Of a stretch of 64,000 nt of DNA, positions 1 through 64,000 are shown piece by piece. The stretch's first letter is position 1; the number at the start of each line of letters is the position of its first letter. Source of the stretch: Mycolicibacterium sp. TY81. GTDB lineage: Bacteria; Actinomycetota; Actinomycetes; Mycobacteriales; Mycobacteriaceae. The DNA is taken from contig NZ_AP023362.1 of NCBI RefSeq assembly GCF_018326285.1, positions 5,146,001 through 5,210,000 of the forward strand, read 5' to 3'. The notes beneath the pieces are model-generated. The model saw only the letters and a list, made by a program, of their open reading frames with translations. It had not been told where the DNA came from and made no database searches. The translations under genes and the position numbers were made by a program.

Positions 1-37
1 CACCGAGCGGCAGGCCGTCCATGGCAATTGCGGTCAT
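1..37 (-). CDS. whiB6: WhiB6-like iron-sulfur regulator, N-terminal fragment (cut by window edge)
   Basis: Only the first 12 codons are inside the window, read on the minus strand from an ATG at 37. They encode MTAIAMDGLPLG, which fits the M. tuberculosis WhiB6 segment MTVTALYEVPLG as I remember it. A strong ribosome binding site (AAAGGAGT) lies just upstream. WhiB6 is a Fe-S cluster transcription factor that controls ESX-1 genes, and in M. tuberculosis whiB6 lies directly beside Rv3863 and the ESX-1 locus, the same position as here. The cluster-binding cysteines are outside the window, so the call rests on the short N-terminus and the context. Confidence 0.7.
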   Translation of the reverse strand, partial: MTAIAMDGLPLG

Positions 38-388
38 CGGAGTACTCCTTTGTTGTTGCGCTGCGACTGTTCCGTCGCGGTTGGGAAGAATCTATAGCAC
101 CAGACTGCAGTAATGCAACAGTTAAACCGTAGCGTTAGATATATCCGCAGGTCAGCGCGCTGCGAGGGCTCAAAAATCATCCGAATGGTCCGGAATAACA
201 TTGGTGAAAGTCGTGCTTTGGGGAGGGTGTACGGTCTAACTGAAGCGCTTGGCGCGAGACCGATACGGTTCAGTGACCGTTAACGCAATAGTTATGCGGG
301 GCCGAACGGGTTAAGCTGTATCGGACTGCCGACGGTGCTCCGGATTTCGTGTTGAGCGCGGGCCGCAAGGGATGGGAGGTGACATCGG
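38..388. other. Intergenic region between divergent whiB6 and the Rv3863-like gene
   Basis: This 351-nt stretch is less GC-rich than the genes around it and no reading frame in it looks protein-coding. It must carry the promoters of two divergent genes: whiB6 (a plausible one at 91-118) and the helix-turn-helix gene starting at 389. In M. tuberculosis the equivalent region is a regulatory hub for ESX-1. I could not assign individual activator sites by eye. Confidence 0.6.
91..118 (-). promoter_or_regulatory. Candidate whiB6 promoter
   Basis: On the minus strand a -35-like TTGCAT (118-113) is followed after 16 nt by a -10-like TATAGA (96-91). This would start transcription near 84 and give a leader of about 47 nt containing the strong AAAGGAGT ribosome binding site. 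It is a sigma-A-type match found by eye. Confidence 0.4.
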
Positions 389-1162
389 GTGCCGAACATC
401 GATCCCGATGACGTCACCGAATACATCGCCCTGCCCGCAGTCGACCCCGGAATGGAGCGCGCCGGTGCGGCCGCCGCCGCCCGGCGGCGCGAGTTGGACA
501 TCAGCCAGCGCAGCCTTGCGGCCGACGGCATCATCAACGCCGGAGCGCTGATCTCATTCGAAAAGGGCCGCAGCTGGCCGCGGGAACGAACGCGCCTGCG
601 TCTCGAAGAGGTGTTGCAGTGGCCGCCGGGAACCATCGCCCGGATCCGCAGCGGCGAGCCGGTCCCGACGACGCAGGTGCCGTTGGCGCCTCAGGCACAA
701 GCTGCCCCAGCCCCGCCGTTGACCAACGCGGGCGAGGTTCCGCTGATCGCGCAGGCCGTCGTCGCCGCGGTGAACACGTTGGGAGCCACGGCCGACGCCC
801 TGCCGGCGATCGAGGATTCTGAATTCACGCCGTGGGTCACGCAGATTCTGTCCGACCTGCGGCAACTCGAGGCCGTCGCCGCCAGCGCCGCCCGGCTCGG
901 CCCGGTGTCGCCGCCGCTGATCAAGGCGTTGGGACTGGTGCGCGCCCGCATCGACGAACTGACGTTGCTCGGCGCGAAAGCGCCCACCGCGACGCTCGGG
1001 CAGCGGCTGTATGCAGCGCGCCGCAGTGCCAACCTGACCATTCAGGAGACGGCCCTGGCCGCCGGGGTTCCCGAGTCCGTCGTGGTCGGTGCCGAGGCCG
1101 AAGCGGCGGTGTCGGACCACGACAAAGAGCTGGTCGAAAAGCTGCTCGTGCAGCTGGTGTAG
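389..1162 (+). CDS. Rv3863-like helix-turn-helix protein
   Basis: This 257-residue protein has an XRE-like helix-turn-helix near its N-terminus (RAGAAAAARRRELDISQ onward, about residues 24-60), nearly identical to the M. tuberculosis Rv3863 sequence as I remember it. A second related helix-turn-helix-like segment lies near the C-terminus (RLYAARRSANLTIQ, about residues 207-240). The GTG start at 389 has GGGAGGTGAC upstream, and an in-frame TGA at 380-382 rules out a longer form, so it is much shorter than the roughly 390 residues annotated for Rv3863. It is divergent from whiB6 and ends 12 nt before the convergent ATPase gene. The role is unknown; it is probably a regulator linked to ESX-1 by position. 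Confidence 0.8.
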   Translation: MPNIDPDDVTEYIALPAVDPGMERAGAAAAARRRELDISQRSLAADGIINAGALISFEKGRSWPRERTRLRLEEVLQWPPGTIARIRSGEPVPTTQVPLAPQAQAAPAPPLTNAGEVPLIAQAVVAAVNTLGATADALPAIEDSEFTPWVTQILSDLRQLEAVAASAARLGPVSPPLIKALGLVRARIDELTLLGAKAPTATLGQRLYAARRSANLTIQETALAAGVPESVVVGAEAEAAVSDHDKELVEKLLVQLV

Positions 1163-1174
1163 CCGCCGCGAGCG

Positions 1175-2371
1175 TCAGGAACGGTCGCGGTGCCGATCGT
1201 CACCGGTCGGGAAGTTCGCCGCCAGCGCGGCTGCGATCTCGATGAATTTGCGCCGCGTCGCCGGCGCCATTTCCCGGGTGCCGGCGATGACGCCGCCCGG
1301 CCGCAGGTGCGCATCGAACGGTACCTCGACGACGGCCTGCCCCTGCCCGGCGAACTGCTGGGCCAGGACCGAGCGGGTGCGTTTGTCGGCGTGGCCGTCG
1401 GAATCGTTGAGTACCACCACAGTTCGCTGCAGGAGACCATTGAGGCCGTGTGCCGCCAGCCAGTCGAGCGTCTGCCCGGCCGCGCCGGCACCGTCGACCC
1501 AGGGCGACGACACCACGATGAGCGCATCCAGATCCCGCAGCACCTCCTGCGTGACAGGGCTGTCCATCGTGGAGCTGCAGTCGATGATCGAGATGGTGAA
1601 ATGGCGGTCCAGCCGCGAGGCGGCCTCGCGGTAGACGGCGGGATCCAGCACCCGGCGGCGGGCCGGGCTCGCCTCACCGGCCAGCACGAACAGCCCGGCG
1701 GCATTGCTGCCGACCCGGTTGCGGATGTCGGCGAAACTCTCCAGGTGCTGGTCGGACGCCAACTCCCAGTACGAGCTCAGGGCCTTGGGGTCGACGCGAC
1801 TGCCGAGCTTGCCGAACGCGGTGTCGGCATCGACGGCCACTACCCGATCGTCCTGCCGGAGCTCGGCGAACAGCGACCCGATCGAGGCCGACACCGTCGT
1901 CTTGCCGACGCCGCCCTTGCCCATCACGCCGACCTTGTAGTGACCCGACAGCGCCGACCGGATCCGGTTGATCTGCTGTGCTTCCTGGATCTCGTCGGGT
2001 GACGGACCGAGGTTTACCAGCCCGAACGTCGCCTTGAACAGCGTCTTGCGCCAGCCGCGACCGGGCTCGGGCTTGCGGGTCCGGAGCAGGTCGTCGCGGC
2101 GGATGGCGTCGGCGTACGACCCGGGTGGCGTGAACTGACCCTGAGGACCGTGCGGCCAGGGTTGGTGCGGGTGCGGTCCCGGCTGCATCGGACCCGGCGG
2201 TACGGGACCGGGCTGCGGTGGGTAGCCGGTCCTGCGCTGCAGCGGTTCGGTGTGCTGCATGCCGGTGTTGCCGGCCGGATTTACCCGTGGCCAGGCCGGC
2301 GGCGTGTTCACGGGATGGCCGGCGAAAGCGCTTTCCGGGGGGTTGTGCTGCGGTTCGAAGTGGTCAGTCAC
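1175..2371 (-). CDS. EspI-like ParA/MinD-family ATPase
   Basis: The protein (398 residues from GTG 2371) has a proline-rich, probably disordered N-terminus (residues 1-100) and then a ParA/MinD ATPase domain with deviant Walker A GKGGVGKT (151-158) and the switch motif VVAVDAD. It shares the linker NLGPSPDE before the P-loop with EspI in this window (NLGLSPDE), so the two are paralogues. Such ATPases accompany several ESX loci (an Rv3860 type lies near ESX-1 in M. tuberculosis). An AGGAGA lies about 15 nt before the chosen GTG; upstream in-frame sequence does not look coding. A role in positioning or regulating the secretion system is inference. Confidence 0.8.
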   Translation of the reverse strand: MTDHFEPQHNPPESAFAGHPVNTPPAWPRVNPAGNTGMQHTEPLQRRTGYPPQPGPVPPGPMQPGPHPHQPWPHGPQGQFTPPGSYADAIRRDDLLRTRKPEPGRGWRKTLFKATFGLVNLGPSPDEIQEAQQINRIRSALSGHYKVGVMGKGGVGKTTVSASIGSLFAELRQDDRVVAVDADTAFGKLGSRVDPKALSSYWELASDQHLESFADIRNRVGSNAAGLFVLAGEASPARRRVLDPAVYREAASRLDRHFTISIIDCSSTMDSPVTQEVLRDLDALIVVSSPWVDGAGAAGQTLDWLAAHGLNGLLQRTVVVLNDSDGHADKRTRSVLAQQFAGQGQAVVEVPFDAHLRPGGVIAGTREMAPATRRKFIEIAAALAANFPTGDDRHRDRS

Positions 2372-2888
2372 CGAATACGCGCTTTCTCTCCTCGGTTCGC
2401 TCGACGCAGGTGCCAAGACGCAGATGCCATCCCAGTATCGACCACGCCGGCGCCGCCGGCGGGATGGCTGGGCCCAATTTCGTCGGCGCCCGTTCGGCCG
2501 ACGGTCTGGGCCCCTTGGCTGCGGTGCTGCTGATTGGGTTGTCCACCAACGTTTTTCGCTGCGTGTCGACCGCGTCGACTGAGTGCGCGCCGTCGGTGAA
2601 TTGGTGCGGATCCGGCGGCGGACCCGCTGGTAGGCTCGATGCGGGTTGTGGGGAAGCGCTGTGGGGGTGGTGTGGGGCCGCCCGCGCAGGTCAGATGCCG
2701 TGACTCGCGTAGGAGTTTGGCCATCGGCCTGCCGTCCGTCAGGTGGCGTACCAAGATGGTCACGGAGGACAGCGATGCCCGGCGCCTGGCGCCGGGAACA
2801 GGGGGTGGAGCGAGATGCAGCGGGTGGACACATGCGCCGGGCGTGATGCCGGGACGTCTGGGTCGGCTATGGCGCCGGGACGGTTGTC
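2372..2888. other. 517-nt gap before espG1; no gene recognised
   Basis: No frame in this stretch reads as a plausible protein; the short open frames are arginine/proline/glycine-rich GC shadows. In M. tuberculosis espE and espF lie immediately upstream of espG1, and I see no remnant of either here. The region must hold divergent promoters for the ATPase gene and the espG1-espH-ecc operon. It also carries a perfect hairpin at 2778-2796. Confidence 0.6.
2778..2796. repeat. Perfect 8-bp hairpin in the espG1 upstream region
   Basis: CCCGGCGC (2778-2785) and GCGCCGGG (2789-2796) form a perfect stem with a 3-nt loop, about 90 nt before the espG1 start. There is no T-tract. It could be a transcript-leader structure or an attenuator of the ESX-1 core operon; a chance GC-rich palindrome is also possible. 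Confidence 0.45.
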
Positions 2889-3749
2889 GTGACCGGCCCG
2901 TACACCGCGGCCAGCACCGCCTCGGGCGGCATCGACGACGTCATCGCGGTCGAGGTCACCATCGACGGCATGCTGGTCATCGCCGACAAGCTCGAGCTCA
3001 TGGATTTCCCGATAAGCCTCGGCATCCGGCCGAACATTCCCCAGCTGGACCTTCGGGACCGGGTCTGGGAACAGGTGCGGCGGGATCTGACGGCGCAGGG
3101 CGTCCTCGACATCTACGGGAACCCGCATCCGGAAGTCGCCGCGATGGTCGACACCCTCAGCCGCGCCGACCGCACCATCGAGGGCCGCTGGTGGCGCCGC
3201 GACGTCGGCGGGAAGATGCTGCGGTTCGTGGTCTGTCGCAAGGGCGAACGCCATGTCGTCGCGGCCCGCGACGGCGAGATGATCGTCATCCAGCGGGTCG
3301 CCCCGCAGGTGGGCCTGGCCGGCATGGTGAATGCCGTGCTCGGCTCCGCCAACCCCGCCAACGTCGAGCCTCTGACCGCGTCGACCAGCCGGCTCAGTGA
3401 CGCCCGCACCCCCGACCAGCTCACCCAGTTCGGCATCAGCCTGAGCTCGGCGCGGACCTATTCCGAACTCATCGCCAATCCCGACTCATGGGTCGAGCTC
3501 ACCGCCAACGAGCGGCACGAGGGCGGTACGCACAGTGAGGCCGACGTGGCCGCCGGCGTTCTCGACTCCCGGCTGGGCCGCATCGTGTCCCTGCCGCGCA
3601 AGGTCAGCGGGGAGCTGTACGGCAGCTTCCTGGCGGGCACCGACGAGAACCTCGAACGCGCCCTGCAAGGGCTGTTGGAGTTCCTGCCGTCGCGGTCCTG
3701 GTTCGACACGGCCTCGGCGGGCGCCGCCGGCGACGATTACCAGGACTGA
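2889..3749 (+). CDS. espG1: EspG1, ESX-1 PE/PPE-specific chaperone
   Basis: This 286-residue protein matches the EspG family in length (M. tuberculosis EspG1 is 283). Conserved segments include VEVTIDGMLVIADKL near the start, LGIRPNIPQ, RTIEGRWWRRD, PQVGLAGMV and GRIVSLPRKV. EspG proteins are cytosolic and bind the tip of the PPE partner in PE/PPE dimers, keeping them soluble and guiding them to the cognate ESX machine; here the client is probably PE35/PPE68. The GTG start gives VTGPYTAA, matching MTGPSAA in M. tuberculosis. It is the first gene of the plus-strand core operon and espH follows after 2 nt. Confidence 0.96.
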   Translation: MTGPYTAASTASGGIDDVIAVEVTIDGMLVIADKLELMDFPISLGIRPNIPQLDLRDRVWEQVRRDLTAQGVLDIYGNPHPEVAAMVDTLSRADRTIEGRWWRRDVGGKMLRFVVCRKGERHVVAARDGEMIVIQRVAPQVGLAGMVNAVLGSANPANVEPLTASTSRLSDARTPDQLTQFGISLSSARTYSELIANPDSWVELTANERHEGGTHSEADVAAGVLDSRLGRIVSLPRKVSGELYGSFLAGTDENLERALQGLLEFLPSRSWFDTASAGAAGDDYQD

Positions 3750-3751
3750 CG

Positions 3752-4270
3752 TTGGCGGCCCACCATGATGACGGGTTCGATGACGAGCCGTCGGGCGACG
3801 ATCCGGACGACGGCTCGGACGATGATCTCGGCGGCGCACTCGACTACCTCTACGCCGACGACGACGTCGTCCCTCCCGACGCCGGGGTCATCGAGGACGA
3901 TGCGCCGTCCGCCGATGACGCGCCTGTCCCGTTCGGGTACACGGTCACCAACCCGCCGCAGACGGTGACCGTCACGGCCCTCATGGACGGCCGGATCCAC
4001 CGCATCCGACTCGCTCCGGGCGTCACCAACATGACGGAAGTCGAACTGGCGGACGAGATCCTCGTCATCGCCGGACTCGCTCGCCAGGACGGCAGGTCGG
4101 CGCAATACGACGTCATGTACTCGGGACTGCGGGAACTGGGTCACGACCGCGCAGAGGCGAAGGATTTCCTGTCGCGCAGTCTCGACCTGCCGTCGCCGGA
4201 AGAGGCCGCCGCGACGCGTGCCCAGATCTTTGCCACCAGATATTCAGGGGAAGTAGACGCCAATGAGTGA
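3752..4270 (+). CDS. espH: EspH, ESX-1 accessory protein
   Basis: The protein has 172 residues: a strongly acidic N-terminal third rich in Asp, then a conserved domain containing FGYTVTNPPQ, ALMDGRIHRI, ELADEILVIAGLARQ and, near the end, PSPEEAAATRAQIFATRYS. This order and the acidic leader match M. tuberculosis EspH (183 residues). EspH is an ESX-1 protein encoded between espG1 and eccA1; its molecular role is unclear, and in M. marinum it is needed for secretion of some ESX-1 substrates. No ATG is available before the conserved domain, so a TTG at 3752, 2 nt after espG1, is the likely start. The end overlaps eccA1 by 8 nt, indicating translational coupling. Confidence 0.92.
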   Translation: MAAHHDDGFDDEPSGDDPDDGSDDDLGGALDYLYADDDVVPPDAGVIEDDAPSADDAPVPFGYTVTNPPQTVTVTALMDGRIHRIRLAPGVTNMTEVELADEILVIAGLARQDGRSAQYDVMYSGLRELGHDRAEAKDFLSRSLDLPSPEEAAATRAQIFATRYSGEVDANE

Positions 4271-5984
4271 CCAACTCGCCGCCATGTTCAACAACGCCGT
4301 CGGCATGCTGGACACCGCACCGGCGCGTTCGATGCAGCTGTTCAGTGAGATCACGTCTGTCGACGAGACTGCGTGTGACGCCTGGATCGGGCGCATTCGC
4401 TGCGGCGACACCGATCGGACCACGTTGTTCCGCGCTTGGTACTCACGCGGCAACCTCGGCATGCTCGCCGGCCAGGCCGAGGTGTCGCTGGCGCAGGTCA
4501 ACGCCCGGGTGCGTATCGGCGGCGAGCTCGGCGACATCACCTATCCCGTGAACTCGCCCCTCGCGCTGACGCTGGCGTTCGCCGTCAACGAGGCGGCCGA
4601 GGGCAATTACGCCGACGCGCTGGAAGCCGTGGAGGGCGCGGCGGTCGGCGGTTCGGAGCATTTGGTGGCGTGGGTAAAGGCCGTCATCTACACCGGCGGT
4701 CAGCGCTGGACCGATGTCATGGAGGTGCTCCGGGGTTCGGAGAGCTGGCCGGACGCCTTCCTGGCCGGTGCCGCCGGCGTGGCCCGTGGCGTCGCGGCAG
4801 CCAACCTCGGCCTGTTCACCGAGGCCAAGGACAAGCTGACCGAAGCCAATGAATCGCCGGCCGGAACGGCGTGCGGCCGGCCCATCGCGTGGTACCTGGC
4901 AATGACGTTCCGCGAGCAGGGCAACGAAGAGGGTGCCCGTCGCCTGCTGGAATGGCTGCAGGCCAACTTCCCCGAGCCGAAAGTCGCTGAGGCGCTTCGC
5001 GATCCGAACTACCGGCTGCAGACCACCACGACAGAGAAGATCGCCGCTCGGTCGGACAAGTGGGATCCGAACAGCGTCGTGGCCGACACCTCGGCGCGCG
5101 ACAAGATGCTCAGTGACGCGCAGGCCGAACTCGACCGGCAGATCGGCCTGGCCAAGGTCAAGGAGCAGATCGAGACCTACCGCGCCGCAACGCAAATGGC
5201 GAAGATCCGGGCCGCGCGTGGCATGAAGGTCGCGCAGCAGTCCAAGCACATGATCTTCACCGGACCGCCGGGAACCGGCAAGACGACCATCGCGCGCGTG
5301 GTCGCCAACATCCTCGCCGGTCTCGGGGTCATCGCCGAGCCCAAGCTCATCGAGACGTCCCGCAAGGACTTCGTCGGCGAGTACCTCGGCCATACCGCCG
5401 TGAAGACGTCCAAGGTCATCGACCGGGCCCTTGGCGGCGTGCTGTTCATCGACGAGGCCTACACGCTGATCCAGGACGGACTGCAGGGCGGTGACGCCTT
5501 CGGCTCGGAAGCCATCGACACCCTGCTGGCCCGTATGGAGAACGACCGCGACCGGCTGGTCGTCATCATCGCGGGCTACAGCTCGGACATCGACCGGCTG
5601 CTGGAAGCCAACGACGGTCTCCGCTCCCGCTTCGCCACCCGTATCGAGTTCGAGTCCTACTCCCCCGAGGAGATCGTCGAAATCGCGAAAGTCATTGCCA
5701 AGAGCAATGATTCGCTGATCAACGACGAAGCGGCCAAGCAGGTGCTGGAAGCGGCGACCACGCTGTACCAGCACGAGCTGAACGGCAAGCCGGCCATCGA
5801 CATCGCGGGTAACGGCCGCTATGCGCGCCAGCTGGTCGAGGCCGGTGAGCAGGCCCGCGACATGCGCCTCGCCCGCTCGATGGACATCGAGAGCCTGAGC
5901 GTCGAAGCGCTCGGCGAGATCACCGGCGACGACATGGCTTCCGCGATCAGCGGGGTGCATCGGCGCCTGAGTATCGGCGAATAA
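4263..5984 (+). CDS. eccA1: EccA1, CbxX/CfqX-type AAA+ ATPase of ESX-1
   Basis: At 573 residues it has the same length as M. tuberculosis EccA1. An N-terminal half of TPR-like helices (residues 1-280, with CDAWIGRIRCGDTDR near residue 38) is followed by an AAA+ domain with Walker A GPPGTGKT (334-341) and Walker B LFIDEA (394-399), then the sensor/arginine-finger region GLRSRFATRIEF. EccA is a cytosolic ATPase not found in the membrane core; it acts on substrates or EspG-bound PE/PPE proteins before or during export. It overlaps espH by 8 nt and is followed 3 nt later by eccB1. Confidence 0.97.
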   Translation: MSDQLAAMFNNAVGMLDTAPARSMQLFSEITSVDETACDAWIGRIRCGDTDRTTLFRAWYSRGNLGMLAGQAEVSLAQVNARVRIGGELGDITYPVNSPLALTLAFAVNEAAEGNYADALEAVEGAAVGGSEHLVAWVKAVIYTGGQRWTDVMEVLRGSESWPDAFLAGAAGVARGVAAANLGLFTEAKDKLTEANESPAGTACGRPIAWYLAMTFREQGNEEGARRLLEWLQANFPEPKVAEALRDPNYRLQTTTTEKIAARSDKWDPNSVVADTSARDKMLSDAQAELDRQIGLAKVKEQIETYRAATQMAKIRAARGMKVAQQSKHMIFTGPPGTGKTTIARVVANILAGLGVIAEPKLIETSRKDFVGEYLGHTAVKTSKVIDRALGGVLFIDEAYTLIQDGLQGGDAFGSEAIDTLLARMENDRDRLVVIIAGYSSDIDRLLEANDGLRSRFATRIEFESYSPEEIVEIAKVIAKSNDSLINDEAAKQVLEAATTLYQHELNGKPAIDIAGNGRYARQLVEAGEQARDMRLARSMDIESLSVEALGEITGDDMASAISGVHRRLSIGE

Positions 5985-5987
5985 CCG

Positions 5988-7463
5988 ATGGCTGATTTCC
6001 GGCTCACCACCAAGGTTCAGGTCAGCGGCTGGCGCTTCCTGCTCCGCCGCGTCGAGCACGCCATCGTGCGGCGCGACACCCGGATGTTCGACGACCCGCT
6101 GCAGTTCTACAGCCGGTCGGTGTCCGCAGGCATCGTCGTCGCGGTCATTGTCTGTCTCGGTGCGGCGATGCTGGCGTACTTCAAACCGCAAGGTAAGCGC
6201 GGCGGGGACTCGCTGCTCGTCGACCGCAGCACGAACCAGCTGTATGTGGTGATGCCCGGGGGCTCGGGGCAGATCCGTCCGGTCTACAACCTGACGTCGG
6301 CGCGGCTGGTTCTCGGCCACACCGGTGAGCCGCAGGTCGTCAAGCCTGCGGAACTGTCCAAGATGCCGAAGGGCCAACCCATCGGCATCCCCGGTGCGCC
6401 CTACGCGACGCCGGTGAACGGCACGTCGGGCACCTGGTCGGTGTGCGACACCGTCACCAAGCCCGAGAGCGTCACCCCGACCGTCGAGACCTCGGTGCTC
6501 GTCGAACCCGTCGTTCTGGGCGGCGGCGTCGGCCCCATCCGGCCAGATCAGGGCGTGCTGGTCAAGTACCAGGACAAGACCTGGCTCATCACCAAGGACG
6601 GACGGCATTCGATCGACCTGGCCGACCGCGCGCTGACCTCTGCCGTGGGAATTCCGGTCGGTTCGAAGTCGGCGCCCATCTCGTCCGGCCTGTTCAACGC
6701 GCTGCCGAACGTCGGCCCCTGGGCCCTGGCCCCGATCCCGGCCGCGGGCGCGCCCAACACCGTCGGCCTGCCGCCGAACCTGGTGAACGGCACGGTGTTC
6801 CAGACCGTCACCGACAACAGCAAGCAGCAGTACGTGGTGCTGCCGGACGGCGTCGCGAAGGTCAACGACACCACGGCGGCCGCGCTGCGCGCCACGAACT
6901 CGTACGGGCTGATCTCGCCGCCGTCGGTGGAATCCAGCGTCGTCGCCAAAATCCCCGAGCAGACCTATACGTCACCGCTGCCGGCGAAGCCCATGACCAT
7001 GCTGCTGCCGCAGGACGATCCGACGGTGTGCTGGGCGTGGCAGCGCGAAGCCGGTGACCAGGGTGCCAAGACCACGGTGATCGTCGGTCGGCACCTGCCG
7101 ATCTCGCCGAGCTCGATGGGCAACGGCATCAAGCAGATCAGCGGTGACGCCACCGTCTACATCGACGGCGGTCAGTTCATCCGGCTGCAGTCGCCAGACC
7201 CGCGGTACGGCGAGGCCCAGTACTACGTCGACGCCCAGGGCGTCCGATACGGGATAGCCAACGACGACACTGCGAAGGCCCTCGGCCTCAGCGGCGCCAC
7301 CACGGCACCGTGGCAGGTGGTCGGTCTGCTGATGGAAGGCCCGGTCCTGTCGAAGGAGGCGGCGTTGCTCGAACACGACACGCTGCCGGCTGATCCGAAA
7401 CCGCGGAAGGTGGGCGGCAGCAACGAGGCCGCGGCGCCGCCGCATCCGGGAGGTGCGTCATGA
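5988..7463 (+). CDS. eccB1: EccB1, ESX-1 membrane core subunit
   Basis: This 491-residue protein (480 in M. tuberculosis) has a short cytosolic N-terminus with the family motif [14 protein letters not shown], one membrane helix (about residues 45-66, [17 protein letters not shown]) and a large periplasmic part built from repeats around a central fold. EccB subunits form the periplasmic assembly of the ESX pore with EccC, EccD and EccE. The ATG at 5988 lies 3 nt after eccA1, and the stop overlaps the eccCa1 start by 4 nt (ATGA), so the genes are translationally coupled. Confidence 0.97.
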
Positions 7464-9697
7464 CGACCAAGAAGTTCACCCCGTCGATGAAGCGCGGTCC
7501 GCGCCTGACCCCGGGTGAGATCAACGTGACGCCGCCCGACGACCTGGGCATTGAGATCCCCGCGTCGGGCATGCAGAAGGCGATGCCGTACGTCATGGGC
7601 GGCGGCATGCTCGGAATGATCGCGATCATGATCTTCACCGGCGTCCGTCAGCTGTCGCCGTACATGCTGATGATGCCGCTGATGATGATCATGGGCACTG
7701 TCGGCTACATGGCCAGCGGCGGTGGCGGCGGCAAGAAGGTGCCGGAGATCAACGAGGACCGCAAGGAGTATCTGCGGTACCTGGCCGGCCTGCGGACCCG
7801 CGTCACGTCGTCGGCCGACGCGCAGGTGACGTTCTTCAGCTACCACGCACCGCATCCCGAGGACCTGCTGTCCATCGTGGGCACGCAGCGGCAGTGGTCG
7901 CGCAGTGTCAGCGGCAACAACGCCGACTTCTTCATGGGTGCCCGCATCGGCATCGGCGCCCAGGCGGCGGTCGACCGGTTGCTCAAGCCGAACATCGGGT
8001 CGGACCTCGCGGGCCCGATGGCCGCACCGCAGGCTCATCTGGAGCCGGTCAGCCACATGTGGGTGACCAAGTTCCTGCGCACCCACGGTCTAGTGCACGA
8101 CTGCCCGAAGCTGGTGATCCTCAAGAGCTACCCGACCATCGCCATCGGTGGTGATCCGGAAGGGTCGCGGGGTCTGCTCGCCGCCATGATCTGCCACCTG
8201 GCGGTCTTCCATCCGCCGGACCTGCTGCAGATCCGGGTCCTGATGGACGATCTCGACGATCCCGACTGGGCGTGGCTCAAGTGGCTGCCCCACGTGCAGA
8301 GCCAGACCGAGTTCGACGACGCCGGGCCCAGGCGCCTGGTGTTCACCAAGCCGGACGGGCTGGCGGACCTGACGGCGCGCGGTCCGCACAGTGCCGACGC
8401 GCCCCCGTCGGGCCCATATGTTCTGGTGGTCGATCTGACGGGCGGCAAGGCCGGCTTCCCGGTCGACGGTCGCGCCGGCGTCACCGTCATCACCAAGGGC
8501 AACCACCGGTCGGGCTATCGCATCAAGGTCAATCCCGACGGCTCGTGCGAGGACCGCACGGCGTCCCAGCCATGGCGTGAGGTGACCACCGTGACCGACT
8601 CGGTGACCCCGACGTCGGCCGGCCGGTTGGCGCGCAAGCTCGCGGGCTGGTCCATCACCGGCACGATCATCGACAAGGGCACCCGCGTACAGAAGAAGGT
8701 GTCGAGCGAGTGGCACCACCTGGTCGGCGCGCGCTCGGTCGAGGAGGTGACGCCGCGGCGGTGGCGGATGTACTCGGATACGGATCAGGACCGGTTGCGC
8801 ATCCCGTTCGGCCACCAGCTCAAGAATGGCGAGATCATGTATCTCGACATCAAGGAGGGCGCCGAATTCGGTGCCGGTCCGCACGGCATGCTGATCGGTA
8901 CGACGGGTTCCGGTAAGTCGGAATTCCTTCGTACCCTGATCCTTTCACTGGTGGCGACGCATCATCCGGATCAGATCAACCTGCTGCTGACCGACTTCAA
9001 GGGCGGTTCGACATTCCTGGGTATGGAGAAGCTGCCGCACACCGCGGCTGTCGTCACCAACATGGAAGAGGAAGCCGAACTCGTCGGCCGTATGGGTGAG
9101 GTGCTCACCGGTGAGCTGGACCGCCGGCAGAACATCCTGCGTCAGGCCGGTATGCAGGTCGGCGCGGCCGGTGCGCTGTCGGGCGTCGCCGAGTACGAGA
9201 AGTACCGCGAGCGTGGGGCCGATCTGCCGCCGCTACCAACGCTTTTCGTCGTCGTCGACGAGTTCGCGGAGTTGCTGCAGAACCACCCGGACTTCATCGC
9301 GTTGTTCGACCGTATCTGTCGCGTGGGCCGGTCGCTGCGTGTGCACCTGCTGTTGGCGACGCAGTCACTGAACACCGGTGGCGCCCGCATCGACAAACTG
9401 GAGCCGAACCTGACGTACCGAATCGCGTTGCGTACCACGAGCTCCGCCGAATCCAAGGCGGTGATCGGTACGCCCGAGGCGCAGTACATCACCAACAAGG
9501 AGAGCGGCGTCGGCTTCCTCCGTGTCGGTATGGAGGATCCGGTCAAGTTCAAGAGCATCTACACCGGCGGCACCTATGTGCCGACGGCGGCGGAGAACGA
9601 CGAAGGTGACGACGCGCCACGAGTGGTGGCGCAGAACAACTTCCGGATTCGGCCGTTCACCGCTGCGCCGATGGCAGATTCGGGAGTCGGACGATGA
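7460..9697 (+). CDS. eccCa1: EccCa1, FtsK/SpoIIIE-type motor, membrane half
   Basis: The 745-residue protein (747 in M. tuberculosis) has two membrane helices near the N-terminus (about residues 38-80, rich in Met and Ile), a DUF-type stalk, and one FtsK-like ATPase domain with Walker A GTTGSGKS (480-487) and Walker [12 protein letters not shown]. EccC is the motor of the ESX translocon. In ESX-1 the motor is divided between two genes, EccCa1 carrying the membrane part and ATPase 1 and EccCb1 the substrate-binding ATPases 2 and 3. Coupled by 4-nt overlaps to both eccB1 and eccCb1. Confidence 0.97.
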
Positions 9698-11439
9698 CGA
9701 ACACCGAACAGCGCGCGTTGCGCGAAGTGGTGCTGAACCAGCTGACGACCGGCGAGAGCCGGGCGTACAAGATGTGGCTGCCGCCGCTGCTGGATCCGAT
9801 GCCGGTCAACGAGCTGGTGGAGCGCGACCAGCGGGCCCCGCTGCGCTTCGGTCTGGGCATCATGGACGAACCGCGTCGCCACAAGCAGGAAGTGTGGGGC
9901 ATCGACACGTCGGCGGCCGGTGGCAATATCGCGGTCGGCGGAGCGCCGCAGACCGGGAAGTCGACGTTCCTGCAGACACTGGTGCTGTCGGCGGCCGCGA
10001 CCCACTCCCCCAGACAGGTGCAGTTCTACTGCGTCGACCTCGGTGGTGGTGGCCTCATGTACCTCGAGGATCTGCCGCACGTCGGTGGCGTCGCCACCCG
10101 TTCCGAACCGGACCGAGTACAGCGTGTCGTCGCGGAAATGAAAGCCGTTCTGCGGCAACGTGAATTGACTTTCAAAGAGCTCCGTATCGGGTCGATTGCC
10201 AGTTACCGGCAGTTGCGTGAAGATCCGAATCACCCTGCGTCGCAGGATCCGTTCGGTGACGTCTACCTGATCATCGACGGCTGGCCGGCCTTCATCGGTG
10301 AGTTCCCGGACCTGGAGCCCGTGGTCCAGGACCTTGCCGGTCAGGGCCTGGCGTTCGGAGTGCACGTCATCATCTCGACGCCGCGCTGGACGGAACTGAA
10401 ATCCCGTGTCCGTGACTACCTGGGCACGAAGGTCGAATTCCGCCTCGGTGACGTCAACGAGACGCAGATCGACCGCATCACCCGCGAGATTCCGGCGAAC
10501 CGCCCCGGCCGGGCGGTGTCGATGGAGAAGCACCACCTGATGATCGGCGTGCCCCGGATGGACGGGGTGCACAGCGCAGCCGACCTCGTGCCGGCCATCA
10601 CCGCTGCCGTCGACCACATCGCGTCGCTGCACACCGACATGGCACCGCGCGTGCGCGTGCTGCCCGAGCGCATCTACCTGCACGAACTCGACCCGAATCC
10701 GCCCGGACCGGAGAACGACTACCGCACCCGGTGGACGGTGCCGGTGGGCGTGCGCGAATCCGACCTCTCGGTGGCGTACAACCACATGTACAACACGCCG
10801 CACCAGCTCATCTTCGGTGCGCCGAAGTCGGGCAAGACCACCATTGCGCACGCAGTGGCGGAGGCGATCTGCAAGCGCAACAGCCCCGATCAGGTGCGGT
10901 TCATGCTCGCCGACTTCCGGTCTGGCCTGCTCGACGCGGTGCCCGAGACACACCTGCTCGCGGCTGGTGCCATCAACCGCAACATCGCTGCACTGGAAGA
11001 GTCCATCAAGGCGCTGGCGGTGAACCTGAAGAAGCGGCTGCCGCCACCGGACCTGACGACGTCCCAGCTTCGCTCACGGTCGTGGTGGAGCGGTCCGGAC
11101 GTGGTGCTGCTGGTCGATGACTGGCACATGATCGTCGCCGCCAGCGGTATGGGGTCGCCGATGGCGCCATTGGCGCCGCTATTGCCCGCCGCTGCCGATA
11201 TCGGTCTGCACATCATCGTGACATGTCAGATGAGTCAGGCGCACCGGTCCACGATGGACAAGTTCGTCGGTACCGCTTATGGCGCCGGAACGCCGACGAT
11301 GTTCCTGTCGGGCGAGAAAGCGGAGTTCCCGTCGAGCGAGTTCAAACTCCGTCGTAGGCCCCCTGGCCAGGCGCTTCTGGTGTCACCGGACGGTAAGGAG
11401 GTCATCCAGGCGGCCTATGTTGATCCTCCGGCGGAATAA
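9694..11439 (+). CDS. eccCb1: EccCb1, FtsK/SpoIIIE-type motor, soluble half
   Basis: The 581-residue protein (591 in M. tuberculosis) contains two FtsK-like ATPase domains, with Walker A motifs GAPQTGKS (83-90) and GAPKSGKT (375-382) and a second-domain Walker B-like VVLLVDDWH. In M. tuberculosis the last domain of EccCb1 binds the C-terminal tail of EsxB (CFP-10), which recruits and activates the motor. The ATG at 9694 overlaps the eccCa1 stop by 4 nt. It ends the first operon block; 172 nt follow before PE35. Confidence 0.97.
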
Positions 11440-11611
11440 GTGTAGGTGACCCCCCAAAACCCTCGGTAGTATCAGTTTCAGACGTTCAGCAACGCTAAAC
11501 GCCCGCTGATCGGCCTAGGGGGAACGGGGGTTCCGTGGGGGATCTTCAATTCTTATCTGTGCCGTTCGCACAATTCCATACCGCGATCTTGAATTGGTAA
11601 GGAGAAAAGAA
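11440..11611 (+). promoter_or_regulatory. Leader and candidate promoter of the PE35-PPE68-esxB-esxA group
   Basis: This 172-nt gap separates the coupled ecc genes from the highly expressed substrate genes and is AT-richer than its surroundings. A -10-like TAGTAT lies at 11467-11472 but I see no convincing -35. The PE35 start has a strong AAGGAG at 11599-11604. A separate substrate promoter is established for M. tuberculosis PE35; its exact position here is a guess. Confidence 0.35.
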
Positions 11612-11908
11612 ATGCAGCCTTTGCAACATGAAGAGGGCGCGATCGGCGTCGGCACGCAGGTTGTCGCCAACGGAGCGCGTGGCGTTGCGACCGGCACCGC
11701 CACCATGACGGAGGCCAGCACCCTGGTCCCGGCCGGTGCAGACGAAGTGTCGCTGCAGGCCGCCATGGCATTCGCCGTCGAAGGCGTCGAGGTCATGGGC
11801 ATCAACGCCTTCGCCCAGGAAGAGCTGGCGCGTGCCGGCGCGGCGTACGTCGAGGCGGGCGCCATGTATGAGGCCACCGACGTGGCTACGTCAGCGACCC
11901 TGATCTAG
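11612..11908 (+). CDS. PE35: PE35, ESX-1 PE-family substrate
   Basis: The 98-residue protein consists only of the helical PE domain (LVPAGADEVS is the family hallmark) and ends in a type VII secretion signal, YEATD (YxxxD). PE35 pairs with PPE68 and the dimer is recognised by EspG1 and exported by ESX-1. The ATG at 11612 follows AAGGAG by 7 nt; a start 18 nt upstream is possible but has no comparable binding site. M. tuberculosis PE35 is 99 residues. The PPE partner begins 45 nt downstream. Confidence 0.93.
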   Translation: MQPLQHEEGAIGVGTQVVANGARGVATGTATMTEASTLVPAGADEVSLQAAMAFAVEGVEVMGINAFAQEELARAGAAYVEAGAMYEATDVATSATLI

Positions 11909-11953
11909 CCACCGCGTACGACGAGCCCACAAAGAGCCTGAGGACAGCACATC

Positions 11954-13282
11954 ATGGGGCTTCCCGCCATGCCGGCGATGTTCTACGGAGCATTCCCGCC
12001 GGAGATGAACACCGGCCGACTCATGGCCGGTGCAGGCCCTGCGCCGATGCTGCAAGCAGCTGCAGGGTGGGAAGCGTTGGCCGTTGCGCTGGAGACGCAG
12101 GCGGTGGAGCTTGCCGCCAGCTTGGCGGAGCTGAGCGCGAACTGGTCCGGCATGGGCAGTGAACGGGCCGTCACGGCAACCACGCCGATGGTGACGTGGC
12201 TACACACCACTGCTGTGCAGGCACAGAAGCGCGCGATGCAGGCATTGGCACAGGCGGAGTCATACAGCTTGGCCTTGGCCACCACTCCGCAGCTGCCGGA
12301 AATCGAGATGAACCACGTCACGCACGGTGTACTCGAGGCCACGAATTTCCTGGGTATCAATACGGTGCCCATCGGCTTCAACGAGGCGGACTACGCGCGC
12401 ATGTGGGCGTTGGCGGGCTCGGTGATGGAGACGTATCAGGCCGAGACCACCATGAACACGTTGTTCGAACCCATTCTGCCGCCAAAGCCCATCGTGATAC
12501 CTGGAGTCGGCGAGGCGACGGAAGCGGCGATTGTCGCGCGAACCGCGATGGGGGTATCCGAGGCAGTGGCGCGCAATTTGGTCATTTCGCAGGTGGCCAG
12601 CCAGGCGGCAATCGAAGACGCGGCGCTGATGGTCGGAAATGCTGCGGCGCAGGCGAATTTCGCGGGACAGCGGGCCCAGGGCCAGGCGTCCAAGGCCGAA
12701 TCGGCCGCGCAGCGTGCCAGCGAGCAACAGGACAAAGGCCAGCAGGGCGCGCAAATGATGATGCAGGTGGTCTCGCAGGTCGGTTCGCAGGCCGCGCAGC
12801 TGCCGCAGCAGCTCGGCCAGCTCATCACGCAGCCGGTTCAGCAGTTGAGCCAGCCGATGCAACAGATGACGCAGATTTTCAGTCAGCTGGGAAGCAGCTT
12901 CGGACAGAACAACGGGCCGCAGATCGGCCTCATGGGCGCCAGCCCCTTCTCCAATCACCCGCTGGCGGGTGGTTCGGGCGCGACATCGGGTGCGGGCTTG
13001 GTTCGCGCCGCGTCACTGCCGGGCATGGGCGGTTCGGCCCCGCGGACGCCGCTGATGGCCTCGCTGGTCGGTGGCGTCGATAACGCCTCGACCGCTTCGT
13101 TGGAGGCCGGCGCGGCAGCGGGTTCTTCCGGCGCCGGAAAGGCGCCGGTGAGCAGTGCCGGCGGTGCCGGGGCCGGAATGGGTCCCGCCGGCAAAGCAGA
13201 GAAAGGCGGGGGGACGAGGGAGGCCCTCAAGGCACCCGGGGTTCTGGTACAGGACCTCGACGACGATGACGACGACTGGTGA
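11954..13282 (+). CDS. PPE68: PPE68, ESX-1 PPE-family protein
   Basis: The 442-residue protein begins with a PPE domain of about 180 residues (FYGAFPPEMNT, then the WSGMGS WxG turn, then LGINTVPIGFNEADY), followed by a Gln-rich middle and a Gly/Ala/Ser-rich C-terminal part ending in an acidic tail (DDDDDDW). M. tuberculosis PPE68 is 368 residues, so the C-terminal part is longer here. PPE68 is an ESX-1 substrate or surface-associated component, binds PE35 and EspG1, and has been reported to interact with EsxA/EsxB. It sits in the usual place between PE35 and esxB. Confidence 0.94.
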   Translation: MGLPAMPAMFYGAFPPEMNTGRLMAGAGPAPMLQAAAGWEALAVALETQAVELAASLAELSANWSGMGSERAVTATTPMVTWLHTTAVQAQKRAMQALAQAESYSLALATTPQLPEIEMNHVTHGVLEATNFLGINTVPIGFNEADYARMWALAGSVMETYQAETTMNTLFEPILPPKPIVIPGVGEATEAAIVARTAMGVSEAVARNLVISQVASQAAIEDAALMVGNAAAQANFAGQRAQGQASKAESAAQRASEQQDKGQQGAQMMMQVVSQVGSQAAQLPQQLGQLITQPVQQLSQPMQQMTQIFSQLGSSFGQNNGPQIGLMGASPFSNHPLAGGSGATSGAGLVRAASLPGMGGSAPRTPLMASLVGGVDNASTASLEAGAAAGSSGAGKAPVSSAGGAGAGMGPAGKAEKGGGTREALKAPGVLVQDLDDDDDDW

Positions 13283-13379
13283 GTCGTCGCTTAACACACA
13301 GGCTTTCCGGCCCAGGGGGGTCGGCAAGGACTCGCCATTCCCGTGGTGAGGACACAGGAAACAGAAAAGGTGATCCAGC

Positions 13380-13685
13380 ATGACGAGCATGAATACAGAT
13401 GCCGAAGTCCTCGCCTCAGAGGCAGCGAACTTCGATCGCATCGCGGGCGAGCTGACCGGCGTCAAGACCCACGTCGACGCGGTGGCAGGCCAGCTCGCGA
13501 CGCACATGAAGACACCCGAGGCGGGCATGGCGGCCCAGGCTGCATTGACTCGCTTCGACGAGGCCATGACGCAGCAGCTGAAGGAACTGGCTGACATCTC
13601 TACCAACATCCAGACTGCCGGCGTGCAGTACACCGCGGCCGATGCCGACGCCGGGTCGTCGCTGTCGAGCCAGATGCAGATCTAG
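13380..13685 (+). CDS. esxB: EsxB (CFP-10-like) secreted WXG100-family protein
   Basis: The 101-residue protein matches EsxB along its length: MNTDAEVLASEAANFDRI in helix 1, AAQAALTRF in helix 2, and ISTNIQTAGVQY followed by the secretion motif YTAAD (84-88) and a flexible tail SSQMQI that should contact EccCb1. The WxG turn is missing: the loop reads THMKTPEAG (41-49) instead of the QWRG of M. tuberculosis. EsxB forms a heterodimer with EsxA and carries the export signal. The binding site AAAGGTGAT precedes ATG 13380. esxA follows 45 nt later. Confidence 0.95.
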   Translation: MTSMNTDAEVLASEAANFDRIAGELTGVKTHVDAVAGQLATHMKTPEAGMAAQAALTRFDEAMTQQLKELADISTNIQTAGVQYTAADADAGSSLSSQMQI

Positions 13686-13730
13686 CCAGACCAACCACTA
13701 CGTACAACGACTCAGAAGCGGAGAAGACAA

Positions 13731-14015
13731 ATGGCACAGGACTGGAATTTCGCCGGCATCGAGGGCAGCGCTGGCGACTTGGCCGGCGCCGTGAGCACGA
13801 CACAGGGCTTGCTGGACGAGGGCAAGGCCTCGTTGGCGAAGCTGGCTTCCGTGTGGGGCGGCTCGGGTTCGGAGGCCTACCAGGCCGTCCAGCAGCGGTG
13901 GGACAACACCGCGATGGAGCTCAACAACGCGCTGCAGAGCCTCGGGCATGCCGTCAGCGAGGCCGGTGGCCAGATGCAGTCGACCGAGCACGGCGTCACC
14001 GGAATGTTCGGCTAG
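13731..14015 (+). CDS. esxA: EsxA (ESAT-6-like) secreted WXG100 protein
   Basis: The 94-residue protein is clearly Esx[11 protein letters not shown] at the N-terminus, LLDEGKASL, the WxG turn [11 protein letters not shown] (W42), ELNNALQSL and the C-terminus VTGMFG. It pairs with EsxB and is exported through ESX-1; in pathogens it is linked to phagosome damage, and in rapid growers ESX-1 affects DNA transfer between cells. Translation starts at ATG 13731 shortly after AGCGGAGAAG. A strong hairpin (14039-14078) lies directly downstream. Confidence 0.97.
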
Positions 14016-14038
14016 GCGATCCACGCGACGCAACACAG

Positions 14039-14078
14039 GAGGTGGGCAGGTCGGCGTAGGGTCGACTCTGCCCACCTC
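14039..14078 (+). terminator. Hairpin between esxA and espI (candidate partial terminator)
   Basis: GAGGTGGGCAG (14039-14049) pairs perfectly with CTGCCCACCTC (14068-14078) across an 18-nt loop. No U-tract follows, which is common for mycobacterial hairpins. It lies just after esxA and before espI, so it could stabilise the abundant esxB-esxA message and reduce read-through. Confidence 0.55.
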
Positions 14079-14121
14079 ATGTGCGTTCCCGGTGTAATCC
14101 ACACACAATCGAGAGGTACTC

Positions 14122-15516
14122 ATGTCCGCCGACTATGACCGGCTTTTCAACAACTCGCCGGGCCAGGCCGACAACGAGGAAGCCACGCGAACCGTCGACC
14201 ATGCGACCCTTGCTGCCGCCGCGCAGATGTCTGCCTCCGCGGCCGCTGCCTCGGCTGCAGGGGCCGAATCGCCGTCGGGCCCGCCCGTTGCCGGCCAGCC
14301 ACAGCAGCCGCCGGGCATGGTCCCGCCGCCGCGGCCGTCTGAAGTGACGACTCAAATGCCGCCTACGCCACCGCAATTCATGCAGAACGGCCTGATGCGC
14401 TCGCCGCAGGGCGCGCCGATGGCCGGCGCGCAGTACGAGCAGCCGCAGCACGCCCCGATGATGATGCCGCCCCCACCGCGGCACATGCAGCCGCCGCCAC
14501 AGCACTACGCCATGGATCCCCAGGCCGACATGCAGTGGACCGAGCAGCACATGCCGGACCAGACGTCGGCCGCCACCATCGGCGACCACCGCGCCATCGA
14601 CGCGCTGTCTCACGTCGGCGTGCGGGCCGGGGTGAAGATGCCGTCGCAGCGTGGTTGGCGCCACGTGCTGTACCTGCTCACGCGGATCAACCTGGGCCTG
14701 TCGCCCGACGAACTGTACGAGTTGGACCTCTACACCCGGATCCGACGTAATGCCCGCGACTCGTACCAGATCGGTGTGCTCGGGCTGAAGGGCGGCGTCG
14801 GCAAGACGGCTGTCACGGTCACTCTGGGATCTGTCATGGCGAAAGTCCGCGGTGACCGAATCCTGGCTGTCGACGCCGATCCGGACGGTGGCAACCTGGC
14901 CGACCGGGCCGGCCGGCAGTCGGCCGCGACCATCTCGGATCTGTTGTCCGACAAGGAACTTGCGCGCTACAACGACATCCGCGCGTACACCAGCATGAAT
15001 GCCTCCAACCTCGAGGTGCTGTCGTCGGCCGAGTACAGCGTCGCGCGCCGCGACTTCAACGAAGAGGACTGGTCGGCCGCGGTCAAGATCGTCTCGCAGT
15101 ACTACAACCTGGTGCTCGCCGACTGCGGCGCGGGTTTGTTCCACCAGGCATCGCGAGCCGTGTTGTCGACCGTGTCCGGTCTGGTGATCGTCGCTAGCGC
15201 CTCGATCGACGGTGCCCGCCAGGCAGCGGTGACCATGGACTGGTTGCGCCAGAACGGATATCAGGATCTGCTGGGCCGGGCGTGTGTGGTCATCAACCAC
15301 GTGACACCGGGCAAGACCAACATCGACGTCGACGACCTGGTGCAGCAGTTCGAGCGGCACGTGCCGGCCGGCCGCGTCGTCGTACTGCCGTGGGACAAGC
15401 ACATCGCCGCCGGTTCCGACATCCAGTTCGACCTGTTGGGCAAGACCTACCAGCGGCGCATCACCGAACTCGCCGCGGCGCTGTCCGACGACTTCGACAG
15501 GCTCGAGCGCCGGTGA
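14122..15516 (+). CDS. espI: EspI, ESX-1 regulatory ParA-like ATPase
   Basis: The 464-residue protein has a proline/alanine-rich, probably disordered N-terminal region (about 1-170), the linker INLGLSPDE and a ParA/MinD-like ATPase domain with P-loop KGGVGKT (223-229) and ILAVDADPDGG. M. tuberculosis EspI is longer (666 residues), mostly because its low-complexity N-terminus is longer. EspI has been linked to shutting down ESX-1 when ATP is low, with the P-loop required. The ATG at 14122 follows GAGAGG. The stop overlaps the eccD1 GTG by 4 nt. Confidence 0.93.
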   Translation: MSADYDRLFNNSPGQADNEEATRTVDHATLAAAAQMSASAAAASAAGAESPSGPPVAGQPQQPPGMVPPPRPSEVTTQMPPTPPQFMQNGLMRSPQGAPMAGAQYEQPQHAPMMMPPPPRHMQPPPQHYAMDPQADMQWTEQHMPDQTSAATIGDHRAIDALSHVGVRAGVKMPSQRGWRHVLYLLTRINLGLSPDELYELDLYTRIRRNARDSYQIGVLGLKGGVGKTAVTVTLGSVMAKVRGDRILAVDADPDGGNLADRAGRQSAATISDLLSDKELARYNDIRAYTSMNASNLEVLSSAEYSVARRDFNEEDWSAAVKIVSQYYNLVLADCGAGLFHQASRAVLSTVSGLVIVASASIDGARQAAVTMDWLRQNGYQDLLGRACVVINHVTPGKTNIDVDDLVQQFERHVPAGRVVVLPWDKHIAAGSDIQFDLLGKTYQRRITELAAALSDDFDRLERR

Positions 15517-17057
15517 CCGCATCGGCCGGCCCCGCAACCGCCGCGCCCACCGCGGCAGCTGACAATCCGACAAGGCAGTCGACCACCCGGGTCACCATCC
15601 TGACGGGTCGACGCATGACCGATCTGGTCCTGCCGGCGTCGACGCCGATCGAGACCTACATCGACGAGACGGTCAACGTCCTCGCCGATCTGCTCGACGA
15701 CACCCCGGCCGATGTGTTGGCCGGGTTCGACTTCAAGGCCCAGGGCGTCTGGGCGTTCGCGCGCCCGGGGTCGCCGCCGTTGAAGTCCACCGAGTCGCTC
15801 GACGACGCCGGGGTCGTCGACGGTGCCCTGCTGACCTTGGTGTCGGTGAGTCGGACCGAACGCTACCGGCCGCTGGTCGAGGACGTCATCGACGCCATGG
15901 CGGTGCTCGAAGAGTCCCCAGAGTTCGACGGCGCCGCGCTGAAACGGCTTGTCGGACTGGCCATCCCAGTCGCGACGCTCGCAGTTGCTGGTGCGTCGTT
16001 GTGGTCGTGGTCGCAGTCCGGCCACGGTTGGTGGTGGCCGGTCGCGCTCGGCCTGCTGGGCGCGCTGGTGTTGGGCGGCAGCTTCGTTGCCAAGAGCCGC
16101 TACGACAACGTCGATCTGTCCGAGAGTCTTCTCGTGGCCTCGTTGCCGCTGTTGGGTGGCGCGGCCGCATTGGCGGTTCCGCTCCCTCGGGGCATCAACG
16201 ACATGGGTGCGCCGCAGCTCGCCGGGGCGGCGGCGGTGATTCTGATCGTCGTGCTGGCGACCCGCGGCGGGCCGCGCAAACGTGCTGCGGTGGCAGCTTT
16301 CCTGGCGGTCATCGCGGCCGCGGTGACCGGCGCCGCCATCGCTTACGGATATGGCGGAGCTTCGTGGGTTCCCGCCGGTGCCATCGCCCTCGGACTGATC
16401 GTCGTGACCAACGCGGCGAAGCTCACGGTCGCGGTGGCGCGGATCGCGCTGCCGCCGATCCCGGCCCCGGGTGAGGTGATCGCGAACGAGGAACTGCTGG
16501 ATCCGGTTGCCGCGCACAGCAATGTCATCGACGAAGAGTCGGCGACATGGCGCGCGATCATCGATTCGGTGCCTGATTCCGCGGCCCGCCTGACAGAACG
16601 CAGCACGCTGGCACGACAGCTGTTGATCGGCTTCCTGAGCGCCGGTGTCACGGTGCTGACCTACGGTGCCATCGCGATCGTGGTGCAGGGACACTTCTTC
16701 GTGCACTCGCTGATCGTCGCGGGACTGGTGACGGTCGTCTGCGGCTTCCGGTCGCGGCTCTACGCAGAACGGTGGTGCGGCTGGGCACTGTTGGCGGCGA
16801 CGGTGGCCATCCCGACCGGGGTGATGATCAAGTTGGTCTCGTGGGATGCCGACAGCGCCTGGCTGGTGATAGTGCTGTACGTCGCCCTTGCGCTGGTGGC
16901 GCTGATCACCGTCGGTGCGACGGACGGCGTCGGCCGCGTCTCGCCGGTGACGAAGAGGATCTTGGAGCTGACCGATGGAGCGGCGATTGCCGCGGTGATT
17001 CCGTTGCTGCTGTGGATCGCCGGGGTCTACGACAACATCCGGAACATCCGGTTCTGA
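15513..17057 (+). CDS. eccD1: EccD1, ESX-1 membrane channel subunit
   Basis: The 514-residue protein (511 in M. tuberculosis) has an N-terminal ubiquitin-like cytosolic domain (TTRVTILTGRRMTDLVLPAS to about residue 120) followed by about eleven membrane helices between residue 150 and the end. Two EccD copies per protomer form a membrane vestibule around EccC and EccE in the ESX core complex. The GTG at 15513 overlaps the espI stop (GTGA). It is the last canonical ESX-1 gene on the plus strand; a 100-nt gap separates it from the accessory island. Confidence 0.96.
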   Translation: MTASAGPATAAPTAAADNPTRQSTTRVTILTGRRMTDLVLPASTPIETYIDETVNVLADLLDDTPADVLAGFDFKAQGVWAFARPGSPPLKSTESLDDAGVVDGALLTLVSVSRTERYRPLVEDVIDAMAVLEESPEFDGAALKRLVGLAIPVATLAVAGASLWSWSQSGHGWWWPVALGLLGALVLGGSFVAKSRYDNVDLSESLLVASLPLLGGAAALAVPLPRGINDMGAPQLAGAAAVILIVVLATRGGPRKRAAVAAFLAVIAAAVTGAAIAYGYGGASWVPAGAIALGLIVVTNAAKLTVAVARIALPPIPAPGEVIANEELLDPVAAHSNVIDEESATWRAIIDSVPDSAARLTERSTLARQLLIGFLSAGVTVLTYGAIAIVVQGHFFVHSLIVAGLVTVVCGFRSRLYAERWCGWALLAATVAIPTGVMIKLVSWDADSAWLVIVLYVALALVALITVGATDGVGRVSPVTKRILELTDGAAIAAVIPLLLWIAGVYDNIRNIRF

Positions 17058-17157
17058 CGGGTCTTTCGGCCGCGCCCGGAGCGCGATACCGCTGCAGGAC
17101 CGACATGTTGGCGCCCGTACCGTGTCTTGAGTAGTCAATTTTTAGGGAGACCACGAT

Positions 17158-18261
17158 ATGTCCGAAAATCACGAGGCCGGCCCGGCGAGTGAGCAGCCGC
17201 CGACGGCCGGTGATCTCGAGGAGAAGACCCAGTTCGTCGATCGGTCGGCGTTCCAGTCGCCGAGCGCAGCCTTGCCGGGGACGGGCGACCAGACCCAGGT
17301 CGTTCCCTCGACCGCAGCCGCCCCCGAGACGGGTGACCAGACTCAGGTCGTTCCGCCGACCGTCGCGGCCCCGCAGTGGCAGCCGCCGCAGCCTCCCGCC
17401 GCGCCGAACCCTTACGGCCAGCAGGTGCCGCCCGCGGCCCCGCAGTGGCAGCCGCCGCAGCCGGGCTATCAGCCGCCGCAGTCGCAGTTCGGCCAGCCCG
17501 GAGCACCGGTGCCACCGCAGCCTGAGCAGCCGTGGAACCCCGCGGGTGCGCCCGTGCCGCCGCCGCCCCCGCCCGGGTTCGGCGCTCCGACCTACGGTGC
17601 CCCCGGGTTCGGCGCTCCGGGTTTCGGCGCTCCGATCCCGCCGGGATTTGGTCCGGGCGGCGCCCAGCCTGGTTTCGGCGCGCCCCAACCCGGTGGCTAC
17701 CCCGGCCCGGGTGCACCGCAGTTCGGCGGGCCGGCCGGTCCGCAGCAGACGCCGGTCGACATGGCCAAGTCGCTGCTCACCAAGGGTGATTCGTTCATCT
17801 TCCGGTTGATGACGCGCGGTGTCCGCGGCGAACTGATTCAGCAGCCGTGGTTCCAGAACATGCGGAACAACCCGCAGGGTTCCAACCAGTTCGTCTATCT
17901 CGGCTATGGCGGAGCGGTGCTGATCGGGCTGTTCCTCAGCCTGTTCGGTGGCATCGGTTCGCTCATCGCCAGTGTGGTCTGGCTCGGGTTGGCCTACTGC
18001 TTCCTGGCCCTCGGCACGAAGCTGGCAGCCCAGTTCGTGGCCTACGGGATTTGTGGTGTGGGTGCGGCCGCCAGCCTGCTGGGTCTGTTGATCGGCATCA
18101 TCGGCCTGGCGGGAGTGAGCAGCAGCCCCTACATCAGCGGTAGCCTCACGGCAATGTTGATACTGGCTGTGGTGATCAACGGTGTCATCGCAGTTGTGCT
18201 GGGCTACATCGGAATTCAGGTCCACAAGGGTATTCAGAAGATCGCTGCCGGTCAGTTCTGA
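17158..18261 (+). CDS. Proline-rich membrane protein with repeated TQ[VF]V motifs
   Basis: The family is not recognised. The 367-residue protein has a hydrophilic N-terminal half (1-200) rich in Pro, Gln and Gly with repeats such as PQWQPPQ and GFGAP, and a C-terminal half with about four membrane helices (from VYLGYGGAVLIGLFLSLFGG to the end). Near the N-terminus are EEKTQFVD and two copies of GDQTQVV, threonine motifs resembling phospho-acceptor sites read by FHA domains. It occupies the position of espJ, starts at ATG 17158 after AGGGAG, and ends at a strong terminator. It could be a phosphorylated partner of the FHA-ABC protein and kinase in this island (inference). Confidence 0.75.
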   Translation: MSENHEAGPASEQPPTAGDLEEKTQFVDRSAFQSPSAALPGTGDQTQVVPSTAAAPETGDQTQVVPPTVAAPQWQPPQPPAAPNPYGQQVPPAAPQWQPPQPGYQPPQSQFGQPGAPVPPQPEQPWNPAGAPVPPPPPPGFGAPTYGAPGFGAPGFGAPIPPGFGPGGAQPGFGAPQPGGYPGPGAPQFGGPAGPQQTPVDMAKSLLTKGDSFIFRLMTRGVRGELIQQPWFQNMRNNPQGSNQFVYLGYGGAVLIGLFLSLFGGIGSLIASVVWLGLAYCFLALGTKLAAQFVAYGICGVGAAASLLGLLIGIIGLAGVSSSPYISGSLTAMLILAVVINGVIAVVLGYIGIQVHKGIQKIAAGQF

Positions 18262-18274
18262 CAGCCCGACCGAT

Positions 18275-18308
18275 GAACGGTGCACCCTGACATCGGGGTG
18301 CACCGTTC
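18275..18308 (+). terminator. Strong hairpin terminator after the proline-rich membrane gene
   Basis: GAACGGTGCACCC (18275-18287) pairs perfectly over 13 bp with GGGTGCACCGTTC (18296-18308) around an 8-nt loop, 13 nt after the stop codon. No long T-tract. It separates the 17158 gene from the metallopeptidase gene at 18363. Confidence 0.75.
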
Positions 18309-18362
18309 GCTGTTCTGAAGCTGCCGGCAGGCCATAGTCTGAATCGAACGTCAGGGGGCACG

Positions 18363-19841
18363 ATGACAGGCGGTTTCGGATTGCGGGTGATACGCGGAAC
18401 GGCGCTGCGACGTTCGGTGGCGGTATGCGTGGTGACGCTGCTCGCCGGCTGTGCGCCGACCGTCGCCGGCACCGCGGTCTCGCCTGTCAACGACCCCTTC
18501 CACGTCGCCGACCTCCCGGCCAAGGATGGCCCGAGTGGGTTGCGCGACAACGCGCCCGCAGCGGTCGGCAAGGTGCAGAACACCAACAACAGCGACGTCG
18601 ACCGGCTGGCGTTGCAGGCGATCAATGACATCGCCGAGTACTGGCAACACGACTACAGCGCATCGGGTTTGAAGGGCTCATTCAAACCGATCGAGAAATT
18701 CCTGTCGTATGACGCCCGCGATCGGAGCAGTCCGGAGGCGTGCGGCGAGGACACCGCCGGCCTGGTGAATGCCTTCTACTGCCCCAGCGAGAAGCTGATG
18801 GCGTGGGACCGCGGCATCATGGTGCCGACCGGGCGAAAGTACTTCGGCGACGTCTCAGTCGCGGGTCTGATCGGGCATGAATACGGCCACGCGATCCAGT
18901 ACATGGCGAAACTGGTGACCCGCAGTACGCCGGTCATCGTCCGTGAACAGCAGGCCGACTGCTTCGCCGGCGCGTATCTGCACTATGTCGCGGCCGGTGA
19001 TTCCAAGCGGTTCATGATGAGCACCGGTGACGGCCTCAACCATGTGCTCGCCGGATTGATCACCGTCCGGGATCCCACGCTGGGGCCGCACGACGACGAC
19101 ATGCTCACCGACGGCCACGGCACCGCGCTGGACCGGGTCAGCGCGTTCCAGCAGGGCTTCACCGTCGGGCCGCAGGCCTGCGCGGCCATCGATCTGAACG
19201 ACATCAAGCAGCGCCGCAAGGGTCTGCCGATGGAGCTCGAAGATGAGCCGATGGACGACGATCACCGGTCCGCAGACCTGGCGATCGACAAGGACACGAT
19301 CGGCACTCTGGTCGAGTTGCTCGGGGTGATCTACTCCCCGAAGCAGCCGCCGAAGTTGACCTACGAGCCGGCGAAATGTGATATCTCACAGGGTGATTCG
19401 CCTGCCTCGTACTGTCCGTCGACGAACACGATCTCGGTGAACCTGCCTACCCTGCAACAGATCGGCACACCGGCCGACATGGCCGAAAAGACGCTCATCC
19501 AGGGTGACAACACGGCGTTCTCGATCATCGTGTCGAGGTACATGATGGCGCTCGAGAACCAGCGTGGCGTCAAGCTGGACAATCCGACAGCCGCGCTACG
19601 CACGGCCTGCCTGACTGCGCAGGCCCAGCGCCAGATGGCCAAGCCGCATGACCTGCCCAGTGGTGCCAGCCTGCAGTTGACCGCAGGTGACCTGGACAAG
19701 GCCGTCGCCGGGCTGCTCACCAACGGTTACGTGGCCACGGCGGTCGACGGGCAGGGTGTTCCGGCGGCATTCACCCGGATCGCGGCGTTCCGGGCGGGGC
19801 TGGCCACCGACGACGAGGGCTGCTACAAGCGCTACCAGTGA
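18363..19841 (+). CDS. Lipoprotein with neutral zinc-metallopeptidase-like domain
   Basis: The 492-residue protein has a signal peptide with lipobox LLAGC (lipid-anchored Cys near residue 30), so it should sit on the outer face of the membrane. HEYGH (172-176) is an HExxH zinc motif, followed 19 residues later by EQQADCFAG (E195), the third-ligand motif typical of the YpfJ-like neutral zinc metallopeptidase family. The active site is therefore intact. The C-terminal 250 residues repeat the theme without an HExxH (YCPSTNTISVNL resembles FYCPSEKLMAWD in the first half), suggesting an internal duplication with an inactive second copy. It is followed 13 nt later by the FHA-ABC gene; surface proteolysis linked to this module is inference. 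Confidence 0.78.
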   Translation: MTGGFGLRVIRGTALRRSVAVCVVTLLAGCAPTVAGTAVSPVNDPFHVADLPAKDGPSGLRDNAPAAVGKVQNTNNSDVDRLALQAINDIAEYWQHDYSASGLKGSFKPIEKFLSYDARDRSSPEACGEDTAGLVNAFYCPSEKLMAWDRGIMVPTGRKYFGDVSVAGLIGHEYGHAIQYMAKLVTRSTPVIVREQQADCFAGAYLHYVAAGDSKRFMMSTGDGLNHVLAGLITVRDPTLGPHDDDMLTDGHGTALDRVSAFQQGFTVGPQACAAIDLNDIKQRRKGLPMELEDEPMDDDHRSADLAIDKDTIGTLVELLGVIYSPKQPPKLTYEPAKCDISQGDSPASYCPSTNTISVNLPTLQQIGTPADMAEKTLIQGDNTAFSIIVSRYMMALENQRGVKLDNPTAALRTACLTAQAQRQMAKPHDLPSGASLQLTAGDLDKAVAGLLTNGYVATAVDGQGVPAAFTRIAAFRAGLATDDEGCYKRYQ

Positions 19842-19854
19842 GGAGAGTGCATTC

Positions 19855-22800
19855 GTGAGCTCCGTCCCGCCGCTGATCGTGACGCTCGGTGGCGCCATGT
19901 TCACCTTCCCGCCCGGCAAGGAGGTCACCGTCGGCCGCGGCGAGGCCTCGGACGTCAGGATCCCGGACGCCGGCCCCGGTGCCAAGCATGTGGTATCTCG
20001 GTTGCACCTGATCATCCGGGTAGACCCCGGTGTCGGTCAGTGGGTGGCAATCGACAAGTCCCGCAACGGAATCTTCGCCAATCGGATGCGCGTGCCGTCG
20101 GCCGTCATCAGTGACGACCTCGTGCTGGCCGTCGGAGCTCCGGACGGGCCGCAGCTCCACTTCCGTACGGCGACCCAGGTCATTCCGGTCGCCAAGTACC
20201 GGCAGCCACCGGCGCAGATGGCATCCCCGCGTCCGACGCAGCGGATCCCTCAAGCGCCACGGCCGGTTCCGCCGCAGCCGCCGCCTCCGCCGCCGCGCCC
20301 GCCTGCAGCCGCCCCACAACGCTCGTCGGGACCGCCCGCGGGCGCCGTCACCATCGGGCGGCATTCGACAGCGACCATCAGAGTCGACGATTCGCTGGCC
20401 TCCCGAATCCACGCCTACCTGATACCCGCCCCGACCGGAACCCAGCTGTACGACAACGGCTCGGGCAACGGTACTTTCGTCAACGGTCACCGCGTCGAGG
20501 CGGTCACGCTGCGCCCCGGGGACGTCATCACCGTCGGCAACACCGACCTGGTGTTCACCGGAGGTACCGCGGTCCAGTCGCGGCAGGCGGTCGCGACCGG
20601 TGGCATCGAGGTACGCCAGGTCGGCCTCGCCATCGAGGGCCACCAGCTGCTGACCAACGTGTCGTTCGACGCCCGGCCCGGCACTCTCACGGCGGTGATC
20701 GGCCCCTCGGGCGCAGGCAAGTCGACGCTGATCAGGCTGCTCGGCGGCGTCACCAAACCCACGTCCGGGCAGGTCACCTTCGACGGACACGACGTGCACG
20801 CCCACTATGCGTCGTTGCGGTCGCGGATCGGCATGGTGCCCCAGGACGACGTGGTCCATCGGCAATTGACCGTCAGTCAGGCGCTGAACTATGCCGCCGA
20901 ACTCCGGTTGCCGCCCGACACGAGCAAGGATGACCGCCACGCTGTGGTGGAACGGGTGCTCGCTGAGCTCGAGCTCGCTGCGCACCGCGACAAGCGGGTG
21001 GACAAGCTTTCGGGCGGGCAGCGTAAGCGCGCTTCGGTGGCGCTTGAATTGCTTACCGGCCCATCGCTTTTGATCCTCGACGAGCCCACTTCCGGTTTGG
21101 ACCCGGCGCTGGACCGACAGGTCATGCAGATGCTGCGCCGCCTGGCCGATGCCGGGCGCACGGTGCTGGTGGTGACGCACTCCCTGACGTACCTGAACAT
21201 GTGCGATCAGGTGCTGCTGCTGGCGCCCGGCGGCAAGACGGTGTACGCGGGGCCCCCGCAAGCGGTCGGATCAGCGATGGGTACACAAGACTGGGCCGAC
21301 ATCTTCGCCTGGGTTTCGGCCAATCCCGACGCGGCGCATGCGGTGTTCCTGCAGAACAATCCGGCCGCCGACCGACCGGCGGCGCCGCCGGAGCCCGCGG
21401 GTCCGCTCGGTGCACCGGCCCGTACCAGCACCCGCCGTCAGCTGCTCACCGTTGCGCGCCGGCAGTTGCGGCTGATCTTCGCCGATCGGATCTACACCAC
21501 CTTCCTGTTGCTACTGCCGTTCATCCTGGGCGCGATGTCGCTGATCGTGCCGGGGGACACCGGATTTGGGGTGGCGACTGTAGGCCACTCCCCCAACGAA
21601 CCGAATCAACTGCTCATCGTCGCCAACATCGCGGCAGTGTTCATGGGGACCGCACTGACGATCCGTGATCTGGTCGGCGAGCGCACCATCTTCCGCAGGG
21701 AGCAGGCTGTCGGTTTGTCGGCCGCCGCCTACCTTTCCGCCAAAATCGTTGTCTACAGCGCATTTACTGCCATTCAGACAGCAATCGTGGTGGCGATCGT
21801 GGTGATCGGCAAAGGTGCACCCACCCAGGGTGCCTTGCTGTTGGGCAGCCCGACTCTCGACTTCTATGTGAGTCTGACTGTGGCAGCAATTGTTTCGGCG
21901 ATCCTGGGTCTGCTGCTGTCCTCGGTGGCGCGGTCCAGTGAGCAGATTCTGCCGATGCTCGTCGTCGTCATCATGCTGTCGATCGTGTTCTCCGGCGGCA
22001 TGATTCCTGTCACCGGACGTGTCGGTCTGGATCAGGCATCGTGGTTCCTGCCGGGGCGGTGGGGCTTCGCAGCGTCGGCGAGCGTGGTCGACCTGCTGAA
22101 GATTGCTCCGCTCATGTCGGTCGACGATCAGCTGTGGCACCACGAATTACGTTGGTGGGCGCTGGATATCGGGGTGCTGGTGCTGCTGGGCGCGGTTGCC
22201 GGATTCGTGGTGTACCGACGGCTGCGGCTGCCGAGCTGCGGCGCCGAATCAGGTGCGCCGAAAGCGGCGCTGATCGTGGGCGCCGTGGTCCTGGCCGCGG
22301 GATTTGTGGCCGGCATGACCTACGTGACCCGCGACTCCGGAAACCGGCCGACGCAACCGACGGCACCCACAGCACCACCCAAAGCTGTTGCGCCGCCGGG
22401 GCACCGCATCGACCTGGCGACCCTGCTCCCCGACGGCAAGGCGGTGAGCGCCGCCATGCAGTCGCCGCCGATGGCGACCGCGACCATCGTCACCGCGGAA
22501 ACTCCGCGAGCAGGGACAGCCACTCCCCCGCCGTGCGCCGGTGTCGCGGACGCAGGTGGCGCCACAACCTTCGGCCCGGGGTTCACCGGGATGTCAGGTA
22601 TGGAACTGCGTAACCCGGCGGACCCGAATACCTGGATGGTTGCTTATGCCGTGGGCTATCCAGGACCGCAAGCAGCGGAACGGATTCCGGCCGCCGCGAC
22701 ATGGTTGGGATGTGCGAATACAGGTGTGACGTTCACGGCCGACGGCCGACCGGCGCGGCAGCTGGCCGTCGGTGGGGTCACATCCGACGACGGCACCCTC

Positions 22801-22947
22801 ACCGCGGAGTTCACCGAACCGGGGCGCAGCTGCCAGCACGTGCTGACCACCAAGGCCGATGTGGTGGTCGACGTGCTGGCGTGCAGCCCGGGCGGCGGCA
22901 CGCAGGCGGCGGAGCTGGCCAAGCAGATCGCTGACAAAGTCAGCTGA
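19855..22947 (+). CDS. FHA-FHA-ABC exporter with PknH-like extracellular domain (Rv1747-like)
   Basis: The 1030-residue protein has an FHA-like domain (1-110), a proline-rich linker, a second FHA domain (about 160-240; VTIGRHSTATI, SRIHA, NGTFVNG), an ABC ATPase with Walker A GPSGAGKS (283-290), signature LSGGQ (385-389) and Walker B LLILDEP, an ABC2-type membrane domain (about 540-800), and after a last helix an outer domain (840-1030) resembling the PknH extracellular sensor (cysteine pairs, WLGCANTG). FHA domains bind phosphothreonine. In M. tuberculosis the related Rv1747 (865 residues, no such outer domain as I recall) is phosphorylated by the neighbouring kinase PknF. Here a kinase gene lies 0.7 kb away, convergent. 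The GTG at 19855 after AGGAGAG was preferred over a longer frame overlapping the metallopeptidase. Confidence 0.88.
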   Translation: MSSVPPLIVTLGGAMFTFPPGKEVTVGRGEASDVRIPDAGPGAKHVVSRLHLIIRVDPGVGQWVAIDKSRNGIFANRMRVPSAVISDDLVLAVGAPDGPQLHFRTATQVIPVAKYRQPPAQMASPRPTQRIPQAPRPVPPQPPPPPPRPPAAAPQRSSGPPAGAVTIGRHSTATIRVDDSLASRIHAYLIPAPTGTQLYDNGSGNGTFVNGHRVEAVTLRPGDVITVGNTDLVFTGGTAVQSRQAVATGGIEVRQVGLAIEGHQLLTNVSFDARPGTLTAVIGPSGAGKSTLIRLLGGVTKPTSGQVTFDGHDVHAHYASLRSRIGMVPQDDVVHRQLTVSQALNYAAELRLPPDTSKDDRHAVVERVLAELELAAHRDKRVDKLSGGQRKRASVALELLTGPSLLILDEPTSGLDPALDRQVMQMLRRLADAGRTVLVVTHSLTYLNMCDQVLLLAPGGKTVYAGPPQAVGSAMGTQDWADIFAWVSANPDAAHAVFLQNNPAADRPAAPPEPAGPLGAPARTSTRRQLLTVARRQLRLIFADRIYTTFLLLLPFILGAMSLIVPGDTGFGVATVGHSPNEPNQLLIVANIAAVFMGTALTIRDLVGERTIFRREQAVGLSAAAYLSAKIVVYSAFTAIQTAIVVAIVVIGKGAPTQGALLLGSPTLDFYVSLTVAAIVSAILGLLLSSVARSSEQILPMLVVVIMLSIVFSGGMIPVTGRVGLDQASWFLPGRWGFAASASVVDLLKIAPLMSVDDQLWHHELRWWALDIGVLVLLGAVAGFVVYRRLRLPSCGAESGAPKAALIVGAVVLAAGFVAGMTYVTRDSGNRPTQPTAPTAPPKAVAPPGHRIDLATLLPDGKAVSAAMQSPPMATATIVTAETPRAGTATPPPCAGVADAGGATTFGPGFTGMSGMELRNPADPNTWMVAYAVGYPGPQAAERIPAAATWLGCANTGVTFTADGRPARQLAVGGVTSDDGTLTAEFTEPGRSCQHVLTTKADVVVDVLACSPGGGTQAAELAKQIADKVS

Positions 22948-22959
22948 CGGAAGGATCAG

Positions 22960-23661
22960 ATGAATCCCTGGCGTACTGGAATGCTCATCGGAGCGGTCGT
23001 CGTTGTGGCGGCGGGTTGTTCGGTCACTGACCGGAAAGTGTCGGGTACGGCCACGACGGCCACAGGTGCCGCTTCCCCGGCGACGTCGACATCAGCTGTA
23101 GCCAAACCGATCGATGATGCCGGCCTGCCGAGGCTGTTGGGCTCGCCCTCGGAGATCAGCGACCTGGTGGGCGTCGCGATGACGCCGGAGGCGATCTTCA
23201 GAAAACCGGATACGAAGCTGCGGGTGGAACCGATCCGCTGTCTCGAAGCGGTCATGCCGGCTCTCGACACCATTGGGTACTACGGCCGAACAGGTTTCGC
23301 AGGGCAGCTTCTTCACGGGGATCAGCATGCGCAAGTGGTGCAGGTGGTGGCCGCATTCTCGACGGACGCGGAGGCGGCGGGCTTTCGTGAGGCGACTACC
23401 GGACATTGGAGGTCGTGCCAGGACCAGCAGGCGACTGTCACGGGTGGTCGGGTGCCCCTGACGTATGCGTTGGAAAGAGTTGAATCGGTCGATTCCGTCG
23501 CGAGCGTTCCGGTGTCGGGGACAGCCAGCGACGGGACCCGGGTTCCATGTCAGCACGCATTGGGTTCGCGCAGGAACGTGATCATTGACGTGCGGGTATG
23601 TGCTCCGAACGTGGCAAACAAGGGGCGCGACCTAGTCGCGAAGATCGCCGCCGGCCTGTGA
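22960..23661 (+). CDS. Lipoprotein with PknH-like extracellular sensor domain
   Basis: The 233-residue protein has a signal peptide with lipobox VAAGC (Cys at about residue 20) and a domain similar to the outer domain of the preceding ABC protein and of PknH kinases: conserved cysteines, a GYYGRTGF region, VVQVVAAFSTDAEAAGF, WRSCQDQ and a C-terminal cysteine pair near ALGSR and RVCAP. It starts 12 nt after the ABC gene with GGAAGGATC upstream, so the two are in one operon. It ends 1 nt from the convergent kinase gene. Probably a surface sensor or adaptor; the ligand is unknown. Confidence 0.75.
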   Translation: MNPWRTGMLIGAVVVVAAGCSVTDRKVSGTATTATGAASPATSTSAVAKPIDDAGLPRLLGSPSEISDLVGVAMTPEAIFRKPDTKLRVEPIRCLEAVMPALDTIGYYGRTGFAGQLLHGDQHAQVVQVVAAFSTDAEAAGFREATTGHWRSCQDQQATVTGGRVPLTYALERVESVDSVASVPVSGTASDGTRVPCQHALGSRRNVIIDVRVCAPNVANKGRDLVAKIAAGL

Positions 23662-23662
23662 A

Positions 23663-25669
23663 TCAGCGGATGACACTCATCAGCGGAACGAAGTTGGCGT
23701 TGAGATACTCGGTAGCCAGGTAGCCGCCGGGATCGGCAAGTGCTGCAACGCTATTAGGGTCATCCACGATGATCATCGATCCGCGGTAGGCGGCCAATTG
23801 GTAGGGAAGCCCCGCTGCCCCACCGTTACCGGCGGCTTTGTCGGTGCGGACCACGACCAGTACTTCGCTGTGAATCAAGAACAATTTTCCAAGGTCGGGC
23901 ATCGAACGGGTTGAACTATTGTCGCCTGGCTTGCGACGCAATTCGGGGTCGTAGTTCAGGCCGAGCGAACTGAGATAGTCGGCCGCGTTGGACGGCGTCA
24001 GCGTCTGGCTGACGCCATCGTCCGACACGTGGATCACCTGGACGCTCTTCCCCGCGGCTCTCGGATTCTGATTCTTCAGGTCGGTCTGCTGGGACGACAC
24101 CTGATCAATGAGGTTGTCGGCGTCCTTGTAGCGGCCGAGAATCTTGCCGATCCATTTGAGCTGGGTCTGCCAGTTCCATGCTCGGCTGGTGTCTTTTGGC
24201 TGAGTCACGGTCGGGGCGATCGCGGCGAGGCGCTGGTAGGTCGCGTCATCGATCTCGCCGGTCGCGATGATGACGTCGGGTTTGGCGGCCTGAATGGCGC
24301 TGGTGTCGATGAAACCGACGGTGTCCTTGACCGACGGGGTTCCGGTGATCTTGGACTGCAACCATGAGGGCAGGGAAGTGCCTGCGCCGGCAATGGCCAC
24401 CGGTTGTAGGCCGAGCGACAGCACGGCGTCGGCGTCGCCGGGGCCCAAGGCGGCGACAGCTGTTGGCGCCTTTGTGATTTCGGTGGTGCCGTGGGCGTGC
24501 GTGAATGATTGCGCCGTGTACGCCGGGGCGTCGGGCTTGCCGATCAGCATGATGGAGGCGACGACCGCGATGACGGTGATCACGGCGGCGCCGGCGGCAC
24601 CGATGACTATTCGACGCTTGCGTGGACTCTTTTGTCGAGCAGCCGGAGGTTGGGGTGCCGCCATCTGGCCAGGCAGCGGGCCGGGCGGGTAAGGACCGCT
24701 GAACTGTCCGCTCGGATAAGTCAATACGCCATCGGGCGGTGTTGGCTGACGCGGCGGCCATGACTGCGAACCCGGAGGCGGTAGCCGACTGGGCGGCTGT
24801 AGCGCAGGGCCCGGGTTCGCGACGGCCGCGGTGGCCGCGGCCGCGAGTTCGCGGGCAGTCTGGTAGCGCGCGTTGGGGTCCTTCGCCATGCCGCGGGCGA
24901 TGACTTCGTTCAGCGCCCACGGAAGAGTAGGCACCCGATCCGTGACGCGCGGTATCTCTCCTGTCACGTGTGCTGCCGCGATCGCGGCGATGCCACCCGG
25001 CAGTCCTCCATACGGTGTCCGGCCGGTGAGTAGCACGAACAGGCTGCAGGCAAGCGAATAGATATCGGCTCGAGAGTCGACGTGCTGCCCACTGAGCGCT
25101 TCAGGTGGCGCATAGGCGATGGACGCCATGACCGAGCCGTCGGTGGTCAGGTGCGCAGCGTCATCAAAGGCGCGAGCAATCCCGAAGTCCGCCAGGAAGA
25201 CTCGTTCGTCATCACCGGGATCTTCGGCGTTGGCCAGCAGAAAGTTGGCGGGCTTGACGTCGCGGTGCATGATGCCCCGCCGATGCGCGTAATCGAGAGC
25301 CTTGGCGACCTCGGTGATGATGCGGGCCGCCCGCGCGGGTGACATCCGCCCGGACCGGACTTCCTGGTCGGCGTCGGTGCCCGCGACGTATTGCATGGCG
25401 ATCCACAGCTGACCCGCCTCGGTTTCGCCACGGGAGTAGACCGCGACGATATTGGGGTGGTCGAGCGTGGCGGCGACATTGGCTTCGCGGAGGAAGCGCT
25501 CCCTGAACTGGCCGTCGCCCTGGATGGAAGTGGTGAGAACCTTCAGCGCGTCGCTGCGGGGCAGCTGGGGATTCTTGGCCTTGTACACCACACCCATGCC
25601 ACCGACACCCAGGACGGATTCGATGGTGTAACCGGCCACGATGTCGCCGGGGTTGAAGGTCGAGGTCAT
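23663..25669 (-). CDS. Ser/Thr protein kinase with extracellular siderophore-binding-protein-like domain
   Basis: The 668-residue protein has a complete PknB-type kinase domain: glycine loop GVGGMGVV (21-28), catalytic Lys43 (ALKVL), HRDVKPAN (135-142), DFG (161-163) and APPE (187-190). After a Pro-rich linker (290-345) comes a membrane helix (354-376). The outer part (380-668) resembles class-III/FecB-type substrate-binding proteins that bind iron siderophores or cobalamin: VAALGPGDADAVLSLGL, then AIQAAKPDVIIATGEIDDAT and LAAIAPTV. A kinase fused to such a domain is unusual. It lies 10 nt downstream of a lipoprotein gene in the minus-strand run from mycP1/espB/espL. Ligand and substrates are unknown; the FHA-ABC protein is the obvious candidate. 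Confidence 0.88.
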   Translation of the reverse strand: MTSTFNPGDIVAGYTIESVLGVGGMGVVYKAKNPQLPRSDALKVLTTSIQGDGQFRERFLREANVAATLDHPNIVAVYSRGETEAGQLWIAMQYVAGTDADQEVRSGRMSPARAARIITEVAKALDYAHRRGIMHRDVKPANFLLANAEDPGDDERVFLADFGIARAFDDAAHLTTDGSVMASIAYAPPEALSGQHVDSRADIYSLACSLFVLLTGRTPYGGLPGGIAAIAAAHVTGEIPRVTDRVPTLPWALNEVIARGMAKDPNARYQTARELAAAATAAVANPGPALQPPSRLPPPGSQSWPPRQPTPPDGVLTYPSGQFSGPYPPGPLPGQMAAPQPPAARQKSPRKRRIVIGAAGAAVITVIAVVASIMLIGKPDAPAYTAQSFTHAHGTTEITKAPTAVAALGPGDADAVLSLGLQPVAIAGAGTSLPSWLQSKITGTPSVKDTVGFIDTSAIQAAKPDVIIATGEIDDATYQRLAAIAPTVTQPKDTSRAWNWQTQLKWIGKILGRYKDADNLIDQVSSQQTDLKNQNPRAAGKSVQVIHVSDDGVSQTLTPSNAADYLSSLGLNYDPELRRKPGDNSSTRSMPDLGKLFLIHSEVLVVVRTDKAAGNGGAAGLPYQLAAYRGSMIIVDDPNSVAALADPGGYLATEYLNANFVPLMSVIR

Positions 25670-25679
25670 TGTGGTCCGA

Positions 25680-26873
25680 TTATTTCGCAGTCAGCAGCAG
25701 ATACTGGGACGCCATTCGTTGTGTGGCGTCGAATGGTTGCAATGATGCTGCCGTATAGACCCACCGGTCCAGCGCTGCCGCGCAGGAGTAGACCCGGGCT
25801 TTGACGTCAGCGACATCGGTTGCCTGGCACTTCGCTGAGGGCAGGCCGGGCACGGCGGGACCAGGTTCACTTGGGTTCTTGGCGTCAGGCTCGGCGAACT
25901 TTTGCGCCAGCTGCGTCGCTGCGGCGGCGTCTTTGGCCCGGTACAGATGGGTGCCGCGTACCGAAACGACGTCAACGCCGGCTGGTGTCAGGGCGGTGCT
26001 CGTGAGTAACGGGTCGTCACTGAAATGAAGGATGCCGCGTGGCCCCCATAGGCCCTGATTGCTCTTGTGTTCCTTCGTGGGAACTGTCCGGCTGAGTAGG
26101 CCTTCGGGATCGGTTTGCATGGTGGCGAACTGCGCTGGATCGGTTGGCTGGAACTTGTCGATGCGTGAAGTCTGCATATCCAGCACCTTTGCAACGAATT
26201 GTGTTGCGGTGTCGCGGTTTACGTCACTCGAAGCGTATTGATACAGCACGTATGGCCCGTGCGGAGTATAGGAGCTGACTGTGAAACTTCGCTCTGACGT
26301 GGTGGCTGCGTGCGCGAGCGCCTCGGGATGTCCTGGAATTGATATCGGTTGATTGGGTGAGGCTGGATCTATTGTCGGGGCCTGTGCCGCGAATTGGCGG
26401 GCAGCGTCGTTGGCCAGGTCGGCTGTTGGGAATCGCAGTACCAGAATCACTAACTGGTTGTCGTGATCCGCGCCGCGAATGGTGCCACGACCTGAGCCGA
26501 ACCCGTTGATCAGCTGATGATCTTTGGCGATCTGCTTCATCGGGCCGGGCTCGACGCTGTTTAGGCGGTCGGCGTCGAGAAATACGCCCGTCACGTTCAC
26601 CCCGATGCTGATCAGGGTGGGATCGACTTCCCACGGTCCGACGACAAATTCGCCAAGCCGTTCGGCATCGATGAGGCGTCCAGATTCGGCGCCTGGTTTC
26701 AGCGCGGGCCCGGGCTTGGGTGCCGTCGGATAGTTCCCGGGGTTCAACAGGCTGACGATGGCGTCACCAGGCCTGAACGAGGGGTCTTTCGTCGCGTCGC
26801 CGTTCGTTATCGTTGTGCAGGCGGCCAGCAGTGCCACTGCGACCGTCGCTACGGCCAACTTGGCGGTCTTCAT
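25680..26873 (-). CDS. Lipoprotein, copy 1 of a tandem paralogous pair (DUF7373-like)
   Basis: The 397-residue protein has a signal peptide and lipobox LLAACTT. Its sequence (SLLNPGNYPT near residue 45, GPWEVDPTL, INGFGSGRG, VPTKEHKSNQGLWGPRG, and the end QRMASQYLLLTAK) is paralogous to the next gene upstream in the operon, 27031-28215. The first 75 and last 170 residues are highly similar between the copies while the middle differs. It resembles mycobacterial/nocardial lipoproteins that I believe are now called DUF7373. The ATG at 26873 was preferred because it precedes the signal peptide directly; an upstream extension lacks sense. The kinase starts 10 nt downstream. Possibly a ligand-presenting partner of the kinase. 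Confidence 0.78.
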   Translation of the reverse strand: MKTAKLAVATVAVALLAACTTITNGDATKDPSFRPGDAIVSLLNPGNYPTAPKPGPALKPGAESGRLIDAERLGEFVVGPWEVDPTLISIGVNVTGVFLDADRLNSVEPGPMKQIAKDHQLINGFGSGRGTIRGADHDNQLVILVLRFPTADLANDAARQFAAQAPTIDPASPNQPISIPGHPEALAHAATTSERSFTVSSYTPHGPYVLYQYASSDVNRDTATQFVAKVLDMQTSRIDKFQPTDPAQFATMQTDPEGLLSRTVPTKEHKSNQGLWGPRGILHFSDDPLLTSTALTPAGVDVVSVRGTHLYRAKDAAAATQLAQKFAEPDAKNPSEPGPAVPGLPSAKCQATDVADVKARVYSCAAALDRWVYTAASLQPFDATQRMASQYLLLTAK

Positions 26874-27030
26874 GACGTTCCCCATCGTCTCCCGACTGCG
26901 CCGGCTCCCCGTTGCGTTGCGCAGTGACTCTCCGCGAACTGTACGCACTCGAGCGCCTGAGTGCCTCAGCCCGCCGCGGCAACGGCCGGACGGCCTGAAG
27001 GCGGCCGAACGCGAGTTGAACCAGGTGCCG

Positions 27031-28215
27031 CTATTTCGCGGTCAGCAGCAGGTATTGGGATGCCATTCGTTGTGTGGCGTCGAACGGCTGCAACGAGGAA
27101 GCCACGTACACCCACCTATCGAATGACGCGGTGCAGTCGTAGACAAGCGCTTTCACTTCCGCATAATTGATCGCCCGGCACTTGGCCGCGGGGAGTCCGG
27201 GTACGGTCGGGCCAGGTTCGCTGGGGCTGCTACCGCCAGGCTCGGCGAGCTTCTGCGCGAGCTGCGCCGCGGTCGTGGCGTCTTTGGCCCGGTAGAGGTA
27301 GGTACCGCGTACCGAGATGACGTCGACGCCGGCTGCCGTCAATGCCGCGGCGGTTTGGACTGGGTCGTCTTCGAAATGAAGGAGGCCGCGTGGCCCCCAC
27401 AAGCCCTGGTTTGCCTTGTGTTCCTTGGTGGGCACCGTCCTGCTCAACAGTCCTTCTGGATCGGTCTGCATGGTGGCGAACTGACTGGGATCGGTGGGCT
27501 TGAAGTTGTCGATTCGACTTGCCTGAAGGTCTAACGACTTGGTCGCCAGTTGCAATGAAACGCCGGGGCTTTCCTGTGCTGTGCCGCTTTGAATCAACAC
27601 ATATGGGCCATGCGGGGAGATGATCGAGGTGGCGAACGTTCCATCAGGCATGGTGACTTGGAGCGCCTGCGATTCCGGATGTCCGGGTATCGGGAGATTG
27701 AGTTTCGTCGAGGGATCGTGGATGCCCGGGTGCCGTGTGTAGAAACCAGATGCTGCGGCAGCCGCTTCGTCGGGGCTTGGAAAGCGCAAAACGGTGTTCT
27801 GCAGTTTGCGGAGGTGGTCGGCGTCGACGTCCGTGTGGCGGCCGGAGCCGAATCCGTAGATCAAGTGGTGCTGTTGCGCCAGTTGGTCGAGCTCGGGCGA
27901 CAGGAGCGATACGACACTGAACAACAGACCGGTCGAAGTGAAGCCGACGTGCAGTAGCTGCGGGTCAATCTCCCATGGCCCGACCACGTAGTCACCCATG
28001 CGTTCGCCGTCGATAATCCGGCCGCTCTCGGGCCCGGGTTTCATGGCTGGTCCGGGCTTCGGCACCGTCGGGTAGTTGCCCGGGTTCAGCAGGCTGACTA
28101 TGGCGTCACCCGGCTTGAATGACGGGTCTTTCGTGGCATCGCCGGTCGTCACCGTGGTGCAGCCGGCCAACAGTGCCACGGCCGCGGTCGCCGCGGCCAG
28201 CTTGGCGATCTTCAT
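27031..28215 (-). CDS. Lipoprotein, copy 2 of a tandem paralogous pair (DUF7373-like)
   Basis: The 394-residue protein has signal peptide and lipobox LLAGCTT. It shares with copy 1 the opening DATKDPSFKPGDAIVSLLN, the block PTDPSQFATMQTDPEGLLSR and an identical C-terminal stretch FDATQRMASQYLLLTAK, with a divergent centre (about residues 95-225). It lies 10 nt downstream of espL, so it is probably co-transcribed with the ESX-1 genes mycP1-eccE1-espB-espL. A gap of 157 nt separates it from copy 1, the only sizeable break in this arm. Function unknown; it should be anchored on the outer membrane-facing surface. Confidence 0.78.
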   Translation of the reverse strand: MKIAKLAAATAAVALLAGCTTVTTGDATKDPSFKPGDAIVSLLNPGNYPTVPKPGPAMKPGPESGRIIDGERMGDYVVGPWEIDPQLLHVGFTSTGLLFSVVSLLSPELDQLAQQHHLIYGFGSGRHTDVDADHLRKLQNTVLRFPSPDEAAAAASGFYTRHPGIHDPSTKLNLPIPGHPESQALQVTMPDGTFATSIISPHGPYVLIQSGTAQESPGVSLQLATKSLDLQASRIDNFKPTDPSQFATMQTDPEGLLSRTVPTKEHKANQGLWGPRGLLHFEDDPVQTAAALTAAGVDVISVRGTYLYRAKDATTAAQLAQKLAEPGGSSPSEPGPTVPGLPAAKCRAINYAEVKALVYDCTASFDRWVYVASSLQPFDATQRMASQYLLLTAK

Positions 28216-28225
28216 TCAGTGACCG

Positions 28226-28564
28226 CTACGGCTGGGCGGGCGGATTACCGGCCGTGATCTCGGCGACGAGCTCGTTGAGGCGGGCCCGGTCGGCGTTGAT
28301 GGACTCGGTGGCCTTCGCCGTCGCGTTGCCCAAGGCCTCGTTGATGCGGGCTTCGACGGTTTCCGCGCCGAGGCGCAGCAGGCCGTCCTCGATGAACAGG
28401 TCCGTCAGCCAGTGGTGGCCGTTGAGCGTGACCTCGACGGTCTTGGCCTCGTCGGTCGCGGTGAACGACTCGGTGTTCATCTTGGCGAGCTGCTCGTCCA
28501 TGACCGACTGCAGACGCTGGGCCTGCTGGAGAACCGCAGCGACCTCGGGGTGCATCTCGATCAT
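28226..28564 (-). CDS. espL: EspL, ESX-1 accessory protein
   Basis: The 112-residue protein matches M. tuberculosis EspL (115 residues): MNTESFTATDEAKTVEVTLNG, HHWLTDL, IEDGLLRLGAETVEARINEAL. The fold looks like the YbaB/EbfC family of small nucleoid-associated-like proteins. EspL is cytosolic and in M. marinum is needed for stability or secretion of ESX-1 substrates. It overlaps the 3' end of espB by 4 nt, so translation is coupled, and is followed 10 nt later by a lipoprotein gene. The usual next gene, espK, is absent. Confidence 0.92.
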   Translation of the reverse strand: MIEMHPEVAAVLQQAQRLQSVMDEQLAKMNTESFTATDEAKTVEVTLNGHHWLTDLFIEDGLLRLGAETVEARINEALGNATAKATESINADRARLNELVAEITAGNPPAQP

Positions 28565-30132
28565 TTGGTGTCCTTCTTGTCATCGATCTTGGTGCGACGC
28601 CGGTGTCCGATGACGCCGTCGGTGAAGGCCCGGTCCTCCTTGTACAGGACCTCGTCGGGCGACAGGTTCGCGTTGCGCTTCTTCTCCTTGCCGCCTTCGC
28701 GGCCAGCGCCGTGGCCGCCCATGCCGCCACCCATGCCGCCACCCATACCGCCGCCGCCGACCGGAGGGCGGCCCGCGGCCTGGCTGGCGCCACCGGCTGC
28801 CGCACCACCGGCACCCACCGCGGGCGCGACGGCTGCCGGCTGCATGGGCTGGCCGCCCAGCCCACCGCCACCGCCTCCGGACCCGCCGCCCGCGCCGCCG
28901 CCCGCGGACGCCGGGCTCACGCCGGGGCCGTCGGGCAGACTCGGCATCTCCGGCTTGTCGCCGCCCAAGCCGCCGGGCATGCCACCGCTCGGTGAACCCT
29001 GTCCGGAGCCGCCTGACGGCGAGCCGCCACCGGAAGGTGAACCGCCAGAGGGTGATCCGCCGCCTGCGGGCTTCTGCTCACCGGCAGAAGCCGGGCTGAC
29101 GCTCGGCGACTCCGGAATCGATGGCGTCGCACCACTCGGGGTGCCACCGCCGCCACCGGCCGATGGTCCACCTCCACCAGGTCCTTGGGGCGCGCCTGTG
29201 CCGTTGCCGTCTTTCTTCGCCACGTCTCCCGGCTTGACGGCCGGCCACGGGCTCGACCCGAAGTTGGGTGGTGGCGGGGTGACGAGGGATCGGATCGTCG
29301 CCTGCTGCGCGTACTTGGCTCGTACGGTGTCGGATTCTTGCTGCTTGGTGGCGTGGCCGGTGAAGAAGTCGTATGCCGCCTGACCGACTGTCGCGAGCAC
29401 GCTGGCGTTCTCGTAGTCCGCCACGTCCTGCATGCTGGGATGCTCGGGTCGCCTGCCGCCATGGATCGTGGATAGTTCGATGGCCTGGACGGCCAGGTTG
29501 TTCGCTGCCGCGGTCATCGCCGTCAGCCACGTCGAGTAGTCCTTCAGCGCCGTCTCCGCGGCTTCGGCAGCGTCGCCTTCCCACTCGACGCCCGCCATGT
29601 TGAACTTGCCGTTCAGTTCAGCCAGTTTCGCTGCCACTGCAGTCATTTTCGCGCCGAACTCGATCATCGAGGCGCCCTGGTCGCCGCCGTTGATCTGCTT
29701 GGCGGCCACCTCCCAGTCCATGCCGGGATTGCTGGGGTGCGATTCGGCTCCGCCAAGCGATTCGAGCATCCAGGGCAAGCTGCCGACCGGGTCTGAAGGG
29801 GCTGGTGCCGGGGGCAGGTTGGGCGTGATCGGTGCACCACCGCCAGCGCCCAGCTCGGTGGCATTGATGCCGGATTTCCCGGCTGCGTCGGCAGCGTCGT
29901 AAGCCGCGGCGGCCGCCCGTAGGCAGGCCGCCAGTCGCCGATTCTGAGCCCGCCCAGCCTTGAGTGCGGCGTCGAGCTGCTGCAGGTTGTTCTTGAGGAA
30001 ACCGGTGGCCTCTTGCGCGATGGTCAACTCGCATGGCGCATTGGGCGCCGGCGGCAAGGTCGGCAGGTCTACGTCGACTTCAGCGGCCTTGGCGTTCAGC
30101 GTCTCCGAGGAGACTTTCAGTTTTCCAGCCAT
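28561..30132 (-). CDS. espB: EspB, secreted ESX-1 protein
   Basis: The 523-residue protein (460 in M. tuberculosis) has an N-terminal PE/PPE-like helical domain (about 1-290) with the export motif YDAAD near residue 78 and a WxG turn (VEWEGDAAE). A Gly/Ser/Pro-rich C-terminal region with SPSGG repeats follows, ending in a charged tail (KIDDKKDTK). EspB is exported by ESX-1, processed by MycP1 in its C-terminal region, and forms a heptameric ring with the PE/PPE-like domain. The longer low-complexity region explains most of the extra length. It is 14 nt downstream of eccE1 and overlaps espL by 4 nt. Confidence 0.94.
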   Translation of the reverse strand: MAGKLKVSSETLNAKAAEVDVDLPTLPPAPNAPCELTIAQEATGFLKNNLQQLDAALKAGRAQNRRLAACLRAAAAAYDAADAAGKSGINATELGAGGGAPITPNLPPAPAPSDPVGSLPWMLESLGGAESHPSNPGMDWEVAAKQINGGDQGASMIEFGAKMTAVAAKLAELNGKFNMAGVEWEGDAAEAAETALKDYSTWLTAMTAAANNLAVQAIELSTIHGGRRPEHPSMQDVADYENASVLATVGQAAYDFFTGHATKQQESDTVRAKYAQQATIRSLVTPPPPNFGSSPWPAVKPGDVAKKDGNGTGAPQGPGGGGPSAGGGGGTPSGATPSIPESPSVSPASAGEQKPAGGGSPSGGSPSGGGSPSGGSGQGSPSGGMPGGLGGDKPEMPSLPDGPGVSPASAGGGAGGGSGGGGGGLGGQPMQPAAVAPAVGAGGAAAGGASQAAGRPPVGGGGMGGGMGGGMGGHGAGREGGKEKKRNANLSPDEVLYKEDRAFTDGVIGHRRRTKIDDKKDTK

Positions 30133-30146
30133 CTACTTGCTCCCCC

Positions 30147-31532
30147 TCACTTCTCCAGCGCCATCTGGAACCGGCTCTCCTCGCGCGGGTTGATCAGCTG
30201 GATGGGCAGCTGACGGTGGCGCGGGGTATCGATGAAGTTGTGGCGCAACAGAATTCGTGAAATACCCGGGTGTGGACCGAGGTAGGTGGTGGCGTTGGGC
30301 CACACCACCTTCGGAACGTTCCCGATCCGGGCGTTGATGAACCCCGCGAATTCCTTGAACTGCGGCGCCAAGGTGACGACGGCCCCTGCCGCCGCCGAGC
30401 GGACCACGAACTGGGTGAACACGTGTGCGTCGCCGAGGTTGATCGTCGAGTCCACGTTGTCGAACGGCATGTACACCGGGTAGCGGTCGGCGGTCTCCCC
30501 CACGAGGACGCCGGCCGAGCCGATCGGCAGCTCGTAGTGCCGGTCGGTGATCGGGCTCAGCCCCTCCAGCGCGGCGCGTTGGCCACCGAACAGACACGAG
30601 AAACCGCGCGGCGTCGTCGGCGTGGCCAGCGTGGTCAGCAGCACGGTCGCCGTCGGCGCTTGACCCGGCTTGACCCGGACGCGGGTGATCGTGTGGTCGG
30701 CGCGCGCCGACCACCACATGTTGGGACCGCCGGGTGCCGAGTAGGCCGCGGTAAATGTGCTGCGGCCCTTGATGGTTGACCACGTCTCGCGCTCGAAGCT
30801 GATCGCGGTCGCGCGGTCGTACTCCTCGAAGCTGCGGGCGGGGCGGGCGTCGATGCCGTGGCTGGCCAATTGATCGGCGATGCGGGTGGTGGTCGCCACC
30901 AGGTAGCTGGCCAGGCCGGAGACCCCGGTGCCGCGGCGCAGGGCCGACCGGCGGGTCTCGTCGGGGTCGGCGCGCAACACGATCCAGGTCCGCCGGTTGG
31001 CGGGGGCGGCGTAGGGGCCGACCACCTGCTCGTACAGCGCGACGACACTCGAGGGCGCGGTCTTGCCGACGCGGTAGCCGGCCGAGACGATGTCCGCCTC
31101 GAGATCCGGTGCGTGCGCCGCGAGCAGCTGCTCCACCAGTCGGGTGTCGAGGTTGTCGTCGGTGAAGGCCTCGCCGTTGACGATGACGGTCGGGGTGAAC
31201 GAGCGCGGCACCAGTTCGACAAGCGAGACCAGGTGGTCACCCAGCCAGCGCACCGCGACGTGGTCGCCGGGCATGACCGTCGCGCCGACGGCCGGTTCCG
31301 ACGGTGCCGGCGGGGCGACCTTGCGTCGGCGCTGCCAGGCGAACATCGCGGCGATCCAGCCTGTCAGCCGCCGCCCGCGGATGGCGAGGACCGAGAACAG
31401 CGCGATCAGGACACCGAGGGTGATGCCCAGCCACAGCAGATTGAAATGCATGCACAGCAGCACGACCGCCGGCACCAGCGTTGCCGCCCACAGCAGGTGC
31501 CCCGTGGTGAAGCGGAGCCCGAAGTGCCTCAT
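30147..31532 (-). CDS. eccE1: EccE1, ESX-1 membrane core subunit
   Basis: The 461-residue protein (462 in M. tuberculosis) has two N-terminal membrane helices (about residues 10-55; HLLWAATLVPAVVLLC then LGITLGVLIALFSVLAI) and a cytosolic/peripheral domain. EccE lies at the outer edge of the EccBCDE core complex. The ATG at 31532 overlaps the mycP1 stop by 4 nt (ATGA), so this start is preferred over a much longer open frame on the same strand that runs antisensically out of phase through mycP1. Confidence 0.94.
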   Translation of the reverse strand: MRHFGLRFTTGHLLWAATLVPAVVLLCMHFNLLWLGITLGVLIALFSVLAIRGRRLTGWIAAMFAWQRRRKVAPPAPSEPAVGATVMPGDHVAVRWLGDHLVSLVELVPRSFTPTVIVNGEAFTDDNLDTRLVEQLLAAHAPDLEADIVSAGYRVGKTAPSSVVALYEQVVGPYAAPANRRTWIVLRADPDETRRSALRRGTGVSGLASYLVATTTRIADQLASHGIDARPARSFEEYDRATAISFERETWSTIKGRSTFTAAYSAPGGPNMWWSARADHTITRVRVKPGQAPTATVLLTTLATPTTPRGFSCLFGGQRAALEGLSPITDRHYELPIGSAGVLVGETADRYPVYMPFDNVDSTINLGDAHVFTQFVVRSAAAGAVVTLAPQFKEFAGFINARIGNVPKVVWPNATTYLGPHPGISRILLRHNFIDTPRHRQLPIQLINPREESRFQMALEK

Positions 31533-32881
31533 CGGCGCCTCAGCGCACGGCGGGTCACCGCACCCAGGCCGAGCAGCACGATCAGCGCGGCACCGGCCAC
31601 GACGACCATCGTGATCGGCCCGCGGTCCGGCGGCGGGATGTACACCGGCGGCGGAATGCTCTTGACCTGGTAGGGCGCCTGCTTGGGGCCGGCGGGAACG
31701 TCCCACGTCAGCGCCGCCACCGGGTCGATGACACCGGCGCCGACGTAGTTGTCCACTCCCCCACCGGGATGGCGTGCCGTCGCGGTGATGCGGGTGACGA
31801 TCTGTGCGGCGGTCAGGTCGGGGAAACGCTGCCGCAGCAGGGCCGCCAGGCCCGAGACGTACGCCGCGGCGAACGATGTGCCGTTGATGGGGATGGGGCC
31901 GTCCTGTCCGTTCAGCGCGTTGACGGGATTGCCGTCGTAGCCCAGTGCGGTGTCGCCTTCGGCGGGGGCGGCGGCACCGACCCAGGGGCCGGACATCGAG
32001 AAGTTGCTGGGCTGGCCCTGCGGCCCGATGCCGCCGACGGTCAGCACCAGCGGCGAGTACCAGGCCGGCGAGACGATGGTCTGCACCTGCTTCCAGCCCC
32101 GCGGGTCCGACGGCACACTGACGTCCGGCGGCGGGTTCTGGTTGCAGTCCTGGCCGGTGTTGCCGGCGGCCACGATGACCACGGCGTTCTTGACGTTCAC
32201 CGCGTAGGCGATGGCGGAACCGACGCCGGTCTCGTTGATGGCCCGGGTCACCTTGTAGCAGGCGGCCTCGGAAATGTTGATGACCTGTGCACCCAGGTTC
32301 GCCGCGTGCACGATGGCGCGAGCGAGGCTGCGCAGCGACCCGGCGGTCTGGGTGGTGTTCGGATCGTTGGGATCGCTGCGGGAGTCTTTCGGCTGAAATG
32401 CCTCCGAGGTCTGGCGCAGCGATAGGATGCGGGCTTCGGGCGCGACGCCGATGAACGCGTCCGTCGGTGCCGGACGGCCGGCGATGATCGACGCGGTCAG
32501 GGTGCCGTGGGCATCGCAGTCCGACAGGCCGTTGCCGCCCTTGTCGACGAAGTCGCCGCCGGGCTCGGCGGGGACCCGCGGCGAGGCGTTCACGCCGGTG
32601 TCGATGACGGCGACGGTGACGCCTGCTCCCGTCGCAAACTTCTGTGCCTCGGCGAGGTGCAGATAGTCGGCCGCCCACGGCTTGTCGGCGAAGTTGGTGT
32701 TCGGCAGCACGGTCGGTGCGGAGCAGATCTTGCGCTGCTCCATCGGCTGATCGGGGCCGGTGTCGTCGGGCGGGACGGCGCCGGGGTCGATGGCCGGCGG
32801 TTCGATGGCGAGTGCGGGCGGGGCGCTGGCGACAGCCAGCAGCAACGCAGCAGCTACGGCGGCTAGACGACGCACGAGCAA
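31529..32881 (-). CDS. mycP1: MycP1, mycosin subtilisin-like protease of ESX-1
   Basis: The 450-residue protein (446 in M. tuberculosis) has a signal peptide (1-25), the catalytic triad Asp94 (VAVIDTGVN), His125 (CDAHGTLTAS) and Ser336 (NGTSFAAAYVSG), the N-terminal extension TGPDQPMEQR typical of mycosins, and a C-terminal membrane helix with an arginine-rich end. MycP caps the periplasmic side of the ESX complex, stabilises it and cleaves EspB. A TTG at 32881 is the longest sensible start; the GTG at 32875 is an alternative that keeps the signal peptide. It is the first gene of the minus-strand arm; 187 nt separate it from ptsH, presumably containing its promoter. Confidence 0.95.
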   Translation of the reverse strand: MLVRRLAAVAAALLLAVASAPPALAIEPPAIDPGAVPPDDTGPDQPMEQRKICSAPTVLPNTNFADKPWAADYLHLAEAQKFATGAGVTVAVIDTGVNASPRVPAEPGGDFVDKGGNGLSDCDAHGTLTASIIAGRPAPTDAFIGVAPEARILSLRQTSEAFQPKDSRSDPNDPNTTQTAGSLRSLARAIVHAANLGAQVINISEAACYKVTRAINETGVGSAIAYAVNVKNAVVIVAAGNTGQDCNQNPPPDVSVPSDPRGWKQVQTIVSPAWYSPLVLTVGGIGPQGQPSNFSMSGPWVGAAAPAEGDTALGYDGNPVNALNGQDGPIPINGTSFAAAYVSGLAALLRQRFPDLTAAQIVTRITATARHPGGGVDNYVGAGVIDPVAALTWDVPAGPKQAPYQVKSIPPPVYIPPPDRGPITMVVVAGAALIVLLGLGAVTRRALRRR

Positions 32882-33068
32882 CCGCCCCCACCATGGGGAC
32901 GACCGCTCGTGATGTTCCGAGTCCCCCGTGACATTTTTCCCGCTACGACACCGCCGCGAACCGCGATGCCCTCCCCATACGCATGTAGCACGAATTCATA
33001 CTAGTGGTGCGTAGTGGGGGCTCTGTGCGCTTTCTGTGGCTGCTGGGAGTGACCCCGAGCCGTGCCCG

Positions 33069-33326
33069 TCAGGCGTCGAGGTCCTGTGCCACCAGGTCAG
33101 CGACGGTGGCCAGGGCGGTTTCGTCGTCGGAGGCCACCGTCACCTGCGCTCCGTTGCCTGCCCCGAGCGTCATGATCATCAGTGCCGAGCCGGCGTCCAC
33201 GGGTTCCCCGCCGTCGACCGCGAGGGTGACCTGGGCACCGGAATTGATGACGGCCTCGGAGATGACGGCCGCCGGACGGGCGTGCAGGCCGATGGCGGAT
33301 CCGACGGTGACGGTCTTGCTGGGCAT
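33069..33326 (-). CDS. ptsH: HPr phosphocarrier protein of the PTS
   Basis: The 85-residue protein has the HPr active site GLHARPA with His15, which accepts phosphate from PtsI and passes it to the fructose IIA domain. The segment DAGSALMIMTLG contains the serine position (Ser47 by count) equivalent to the regulatory Ser46 of Firmicute HPr. The gene is downstream of fruA with a 45-nt gap and an AAGGAGAAGC binding site, as the last gene of fruR-fruK-fruA-ptsH. Confidence 0.95.
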   Translation of the reverse strand: MPSKTVTVGSAIGLHARPAAVISEAVINSGAQVTLAVDGGEPVDAGSALMIMTLGAGNGAQVTVASDDETALATVADLVAQDLDA

Positions 33327-33371
33327 TGCTTCTCCTTGTGATTGTTGGGTTTGTTGCTTGATCGGGACGTT

Positions 33372-35393
33372 CTAGCTGTTGGCCGGCTGCAGGGCCGCGG
33401 TGGTGTCGACCGGCGGGAGCGACCGGCCCGCGCTCTTGGCGGCGATCACCGCGAGCGCACTGCAGACAGCGCCGACGACGACGGCCACCACGAACCAGAT
33501 GAGGTTGCCGATGGCGAAGAAGACGAAGATGCCGCCGTGGGGCGCCTTGGAGGTCACGTCGAAGGTCATGACCAGGGCGCCGGTCACCGCGCCGCCGAAC
33601 ATCATCGACGGGATGACCCGCAGCGGATCGGCGGCGGCGAATGGGATGGCGCCTTCGCTGATGAAGCACGCGCCGAGAAGCCATGCGGCCCGGCCGTTTT
33701 CGCGTTCGGGCTCGGTGAACAACCGGGGCCGGACGGCCGAGGCCAACGCCATGGCCAGCGGCGGCACCATTCCGGCGGCCATGACGGCGGCCATGATCCG
33801 CAGCGATGCGACGTCGGTGATGTTCAGCCCGGCGGCGGCGAAGGAGTAGGCGGCCTTGTTGACCGGTCCGCCCAGGTCGAAGCACATCATCAGGCCGAGG
33901 ATGACGCCCAGCAGGATCAGTGAACTGCCGGACATGCTGCCGAGCCAGTGGGTCAGCCCGGAGGTGACGGCGGCCAGCGGACGGCCCAGCAGGAGGAACA
34001 TCGAAAGGCCGACGATCAGTGAGGCGCCGAGCGGGATCACCACCACCGGCATCAGGCCGCGGAACCACTGGGGCACCTTGAACGAGCTGATCCACAGGGC
34101 GGCGAACCCGGCGATGAGACCGCCGACGATACCGCCGATGAATCCGCCGCCCACCGTGACGGCCACCGCGCCCGCGGTGAAACCCGGTGCGATGCCGGGA
34201 CGGTCGGCGATGGCGAAGGAGATGTACCCGGCGAGCGCGGGAACCAGGAAGCCGAAGGCCAGTCCACCCAAGGTGAAGAGCACGGCGCCGAGGTACTGCA
34301 TCAGCCCGCCCGCCGGCAGGTTGGTCAGCGAGTTGGTGGTCGCGATGATGTGTGCGAGCGAATCCGATTGCCCGGCAGGCTTGTTGGCGATCTCATATCC
34401 CGCGAACAGGAAGCCGAGCGCGATCAGCAGACCGCCGGCCGCCACGAACGGGATCATGTAGCTGACGCCCGTCAGCAGGATCTGGCGCAGCCGGGTGCCC
34501 CAGCCCAGCCCGCCGCGAGTATCGGTGGTGGCGGCCCCGGCGGTCTCGCCCTGGACTCGGGGGGCCTGCGGATCCTTCGCCGCGGCAACGGCTTCGGCAA
34601 TCATGGTGTCGGGTTCGTTGATGGCCCGCTTCACACCGGAGGCGACGACGGGCTTGCCGGCGAAGCGCTGCTTGTCCTTGACCCCGACATCGGTGGCGAA
34701 GATGACGGCGTCGGCCGCGGCGATGGTTTCGGGGGACAGTGGGGTGGACCCGGACGAGCCCTGGGTTTCGACGCTGAAGTGCACCCCGGCGCGGTCGGCG
34801 GCCAGTTTCAGGGCATCGGCGGCCATGTAGGTGTGGGCGATTCCGGTGGGACAGGCCGTGATCGCGATGATCGAGGCTGTGGGCGCCGGTTCGGCAGCAG
34901 GTGCGGCGGGGGTCGGCGCCGGGGGTGTGACCGCGGCTGCCGGTGTCGGGGCGACCACGCCTTCGACGAGTTCGACCACCTCATCGGCGGTGCCCGCGCC
35001 CCGCAGCTGTTCGACGAAGTCCTTGCGGACCAGGGCCCGGGCCAGGCTGGACAGCAGCTTCATGTGCTCGGCACCACCGGAGTCCGGGGCGGCGATGAGG
35101 AAGGCGAGGTCGGCGGGGCCGTCGGGTGCGCCGAACGGGACCGCGGGCGCCAGCCGGGCAAACCCGATCGTCGGTTCGTCGACGTGGGGCGATCGGCAAT
35201 GGGGGATGGCGATGCCGCCGGGAAGCCCGGTGGCGGACTGGGCTTCGCGCGCCAGGGCGGCTTCGACGAGTCCGTCTCCGTTGGTGGCGCGACCTGTTTC
35301 GGCCATCCGGGCGGCCAGCAGTTCGATCACATTCTGCTTGTCGGGGCCGGCGTCGACGTCGAGTGCGACGAGGTCCGAGGTGATGATCGGCAT
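33372..35393 (-). CDS. fruA: Fructose-specific PTS permease, IIA-IIB-IIC fusion
   Basis: The 673-residue protein has a IIA domain with phosphorylated His65 (GIAIPHCR), a Pro/Ala linker (150-172), a IIB domain with Cys181 (AITACPTGIAHTYM) and a C-terminal IIC transport domain of about eight to nine membrane helices (from about residue 310; contains GGGFIGGIVGGLIAGF). It takes up fructose and releases fructose-1-phosphate inside the cell using phosphate from PtsI and HPr. 25 nt downstream of fruK. Confidence 0.95.
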   Translation of the reverse strand: MPIITSDLVALDVDAGPDKQNVIELLAARMAETGRATNGDGLVEAALAREAQSATGLPGGIAIPHCRSPHVDEPTIGFARLAPAVPFGAPDGPADLAFLIAAPDSGGAEHMKLLSSLARALVRKDFVEQLRGAGTADEVVELVEGVVAPTPAAAVTPPAPTPAAPAAEPAPTASIIAITACPTGIAHTYMAADALKLAADRAGVHFSVETQGSSGSTPLSPETIAAADAVIFATDVGVKDKQRFAGKPVVASGVKRAINEPDTMIAEAVAAAKDPQAPRVQGETAGAATTDTRGGLGWGTRLRQILLTGVSYMIPFVAAGGLLIALGFLFAGYEIANKPAGQSDSLAHIIATTNSLTNLPAGGLMQYLGAVLFTLGGLAFGFLVPALAGYISFAIADRPGIAPGFTAGAVAVTVGGGFIGGIVGGLIAGFAALWISSFKVPQWFRGLMPVVVIPLGASLIVGLSMFLLLGRPLAAVTSGLTHWLGSMSGSSLILLGVILGLMMCFDLGGPVNKAAYSFAAAGLNITDVASLRIMAAVMAAGMVPPLAMALASAVRPRLFTEPERENGRAAWLLGACFISEGAIPFAAADPLRVIPSMMFGGAVTGALVMTFDVTSKAPHGGIFVFFAIGNLIWFVVAVVVGAVCSALAVIAAKSAGRSLPPVDTTAALQPANS

Positions 35394-35418
35394 GGGTGTT
35401 CCTTTTGAATAGAACGGA

Positions 35419-36396
35419 TCAGAGGTGGGCGGAGGCGGACGTGACGGCGTGGACCTGAACGGCTTTCACGTCGATCTGGTCCGGGCCGGGCAGTGCGGAA
35501 CCCGGCAGGGCGGCAGCGGCGCTGCCGTACGCGACGGCGGTCTGGAGCCGCTGCGCGGGTGTTGCGCCGGAGATGGTGGCGGCGAGGTAACCCGCCAGCG
35601 ACGCGTCACCCGCTCCGACGGTGCTGCGCGGCACGATCGACGGTGCCGTGGCGGCCCAGGTGCCGTCGCGGTCGACCAGGACGGCGCCCGCGCCGCCGAG
35701 CGTGACGAGCACGGTGCCGGCCCCGCGGTCGACGAGCTGCCGCGCGGCGGACACCACCGGCATCGGATCACCCTGCGCGACAGCGTCTTCCAGCTCCGAT
35801 GCGGAGCACCCGGTCAGCCAGGCCAGTTCTTCGGAGTTCGGTTTGATGAGGTCGGGCGCCGCGGATTCGAAGGCTTCTGCCAGGGCGGTGAGCGGACGTT
35901 CGGAGGTGTCCACCGCCACGCCGCACGGCAGTGCCGCCAGCCGGGCCGCGATGCCGGCGTACCAGTCGTCGGGCACCCCGGGGGGCAGCGATCCGGACAG
36001 CACGACCCAGGTGGCACCCACTGCGTGGTCGCAGACGGCGGCGGTCAGGGTCGCCAGGGCAGCGGCATCCAGGTGGGCCCCCGGCTCGTTGAGTTTGGTT
36101 GTGGTGCCGTCTTTTTCGGTGATTGTGAGGTTGCTGCGCACGGTGCCCGGGATGGCGATGTTGTGAAACGGCACGCCGCGCGTCGTCAGCCCCGTCAGGA
36201 TCGGATCGTGGTCGGCTGCCGGCAGCAGCGCGAGGGTGTCGACACCGTTCTGGGTCAGTGCGCGAGATACGTTGACCCCCTTACCTCCTGGCTCGGTGGA
36301 GACGGGGGTGAGGCGGTGTACCGCTCCCCTGGTCAGCGGCTCGTCGAGCGTGACGGTGCGGTCGAGGCTCGGGTTCAGGGTGACGGTGACGATCAT
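35419..36396 (-). CDS. fruK: 1-phosphofructokinase (PfkB family)
   Basis: The 325-residue protein converts fructose-1-phosphate to fructose-1,6-bisphosphate with ATP. It shows the PfkB signatures: TLNPSLDRTV at the start, EPGGKGVNVSRAL (substrate binding) and the catalytic VGAGDA motif (GAGD 261-264, Asp264 the base). It overlaps the fruR stop region by 4 nt and is followed 25 nt later by fruA, whose product supplies its substrate. Confidence 0.94.
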   Translation of the reverse strand: MIVTVTLNPSLDRTVTLDEPLTRGAVHRLTPVSTEPGGKGVNVSRALTQNGVDTLALLPAADHDPILTGLTTRGVPFHNIAIPGTVRSNLTITEKDGTTTKLNEPGAHLDAAALATLTAAVCDHAVGATWVVLSGSLPPGVPDDWYAGIAARLAALPCGVAVDTSERPLTALAEAFESAAPDLIKPNSEELAWLTGCSASELEDAVAQGDPMPVVSAARQLVDRGAGTVLVTLGGAGAVLVDRDGTWAATAPSIVPRSTVGAGDASLAGYLAATISGATPAQRLQTAVAYGSAAAALPGSALPGPDQIDVKAVQVHAVTSASAHL

Positions 36397-37172
36397 GATT
36401 CACTCTCCGCGCAGATGACGTCGACGCCGGCGTCGATGAGCTCTTGGCGCTCGTGGGGGCGGATATCGGTGTCGGTGACGACGGTGCGAACCGCCGACAG
36501 CGGCGCGAAACTGACGAGGTCTTCCCTGCCGAACTTGCTCGAATCCGCCGTCACCACAACATGGTTGGCGCAGTGGACCATGGCGCGCTTGATGGCGGCC
36601 TCGTCGCTGTCCGGGGTGGAGAAACCGTGTCGGACGCTGATGCCGTTGGTGCCGAGGAAGGCGACGTCGACGCGCAGTGAGTCGAGTGTCCGCAGGGCCT
36701 GCTCCCCCACCACGGCCTGGGTGAGGCTGCGGACGCGGCCGCCCAGCAATTGCAGGGACACCGTCGGGTTGGATGTCAGCTTTGCGGCGGCGGGAATGGA
36801 GTTGGTGATGACGACGAGGTCGCGGTCGGTGGGGATGAGCTCGGCGATGCGCGCGGTGGTGGTGCCGGCGTCGATCAGCACCGTCCCGCCGGTGGCGGGC
36901 AGGAAGGCGACGGCTGCGGCCGCGATGGCGGCCTTCTGCTGGGTCTGCGTGGAATCGCGCTGGACGACGCCCTGCTCGACCAGGTGCAGGGTGCGGGCGG
37001 GCACCGCTCCCCCGTGCACGCGCCGGATGACGCCGGCCTTGTCGAGGACGTCGAGATCGCGGCGGACGGTTTCGGTGGTGACGTCGTAGGCCTCGGCCAA
37101 GTCGTTGACCGAGGCGCGACCGTCGGCGAGGACTCGCGCGGCGATGGCTTGCTGCCGTTCTTCCGCGTACAT
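36393..37172 (-). CDS. fruR: DeoR-family regulator of the fructose PTS genes
   Basis: The 259-residue protein has a DeoR helix-turn-helix (residues 6-57, with the family signature VTTETVRRDLDVLDKAG and RRVHGGAV) and the DeoR sugar-phosphate sensor domain (VLIDAGTTTARIAELI, VFLGTNGIS-like VAFLGTNGIS). It is first in fruR-fruK-fruA-ptsH and divergent from ptsI, so it probably represses both directions and is relieved by a fructose phosphate, as for other FruR/DeoR proteins. The start ATG at 37172 precedes MYAEERQQ, the usual family opening. Confidence 0.9.
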   Translation of the reverse strand: MYAEERQQAIAARVLADGRASVNDLAEAYDVTTETVRRDLDVLDKAGVIRRVHGGAVPARTLHLVEQGVVQRDSTQTQQKAAIAAAAVAFLPATGGTVLIDAGTTTARIAELIPTDRDLVVITNSIPAAAKLTSNPTVSLQLLGGRVRSLTQAVVGEQALRTLDSLRVDVAFLGTNGISVRHGFSTPDSDEAAIKRAMVHCANHVVVTADSSKFGREDLVSFAPLSAVRTVVTDTDIRPHERQELIDAGVDVICAESES

Positions 37173-37238
37173 GACCCTCCAATTGTGTGGGAATCCATCC
37201 GGTTCGATCTTTGTATTGTTTGTTTTACGCTTGGATGT

Positions 37239-37267
37239 GTTGACTTGTCAACGGTTCGGAGTAATCT
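37239..37267 (+). promoter_or_regulatory. ptsI promoter with overlapping inverted repeat
   Basis: A -35 TTGACT (37240-37245) and a -10 TAATCT (37262-37267) are 16 nt apart. The -10 ends 7 nt before the ptsI ATG at 37275, so the transcript would be leaderless. The -35 lies inside GTTGAC-TT-GTCAAC (37239-37252), a perfect 6-bp inverted repeat with a 2-nt spacer that is a good candidate operator, perhaps for FruR. A T-rich stretch lies just upstream (37209-37227). Confidence 0.65.
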
Positions 37268-37274
37268 ACATCAC

Positions 37275-39002
37275 ATGAGCCAGACATTTGTGAGCCCGTC
37301 GCCAAGGGTCGTCGACGTGGAAACCAGCAGTGCACCTGTAGTCCTGCGCGGCGTGCCCGCCGTCGGCGGAGTGCGGTACGCGCCGGTGCTGTGGCCGGGT
37401 CCCCGGCCCGCGCCGGAGGCCGATGACGGCGCCGCCGAGCTGGAAGAGCCGGAACGGGCGGGGGAGCGGGAGCGCTTCGCCGCGGCTTCGTCGGCGGTCG
37501 CGGACCGGCTCCGCAACCGCGCGGCGCGCGCGACCGGCGCGGCGGCCGAAGTCTTGGCCACGACGGCGACGCTCGCGCAGGACCGGGCCTGGGCGGCGGC
37601 GACGGAGAAGCGCATCGCCGACGGCATGTCGGCAGTCCGCGCCGTCGTCGCGACCGCGGACCAGTTCGTCGAGATGTTCACCCGCATGGGTGGATTGATG
37701 GCCGAGCGGGTCGCCGACCTCAGGGATATCCGGGATCGGGTGATCGCGGATCTGCGTGGCCTTCCCGAGCCGGGGGTGCCGGTGCCGGATGTGCCGTCGG
37801 TGCTGTGTGCCGAGGATCTGGCGCCCGCCGATACCGCCGGCCTGGACCCGAATCTGGTGGTCGCGTTGGTGACCAGCCTGGGTGGGCCGACCAGTCACAC
37901 CGCGATCATCGCCCGTCAGCTCGGCATTCCGTGCGTCGTGGCCGTTTCCGGGCTGGAGAAGGTGCAGCCGGGAACGATGGTGCTGGTGGACGGCACCAAC
38001 GGCACCGTGGAGATCGAGCCCGACGCGACCCTGGCCGCCGCGGCCGTGGCCCAGGCGCGCCGCGAGGCCGACCTCGCCGACAGCTGGCGTGGCCCGGGCG
38101 TCACTGCTGACGGGCATCGGGTCGCGGTGCTCGCCAATGTGCAGGACGGTGCCGCGGCGCACGCCGCGGCTGAGACGCCTGCGGAGGGCATCGGTCTGTT
38201 CCGCACCGAATTGTGCTTCCTGAACCGCGATCTCGAACCGACCGTCGACGAGCAGGCGCAGATCTACGGCGACGTGCTGGCCGCATTCCCGGACCGGAAA
38301 GTGGTGGTGCGCACCCTCGACGCGGGTTCGGACAAGCCGCTGCGCTTCGCCGGGCACGCCGATGAGGCCAATCCGGCGCTCGGTGTCCGTGGCATCCGCA
38401 TCGCCCAGGGCAATCCGGAGCTGCTGACCCGCCAACTGCAGGCCATCGCGGCCGCGGCCGACGCCACCGGCCAGCGTCCGTGGGTGATGGCCCCGATGAT
38501 CGCGACGCCCGCCGAAGCGAAAGCCTTTGCGGCACAGGTGCGGTCGTTCGGCCTGACGCCCGGCGTGATGATCGAGGTGCCCGCCGCGGCGTTGTTGGCG
38601 GATCGGATTCTGCGACACGTCGACTTTCTGTCGATCGGCACCAACGATCTGACGCAGTACACGATGGCGGCGGACCGGATGTCGGCCGACCTGGCCACGC
38701 TCAGCGACCCGTGGCAACCGGCGGTGCTGGCGTTGGTGGGTACGGCCGCCAAGGCGGGTGCCGAGCAGGGCAAGCCGGTCGGGGTGTGCGGGGAGGCTGC
38801 GGCCGATCCGGCGCTGGCGTGTGTGCTTGTCGGATTGGGCGTGACGTCCCTGTCGACGGCGGCTGCTGCGGTGCGTGCGGTCGGCGCCGCGCTCGCCGGG
38901 GTGACGCTCGAGCAGTGCCGGGCGGCCGCGGAAGCGGCGCTGGCCGCCGAGTCGTCGGCGGACGCCCGCAGCGCGGCGCTCGCTGCGCTGGCAAGCCGCT
39001 GA
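37275..39002 (+). CDS. ptsI: PTS enzyme I, phosphoenolpyruvate-protein phosphotransferase
   Basis: The 575-residue protein transfers phosphate from phosphoenolpyruvate to HPr. The swivelling domain carries the phosphorylated His208 in GGPTSHTAIIARQLGIP; the C-terminal barrel contains GIGLFRTELCFLNR, the PEP-binding signature FLSIGTNDLTQYTMAADR, and the active-site Cys in GVCGEAAADP. The ATG at 37275 gives MSQTFVSPSP and agrees with the leaderless promoter. It is divergent from fruR and separate from ptsH, which is in the opposite operon. Confidence 0.95.
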   Translation: MSQTFVSPSPRVVDVETSSAPVVLRGVPAVGGVRYAPVLWPGPRPAPEADDGAAELEEPERAGERERFAAASSAVADRLRNRAARATGAAAEVLATTATLAQDRAWAAATEKRIADGMSAVRAVVATADQFVEMFTRMGGLMAERVADLRDIRDRVIADLRGLPEPGVPVPDVPSVLCAEDLAPADTAGLDPNLVVALVTSLGGPTSHTAIIARQLGIPCVVAVSGLEKVQPGTMVLVDGTNGTVEIEPDATLAAAAVAQARREADLADSWRGPGVTADGHRVAVLANVQDGAAAHAAAETPAEGIGLFRTELCFLNRDLEPTVDEQAQIYGDVLAAFPDRKVVVRTLDAGSDKPLRFAGHADEANPALGVRGIRIAQGNPELLTRQLQAIAAAADATGQRPWVMAPMIATPAEAKAFAAQVRSFGLTPGVMIEVPAAALLADRILRHVDFLSIGTNDLTQYTMAADRMSADLATLSDPWQPAVLALVGTAAKAGAEQGKPVGVCGEAAADPALACVLVGLGVTSLSTAAAAVRAVGAALAGVTLEQCRAAAEAALAAESSADARSAALAALASR

Positions 39003-39040
39003 CCAGCGGTTATCGGATGCGCATAGCACCCGGAATTAAT

Positions 39041-39061
39041 CGGACTGCAGTCCGGTTATAG
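39041..39061 (+). promoter_or_regulatory. Perfect palindrome next to a leaderless -10 before the pirin gene
   Basis: CGGACTGCAGTCCG (39041-39054) is a perfect 14-bp palindrome. Directly after it is a -10-like TTATAG (39056-39061), 5 nt before the ATG at 39067, which implies a leaderless transcript. A repressor bound to the palindrome would sit in the promoter spacer and block transcription. Its regulator is not identified. Confidence 0.55.
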
Positions 39062-39066
39062 GTGAC

Positions 39067-40041
39067 ATGCCTGCTATCACCGCTGACACGATCAGCTTGC
39101 CGCGTATTGCTTCCGCTGCGCCGAGTGACACAGAACGCCCGGTGCGGTCCATCACCACCGGTCCCCGTGGCTATGAGGGCGAGGGCTTCCCGGTGGTCCG
39201 AGCCTTCGCCGGGGTCAGCCCGGTGGACCTCGACCCCTTCGTCCACCTGGACCAGATGGGTGAGGTCGAGTACGAACCCGGTGAACCGAGGGGCACCGAC
39301 TGGCATCCGCACCGCGGGTTCGAGACGGTGACCTACATGATCGACGGCCGCTTCGCACACCAGGATTCCCACGGTGGCGGCGGTCTGATCACCGACGGTG
39401 CCACGCAGTGGATGACCGCCGGGTCGGGCATCCTGCACATCGAGACGCCGCCGGCCGAACTGGTCGAGAGCGGCGGACTGTTCCACGGCCTGCAGCTGTG
39501 GGTGAACCTGCCCAAGAAGGACAAGTTCGCCGCCCCCAGGTACCAGGCCATCGAGGGCACCGACGTCACCCTGTTGTCGTCGGACGACGGCGGCGCGCTC
39601 GTGCGCGTCATCGCCGGCGAGATCGGCGACGCCAAGGGCCCGGGCGGTACGCACACGCCGATCACCATGGCGCACGCGACAATTGCGCCCGGAGCGCGCC
39701 TCGACCTGCCGTGGAACCGCAACTTCAACGCGCTCGTCTACATCCTGTCCGGACGTGGCAGCGTGGGACCCGTCGGCCATCCGATCCACCAGGGTCAGTT
39801 GGCGGTGCTGGGGCCGGGGGACCGGATCACCATCGCCGCCGATGAGGGCCAGGACTCCAACCGGCCCGCGCTCGAGGTGCTGTTGCTCGGCGGTCAGCCG
39901 ATCCGGGAACCGGTCTTCCACTACGGCCCGTTCGTGATGAACTCCAAGTCGGAGCTCATCGAGGCGTTCGAGGACTTCCAGTCCGGCAAGTTCGGCACGA
40001 TTCCGCCGAACGCGTTGAAGCCGCACCGCCCCGGGCACTGA
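39067..40041 (+). CDS. Pirin-family cupin protein
   Basis: The 324-residue protein has the pirin N-terminal signature: PFVHLDQMGEVEY then HPHRGFETVTYMIDG with the metal-binding His residues, HQDSHGGGGLI, and GSGILHIETP (metal-binding His and Glu). A second cupin half follows with VYILSGRGSVG. Pirins bind iron and some are quercetin 2,3-dioxygenases, others redox-linked co-regulators; the substrate here is unknown. A palindromic operator lies just upstream. The stop is immediately adjacent to the convergent FUSC-type gene. Confidence 0.9.
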   Translation: MPAITADTISLPRIASAAPSDTERPVRSITTGPRGYEGEGFPVVRAFAGVSPVDLDPFVHLDQMGEVEYEPGEPRGTDWHPHRGFETVTYMIDGRFAHQDSHGGGGLITDGATQWMTAGSGILHIETPPAELVESGGLFHGLQLWVNLPKKDKFAAPRYQAIEGTDVTLLSSDDGGALVRVIAGEIGDAKGPGGTHTPITMAHATIAPGARLDLPWNRNFNALVYILSGRGSVGPVGHPIHQGQLAVLGPGDRITIAADEGQDSNRPALEVLLLGGQPIREPVFHYGPFVMNSKSELIEAFEDFQSGKFGTIPPNALKPHRPGH

Positions 40042-42216
40042 TCACGCGGGCGCGGTCTCCGGGTAGAGGAGTTCGAGCTCGCCGAGGCTGGCGGCGACGG
40101 TCACCAGAGGCAGCGCGGCCTCGACCGACAAGTTTCCGCCGCCGGTCTCGGCGCGCAGGGCGAGCACGAAATCGTCGCTGATGGGTGTGCGCGCTGCGGC
40201 GTCGGCGTCTTCGGTGCCCATGATCCGGGCGCAGATCGACGCGGTGTGCGCTTCGAGGACCTCGCGGGCGGCGCGATACGGCGCCAGGGGCGGTGGCACG
40301 ACGTCAGCGATGAGGTCGGCCGCCGCCCGCAACCGGACCGTCTGATTGGCGGCCCGGACCACCGGCGCCCGCAGTTCGGTCGCTCCGCTGCTCTCCGAAA
40401 GGAAGTGGCGCACCGCATCATCCACGGTGCGGGAGGCCGTCAGTGCGTCGAAGCTCAGGGCGTGCACCCGGTCCGTGGCAGCCTCGGAGGCGCCGCGGGT
40501 CACTCGCCGCACGGCCGCGGTCAGATACCGGGTGCCGGCGCCGCGCGCCGCTTCCAGCGTGCGCTGGACGACCGCCGCCGACCCGCGCGGCCACAGCAGC
40601 AGCGACACCACGATGCCGACCGCGGCACCCACCAACACGTTCTCGAGCCGGATCAGCCCGACGCGCCAGCCGGCCGGGCTGATCAGGTTGTAGATGGTGA
40701 GCACCAGCATGGTGAACATCGCCTGGCCCGCCACGAACGAGAACACGTCGGGCACATAGGCCGAACCGAACGCCACGATGGGCAGGACGAACCACAGCAG
40801 GACGGGGTTCGCGCCGATCAGGTGGATCACCACGGTGCCGAGGAGGAATCCGATCGCGGTGCCGCCAACGGCGCGCAACACGCGGGTCCCGGTGGTCAGC
40901 GCGCTGCTGCGCAGTACCGACAGCGATGCCATGGCGATCCAGAAACCGTGCTGCAGGGGAAACAGATGGACGACGGCCACCGCAACGGCCAGACCGATGC
41001 CGGTACGAAGGCTGTTCTGTACCACCACCGCTCGCGTCGCGACGAATCCCGACGGGATGGCTGACACGGCCTGGGATTCGGACAGCACGCGGTCGAGGTT
41101 CCCGGCCGCCGGCAGTCGCCGACCCAGGACGCGGGCCCACACCGGCCGGGCGTCGGCGTCGGCCGCCAGTCCGATGACGCGTCCGGTCGCCCCGATACAG
41201 GCCGAGAAAGTGCGCAGCCGCAACAGCTTTCGGCCCGTCGCGACGGCCAGCAGGTCGTCCGGTTCGGCGCGGATCAGCTCGATGTCCTCGCGGTAGCGCC
41301 CGCGCGTGGCGGCCCGATGCGCGGTCAGGGCGTCGGCCAGGTCGGCGCGGTAGCGATCGCGGCCTGCGGCCCGCGGCGTGCTCAGCACCCGGGCGCAGTC
41401 GTTCAGTACCCGGATGGCCGGCTCACGCGTCTCGGCGAGCAGGGAGCCGGTGGCGTCGGTGGCCCGGTCGCACAGCCAGCGCAGGTCGTCGACGACCCGC
41501 ACCAGGGCGCGGCTGCCGGCGGTCAGACCGACCGGGCGGAAGTCGGCGCCGAGGAAGTTGTCGCCCAGCACCTCCATCGCATCGAAGAGCTCCTGCGCCG
41601 TCGCGGACCCCTCGAGCCGGGCGGCCAGCAGGCGGCACACCTGCGCGGCGTGCTTGCGCAGGTCGTCGTGATGCGTGGGCGGCAGCAGGAACAGTGCGGC
41701 CGGGACGGCAATGGCCCAGGCGACGGCCCAGCCGAGCAGTCGATCGGGGACAGGCCCGGCCGGCGTGCAGACCGGCAGCACGAACGTCATCAAGGTGGAG
41801 CGCTGACCGGCGGCGATGATCTCGCTGAGGACACCCGAGAACGTCACGAGCAGCCCGATGGCGAACATCGCCGGCACCGCCAGCCACGGATGGGGCGACA
41901 GCAGCGTGCCCAGGGTGATCAGAACCGCGCCGTTGAAGCCGAGCCCGGCATAGGCCAGCGCCCGCGCCGGCCGGTTACCGGGAAAATCCACCACCACCAG
42001 CAGCGCGACGGCGCCGAAGATGGCGAACATGGTCGTCTGCGACCTGCTCCCGACGGCGGTGCCCACGGCCAGTCCGGCGATCGCGACGACCGGGAGCACC
42101 ACACCGGCACGGGTCGCTCGCCGGAGGGCGTCGTACTCCGGATCCTTGTCGCGCAGCCGGGTGACAAGCCGCTGCCGGCGCAACGTCGGCGACTCTCGCG
42201 ACACCACGCCCGTCAT
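40042..42216 (-). CDS. FUSC-type aromatic-acid-exporter-like membrane protein
   Basis: The protein (about 724 residues) has two sets of five to six membrane helices (about residues 40-170 and 400-520), each followed by a soluble helical part. This repeat pattern and segments such as HGFWIAMASLSVLRSSALTTGTR and VGGTAIGFLLGT fit the FUSC family (fusaric acid resistance/AaeB-like exporters). Start choice is uncertain: ATG 42216 (MTGVVSRESP) is given, ATG 42228 is equally possible and neither has a clear binding site. It is divergent from a TetR gene 257 nt away, which could regulate it. Substrate unknown. Confidence 0.8.
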   Translation of the reverse strand: MTGVVSRESPTLRRQRLVTRLRDKDPEYDALRRATRAGVVLPVVAIAGLAVGTAVGSRSQTTMFAIFGAVALLVVVDFPGNRPARALAYAGLGFNGAVLITLGTLLSPHPWLAVPAMFAIGLLVTFSGVLSEIIAAGQRSTLMTFVLPVCTPAGPVPDRLLGWAVAWAIAVPAALFLLPPTHHDDLRKHAAQVCRLLAARLEGSATAQELFDAMEVLGDNFLGADFRPVGLTAGSRALVRVVDDLRWLCDRATDATGSLLAETREPAIRVLNDCARVLSTPRAAGRDRYRADLADALTAHRAATRGRYREDIELIRAEPDDLLAVATGRKLLRLRTFSACIGATGRVIGLAADADARPVWARVLGRRLPAAGNLDRVLSESQAVSAIPSGFVATRAVVVQNSLRTGIGLAVAVAVVHLFPLQHGFWIAMASLSVLRSSALTTGTRVLRAVGGTAIGFLLGTVVIHLIGANPVLLWFVLPIVAFGSAYVPDVFSFVAGQAMFTMLVLTIYNLISPAGWRVGLIRLENVLVGAAVGIVVSLLLWPRGSAAVVQRTLEAARGAGTRYLTAAVRRVTRGASEAATDRVHALSFDALTASRTVDDAVRHFLSESSGATELRAPVVRAANQTVRLRAAADLIADVVPPPLAPYRAAREVLEAHTASICARIMGTEDADAAARTPISDDFVLALRAETGGGNLSVEAALPLVTVAASLGELELLYPETAPA

Positions 42217-42473
42217 GGCGCCCAACATTAATTTGGCTGACGCCGCCATGCGTCGGCAACAACACGCCTGTGGTCGCGGTCTCCCGCGCCCGCCGGCCGC
42301 CCCGGGGTCGTTCCTGGCCCGGCTACCGATCGGGACCGGGCGGGGGCCGGGAACCGCGCGCCGCACAGCAATCGGTTGTTGACAGAACTGCAAGTTTGCT
42401 GGAAGAGGCGATTTTGACGAGCGTGCGTCGCATACGAGCAGGGTCGGGCCGAGATCTATGGCACAATTTGACG

Positions 42474-43109
42474 ATGCCGTACATCGCCACCCGAGGCCCG
42501 GGTCGCCCTCCCGCGGCGAAGGCGGCCGAAACTCGTGAGCGCATCCTGCGCGCCGCACGCGAGGTTTTCAGTGAACTTGGTTATGACGCAGCAACATTCC
42601 AAGCCATTGCGATCCGCGCGGATCTGACGCGCCCAGCGATCAATCATTACTTCGCGAACAAGCGCGTGCTCTACGGCGAGGTCCTCGATCAGACCAATGC
42701 CATGGTCGTCGCTGCGGGCCGTCGCCGGGCCGAGGAGGAGACCACCTTCATCCGGCGCCTGTCGTCATTTTTCGTCGCCGCCATCCAGGCCGACTCCGAG
42801 GACCGGTCGGCCGCGGCGTTCCTGGTGACCTCGATCCTCGAGGCACAGCGACATCCCGAATTGCGCCAGGAGGAGCACGACGCGCTCGTGGCCTCCCGCG
42901 ACTTCGTGACCTGGGCCGTCACCGACGCCGTCGAACGTGGCGAGCTGGCCGTCGACACCGATGTGTCCACCGTGGTGGAGATGCTCATCGCCGTCATGTG
43001 GGGCATGGGTTTCTACGCCGGCTATGTCGGCAGCCACCAGGAGTTGACCGCCGTCATCGAGCGGCTCGAACTCTTGCTGGCCAACAAGCTGTGGCAGGTC
43101 ACCGAATAG
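42474..43109 (+). CDS. TetR-family regulator (Rv0144-like)
   Basis: The 211-residue protein has a TetR helix-turn-helix (residues 18-64: RERILRAAREVFSELGYDAATFQAIA, then PAINHYFANKRVLY) and a helical ligand-binding domain. By position beside a TIGR00027-type methyltransferase, aldehyde dehydrogenase, short-chain dehydrogenase and quinone oxidoreductase it corresponds to Rv0144 of M. tuberculosis. ATG 42474 is taken because it directly precedes the family opening; longer frames upstream overlap the divergent promoter region. It may control the palindrome at 44091-44110 or the divergent FUSC gene (inference). Confidence 0.85.
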   Translation: MPYIATRGPGRPPAAKAAETRERILRAAREVFSELGYDAATFQAIAIRADLTRPAINHYFANKRVLYGEVLDQTNAMVVAAGRRRAEEETTFIRRLSSFFVAAIQADSEDRSAAAFLVTSILEAQRHPELRQEEHDALVASRDFVTWAVTDAVERGELAVDTDVSTVVEMLIAVMWGMGFYAGYVGSHQELTAVIERLELLLANKLWQVTE

Positions 43110-44069
<960 letters not shown>

Positions 44070-44090
44070 TACCGAGGACTTGACCCTTCA

Positions 44091-44110
44091 AACCAACCGG
44101 CTGGTTGGTT
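44091..44110 (+). promoter_or_regulatory. TetR-type operator before the aldehyde dehydrogenase gene
   Basis: AACCAACC and GGTTGGTT form a perfect 8-bp inverted repeat with a 4-nt spacer (44091-44110), 40 nt before the ATG at 44151. A TTGACC at 44080-44085 and a TAGGAT at 44110-44115 flank it, so it sits in a likely promoter. The size and shape suit a TetR regulator; the nearby TetR (42474-43109) is one candidate. Confidence 0.6.
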
Positions 44111-44150
44111 AGGATTCCGGTGTTGCCTGGCTCACGTAAGGACGTATGTC

Positions 44151-45551
44151 ATGACCCTTGATTCCGCTGTATCTGTCGGCCACACAGCTGCTGACATCCC
44201 GGCGGTTGTCGCCGGACTCCGCAAGACCTACGCGACCGGGCGCACCCGTGACCTGCAGTGGCGCAAGCGCCAGCTACTTGCGCTGGCCCAGGCGATGGAG
44301 GAGAACGAGACGGCCATCGCCAAGGCGCTGGAGGCCGATCTCGGCCGCAAGCCATTCGAGGCCTGGCTCGCGGACAGCGTCGGCACCATCGCCGAGGCCA
44401 AGGACGCCGCCAAGAACTTGCACAAGTGGGCGAAACGTCGCTACCGCCTGCTGGAGCGCTCGCAGCTGCCCGGCCGCGGCTGGGTCGAGTACGAGCCCTA
44501 CGGCACGGTGCTGATCATCGGCGCCTGGAACTTCCCGTTCTACCTCACGCTGGGCCCGCTGGTCGGTGCCATCGCCGCGGGAAACACGGTGGTGCTCAAG
44601 CCATCTGAGTTCGCCCCGGCCTCGTCGCGGCTGATGGTGGAACTGGTCGAGAAGTACCTGGACACCTCGGCGATCGCGGTGGTCGAGGGCGACGGCATGG
44701 TCAGCCAGGAGCTGATCGCGCAGGGCCTGGACCGCATCATGTTCACCGGTGGCACCGAGATCGGCAAGAAGATCATGGCCGCCGCAGCCGAGCACCTGAC
44801 GCCGGTGACGCTGGAGCTCGGTGGCAAGAGCCCGGTGATCGTCGCGGCCGACGCCGACATCGACGTCGCCGCCAAGCGCATCGCCTTCGCCAAGGTGATC
44901 AACTCGGGCCAGATCTGCGTCGCGCCGGATTACGTGGTGGCCGAGAAGCCCATCCGTGACGAGTTGGTCGCCAAGATCCGGGACGCCGTCGTGGCGTTCA
45001 CCGCCGACGATGCCGACGGTCTGCCGATCGTCACAGAGCGGCAGTTCAACCGGCTCAGTAGCTACCTCGGCACGGGTGGCGAGGTCGTCACCGGTGGCGG
45101 CACGAACCCGGCCCGGCTCACCATCCAGCCGACCGTCGTGGTCGACCCGCCGCTCGACGCACCGGTCATGACCGAGGAGATCTTCGGGCCCATCCTGCCG
45201 GTGATCACCGTCGACTCGCTCGATGACGCCATCGCGTTCGTCAACGCCCGGCCCAAGCCGCTGGCGGCGTATCTGTTCACCAAGGCCAAGGCCGTCCGCG
45301 AGCGGTTCATCCGTGAGGTCCCGGCCGGCGGCATGCTGGTCAACCATCTGATCTTCCAGGTCTCGACGGCGCGCTTGCCGTTCGGCGGCGTCGGACCGTC
45401 CGGCATGGGCGCCTACCACGGTCGCTACGGCTTCCTGGAGTTCAGCCACGCGAAGTCGGTCATGACCAAGCCGACGCGGCCCGACCTGGGCAAGCTCATC
45501 TACCCGCCGTACACCGACAAGGCGTGGAAGATCGCGCGCAAGTTCTTCTAG
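44151..45551 (+). CDS. Aldehyde dehydrogenase (Rv0147-like)
   Basis: The 466-residue protein oxidises an aldehyde with NAD(P). Catalytic Glu222 is in TLELGGKSP and nucleophile Cys256 in NSGQICVAPDYV; FTGGTEIGKK is the cofactor-binding turn. The length and hydrophobic C-terminus (KLIYPPYTDKAWKIARKFF) resemble class-3 fatty-aldehyde dehydrogenases. It corresponds to Rv0147. A TetR-type operator lies in its promoter. Confidence 0.93.
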   Translation: MTLDSAVSVGHTAADIPAVVAGLRKTYATGRTRDLQWRKRQLLALAQAMEENETAIAKALEADLGRKPFEAWLADSVGTIAEAKDAAKNLHKWAKRRYRLLERSQLPGRGWVEYEPYGTVLIIGAWNFPFYLTLGPLVGAIAAGNTVVLKPSEFAPASSRLMVELVEKYLDTSAIAVVEGDGMVSQELIAQGLDRIMFTGGTEIGKKIMAAAAEHLTPVTLELGGKSPVIVAADADIDVAAKRIAFAKVINSGQICVAPDYVVAEKPIRDELVAKIRDAVVAFTADDADGLPIVTERQFNRLSSYLGTGGEVVTGGGTNPARLTIQPTVVVDPPLDAPVMTEEIFGPILPVITVDSLDDAIAFVNARPKPLAAYLFTKAKAVRERFIREVPAGGMLVNHLIFQVSTARLPFGGVGPSGMGAYHGRYGFLEFSHAKSVMTKPTRPDLGKLIYPPYTDKAWKIARKFF

Positions 45552-45665
45552 AGATCGCAGACCCGGCGGCACGGCGGTCAGCCGGTCGCCGTATACACAA
45601 GGGGTGGCCCCACCCGAAAATAGATGGGGCGGGCTGTCCAATTTCTGTTCCATGAGAGGAAACCC

Positions 45666-46529
45666 ATGCCCGGAGTGCAGGATCGCGTCATTGCCGTCAC
45701 CGGAGCCGGAGGCGGCCTGGGTCGTGAATACGCGCTGACGCTGGCCCGCGAAGGCGCTTGTGTCGTGGTCAACGACCTCGGCGGCGCCCGCGACGGCACC
45801 GGCGCCGGCCACAACATGGCCGACCAGGTCGTCGAGGAGATCAAGGCCGCCGGCGGCCGCGCCGTCGCCAACTACGACTCGGTGGCCGAGGCCGAGGGCG
45901 CCGAGAACATCGTCAAGACCGCGATCGAGGCGTTCGGCAAGATCGACGGTGTGGTGTCCAACGCGGGCATCCTGCGCGACGGCACCTTCCACAAGATGAC
46001 CGCCGAGCAGTGGGACATCGTGCTCAAGGTGCACCTCTACGGCGGCTACAACGTCATCCGTGCCGCCTGGCCGCACTTCCGCGAGAACGCCTACGGCCGC
46101 GTCGTGGTCGCCACCTCGACCAGTGGTCTGTTCGGCAACTTCGGTCAGGCCAACTACAGCGCCGCCAAGCTGGGCCTGGTCGGCCTGATCAACACGCTGG
46201 CCCAGGAAGGCGCCAAGTACAACATCAAGCTCAACGCCGTCGCGCCGATCGCCGCGACCCGCATGACCGAGGACATCGTGCCGCCGGAGGTCTTCGCCAA
46301 GCTGTCGCCGGAGTACGTGGCGCCGGTGGTGGCGCAGCTGTGCAGCGAGGAGCTGCCCGAGACGGGCTCGATCTTCATCGTCGGCGGCGGCAAGGTGCAG
46401 CGCACCGCGCTGTTCCAGAACGACGGTGTCACCTTCGACCACGTGCCCAGCGTTGACGAGGTGGCCGCCAAGTGGGGCGAGATCACCGACCTGTCGGCCG
46501 CCAAGGCTGCTTCGTTCGCGCTCGGCTGA
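45666..46529 (+). CDS. Short-chain dehydrogenase/reductase (Rv0148-like)
   Basis: The 287-residue protein has the nucleotide-binding TGAGGGLGREYAL, NDLGGARDGTG, VSNAGILRDGTF, and the catalytic YSAAK (Tyr164, Lys168) with Ser in ATSTSGLFGN. These features match the peroxisomal multifunctional enzyme type 2-like 3-hydroxyacyl-CoA dehydrogenases; Rv0148 in M. tuberculosis is 286 residues. ATG 45666 follows AGAGGAAA; a longer frame starting at 45624 is less likely. The quinone oxidoreductase begins 3 nt later, suggesting co-translation. Confidence 0.92.
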   Translation: MPGVQDRVIAVTGAGGGLGREYALTLAREGACVVVNDLGGARDGTGAGHNMADQVVEEIKAAGGRAVANYDSVAEAEGAENIVKTAIEAFGKIDGVVSNAGILRDGTFHKMTAEQWDIVLKVHLYGGYNVIRAAWPHFRENAYGRVVVATSTSGLFGNFGQANYSAAKLGLVGLINTLAQEGAKYNIKLNAVAPIAATRMTEDIVPPEVFAKLSPEYVAPVVAQLCSEELPETGSIFIVGGGKVQRTALFQNDGVTFDHVPSVDEVAAKWGEITDLSAAKAASFALG

Positions 46530-46532
46530 TAG

Positions 46533-47504
46533 GTGAAAGCGCTTGTCGCACAGTCGCTGACGGGTCCATCGGGCCTCGCCTACACCGATGTCGATGACGC
46601 CGCAGACCCCTCGGGCAATGCGGTCGTCATCGATGTCGGTGCGGCCGGCGTCTGCTTTCCCGACCTGCTGCTGATCCGCGGCGAGTACCAGCTCAAGCTC
46701 CCACCCGGGTTCACCCCCGGCATGGAGGTGGCAGGTACCGTCCGGTCGGCGCCGGAGAGTTCTGGTTTCGTTGCCGGCCAGCGGGTTTCGGCGTTCACCA
46801 TGATGGGCGGCTACGCCGAGCGCGCGCTGGCGCTGCCGGATTCGGTGATCCCGACGCCCGACGGCTTGGACGACGCCACGGCGGTCTGCCTGCTCGGCAA
46901 CTACTACACCATGTACTTCGCGCTCGCTCGCCGCGGCAAGCTGCTGGCGGGGGAGACGGTGCTGGTGCTGGGCTCGGCCGGTGGCGTCGGGGTCGCGGCC
47001 ATCCAGATCGCAAAGGCCATGGGCGCCAAGGTGATCGCCATGGTGCACCGGGTCGAGGCGCTGGACTTCGTGGCCTCTGTCGGTGCCGACGTGGTGCTGC
47101 CATTGGCCGACGGCTGGCGCGAAGCCGCGCTGGCGGCGACCGACGGTCGGGGAGTGGACCTGGTGGTCGACCCGGTCGGCGGTGAGGCGTTCGATGAAGC
47201 GATTCGGGTGCTGGCGCCCGAGGGTCGCCTGCTGGTGCTGGGTTTCGCTGCCGGACAGGGCATCCCGTCGGTGAAGGTGAACCGGCTGCTGCTGCGCAAC
47301 ATCAGCGTCGTGGGTGTCGGGTACGGCGAGTTCATCCGCCAGGTGCCCGGTTCGGCCGCCGAGGTCGGGGCGGGCCTGGCGAAGCTGGTCGAGGCCGGGT
47401 TGCGGCCGCCGGAGCCGATGCGCTTCGCGTTGTCCGACGGTGCCGCCGCCCTGCAGGCGTTGGCAGACGGCAAGATTCACGGCAAGGCTGTCCTGGAGCC
47501 GTAA
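46533..47504 (+). CDS. Zinc-free quinone oxidoreductase of the MDR family (Rv0149-like)
   Basis: The 323-residue protein belongs to the medium-chain dehydrogenase/reductase superfamily: GFTPGMEVAGTV, then the NADP-binding VLVLGSAGGVGVAAIQIAKAMG split as LGSAGGVGVA, and VVDPVGGEAFDEAIR. It lacks zinc-binding cysteines and so is of the quinone oxidoreductase type. The GTG at 46533 is 3 nt after the SDR stop. It ends directly against the next gene, whose GTG starts the following base. Confidence 0.92.
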   Translation: MKALVAQSLTGPSGLAYTDVDDAADPSGNAVVIDVGAAGVCFPDLLLIRGEYQLKLPPGFTPGMEVAGTVRSAPESSGFVAGQRVSAFTMMGGYAERALALPDSVIPTPDGLDDATAVCLLGNYYTMYFALARRGKLLAGETVLVLGSAGGVGVAAIQIAKAMGAKVIAMVHRVEALDFVASVGADVVLPLADGWREAALAATDGRGVDLVVDPVGGEAFDEAIRVLAPEGRLLVLGFAAGQGIPSVKVNRLLLRNISVVGVGYGEFIRQVPGSAAEVGAGLAKLVEAGLRPPEPMRFALSDGAAALQALADGKIHGKAVLEP

Positions 47505-47990
47505 GTGAACACCTTGGGAACAGTGCTGGTGGCGCTGGTCATCGCGATCGGCCTGGTCGGCATCGTGGTGCCGGTACTGCCCGGTGGATTGCTCGTGTTC
47601 CTGGCGATCGCGGTGTGGGCGGTGGCCGTCCACACCGCGACGTCATGGGTGGTGCTCGGTGTGGCGGCGGCGTTGTTCCTGGCCGGTGAGGTCATCAAAT
47701 ATCTCTGGCCGATGCGCCGGATGCGTCGCGCCGACGTGTCCACCCGCAGCCTTGTCGTCGGCGGAATCCTCGGCGTCATCGGGTTTTTCGTGATCCCGGT
47801 GCTGGGCCTGGCCCTGGGCTTCGTACTGGGCGTCTACCTGTCCGAGTACTCGGCGCTGCGGGACACCAGCCGGGCCTGGACGTCGACCAAGCACGCCATC
47901 AAAGGTGTCGCACTGGCCATGGGGGTGGAGTTGACGGCCGCGCTGCTGGCCGCGGCGGCGTGGGTGACGGGATTGGTGGTCGGTAGTTGA
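47505..47990 (+). CDS. DUF456-type membrane protein
   Basis: The 161-residue protein has four to five membrane helices and the glycine-zipper-like LGIVGIVVPVLPG start and FFVIPVLGLALGFVLGVYL repeat typical of DUF456 proteins, whose role is unknown. The GTG start at 47505 directly follows the quinone oxidoreductase stop, and the stop overlaps the YceI-like gene by 4 nt, so it is in the same operon. Confidence 0.82.
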   Translation: MNTLGTVLVALVIAIGLVGIVVPVLPGGLLVFLAIAVWAVAVHTATSWVVLGVAAALFLAGEVIKYLWPMRRMRRADVSTRSLVVGGILGVIGFFVIPVLGLALGFVLGVYLSEYSALRDTSRAWTSTKHAIKGVALAMGVELTAALLAAAAWVTGLVVGS

Positions 47991-48538
47991 GCGCAGAGAG
48001 ACGGACTTTCGACGCGTCGGCCGGTGAGCTGCTCCTGCACACCGGCGTCACCGGCAGTGCGGCGCGGATGGGACACCGGTTGACCATCGCGATGCGATCG
48101 TGGGCGGCGACCGTGGACGTGGACGGAGACGAACCCGTTGCGGTCGAGGTGACCGTCGACCTGGACTCGCTGGACGTGCTGACGGGCGAGGGCGGTATGA
48201 CGCCGCTGTCGGGTGCCGAGAAGACACTGGTTCGCAACAATGCGCTGAAGACGTTGCAGGCCAAGCGCTTTCCGCGGGCGACGTTCCGCTCGTCGTCGAT
48301 CGAGCGGGATGGCGACTCGTGGCGGCTTGTCGGGACCCTGGACCTCAGCGGTCAGAGCCGCGAGCAGAGCGTCGTCGTCCACGCGGTGGGGGACGACGCG
48401 GACCTGCGGATCACCGGTGAGGCGGTGGTACGGCACAGCGACCATCGCATCAAGCAGTTCTCGATGTTGATGGGCGCGATGAAAGTGGCCGACGAGGTCC
48501 GAGTGACACTCACCGCGCAACAGGCGAACCCGACCTAG
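47987..48538 (+). CDS. YceI-family lipocalin-like protein
   Basis: The 183-residue protein matches YceI: RTFDASAGELLLHTGVTG, GHRLTIAMRSW, VTVDLDSLDVLTGEG, FPRATFRSSSI and VVRHSDHRIKQFSMLMGAMKV. YceI proteins form a beta barrel that binds isoprenoid-like lipids. No signal peptide is visible, so it is probably cytosolic. A TTG start at 47987 overlapping the previous stop (TTGA) is the best fit. Its stop shares bases with the convergent ptbB stop (CTAG at 48535-48538). Confidence 0.85.
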   Translation: MSAERRTFDASAGELLLHTGVTGSAARMGHRLTIAMRSWAATVDVDGDEPVAVEVTVDLDSLDVLTGEGGMTPLSGAEKTLVRNNALKTLQAKRFPRATFRSSSIERDGDSWRLVGTLDLSGQSREQSVVVHAVGDDADLRITGEAVVRHSDHRIKQFSMLMGAMKVADEVRVTLTAQQANPT

Positions 48539-49344
48539 CCCCTCAGCACCGTCCGCAACCGCCTCACCTGCTCATCGGTAACACCAATGGCGGCAAGGTA
48601 ATTCGATAGCGAACCATACTCGGCTTCGACGACGGCCAGGGCCGCGTCCAGGTACTCCTCGCGGACGCCGAGCACCTCTTCGGTGAGCCGGGCTTCGGCG
48701 AACGTCACGACCTCGGCAGTCTCACCGGCCCGGGTCCGGATGGTCTCGAGGATGCCTTCGCGCAGCTGCGGTACGGCGTCGTTGCTCCGCAGGAAGTCGG
48801 TGAGGATCGCGTCACGCTCGATGCCGACGGCCCCCAGCACCGTCGCCACCGTGAAGCCGGTGCGATCCTTGCCGGCGAAGCAGTGCGCGATCACCGGCCG
48901 CGAGTCGGCGAGCATCGAAATGACCTGGCGTATCGCAAGATGCGCGCCGGGCAGGGTGGGGAAGCGGCGGTACTCCTCGACCATGAAGCGACCGGCGGCG
49001 ACGGCGACGTCCTCGTCATCGGGCTTCGCGGTCATCATCTTCTCGAAGGCGTTCTCGTGCGGTGCCTCGGCGGTATCGGTGCCTGCCGCGGCCAGCTCGT
49101 GGAACGGCAGCAGGTGGATCGCGACGCCGTCGGGCACCTGGCCTGGGCCGCGGCGCTCGACCTCACGCAGCGACCGGAGGTCGGCTACGTCGGTGATGCC
49201 GTAGTGCTGCAACGCTTTACGGCCGTCTTCGACGAGCCCGCTGAGCTCGCTGGAGCGGAACAGCCGGCCGGGGGCGATGCCCGTCTCTTCGGCGACGTCG
49301 CGGAAGTTCCAGGCGCCGGCGAGTTCCAGACCAGTGGACCGCAT
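48535..49344 (-). CDS. ptbB: PtbB-like (PtpB) secreted-type protein tyrosine phosphatase
   Basis: The 269-residue protein (276 in M. tuberculosis Rv0153c) has the PTP loop HCFAGKDRTG with nucleophile Cys155, Asp160 and Arg161, and the family opening AGAWNFRDVAEETG. M. tuberculosis PtpB dephosphorylates tyrosine and also phosphoinositides and is a virulence factor; in a rapid grower the role is unclear. The ATG at 49344 overlaps the last base of the fadE2 stop (TGATG), so the two are coupled. A longer frame through fadE2 is an antisense-phase artefact. Confidence 0.93.
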   Translation of the reverse strand: MRSTGLELAGAWNFRDVAEETGIAPGRLFRSSELSGLVEDGRKALQHYGITDVADLRSLREVERRGPGQVPDGVAIHLLPFHELAAAGTDTAEAPHENAFEKMMTAKPDDEDVAVAAGRFMVEEYRRFPTLPGAHLAIRQVISMLADSRPVIAHCFAGKDRTGFTVATVLGAVGIERDAILTDFLRSNDAVPQLREGILETIRTRAGETAEVVTFAEARLTEEVLGVREEYLDAALAVVEAEYGSLSNYLAAIGVTDEQVRRLRTVLRG

Positions 49345-50573
49345 CACTGCCCCAACGCCGCGGCCGCCAGTGCCGATTTCTCGCGACCGAGTTCGGCCCG
49401 CGCGATGGTGCGCATGTGCACCTCGTCGGGCCCGTCGAACAGGCGCATGGCGCGGTGCCAGGCATAGAGCCGGGCCAGCGGTACGTCGTCGCAGATACCG
49501 GCGGCGCCGTGCACCTGGATGGCGCGGTCGATCACGTCGCACGCGACCTGCGGGGCCACCGACTTGATCTGCGACACCAGCACATGGGCGGCCTTGTTGC
49601 CCTGCTGGTCGATGGTCCAGGCGGCCTTCTCGCACAGCAGCCGGGCCTGGTCGATCTCGTTGCGGGACTTGGCAATCGACTCGCGCACCACGCCCTGCTC
49701 GGCCAGCGGCTTGCCGAACGCCACGCGCGTGGACACCCGCTCGATCATCAGGGCCAGCGCGCGCTCGGCGGCACCGAGTGCACGCATGCAGTGATGGATG
49801 CGACCCGGCCCCAGCCGCGCCTGCGCGATGGCGAAACCGGAACCCTCTTCGTGCAGCAGGTTCTCGGCCGGCACGCGGACGTTGTCGAAGACGATCTCGC
49901 AATGCCCGTGTTGGTCCTGCCACCCGAACACCGGCAGCGAGCGCTGGATGTCCACGCCGGGGGTGTCGGCCGGGACCAGGATCATCGACTGCTGTTGGTG
50001 CGAGGCCGCGTCAGGGTTGGTGCGGCCCATGACGATCAGGATCTTGCAGCGCGGGTCCGCGGCCCCGGTGATCCACCACTTGCGGCCGTTGATGACGTAG
50101 TCGCCACCGTCGCGCAGCATCGTCGTCTCGATGTTGCGGGCATCGGACGACGCCACCGCGGGCTCGGTCATGGCGAAGGCACTGCGGATTTCACCACCCA
50201 GCAGCGGATCGAGCCACTGCTTGCGCTGCTGCTCGTTTGCGAACAGGTGCAGGGTCTCCATGTTGCCGGTGTCGGGGGCGGCGCAGTTGATGGCCTCGGG
50301 CGCGATCTCCATGCTCCAGCCGGAAATCTCGGCCAGCGGCGCGTACTCCAGGTTGGTCAGCCCCGACTCCGACGGCAGGAACAGATTCCACAGGCCGCGC
50401 TTGCGGGCCTCGATCTTGAGTTCCTCGACCACCGGCGGCACCGTGTGGTCCTTCGGGCCCTTCTCCTCGCGGTAGGCGTGGTAGGAGGCCTCGGCCGGCA
50501 GCACGCGCTCGGTCATGAACTCGGTGAGCCTGTGCTGGTAATCCTGCGCTTTTGCCGACAACGCGAAGTCCAT
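49344..50573 (-). CDS. fadE2: Acyl-CoA dehydrogenase FadE2-like
   Basis: The 409-residue flavoprotein (403 in M. tuberculosis Rv0154c) has the acyl-CoA dehydrogenase signatures SAFAMTEPAVASSDA, GRKWWITGAADPRC, the FAD-binding RVAFGKPLAEQGVV and the C-terminal QVHGAAGICDDVPLARLY region. The start MDFALSAKA (ATG 50573) was preferred to a further 16-codon extension. It lies directly upstream of ptbB in the same operon, an arrangement conserved with M. tuberculosis. Confidence 0.93.
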   Translation of the reverse strand: MDFALSAKAQDYQHRLTEFMTERVLPAEASYHAYREEKGPKDHTVPPVVEELKIEARKRGLWNLFLPSESGLTNLEYAPLAEISGWSMEIAPEAINCAAPDTGNMETLHLFANEQQRKQWLDPLLGGEIRSAFAMTEPAVASSDARNIETTMLRDGGDYVINGRKWWITGAADPRCKILIVMGRTNPDAASHQQQSMILVPADTPGVDIQRSLPVFGWQDQHGHCEIVFDNVRVPAENLLHEEGSGFAIAQARLGPGRIHHCMRALGAAERALALMIERVSTRVAFGKPLAEQGVVRESIAKSRNEIDQARLLCEKAAWTIDQQGNKAAHVLVSQIKSVAPQVACDVIDRAIQVHGAAGICDDVPLARLYAWHRAMRLFDGPDEVHMRTIARAELGREKSALAAAALGQ

Positions 50574-50596
50574 GACCGCCACGATAAGCCACTTGG

Positions 50597-51349
50597 TTAG
50601 ACATGTGGAAGCGCGGCCCACTCCTCGGGAACAACGCGGACGTCACTGAGGTCGATGGCCACCATGAGCTCGTCGGCCAGCGGTCGGCCGGCGGCGTCGC
50701 ACCGGTAGGCGCGGCGCCGTGTCGGCACCATGATGCCGTCGGCTTCGACGATCTCACTGACATAATGGTGGGCGGCGAACCCGCCGGCGATCTCGACGCG
50801 GTAGTCATGGCGCCGGATGAGGAAATCGCTGCCGAAGAAGAAGTCCTCCTCCCGGCTGTGACTGGCGAAGCCATCGGGATAGCGCACCCGCAGGCCGCGC
50901 CACCGCTCGCCGTGATCGAGGACGGGTTCGATTTCGGTGACGTCCATGCCCGGCAGTGCCATGAAGAACGGCGTGGTCAGGTACATCCACAACGCGTAGC
51001 CGTTGAAGTAGGCCCGCTGTAACGGATTCCACGGTGTGCTCAGCTCGTGGTCGGCGAAAGTTGTTCGCGGATCCGTCTGCACGGCCACCACCCGGCCGTC
51101 GAGCTTCTCGATGGCGACGCGAGCCGGGGTGAAGTCGGTGCGCTGATCCGGTGCGCCGAACGGCCGCACCGACGCCCACTGGCGTTGCGTCGCAACGGAC
51201 ATCCGTCGTGGCGCCGGGTCCTGCGGCAGTCCCTTGATGCCGAACAGTTTGCCACCGGTGACGATGGTCGCCTCCACAGAGCTCAGACTGCGCCACCGGT
51301 CCAGCCCGCCGTGCGCTTCCAACACCGAGCTCAGCAGATCTGTTGTCAT
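50597..51349 (-). CDS. Conserved hypothetical protein
   Basis: The family is not recognised with certainty. The 250-residue protein begins MTTDLLSSVLEAHGGLDRWRSL, which resembles the opening of LolA/outer-membrane-lipoprotein-sorting-like beta proteins, and contains FFMALPGMDVTEIEP, VRYPDGFASHSREEDFFFG and TRRRAYRCDAAGRPL. It has no signal peptide. ATG 51349 was chosen over an earlier ATG because it opens the conserved segment. It lies 23 nt upstream of fadE2 on the same strand, so it may be the first gene of that operon. Confidence 0.7.
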   Translation of the reverse strand: MTTDLLSSVLEAHGGLDRWRSLSSVEATIVTGGKLFGIKGLPQDPAPRRMSVATQRQWASVRPFGAPDQRTDFTPARVAIEKLDGRVVAVQTDPRTTFADHELSTPWNPLQRAYFNGYALWMYLTTPFFMALPGMDVTEIEPVLDHGERWRGLRVRYPDGFASHSREEDFFFGSDFLIRRHDYRVEIAGGFAAHHYVSEIVEADGIMVPTRRRAYRCDAAGRPLADELMVAIDLSDVRVVPEEWAALPHV

Positions 51350-51570
51350 CTGAGGCCTTTCGCCGCCGTTGCCTCCTATGCAACACAACCCGTCGCGGCG
51401 TGGCGTCCGCCGAAGGTGGCCCTGTCACTACCAGGAGTCGCGGGGACGGACTGGCGGGCCGTGGGCCGGAATGGTGTCCGGGGTATCCGGCGCTGTGTGA
51501 GGCGAAATCTCCCCACCACGGAGCCCGCCGTGCCGCCGAGTGGCAACTGAATTCGATCAGAGGAAAACGA

Positions 51571-52590
51571 ATGTCTACGTATCGCGCCTTTCAGGTGACT
51601 GGCCAGGCCCATTTCGAGCTGGTGGAGCGGCCCTTGCTCGAGCCACCTCCGGGTCAGGTGCGCTTCCGCGTACAGAGCTGCGGGGTGTGCCACAGCGACG
51701 TCCTCGCCGTCGAGGGCCAGCGGCCCGACCCGCACCTGCCTGTGATACCCGGTCATGAAGCCGTGGGCGTCATCGACGCCATCGGCGCCGACGTCACCGG
51801 TTGGCACGTCGGTGACCGCGTCGGCGTCGGCTTCCTCGGTGGCCACTGCGGCGTCTGTTCATCCTGCCGCCGTGGTGATTTCGTCAACTGCAACGATCAG
51901 CCCTGGTTCGGCACCAACACCGACGGTGGCTATGCCGAGGTGGCGTATGCCCGGGCCAGCGGACTGGTCCGCATCCCCGAGGGAATCGACTCCGTGGCCG
52001 CCTCGCCGCTGCTGTGCGCCGGCATCACGACCTACAACGCTGTGCAGCTGGTCCATGCGGCGCCGGATTCGCTTGTGGCCGTGCAGGGTATCGGCGGTCT
52101 GGGACATCTGGGCGTGCAGTACGCCCGCAAGCTCGGCTACCGGGTTGCGGCCATCGCCCGGGGCACCGACAAGGCCGCGCTGGCCGCCGAGCTCGGCGCC
52201 GACCACTACATCGACAGTGCGGCAACCGATCCCGCTGAGGCGTTGCAGGAACTCGGCGGCGCTGAAGCCGTCGTGGCCACGGCGTCGAGCGGCTCGTCGA
52301 TGGCGCCGCTGCTGGCCGGACTGAAGCCGCGCGGCCAGCTGATCGTCGTGGGTGTCGCCGGAGACCCGATTCCGGTGAACACCGTGGATTTGGTCACCGC
52401 CAGCCGATCGATCGTCGGCAGCCTCACCGGCACCCCCGTCGAAAACGAGGACGGCATGAACTTCAGTGCCGCGCACGGGGTTGCCGCGATGACCGAGGTC
52501 CTGCCGTTCGACGAAGCACCGAAGGCCTACGCGCGCATGATGTCCGGGGACGCGCGTTTCCGCGTTGTGCTCGATATGCAGGACCGGTAG
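51571..52590 (+). CDS. Zinc-dependent alcohol dehydrogenase
   Basis: The 339-residue protein has the catalytic zinc motifs CGVCHSD (Cys37, with His62-Glu63 in GHEAVGVI), the four structural-zinc cysteines at 93, 96, 99 and 107 (HCGVCSSCRRGDFVNC) and the NAD-binding QGIGGLGHLGVQYARKLG split as GIGGLGHLG. The pattern matches AdhA/AdhT-type ethanol dehydrogenases. ATG 51571 follows CAGAGGAAAAC; a longer frame begins in the upstream intergenic region but is not needed. It is divergent from the hypothetical gene at 50597-51349. Confidence 0.93.
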   Translation: MSTYRAFQVTGQAHFELVERPLLEPPPGQVRFRVQSCGVCHSDVLAVEGQRPDPHLPVIPGHEAVGVIDAIGADVTGWHVGDRVGVGFLGGHCGVCSSCRRGDFVNCNDQPWFGTNTDGGYAEVAYARASGLVRIPEGIDSVAASPLLCAGITTYNAVQLVHAAPDSLVAVQGIGGLGHLGVQYARKLGYRVAAIARGTDKAALAAELGADHYIDSAATDPAEALQELGGAEAVVATASSGSSMAPLLAGLKPRGQLIVVGVAGDPIPVNTVDLVTASRSIVGSLTGTPVENEDGMNFSAAHGVAAMTEVLPFDEAPKAYARMMSGDARFRVVLDMQDR

Positions 52591-52601
52591 CGCCTGCGTG
52601 C

Positions 52602-53216
52602 TCAGGCAGCTGTCGCGCGGTCGAGGTACGGCGTGATATTGCGCAGTGCACGGGCGACGTAGTCGTCCTTCTCGCCAACGGGTGCCACGTAGCGCAGGGC
52701 TTCGACAGCGGCGTCGACGCCCTCGCTACGGGCGATGAGCCACCCCGCCAGATACGCGGACGACAGGCAGCCGCCGGCCGTCGCGACGTTGCCCTTGGCG
52801 AACAGCGGTTGGTCAAGAACGTCCACTCCGGCGGCCTGCACCCAGGGCTTGGTCGTCGAGTCGGTGCACGCCGGAACTCCGTCCAAGAGGCCGAGTTTGG
52901 CGAGGACCAACGTGCCCGAGCACTGTGCAGCCAACAGTTGCCGGGACGGGTCCAGTTTCAGGCGCGCCATCAAACACTGGTCGGCGACCACCTCGCGAGT
53001 CCGAATGCCACTGCCGACGATGACCGCATCGGCGGTGCACGCCTGTTCCAGATCGATGTGGGATTCGATGACGACGCCGTTCATCGAACCGACTCGAGGG
53101 CTTGGGCTGGCGATGGACACGCGCCAGTCCGCCTTGCGGACTCGGTTGAGAACGCCCAGTGCGATCAGCGAATCGAGTTCGTTGTAGCCGTCGAAGGTGA
53201 GGATGGCGATGTGCAT
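52602..53216 (-). CDS. DJ-1/PfpI-family protein
   Basis: The 204-residue protein has the PfpI/DJ-1 fold: ILTFDGYNELDSLIALGVL, DAVIVGSG, and the nucleophile-elbow Cys99 in AAQCSGTLVLAKLGLL, plus ATAGGCLSSAYLAGWL. Such proteins include cyclohexyl-isocyanide hydratases, chaperones and amidase-like domains of regulators. It is divergent from the MocR regulator 62 nt away, so it is likely its target. Confidence 0.88.
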   Translation of the reverse strand: MHIAILTFDGYNELDSLIALGVLNRVRKADWRVSIASPSPRVGSMNGVVIESHIDLEQACTADAVIVGSGIRTREVVADQCLMARLKLDPSRQLLAAQCSGTLVLAKLGLLDGVPACTDSTTKPWVQAAGVDVLDQPLFAKGNVATAGGCLSSAYLAGWLIARSEGVDAAVEALRYVAPVGEKDDYVARALRNITPYLDRATAA

Positions 53217-53255
53217 GATCCGAGCCTAGGGTCGCCAATTCAATACGATCAACAA

Positions 53256-53272
53256 ATTGTCATGCATACAAT
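53256..53272 (+). promoter_or_regulatory. Candidate operator between the DJ-1 gene and the MocR regulator
   Basis: ATTGTCATGCATACAAT (53256-53272) is an imperfect palindrome centred on ATGCAT with ATTGT/ACAAT arms, only 6 nt before the MocR start at 53279 and in the middle of the 62-nt divergent gap. A related CAATACGAT lies at 53241-53249. It suggests autoregulation and control of the DJ-1 gene by MocR. Confidence 0.5.
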
Positions 53273-53278
53273 GCGGGC

Positions 53279-54613
53279 ATGGGTCGGGCTCGGTACAAAG
53301 CCGTCGTGGACGCGCTGGCTGCCGACATCCGCGCCGGCGTGATCCCTCCCGGCGCAAGGCTGCCGACCCACCGCGAACTCGCCGCGCGTGAAGGGCTGGC
53401 GCTGGTCACCGCGACCCGCGTCTACGCCGAACTCGCCGAGATGGGACTGGTCAGCGGTGAAGCCGGCCGGGGCACTTTCGTCCGGGAATCGTCGCTCCCG
53501 CTCCGCGACGACGTTTCGGAGCGGGCATTCGCCGACGATGTCGTGGATCTGAACTTCAACTATCCCTCGGTTCCGGGACAGGCCGACCAGCTGCGAAATG
53601 CGTTGCGGGGCCTGGCCTCGTCGGGTGATCTCGACGCCCTGTTGCGGTACCAGCCGCACGCTGGGCGGCTGCACGAGCGGGCCTCGGCCGCACTGCATCT
53701 GGAGCGACGCGGCCTGAGCGTCCCGGCCGAACGCGTGTTGATCGTCAGTGGCGCACAGCACGGGCTGGCGGTCACCGCGTTGGCGATGCTGCAACCCGGC
53801 GACGTGGTGGCCGTCGATGCCCTGAGTTACCCCGGCTTCAAGGTGCTGGCCCAGGTGCTCCGGCTCGAGATGGCGCCACTTCCTGCCGGGAACGAGGGAC
53901 CCGATCTCGATGCGTTCGAGGAGCTGTGCCGTACGCGGCCGGTCCGGGCGATCTACACCATGCCGACGCTGCACAACCCGCTCGGCTGGGTGACACCGGC
54001 ACCGTGCCGCGAGACCCTCGTCGGGATCGCGCGCCGGCACGGTGTGACGATCATCGAGGACGCGTCGTACGCATATCTGGTCGATCGCCCGCCCGCACCG
54101 CTGGCGGTACTCGCCCCGGAACTGACCGTCTACGTGTCGGGGCTGTCGAAGAGTGTGGCCACCGGCCTGCGCATCGGATTCGTGGTTCCGCCAGCACAAT
54201 TCATCGGTGCCTTCGAACGCGCGATCCGGGGGACGACGTGGAACACACCACCGTTGGTCACCGCGATTGCCGCCGGTTGGCTCAATGACGGCACCGTCAC
54301 CCGGCTGGAAGCGGACAAGCGAGCCGACGCCCGGCATCGGCAGGTGGTCGCGCGCGAAGTGCTGTCCGGACTGGACGTCGTGGGGAATCCGTCTTCGTAC
54401 TTCCTGTGGCTTCCGCTGCCCGGTGAGGCGCGCGCCGATCAAGTGGCGACCGATCTGCTGCGCGAAACGGTGTCGGTGTCCACCGCAGAACCCTTCGCCA
54501 TGACCAAGAACCCGCCGCACGCGATCCGGGTGGCGTTGGGTTCGGTGCAGATCGACGTCCTGGCTCGATCACTCGCGACCGTGAAGCATGTCATCGACGC
54601 CCACACGTGGTGA
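53279..54613 (+). CDS. MocR/PdxR-type regulator (GntR helix-turn-helix plus aminotransferase domain)
   Basis: The 444-residue protein has a GntR winged helix (residues 1-68: LAADIRAGVIPPGARLPTHREL, TATRVYAELAEMGLV) joined to an aminotransferase class I-like domain with PLP-binding Lys291 (SGLSKSV), the LIVSGAQHGLAVTAL turn and TLHNPLGWVT. MocR proteins bind PLP and regulate divergent genes, here the DJ-1/PfpI gene. The final 45 nt overlap the 3' end of the convergent alpha/beta hydrolase gene. Confidence 0.92.
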   Translation: MGRARYKAVVDALAADIRAGVIPPGARLPTHRELAAREGLALVTATRVYAELAEMGLVSGEAGRGTFVRESSLPLRDDVSERAFADDVVDLNFNYPSVPGQADQLRNALRGLASSGDLDALLRYQPHAGRLHERASAALHLERRGLSVPAERVLIVSGAQHGLAVTALAMLQPGDVVAVDALSYPGFKVLAQVLRLEMAPLPAGNEGPDLDAFEELCRTRPVRAIYTMPTLHNPLGWVTPAPCRETLVGIARRHGVTIIEDASYAYLVDRPPAPLAVLAPELTVYVSGLSKSVATGLRIGFVVPPAQFIGAFERAIRGTTWNTPPLVTAIAAGWLNDGTVTRLEADKRADARHRQVVAREVLSGLDVVGNPSSYFLWLPLPGEARADQVATDLLRETVSVSTAEPFAMTKNPPHAIRVALGSVQIDVLARSLATVKHVIDAHTW

Positions 54614-55396
54614 CAGGTCGGAGTCCGCGAAGTCCAGGATCATCGCCGCGACGGCGTCCGGGAATTCCACATGCAGCCAATGACCGCCGGACTCGATGGT
54701 GCGGACGTCTGGCCGACCAAAACGCGAGGCGATGGCGTCGGCAAGCTCGCCGGTGACGAAACCGTCTGCGCCGCCGCGAATCACGAGCACCGCGCCCGGG
54801 AATGCGCTGGCGGCGGGCGCGTCGGCCGCGCCGTCGTTCCACACGTCGACGTAATGGCCGGCGACGCCCGGCACCAGGTGCCTGCCGATGTCGGTGAGCC
54901 GGTCGAGCTGGGCGTCGGTGAGATGGGGGGAGATCGCCGCCCGCGAGAGGCGCTGCGCGGCACTGTCGCCGTCGATAGCGTGGAACTGCGCGACCACGCC
55001 GCCGGGTAAGCGGGTGCCGCCCAACGGAACTGGGGTGAGCAGCACCAAGCCCCAGACCCGATCGGGATGCGCGGCCGCGACCAGCTCGGCGATCTGCGAA
55101 CCGAGGCTCTGGCCGACCACGATGACCGGTCCGGCGATGCTGTCGATGACGGCGCCCGCCTCGGCGGCGAGCGATTCCAACGTGATGGCGCTTGTGTCCC
55201 TGGCGGTTCCGGCGCGACGACCGAACTCCGGCAGGTCGTAGCGCACGGTCGCGACTTTGTCGCCCAGGCCGTCGATCACGCCATCCCACACGGTCAGGTC
55301 GTCGAGGAAACCGTGAATGAGAAGTACGGTCGGGGCATTCGGGTCGTGAGCCAACGTCCGGACGACAGGGAACTCGATAGGGCACCTGATCTGCAT
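54569..55396 (-). CDS. Alpha/beta hydrolase
   Basis: The 275-residue protein has the lid-less alpha/beta-hydrolase core: VLLIHGFLDDLTVWD oxyanion motif, nucleophile Ser97 in VGQSLGSQ, Asp in VIRGGADGFVT, and His in SGGHWLHVEFP. The ATG at 55396 has AAAGGAGC 8 nt upstream. The substrate is unknown. Its 3' end overlaps the MocR gene by 45 nt in convergent orientation, unusually long for this genome. Confidence 0.87.
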   Translation of the reverse strand: MQIRCPIEFPVVRTLAHDPNAPTVLLIHGFLDDLTVWDGVIDGLGDKVATVRYDLPEFGRRAGTARDTSAITLESLAAEAGAVIDSIAGPVIVVGQSLGSQIAELVAAAHPDRVWGLVLLTPVPLGGTRLPGGVVAQFHAIDGDSAAQRLSRAAISPHLTDAQLDRLTDIGRHLVPGVAGHYVDVWNDGAADAPAASAFPGAVLVIRGGADGFVTGELADAIASRFGRPDVRTIESGGHWLHVEFPDAVAAMILDFADSDLSPRVGVDDMLHGRE

Positions 55397-55561
55397 GTGC
55401 GGCGCTCCTTTCGTCTCGCTTCCGGCACAACATCCACGATGACGGCACTCGCCGGAGGTTTGGGTCACCGCGGTGATCCTGGTACCGGCAGGGTCAGCCA
55501 GCGAGGGCCGAACTCAGGCTGAAGCGTGAACCGTCAGCTCAGTCACATCGCAGATCAACAG

Positions 55562-55600
55562 CGGATTCCCTCCCCGCGACGACTTCGGGGAGGGAATCCG
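55562..55600 (-). terminator. Strong hairpin terminator of the small secreted-protein gene
   Basis: CGGATTCCCTCCCCG (55562-55576) pairs perfectly over 15 bp with CGGGGAGGGAATCCG (55586-55600) across a 9-nt loop, 11 nt beyond the stop of the minus-strand gene at 55612. No U-tract, as usual for mycobacterial terminators. Confidence 0.8.
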
Positions 55601-55611
55601 GGTTCAGGCGG

Positions 55612-55842
55612 TCAGCGGCCCTGCAGGGCTGAGACGCGGTAGATGCCGTGGTGCCAGAACACGCCGGGCAGCGGCATGCCGGCGGGCGGAGCCGTGATCG
55701 ACGGGGTGGCGACGATGGCCGGCGGACGGACATCGGGCCCGAGGGTCGTGGCGCCGGCAGCACCGGCCAGGCCGAGTGCCGAGCCGCCGAGAACGCCGGC
55801 GGCGATGATCGAGAGGCCGAAGGTGCGGGCTGTGCTGCTCAT
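55612..55842 (-). CDS. Small secreted protein of unknown function
   Basis: The 76-residue protein has a cleavable-type signal peptide (residues 1-32, SIIAAGVLGGSALGLAGAAGA) and a mature part of about 45 residues rich in Pro (PPAIVATPSITAPP) ending in FWHHGIYRVSALQGR. CAGGAGAATT precedes the ATG at 55842. A strong terminator follows. It is divergent from the two-component regulator gene, with a palindrome in between, so it may be under its control. I do not recognise the family. Confidence 0.75.
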   Translation of the reverse strand: MSSTARTFGLSIIAAGVLGGSALGLAGAAGATTLGPDVRPPAIVATPSITAPPAGMPLPGVFWHHGIYRVSALQGR

Positions 55843-55966
55843 GTGAATTCTCCTGTGTCAGTGGGTTTTTCGTGTCTTGCTCCGGTGTGTTCCGGTGATG
55901 ACTCAAGAGTGCCTGGCTGCGGAGCCCGCGGGTATCGGGTAATCGGCCGAGTTGTCGGAGGATTCC

Positions 55967-55990
55967 CGTGTCCCCTGATCGGGGGACACG
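55967..55990. promoter_or_regulatory. Palindrome between the small secreted-protein gene and the response regulator
   Basis: CGTGTCCCC (55967-55975) and GGGGACACG (55982-55990) form a perfect 9-bp inverted repeat with a 6-nt centre, in the 206-nt divergent gap. Symmetry and position suit an operator, perhaps for the NarL-type regulator encoded at 56049. A structured leader is an alternative. Confidence 0.5.
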
Positions 55991-56048
55991 CGGCCGTCAA
56001 TTTGCGATCGGAGTTACTTTTCGCTGGTTGCCGTGCGACGCTGACGGC

Positions 56049-56690
56049 ATGAACGACGAACGGGTTCGCGTGGTGGTGGGTGACGACCACCCGATGTTTC
56101 GCGACGGCGTCGTCCGCGCCCTGACGGCGAGTGGCGCCATCGAGGTGCTGGCCGAAGCCGACGACGGCACGTCGGCGTTGGAGGCCATCCGCACCCACAA
56201 GCCTCAGGTCGCCCTCCTGGATTACCGCATGCCCGGCATGGACGGCACCGAGGTGGCGGCAGCGGTGCTGCGCGACGGCCTGCCGACACGGGTGCTGCTG
56301 CTCTCCGCGCATGACGAGGCGGAGATCGTCTACCGGGCCCTGCAGGAAGGCGCGGCCGGCTTCCTGCCGAAAGAGTCGACACGTAGCGAGCTGGTCAACG
56401 CGATCCTCGAATGCGCGAAGGGCCGCGACGTCGTCGCGCCGAGCCTGGCCGCCGGGCTCGCGGGTGAGATCCGTCGGCGGGCCGAGCCGGACGCCCCGGT
56501 GCTGAGCCCGCGCGAACGCGAGGTGCTGCAGCTGATCGCCAAGGGGGCGACCATTCCCGCCATGGCCAAGGAGCTGTACCTGGCGCCGTCGACGGTCAAG
56601 ACCCATGTGCAGCGGCTCTACGAGAAGCTCGGCGTCGGGGACCGCGCGGCGGCCGTGGCCGAGGCGATGCGTCGAAAGCTACTGGACTGA
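56049..56690 (+). CDS. NarL/FixJ-family response regulator
   Basis: The 213-residue protein has a receiver domain (residues 7-120) with the acidic pair GDDHPMF and phospho-acceptor Asp58 (ALLDYRMPGMDG), and a LuxR-type helix-turn-helix at 148-213 (LSPREREVLQLIAKGATIPAMAKELYLAPSTVKTHV is the recognition region, here described by its first and last motifs LSPREREVL and STVKTHV). ATG 56049 opens the conserved receiver. The cognate sensor kinase gene starts 1 nt after its stop, so they form one operon. Confidence 0.93.
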   Translation: MNDERVRVVVGDDHPMFRDGVVRALTASGAIEVLAEADDGTSALEAIRTHKPQVALLDYRMPGMDGTEVAAAVLRDGLPTRVLLLSAHDEAEIVYRALQEGAAGFLPKESTRSELVNAILECAKGRDVVAPSLAAGLAGEIRRRAEPDAPVLSPREREVLQLIAKGATIPAMAKELYLAPSTVKTHVQRLYEKLGVGDRAAAVAEAMRRKLLD

Positions 56691-56691
56691 C

Positions 56692-57894
56692 GTGAGGCCG
56701 ATGCTCAGCCGGATCGGGGAGTACCTGGCTGCCGAACCAGTGCGGATTTCGGCCGGGCTACGGCTCCCGCTGATCGCGCTGATCGGTGTCCTGGTGTGGA
56801 TCTGGGAAGTCGACCACTGGCTGCCCGAGCTGTACGCCGTGATCCTGGGCCTGTATGCCGTCGCCGCGGTGATCTGGCTGGTGGCGGTGCTACGCGGACC
56901 CGTGCCGCGCTGGGCAGACTGGGCATCGACCGGCATCGACCTGGTGGTGATCCTGGCGCTGTGCCTGGTGTCCGGCGGCGCGACCGCGGCCCTGCTGCCC
57001 GTCTTCTTCCTGTTGCCGATCTCGGTGGCGTTCCAGGACCGTCCGCTGATGACCGCGGCGATCGGCACCCTCACTGCCACGGGCTATCTGGCGGTCTGGA
57101 TCTTCTACTCCAAACACGACGACCGCATGGGCCTGCCGAACATGGTCTACACGCACTTCGGCTTTCTCGTGTGGCTGGCGGTGGCCACCACTGTGTTGTG
57201 CTGCGTGTTGGTGCGTCGACAGGAGCGCGTGCAGGCCCTACAAGAGGTGCGTCGCCAATTGGTTTCCGAGGCCATGCAGTCCGACGAGCGGCACAACCGG
57301 GAGGTCGCCGAAGGGCTGCACGACGGCCCGTTGCAGACGCTGCTGGCGGCCCGGCTGCAGCTCGATGAGGTCCGGGAGCGGACCCCCGGGCCGGAACTCG
57401 ACGCGGTCTACGCCGCGCTGGAAGACACGGCGACGGCATTGCGGTCGACGGTCACCGAGTTGCATCCGCAGGTGCTCGCCCAGCTCGGGTTGACGCCGGC
57501 GGTGCGGGAACTGGTGCGGCAGTTCGAATCTCGCGGCCGGATCGAGGTGCGGGCCGACCTCGAGGAGGTAGGTATGCCGGATTCGCAGCAGCTGCTGTAC
57601 CGGGCGGCCCGCGAGCTGCTGACCAACATCGGCAAGCATGCACAGGCCACGACGGTGTCGGTGCGGTTGGGCCGCATAGGCGATCGCGTCGTCCTGACCG
57701 TCGCTGACGACGGCGTCGGGTTCGACCCCGGTGTGGTGTCACGGTACGTGGCCGACGGGCACATCGGGCTGGGCTCGCTGCTGGCGCGGCTCGACGCGAT
57801 GGGCGGCTCGATGCTCGTCGACTCCGCGGTCGGCGGCGGAACTCGGGTGACAGTGACGTCGCCCCCCGAGCGCGAGCTGGGTGGCACTAGATAA
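56692..57894 (+). CDS. NarL-type sensor histidine kinase
   Basis: The 400-residue protein has about six membrane helices (residues 25-175), a short coiled-coil (RRQERVQALQEVRRQLV), a HisKA_3 dimerisation segment with phospho-accepting His210 (EGLHDGPLQTLL) and a C-terminal ATPase with the N box (ELLTNIGKHAQA) and DDGVGFD. It phosphorylates the regulator encoded just upstream. The GTG at 56692 is 1 nt after the regulator stop; ATG 56701 is an alternative. The sensor input is membrane-embedded with only short outer loops, so the signal may be membrane-derived. Confidence 0.92.
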   Translation: MRPMLSRIGEYLAAEPVRISAGLRLPLIALIGVLVWIWEVDHWLPELYAVILGLYAVAAVIWLVAVLRGPVPRWADWASTGIDLVVILALCLVSGGATAALLPVFFLLPISVAFQDRPLMTAAIGTLTATGYLAVWIFYSKHDDRMGLPNMVYTHFGFLVWLAVATTVLCCVLVRRQERVQALQEVRRQLVSEAMQSDERHNREVAEGLHDGPLQTLLAARLQLDEVRERTPGPELDAVYAALEDTATALRSTVTELHPQVLAQLGLTPAVRELVRQFESRGRIEVRADLEEVGMPDSQQLLYRAARELLTNIGKHAQATTVSVRLGRIGDRVVLTVADDGVGFDPGVVSRYVADGHIGLGSLLARLDAMGGSMLVDSAVGGGTRVTVTSPPERELGGTR

Positions 57895-57933
57895 TTCGTC
57901 GCTGGGAGGGGCCCGCGGCGGTAGCGTCACGCC

Positions 57934-58830
57934 ATGAAACTGCGCATCCTGGTCGGTCTGCTGGCCGCAGCGGTGGTGGCCTTGGTCGTCAACGCCGTGG
58001 TGGCGGACCACACCGGTCGCGCTGCGGAACCATTCGCCGGGGGCCACGTGCTCACACTCGACGGCCCAGACCTGAACGTCCGCGAGTACGGGCCGCCCGG
58101 TGACCGGGCAATCGTTCTGCTGCACGGATATTCGGCGTCCATCGAATGGTGGGAGAAGGTCGCCCCGGCCCTGGCGGCCCATCAGCGGGTGATCGCCGTC
58201 GACCTCGTCGGGCATGGTGGCTCCGAGGCGCCGACCGATGCCGCGCCGTATCACGCCGACGGTCAGGCCGCGGCCGTCCATCGCGCGCTCGAGGCGCTGG
58301 GTGTCCGGCACGCCGAACTGGTGGGGCATTCGATGGGCGGCGAGGTGGCTGCCGCATTCGCCACCAAGTACCCGGAAATGGTTGAGCGCGTTGCGGTTTC
58401 CGATACTCCCGCCGGCGAAGATCTGGTCGAGATGCCGTTGCTCGGCAGGATGCTGTGCTGGCCCGTCATCGGGCCCGCGCTGGACCGCTTCCGCGGCGTC
58501 GATGCGATCAGCGAAAGCTCGCTGCAGACCGGGTTTGCCGCCGACTACCCCGTTCCGGCGCTGGCATTCCGGTCCCTGAAACAGCTCAACTACGCGGGGG
58601 TGTGCGACTCGAAAGACCCCGGCCGGCCCGTGGTGGAGACGTTGAAGGAGCTGGGCAAGCCGGTGCTGGTGCTGTGGGGCGACAAGGACGTCCTGACGCC
58701 GACGGCGTCGAACGTCGCGCGCTACACCGCCGCGGGCCTGCCGCCGCACCTCATTGCGGGTTCCGGCCACAGCCCGATGGTCGAGAAGCCGGACCAGTTC
58801 CTCGCGGCGATAGGCGATTTCGTCCGCTGA
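57934..58830 (+). CDS. Membrane-anchored alpha/beta hydrolase
   Basis: The 298-residue protein has an N-terminal signal-anchor or signal peptide (residues 4-24, ILVGLLAAAVVALVVNAVVA) and an alpha/beta-hydrolase domain: VLLHGYSASIEWW, nucleophile Ser133 in VGHSMGGE, Asp in LWGDKDVLTP and His in GSGHSPMVEKP. The substrate is unknown; it probably acts outside the cytosol. It follows the kinase gene by 39 nt on the same strand, so it may be co-transcribed. Confidence 0.87.
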   Translation: MKLRILVGLLAAAVVALVVNAVVADHTGRAAEPFAGGHVLTLDGPDLNVREYGPPGDRAIVLLHGYSASIEWWEKVAPALAAHQRVIAVDLVGHGGSEAPTDAAPYHADGQAAAVHRALEALGVRHAELVGHSMGGEVAAAFATKYPEMVERVAVSDTPAGEDLVEMPLLGRMLCWPVIGPALDRFRGVDAISESSLQTGFAADYPVPALAFRSLKQLNYAGVCDSKDPGRPVVETLKELGKPVLVLWGDKDVLTPTASNVARYTAAGLPPHLIAGSGHSPMVEKPDQFLAAIGDFVR

Positions 58831-58866
58831 CGAGTGCCCGGCGGCCCGCGCCGGCGCAAGGCGCGA

Positions 58867-58937
58867 ACACAATGTGACGCTGTGAGCTTCGCCGTGTCGC
58901 TATTTTGCATCACGGCGCTCACAGCCGCACATTGTGT
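58867..58937. repeat. 71-nt imperfect inverted repeat (REP-like element)
   Basis: Three perfect paired segments are nested: ACACAATGTG (58867-58876) with CACATTGTGT (58928-58937), CTGTGAGC (58880-58887) with GCTCACAG (58917-58924), and GCCGTG (58891-58896) with CACGGC (58911-58916), around a 14-nt loop at 58897-58910. The mismatched interior gives a bulged hairpin. It lies between convergent genes, immediately before the bidirectional terminator. Similar intergenic palindromes are, as I recall, dispersed in Mycolicibacterium genomes; whether this one is a repeat family cannot be decided from one copy. Confidence 0.6.
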
Positions 58938-58950
58938 CCGGCACCGACAC

Positions 58951-58989
58951 GAAAAAGCCTCCAATCCATCGGGATTGGAGGCATTTTCG
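58951..58989. terminator. Bidirectional intrinsic terminator between convergent genes
   Basis: GCCTCCAATCC (58957-58967) and GGATTGGAGGC (58972-58982) form a perfect 11-bp stem with loop ATCG. It is flanked by AAAAA on the left and TTTT on the right, so it works for both the plus-strand hydrolase and the minus-strand pntB. The outer CACGAAAA/TTTTCGTG arms extend it after one A-A mismatch. Confidence 0.9.
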
Positions 58990-58998
58990 TGTGTAGCG

Positions 58999-60429
58999 CT
59001 ACAGCGCGGCGAGGATGTCGTTGACGCGGTCGCGGGCGTCGCCGAACAGCATCTGGGTGTTCTCACGGAAGAACAGCGGGTTCTGCACGCCGGCGTATCC
59101 CGAGGCCATGGAGCGCTTGAACACGATGACGTTGTCGGCGTTCCAGACGGTGAGCACCGGCATGCCGGCGATCGGGCTGCCCGGGTCCTCGGACGCGGCC
59201 GGGTTGACGGTGTCGTTGGCGCCGATGACGAGCACGACGGCGGTGTCGTCGAAGTCGTCGTTGATCTCGTCCATTTCCAGGACGATGTCGTAAGGCACCT
59301 TGGCCTCGGCGAGCAGCACGTTCATGTGGCCGGGCAGGCGGCCGGCGACGGGGTGGATACCGAAGCGGACGTTGACGCCCTTCTCGCGCAGCTTGCGGGT
59401 CAGGTCCGCGACGCCGTACTGGGCCTGGGCGACGGCCATGCCGTAGCCGGGGGTGATGATCACCGAGTCGGCCGAGCTGAGGAGTTCGGCGGCGCCTTCG
59501 GCGGTGATCTCGCGGTGCTCGCCGTAGTCCTTGTCCTCGGCGGGGCCGGCCTCGATACCGAAGCCACCGGCGATGACGGAGATGAAGGACCGGTTCATGG
59601 CCTTGCACATGATGTAGGACAGGTAGGCACCGGAGGAGCCGACGAGCGCGCCGGTGATGATCAGCAGGTCGTTGGACAGCAGGAAGCCCGAGGCGGCCGC
59701 GGCCCAGCCGGAGTAGCTGTTGAGCATCGAGACGACGACGGGCATGTCGCCACCGCCGATGGAGGCGACCAGGTGCCAACCGAGCAGCAGCGCCAGGACG
59801 GTGACGCCGACCAGCAGCCACAGGTTCGGGGAGATGACGAACCACACGGTCAGCGCCACGAACAGGACCAGCGAGCCGACGTTGAGGAAGTTCTTGCCGG
59901 GCAGCATCAGCGGCGCGGACTTGATCTTGGCCGACAGCTTCAGGTTGGCCACGATCGAACCGGTGAACGTGACGGCACCGATGAACACGCCGATGAAGAC
60001 CTCGGCGGAGTGGATGCCGAGCATGCCTTCCTTGGCCAGCTCGAGGGCGCCCTGGCCGTCGAGTTCGTGCTCGACGTGCAGGTAGCCGGACCAGCCGACC
60101 AGCACGGCGGCCAGACCCACGAAGCTGTGCAGCAGGGCGATCAGCTCGGGCATGCCGGTCATCTCGACGATGCGGGCGCGCCACAGGCCGATGGCGGCAC
60201 CGATGGCCATGGCGCCGACCAGCAGGGCCAGGCCCAGCGGCTCGATCTTGTTGTTGACGGCCAGCACGATGGTCGCGATCAGGGCGACGCCCATTCCGGC
60301 CATACCGAAGGCGTTACCGGCCTTGGAGGTCTCGTGCTTGGACAGCCCAGCCAGAGCGAGGATGAACAACAGGGCGGCGACGACGTAGGCCGCGTTCGCC
60401 ACGTTGGTGATGGTTTCTGCGTTGAACAT
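58999..60429 (-). CDS. pntB: NAD(P) transhydrogenase, beta subunit
   Basis: The 476-residue protein has about nine membrane helices (residues 1-280) and the C-terminal NADP(H)-binding domain III with the signature [14 protein letters not shown] and [10 protein letters not shown] near the end. With PntA it uses the proton gradient to make NADPH from NADH. It lies 35 nt downstream of pntA on the same strand and ends at the bidirectional terminator. Confidence 0.96.
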
Positions 60430-60464
60430 GAATCCGTTCCAAAGGTTCTTTAGGTCAGCAGGCT

Positions 60465-61991
60465 CTAGCTGCGGGAGAACATGGCCAGCATGCGGCGGGT
60501 CACCGCGAAGCCACCGAAGACGTTGATGCTGGCGAGCAGAATCGCCACGGCCGCCAGGGCGGTGATCGGGGTGTTGTGATGCCCGATCTGCAGCAGCGCG
60601 CCGACCACGATGATTCCGGAGATCGCGTTGGTCACCGACATCAGCGGGGTGTGCAGGGCGTGGTGCACGTGCCCGATCACGTAGTAGCCGATCACGATCG
60701 CCAGCGCGAACACCGTCAGGTGGACCTGCAGGGCGGCCGGGGAAGCGGCGATCAGCAAGAACAGCACCGCGGCGGCGGCGAAGGTGATGCCGAGGCGACG
60801 CTGCGTCGACATCGGCTCCTTGGCCTGCGAGACGGCGGGCGCTGCGGCGGCAGCGGCGGCGGCCGGCGCGGCGGAGACCTGCACCGGCGGCGGGGGCCAG
60901 GTGATCTCGCCATCGCGGACGACGGTCACGCCGCGCTGCACCACGTCGTCGAAGTCCAGGACGACCTGGCCGTCCTTCTCCGGGGTGAGCAGCTTGAGCA
61001 GGTTGACCAGGTTGGTGCCGTACAGCTGCGAGGCCTGCGCGGGCAGGCGGCCGGCCAGGTCGGTGTAGCCGATGATCGTCACACCGTTGTCGGTGACGAT
61101 GGCCTGGTCCTTGACGGTGCCCTCGACGTTGCCGCCGTTGGCCGCGGCCATGTCGACGATCACCGAACCGGGCTTCATGGAGGCGACCATGTCGGCGGTG
61201 ATGATGCGCGGTGCCGGGCGGCCCGGGATCAGCGCGGTGGTGATGATGATGTCGACGTCTTTGGCCAGCTCGGCGTAGAGCTCGGCTTCGCGGGCCTTGT
61301 AGTCGTCGCCCATTTCCTTGGCGTAGCCCGTGGCCGACACTTCACCCGCGTTGGGGTCGACGGACACGTACTCGCCGCCGAGGGAGGCGACCTGATCGGC
61401 GACCTCGGGGCGGGGGTCGGTGGCCTTGACGACGGCACCGAGCGAGCCGGCGGCGCCGATGGCGGCCAGACCGGCGACACCGGCACCGACGACGAGAACC
61501 TTGGCCGGCGGGACCTTGCCGGCGGCGGTGACCTGGCCGGTGAAGAACCGGCCGAAGGCGTGGGCGGCCTCGACGACGGCGCGATAGCCGGCGATGTTGG
61601 CCATCGACGACAGCACGTCCAGGGATTGGGCGCGCGAGATACGCGGCACCGCGTCCATGGCCAGCACCGTGATCGGGCGGGTGGCGAGCTTCTCGAGCAG
61701 TTCCGGCTTGAGGGCCGGGGAGATCAGCGAGACCAGGGTGGCGCCGTCCTTGAGGGACGCGATCTCGGCGTCGTCAGGGGCGTTGACCTTGAGCACGATG
61801 TCGGCGGCCCAGGGGGAGCCGATGTCGGCGCCGGCCTCTACATAGGCGGCGTCGGAGAAACTGGACGCGGCACCCGCGCCGGACTCAACCACTACCGAAT
61901 AGCCGAGCTTGATCAGCTGCCCGACAGTTGCAGGAGTGGCGGCAACCCGTGTCTCACCAGCCAGAGACTCGCGGGGAATCCCGATGATCAT
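60465..61991 (-). CDS. pntA: NAD(P) transhydrogenase, alpha subunit (single fused chain)
   Basis: The protein (508 residues from ATG 61991) contains the NAD-binding domain I ([17 protein letters not shown] at the start, [21 protein letters not shown] with the GxGxxG fold, [17 protein letters not shown]) and, after an Ala/Pro linker (about 390-420), four membrane helices of domain II. M. tuberculosis encodes these parts as separate genes (pntAa, pntAb); here they are one chain as in E. coli (510 residues). ATG 61991 is preferred because the family starts M[RI]IGIPRE; an ATG 48 nt upstream would add 16 residues. Tandem operator-like repeats lie in the promoter. Confidence 0.94.
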
Positions 61992-62065
61992 CGAATCCGA
62001 TCCGATCTGTGTTGGTTTGCTTGCAAGAGTCTCCCCCATCCACGTAGGGACGGTGCTCTTGCCCC

Positions 62066-62110
62066 CCTATACCAGTTAGCAATCGCTTATAAATTAGCAG
62101 TCGCTCATAA
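62066..62110 (-). promoter_or_regulatory. pntA promoter with two direct operator-like repeats
   Basis: TTAGCAATCGCTTATAA (62076-62092) and TTAGCAGTCGCTCATAA (62094-62110) are direct repeats, 15 of 17 bases identical, 18 nt apart, and each core AGCnnTCGCT is itself partly symmetric. On the minus strand a -10-like TATAGG (62071-62066) adjoins the first copy. This spacing, about one and a half helical turns, fits two bound regulator dimers controlling pntA-pntB. Confidence 0.6.
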
Positions 62111-62275
62111 TGCGACCAAAAGTCCGGTGCCGGGGCGTTGCCTGGATATGTCTACGTCATCAGCCCGGATTTGGGTACGCAGATTCCGACCGGTGGGATC
62201 TCCTGGACGGCAAACGTCCACTCAGTTCCGATGCGGCCGATCTCCGATCAGGGCTGGACGGTCAGGTGAGACGCG

Positions 62276-62767
62276 TCAACCCGCCGAAGAACTCGATGCT
62301 CGGGGCGTAGCGATCTTGGGGCAGGCGGCCTGCAATTTGTCCGTGGCCTCGGCTACTTTTTTGGAATTATCGACGAACCGCTGAAACCGGACGTCCTCGG
62401 GGCCTTTCCCGGTATCGCGCGCGATATTGGCGAATTCGTCGAATCCGGTGGCCCATGAAGCCAAATCGGATTTCAGGTCGGGCGCGGATACCGAATTTGC
62501 GGCCTGGCGGCTTTTATGTGCAAGAGCAGCCCAACGTTCGGGGTCCTCGGCAGCGCCCGGCTGCATGGCCGCGGCATTGCTGGCTTCGCCTACGGCCCGC
62601 CAGTCCTGCGCCACATCGGCCACGACGCCGCAATCGGATGCTGACGGAGTGCCAGCGTCGCGGCGCTGTGAAATCCACAGTGCCGCAGCGATTACCGATC
62701 CAACTACCGCGATAGCGACGAGTAGTGCCGCTCGGCGGCGCACGGGCGTGCGTAAAAGGGTTCTCAT
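62276..62767 (-). CDS. Small membrane-anchored protein, candidate immunity partner
   Basis: The 163-residue protein has a basic N-terminus (LLRTPVRRRAALLVAIAV) and one membrane helix (about 13-32), then an outer domain of about 125 residues with two cysteines (ASDCGVVADVAQDW and LQAACPKIA), rich in Ala and helical. Its ATG at 62767 overlaps the stop of the preceding WXG-type gene by 4 nt, so they are translated together. The pairing with a secreted toxin-like gene suggests an immunity protein or chaperone; there is no family match that I recognise. Confidence 0.65.
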   Translation of the reverse strand: MRTLLRTPVRRRAALLVAIAVVGSVIAAALWISQRRDAGTPSASDCGVVADVAQDWRAVGEASNAAAMQPGAAEDPERWAALAHKSRQAANSVSAPDLKSDLASWATGFDEFANIARDTGKGPEDVRFQRFVDNSKKVAEATDKLQAACPKIATPRASSSSAG

Positions 62768-63894
62768 GGGGCTGACACTCCTGGGCGCTTGGGATTGAGC
62801 ACTACCTGTCCGCCGCTCGGTGTGGGTACGTACATCGTGAGTCGTGGGTTATCGGCCTGCGCACGGTAGATATCTTTGATATCGATCGGATGCCATTCAC
62901 CCAAACCGAAATTTGGAGTGAAAAACCCGGTTGAGCTTACGCCGCGACGCACGTGCTCGGCCTCGAAGTTATAGTCGACCCATTTTGCTTGATACCATTT
63001 TCCGTCGCGCTGCACCCATCGAGTGTGGTCGGGGGCGCCATTGAACGTTTCGCCCGTCAATCGGAATTTGTAATTCTCTTGCATCCGCCATGACGGGTCG
63101 ACGCCCCATCCGTTCGGTGTTTTGCCGACGACGTCCTGGTAGCCGGTGGGTCCGCCTTCGATCGGGGGTTTGATGTCGCGGTGCCACGGCTTGGGCGGGG
63201 TAAACGGTCCAACCGGCGGTCCGCCGCCCGGCCCGCTCGGGTAGGGCTGCGGGTCGATGTCCCAGCGCCCGCCGCCGGGAGCGGAGTCGGCCGGCGGTGG
63301 CGGATCCCACGGATACTGCCACCCCTTGTCATCCATTAGCAGGTCCGGCTTGTTGCCGGGCGAATCGTCGGTCTTGTCGGTCGGCTCCTTGGAGCGGGGT
63401 CCTGCTTGCTTCTGCAGCGCTTCGGCGAGGAGGGCGTCGGCGTGGTCGGCTGATTGCCGAATCTTGTCGAGTGACTGCTGGGCGGTGTGCGTCAAATCCT
63501 GCACCAGCTTGCGGGTGGCCGCGGGCAGCGAAGACAGATTCGCCGGCGGCACCGCCCGACTGCTCTTTGCGTCGACAGTGATTCCGTACTGCCCCAGCGT
63601 CGACCTCAAATCGTTGAGCTGGTTCTTTGTCTGCCGAACTTCGTTGGCGGCGGTTTTGGCGGCCGATGCGACTGCCGCCGCGTCGCGGCTGTGCTGGTCC
63701 AGGCCGTCCGCTTCCACGTTGGTCCGCTGCCGCGCAGCGCTGGCGCTTGAGCCTTGCCAACTCTCGAACGCCGACAGATTGCCCAATCGCGAGCTGGCCT
63801 GAGACGCTGCGTCTGCCCGAGTTTTGCTCGCTGTGCCGACCGCATCGAGCGAGTCCGGGTTCCACTTATCGATGTCGGCTATCGATAGGCCCAC
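62764..63894 (-). CDS. WXG-type secreted protein with C-terminal toxin-like domain
   Basis: The 376-residue protein has an N-terminal helical region (1-130) with the WxG turn FESWQGSSASAARQR (W46-Q-G48), as in ESX-secreted proteins, then a coiled middle, a charged/Pro-Gly-rich linker (about 165-245; PPPPADSAPGGG, GPGGGPPVGPF) and a compact C-terminal domain (about 255-376) with NYKFRLTGETFNGAPDH, RWVQRDGKWYQAKWVDYNFEAEH and LTMYVPTPSGGQVVLNPKRP. Domain order matches polymorphic toxins exported by type VII systems. I do not recognise the C-terminal fold, so the activity is unknown. GTG 63894 is preceded by GGGGGATG. The next gene overlaps by 4 nt. Confidence 0.75.
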   Translation of the reverse strand: MGLSIADIDKWNPDSLDAVGTASKTRADAASQASSRLGNLSAFESWQGSSASAARQRTNVEADGLDQHSRDAAAVASAAKTAANEVRQTKNQLNDLRSTLGQYGITVDAKSSRAVPPANLSSLPAATRKLVQDLTHTAQQSLDKIRQSADHADALLAEALQKQAGPRSKEPTDKTDDSPGNKPDLLMDDKGWQYPWDPPPPADSAPGGGRWDIDPQPYPSGPGGGPPVGPFTPPKPWHRDIKPPIEGGPTGYQDVVGKTPNGWGVDPSWRMQENYKFRLTGETFNGAPDHTRWVQRDGKWYQAKWVDYNFEAEHVRRGVSSTGFFTPNFGLGEWHPIDIKDIYRAQADNPRLTMYVPTPSGGQVVLNPKRPGVSAP

Positions 63895-64000
63895 AGGACA
63901 TCCCCCAACCCCGTCAACTCCGCGGATACAGCCCCCGTTGACCTACCGTAACTCCCGTCGAAGGGCTCGACCTGCGCTAGTTGTTCGTGCGCACACACAA
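63895..64000. other. Right edge, upstream of the WXG-type gene
   Basis: The last 106 nt contain no recognisable gene. They hold the presumptive promoter of the minus-strand WXG-type gene starting at 63894, but I could not place a convincing -10/-35 pair. The ACACACAA at the very end gives no clue to the next gene. Confidence 0.4.

Follow-up and report, generated by a model that had tools for sequence, protein, structure and literature searches.

A probable PknQ-type phospho-signaling module of the mycobacterial-plasmid kind in the eccD1-espL slot of an ESX-1 locus

What are a Ser/Thr kinase, an exporter, and a group of lipoproteins doing in the middle of ESX-1? In the window, i.e., the whole 64,000-nucleotide stretch of Mycolicibacterium sp. 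TY81 DNA that was analyzed, seven genes lie between eccD1 and espL (Table 1), the position at which M. tuberculosis presumably has espJ and espK. All seven genes listed in an earlier sequence-only reading were present, and the locus is ESX-1 because Pfam searches around the island gave EspG, PPE, EccA1, EccB, two FtsK/SpoIIIE proteins (EccCa/EccCb), PE, two WXG100 proteins, EccD, EccE, a subtilase (MycP), EspB, and EspL. Our best explanation, with a probability of roughly 0.6, is that the island is a PknQ-type transmembrane phospho-signaling module of the kind found on mycobacterial plasmids, lodged in the eccD1-espL slot and working by sensing, relay, and export as proposed below.

Table 1. 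Features of the island and its borders (window coordinates).
Feature	Position	Strand	Description
eccD1	15513..17057	+	Left slot border; PF19053 EccD; candidate start chosen
g1	17158..18261	+	Pro-rich N-terminus, three TQ[FV]V motifs; without Pfam family
Hairpin, 12-bp arms	18275..18308	+	3' of g1; read from the sequence; possible end of g1 unit
g2	18363..19841	+	Neutral zinc metallopeptidase lipoprotein; PF04228, E 1.2e-8; HEYGH present
g3	19855..22947	+	FHA-FHA-ABC-ABC2 membrane protein, C-terminal PknH_C; linker TQVI and TQRI motifs
g4	22960..23661	+	PknH_C sensor lipoprotein; PF14032, E 9.1e-28
Kinase	23663..25669	-	Ser/Thr kinase of PknQ type; after the kinase domain, a Pro-rich linker, a hydrophobic stretch (from ~residue 354), and an ectodomain of the class III binding-protein type
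LP2	25680..26885	-	DUF7373 lipoprotein; longest ORF starts at 26948; 401-aa start used
Scar sequence	26847..26964		Counterpart left between g1 and espL in L113 (blastn)
LP1	27031..28215	-	DUF7373 lipoprotein, tandem paralogue of LP2
espL (YbaB-like)	28226..28564	-	Right slot border; PF02575

The domains assigned earlier (a Zn_peptidase lipoprotein, two FHA domains with ABC_tran and ABC2_membrane, a PknH_C lipoprotein, and Pkinase) were borne out by Pfam, which in addition placed a Peripla_BP_2 domain (E 1.4e-14), absent from the first description, in the kinase ectodomain. A search of PDB profiles with the whole kinase was dominated by kinase domains, and the ectodomain was therefore searched alone; this search and fold prediction both made it FepB-like. 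The HRDxKPxN and DFG motifs of this RD-type kinase were intact in all 13 slot copies. The g3 exporter, which has the order FHA-FHA-NBD-TMD within a single chain, bears an extra PknH_C domain (residues 909-1084 of the scanned ORF; E 6.6e-25 for the whole protein); Rv1747 of M. tuberculosis has the order FHA-FHA-ABC. LP1 and LP2 are 64% identical, and both belong to DUF7373 (PF24088/PF24092). Residues 69-238 of LP1 are predicted to adopt the fold of the PknH ectodomain and match a solved structure of it, although the DUF7373 and PknH_C profiles were weakly similar when compared directly (hhalign probability, 43.7% in local and 64% in global alignment). DUF7373 gains in this way a predicted fold and a partner.

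We infer the ligand, the substrates, the order of events, and the nature of any exported cargo as follows. The binding-protein domain of the kinase, outside the cell, and the neighboring DUF7373 lipoproteins would sense an iron complex (of the heme or siderophore type) or the state of lipoproteins; the kinase would then phosphorylate the threonines of TQxV/TQxI motifs in the g1 membrane protein and in the linker between the g3 FHA domains; the two FHA domains would read these phosphothreonines and gate export by g3; and the PknH_C domain of g3, together with the g4 lipoprotein, would report on the outer side. The window has no match to an IdeR-like box, which counts against this scheme, and regulation by iron was rejected on that ground. 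The C-terminal hydrophobic segments of g1 were read as membrane spans, and the N-terminal halves of 49 g1 relatives (a number that includes near-copies and the g1 of the window) contain 58 TQ[VFIL]V motifs against 0.18 expected from shuffles. Chance is excluded by this excess and by the absence of every module family from 40 kinase-free eccD1 stretches of at least 15 kb.

The likeness to PknF/Rv1747 that had been proposed stands insofar as a kinase accompanies an FHA-bearing exporter, but the closest precedent is PknQ rather than PknF/Rv1747 alone. In the available part of PMC4238996, the PknQ-MupFHA-MupDivIVA system of pMUM001 likewise has a Ser/Thr kinase with a FepB-like ectodomain and a linked FHA gene, and PknQ is reported there to phosphorylate its FHA partner MupFHA; that part makes no mention of ESX-1. 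By tblastn, pMUM001 PknQ matched 80% of the island kinase at 50% identity. Unlike the pMUM001 system, the island is chromosomal and inside ESX-1, has its FHA domains built into an ABC exporter, and adds DUF7373 lipoproteins and a zinc peptidase; a DivIVA domain, a trait reported for the pMUM001 neighborhood that we do not take as defining, was absent from the seven island proteins (Pfam, E up to 1). PknF/Rv1747 likewise pairs an ABC exporter with a Ser/Thr kinase (PMC3908365), and Rv1747 is described with two FHA domains. The island kinase has a binding protein as its ectodomain, however, and g3 has its additional PknH_C domain; the genome also encodes a separate g3 paralogue (59% over residues 113-795). 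Nor do kinase and exporter form a two-gene operon: they run toward each other on either side of g4 (the stop codons of g4 and the kinase are one base apart). Because g3 is convergent to the kinase, we say only that it works like Rv1747 and do not class it as Rv1747. With PknH the island shares PknH_C in g4 and the g3 C-terminus and the predicted fold of LP1, but here the sensor domain resides on lipoproteins and an exporter, not on the kinase.

The combination of sensor, kinase, phosphothreonine reader, and transporter that had been read from the sequence is a set, and it recurs in parts elsewhere. An FHA gene, here g3, lies within 10 kb of the kinase in 17 of 21 well-covered loci (a count resting on 38 kinase frames, the second piece of L186 included and near-copies counted apart); on plasmids, the FHA gene of the module is often a separate one. 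A full exporter was found in only 4/21 well-covered modules and is therefore not a universal output. Relatives of g1 adjoin the kinase operon on pCBMA213_2, on pMYC1, and in G152. Co-occurrence of the kinase with ESX-1 was supported: 9 of 29 kinase-bearing genomes have it within 15 kb of the eccD1 3' end, and 9 of 31 kinase places are in the eccD1 slot. The kinase is thus repeatedly beside ESX-1, but the set is not specific to ESX-1, as it also occurs on plasmids and at other loci.

The kinase tree comprised 39 distinct kinases minus L107 (short frame) and L186 (frame-broken); 11 rows were labeled plasmid, two of them (G120 contigs C2 and C3) from contig size. Slot copies were mixed with plasmid copies, in a tree that does not itself give the direction of transfer; movement from plasmid to chromosome is the direction that we would favor. 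The slot copies fell into three groups, which received their names only once a first tree had been viewed; they represent three events on the tree and differ in gene arrangement. For the 13 slot rows taken together, the AU test rejected a single gain in the slot, and it did so too for the window group paired with each of the other two slot groups. Switches of this kind seem, from these sequences, to have been placed in the slot on several separate occasions.

The eccD1-espL slot is a hypervariable part of ESX-1. Sixty of the 91 listed eccD1 places plus G062 were compared, the window's own being among those left out; the eccD1-espL distance was under 400 bases in 10/60 stretches, and in near-empty slots of other genomes a 59-75% identical espL adjoins eccD1. 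Elsewhere the region holds EspA/EspE-like and WXG100-like proteins, transposases, a PE-PGRS_C protein, and a luciferase-like enzyme; this list derives from 10 scanned of 59 picked ORFs, the ORF picker missed many genes, and two WXG100-like matches were below the curated cut-off. Such varied cargo, the near-empty slots, and an eccE1 that in nine genomes is separated from eccD1 by 60-76 kb would all suit a tolerant landing site in which the module is a passenger, an iron or envelope sensor unrelated to ESX-1; we regard this as the most serious competitor, though still unlikely. Against it, the same kinase type is found at one spot in three groups, and a target of ~15 kb in a 6-Mb genome received 9/31 kinase places by three tree events, which argues for more than random landing (a rough estimate, with insertion-site preference possible).

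Somewhat less probable is direct control of ESX-1, as the sequence-only reading had it, with the kinase switching expression of espL-espB-eccE1-mycP1 or secretion of ESX-1 substrates. The module is of course inside ESX-1, recurrently beside eccD1, and L111 and L112 (EccD1 91-94% identical) share its placement. The 10-nt spacing claimed for the minus-strand genes holds between espL and LP1 and between LP2 and the kinase, but the gap from LP1 to LP2 is 82 nt, or 145 nt if LP2 takes the start implied by its 401-aa database record. Co-transcription with mycP1-eccE1-espB-espL, also claimed, cannot be general because in eight other slot genomes (of 148) eccE1 is at least 67 kb from eccD1, on its other side, or on another contig. 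The arrangement varies among the three groups, and the same kinase type occurs in genomes without an eccD1 match at 1e-100 (e.g., G005, G009, G012, G096, G104, and G141). A scan of 17000-28700 yielded two promoter-like matches against 1.7 expected and seven terminator-like against 6.1, and was therefore uninformative; the g1 hairpin, which recurs in L113 with both arms changed to match, was not among them.

The close relative L113, a MAG contig of 8122 bases in which misassembly is possible, also weighs against direct control: it lacks the rest of the island but retains g1, espL, and the start of espB. The seven genes, although all present in the window, are therefore not one indivisible set, g1 being separable. 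That L113 is a never-occupied site, and the window a pure insertion, was rejected, as a piece homologous to the scar sequence is still there.

The preferred reading, a plasmid-type module in the slot, has its counterpart on the plasmids themselves, many of which bear ESX systems where they carry such modules. Besides the kinase, pRAW carries an ESX locus, a MobF relaxase, and genes for conjugal transfer; pCBMA213_2, described with T7SS and T4SS (PMC7478629), also has the kinase, as probably does ICEMyc226. Among the best 60 of 74 records matched by pRAW EccC, at least 14 of 24 kinase plasmid records had EccC (one, from M. avium, annotated only as FtsK/SpoIIIE), and 10/24 had none among the matches listed; the 24 include near-identical plasmids. 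The pRAW EccC was used because few EccC genes of mycobacterial plasmids were recovered with a chromosomal EccCa as query.

The mid locus of M. smegmatis, Msmeg0069-0071, occupies the same ESX-1 interval, from eccD1 to the espB side, and resembles the island in its position (the 29 loci of the named scan included none from M. smegmatis); in the available parts of PMC9040860 and PMC3706393, the interval varies between strains and species, as does the island slot, but the mid proteins are described without an obvious motif or domain and no kinase is reported. Slot-gene mutants there show the phenotype of esx1 mutants when assayed for transfer, although self-identity conferred by these genes is reported to appear independent of ESX-1 function, a further point against direct control (PMC9040860). 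That the module acts in cell-cell recognition or DNA transfer, as a plasmid-derived counterpart of mid, is the least probable alternative: the shared interval, the kinase on pRAW, pCBMA213_2, and probably ICEMyc226, and the duplicated, divergent surface lipoproteins favor it, but the plasmid records without a listed EccC do not, and the ectodomains of the closest relatives, at 82-97% identity, are not obviously hypervariable.

The plasmid-type module joins three lines told apart in the available parts of the literature searched, namely the plasmid kinase PknQ, plasmid type VII systems, and the ESX-1 mating-identity slot. Even if it has no role in ESX-1 or DNA transfer, the slot is likely an exchange point between plasmids and ESX-1, because of the three separate appearances. 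Were it to act on ESX-1 or DNA transfer, it would supply a defined kinase and reader along with candidate phosphosites for testing the sensing of neighbors or iron before type VII use in environmental mycobacteria. A broader and decidedly speculative view is that a plasmid-born kinase switch has docked in the slot repeatedly; sensing heme or siderophores and surface lipoproteins, it would time ESX-linked contact or DNA transfer, as a phosphorylation-based alternative mating-identity locus shared by plasmid and chromosome. A repeat search of 18200-28400 gave 49 direct families and 101 inverted pairs; among the 20 and 25 of these, respectively, that were listed, none paired the two island borders, and therefore no insertion mechanism was seen; the largest direct repeats were LP1 and LP2 themselves.

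Seven genes lie between eccD1 and espL in the window, and the sequence-only reading had listed them correctly: on the plus strand, g1 (a TQ[FV]V-motif membrane protein), g2 (a zinc-metallopeptidase lipoprotein), g3 (an FHA-FHA-ABC exporter) and g4 (a PknH_C lipoprotein), and on the minus strand a PknQ-type Ser/Thr kinase and the lipoproteins LP2 and LP1. Pfam adds that the outer half of the kinase (the ectodomain) is a Peripla_BP_2 binding protein, that g3 ends C-terminally in a PknH_C sensor domain, and that LP1 and LP2, tandem paralogues of 64% identity, are DUF7373 proteins. The FHA, ABC, kinase and HEYGH motifs are all present in the island proteins. The 10-nt spacing claimed for the minus-strand genes holds for espL-LP1 and LP2-kinase but not for LP1-LP2 (82 or 145 nt). 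The locus is ESX-1 because of its flanking genes, with espG, eccA1, eccB, eccCa and eccCb (two FtsK/SpoIIIE genes), PE, PPE, two WXG100 genes and, by reading only, an EspI-like gene to the left, and espB, eccE and a subtilase gene (mycP) to the right. The GC content of the island is 64.7%, versus 66.5% on the left (2889-17057) and 69.7% on the right (28226-32881).

Genes bordering the seven-gene island, in window coordinates
Feature	Position	Strand	Role
eccD1	15513-17057		left border of island
espL	28226-28564	minus	right border of island

To the right of mycP1 is a minus-strand sugar PTS operon (33375-37172) encoding an EIIA/EIIB protein, a PfkB kinase and a DeoR regulator. Three further Ser/Thr kinase domains lie upstream of ESX-1, 3.5 kb and ~30 kb before the window (contig C1 of the same genome, 5141760-5142506 and 5113709-5115690); the ectodomain search gave no match at any of them.

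The kinase module is of a familiar kind, found here in a setting that is both new and recurrent. The literature searched on PknQ and mycobacteria, on DUF7373, and (by titles and abstract starts) on espL, eccD1, kinase and plasmid contained no account of such a kinase within ESX-1. The ectodomain occurs at 31 places in 29 of the 148 genus genomes, the window's own (G000) included; 87 of these 148 genomes gave an eccD1 match. In nine of the 29 (G000, G064, G089, G131, G138, G146, G149, G157 and G170), the ectodomain is 29 to 14,390 bases from the eccD1 3' end, whereas in G118 and G152 it is 21 and 27 kb away on the 5' side. The plasmid collection holds 24 records with the ectodomain, 23 mycobacterial and one from Tsukamurella, and at least 14 of them carry type VII EccC or a close FtsK/SpoIIIE match. 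Plasmids pRAW, pCBMA213_2 and pMYC1 share the one-strand order FHA gene, DUF7373, DUF7373, kinase; in the remaining plasmids inspected, the kinase is preceded by one or two DUF7373 genes, and most of these plasmids carry PknH_C, FHA or zinc-peptidase genes close by. An M. alvei plasmid bears the kinase, a DUF7373 gene and an FHA-FHA-ABC-PknH_C exporter (ABC part 71% identical), together with an ESX locus. A g1 relative is encoded by ICEMyc226 of CBMA 226, and the contig with the CBMA 226 kinase record measures 389,088 bases; from its near-equal size to the 388,440 bases published for ICEMyc226, we infer that it is this element. Beside the M. alvei kinase, a row of several PknH_C sensor genes (L143, 13453-21040) resembles a sensor cassette array, and annotated Pycsar effector and cyclase-domain genes directly follow the ESX locus of pRAW (L203:19577-20992).

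The kinase tree comprised 37 rows (two of 39 kinases were left out), 13 of them copies from the eccD1-espL interval (the slot). These 13 require three changes, forced by well-supported branches, and plasmid rows fall between the three slot groups. pCBMA213_2 is sister to the window group, followed by pMYC1 and G152. G089, G131 and G157, which make up the third group, are placed among plasmid rows, and the second group consists of seven rows whose closest kin the tree does not resolve. AU tests rejected a single group of all 13 slot rows (p 4e-6) and the pairing of the window group with either other slot group. The three changes suggest that the slot kinases are independent captures, in three groups. 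Arrangements also differ: the module is behind espL in the window group; antiparallel beside the eccD1 end in the second, except for two genomes where it is 14 kb from eccD1 on the same strand; and downstream on the same strand as eccD1 in the third. In all eight slot genomes that do not belong to the window group, eccE1 lies at least 67 kb from eccD1 or on another contig.

Among the 38 distinct ectodomain frames whose upstream sequence extends for 1.2 kb or more, 36 are preceded on their own strand by a DUF7373 gene no more than 500 bases away; the other two are L107, where DUF7373 is downstream, and the frame-broken copy L186. Within 10 kb of the ectodomain, in the 21 loci with 5 kb on both sides, DUF7373 was present in 21, PknH_C in 20, FHA in 17, zinc peptidase in nine, and exporter and g1 in four each. 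In the control set of kinase-free eccD1 stretches of at least 15 kb, 0 of 40 held any module family; 12 further eccD1 stretches also had none, and among 18 named kinase-free eccD1 loci a PknH_C protein occurred in one and a g1 relative in one. From these linkage counts and the control, the module genes travel with the kinase and not with ESX-1 as such. The reverse tie is absent, as the genome of the window encodes two additional DUF7373 proteins at other sites but contains a single ectodomain match. The earlier observation is confirmed and extended. Its interpretation is partly supported, as a phospho-signalling module but not as an ESX-1 regulator.

The nearest named relatives, CBMA 234 and lyk4-40-TYG-92, carry the same island in the same position; the former's contig stops short of espL, and the latter has a single DUF7373 gene between kinase and espL. 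A MAG contig (L113, EccD1 90% identical) reads eccD1, g1, ~170 bases, espL and the start of espB, and the ~170-bp gap contains a homologue of window 26847-26964 (the LP2 start and its upstream region). The simplest reading of this sequence is that g2 to LP1 were probably lost, leaving a scar. Because g1 was kept, it is separable from the rest of the island; nevertheless, on pCBMA213_2, on pMYC1 and in G152 the kinase operon has a g1 relative as its neighbour. No border repeats of the island were among the repeats listed.

For one species, M. smegmatis, the function of the slot is known: Msmeg0069-0078, in the same interval, were mapped as the mating-identity region (PMC9040860, PMC3706393). 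Msmeg0070 was shown to confer self-identity in distributive conjugal transfer, apparently independently of ESX-1 function, although mutants of these mating-identity genes otherwise resemble esx1 mutants (PMC9040860). Elsewhere, the eccD1-espL gap is below 400 bases in 10 of 60 stretches, and other slots (10 ORFs scanned) hold EspA/EspE-like or WXG100-like proteins, some with fused alpha/beta hydrolases, and transposases. Fusions of an EspA/EspE or WXG100 domain to Abhydrolase_8 (L048:341-1954, L087:665-2548) look like secreted enzymes. In Mycobacterium sp. OTB74, where espL was not found in the 10 kb covered, a g1 relative is followed by a PE-PGRS_C aspartyl-peptidase-like protein and a luciferase-like monooxygenase (L114:12965-14923, 15084-16208). 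Finally, ESX-1 is split in several species: eccD1 and eccE1 are 60-76 kb apart in G011, G063, G089, G103, G105, G126, G131, G146 and G157, as a break where eccD1 meets espL might produce. They are 197 kb apart in G170, and in G149 eccE1 is 243 kb off on the other side.
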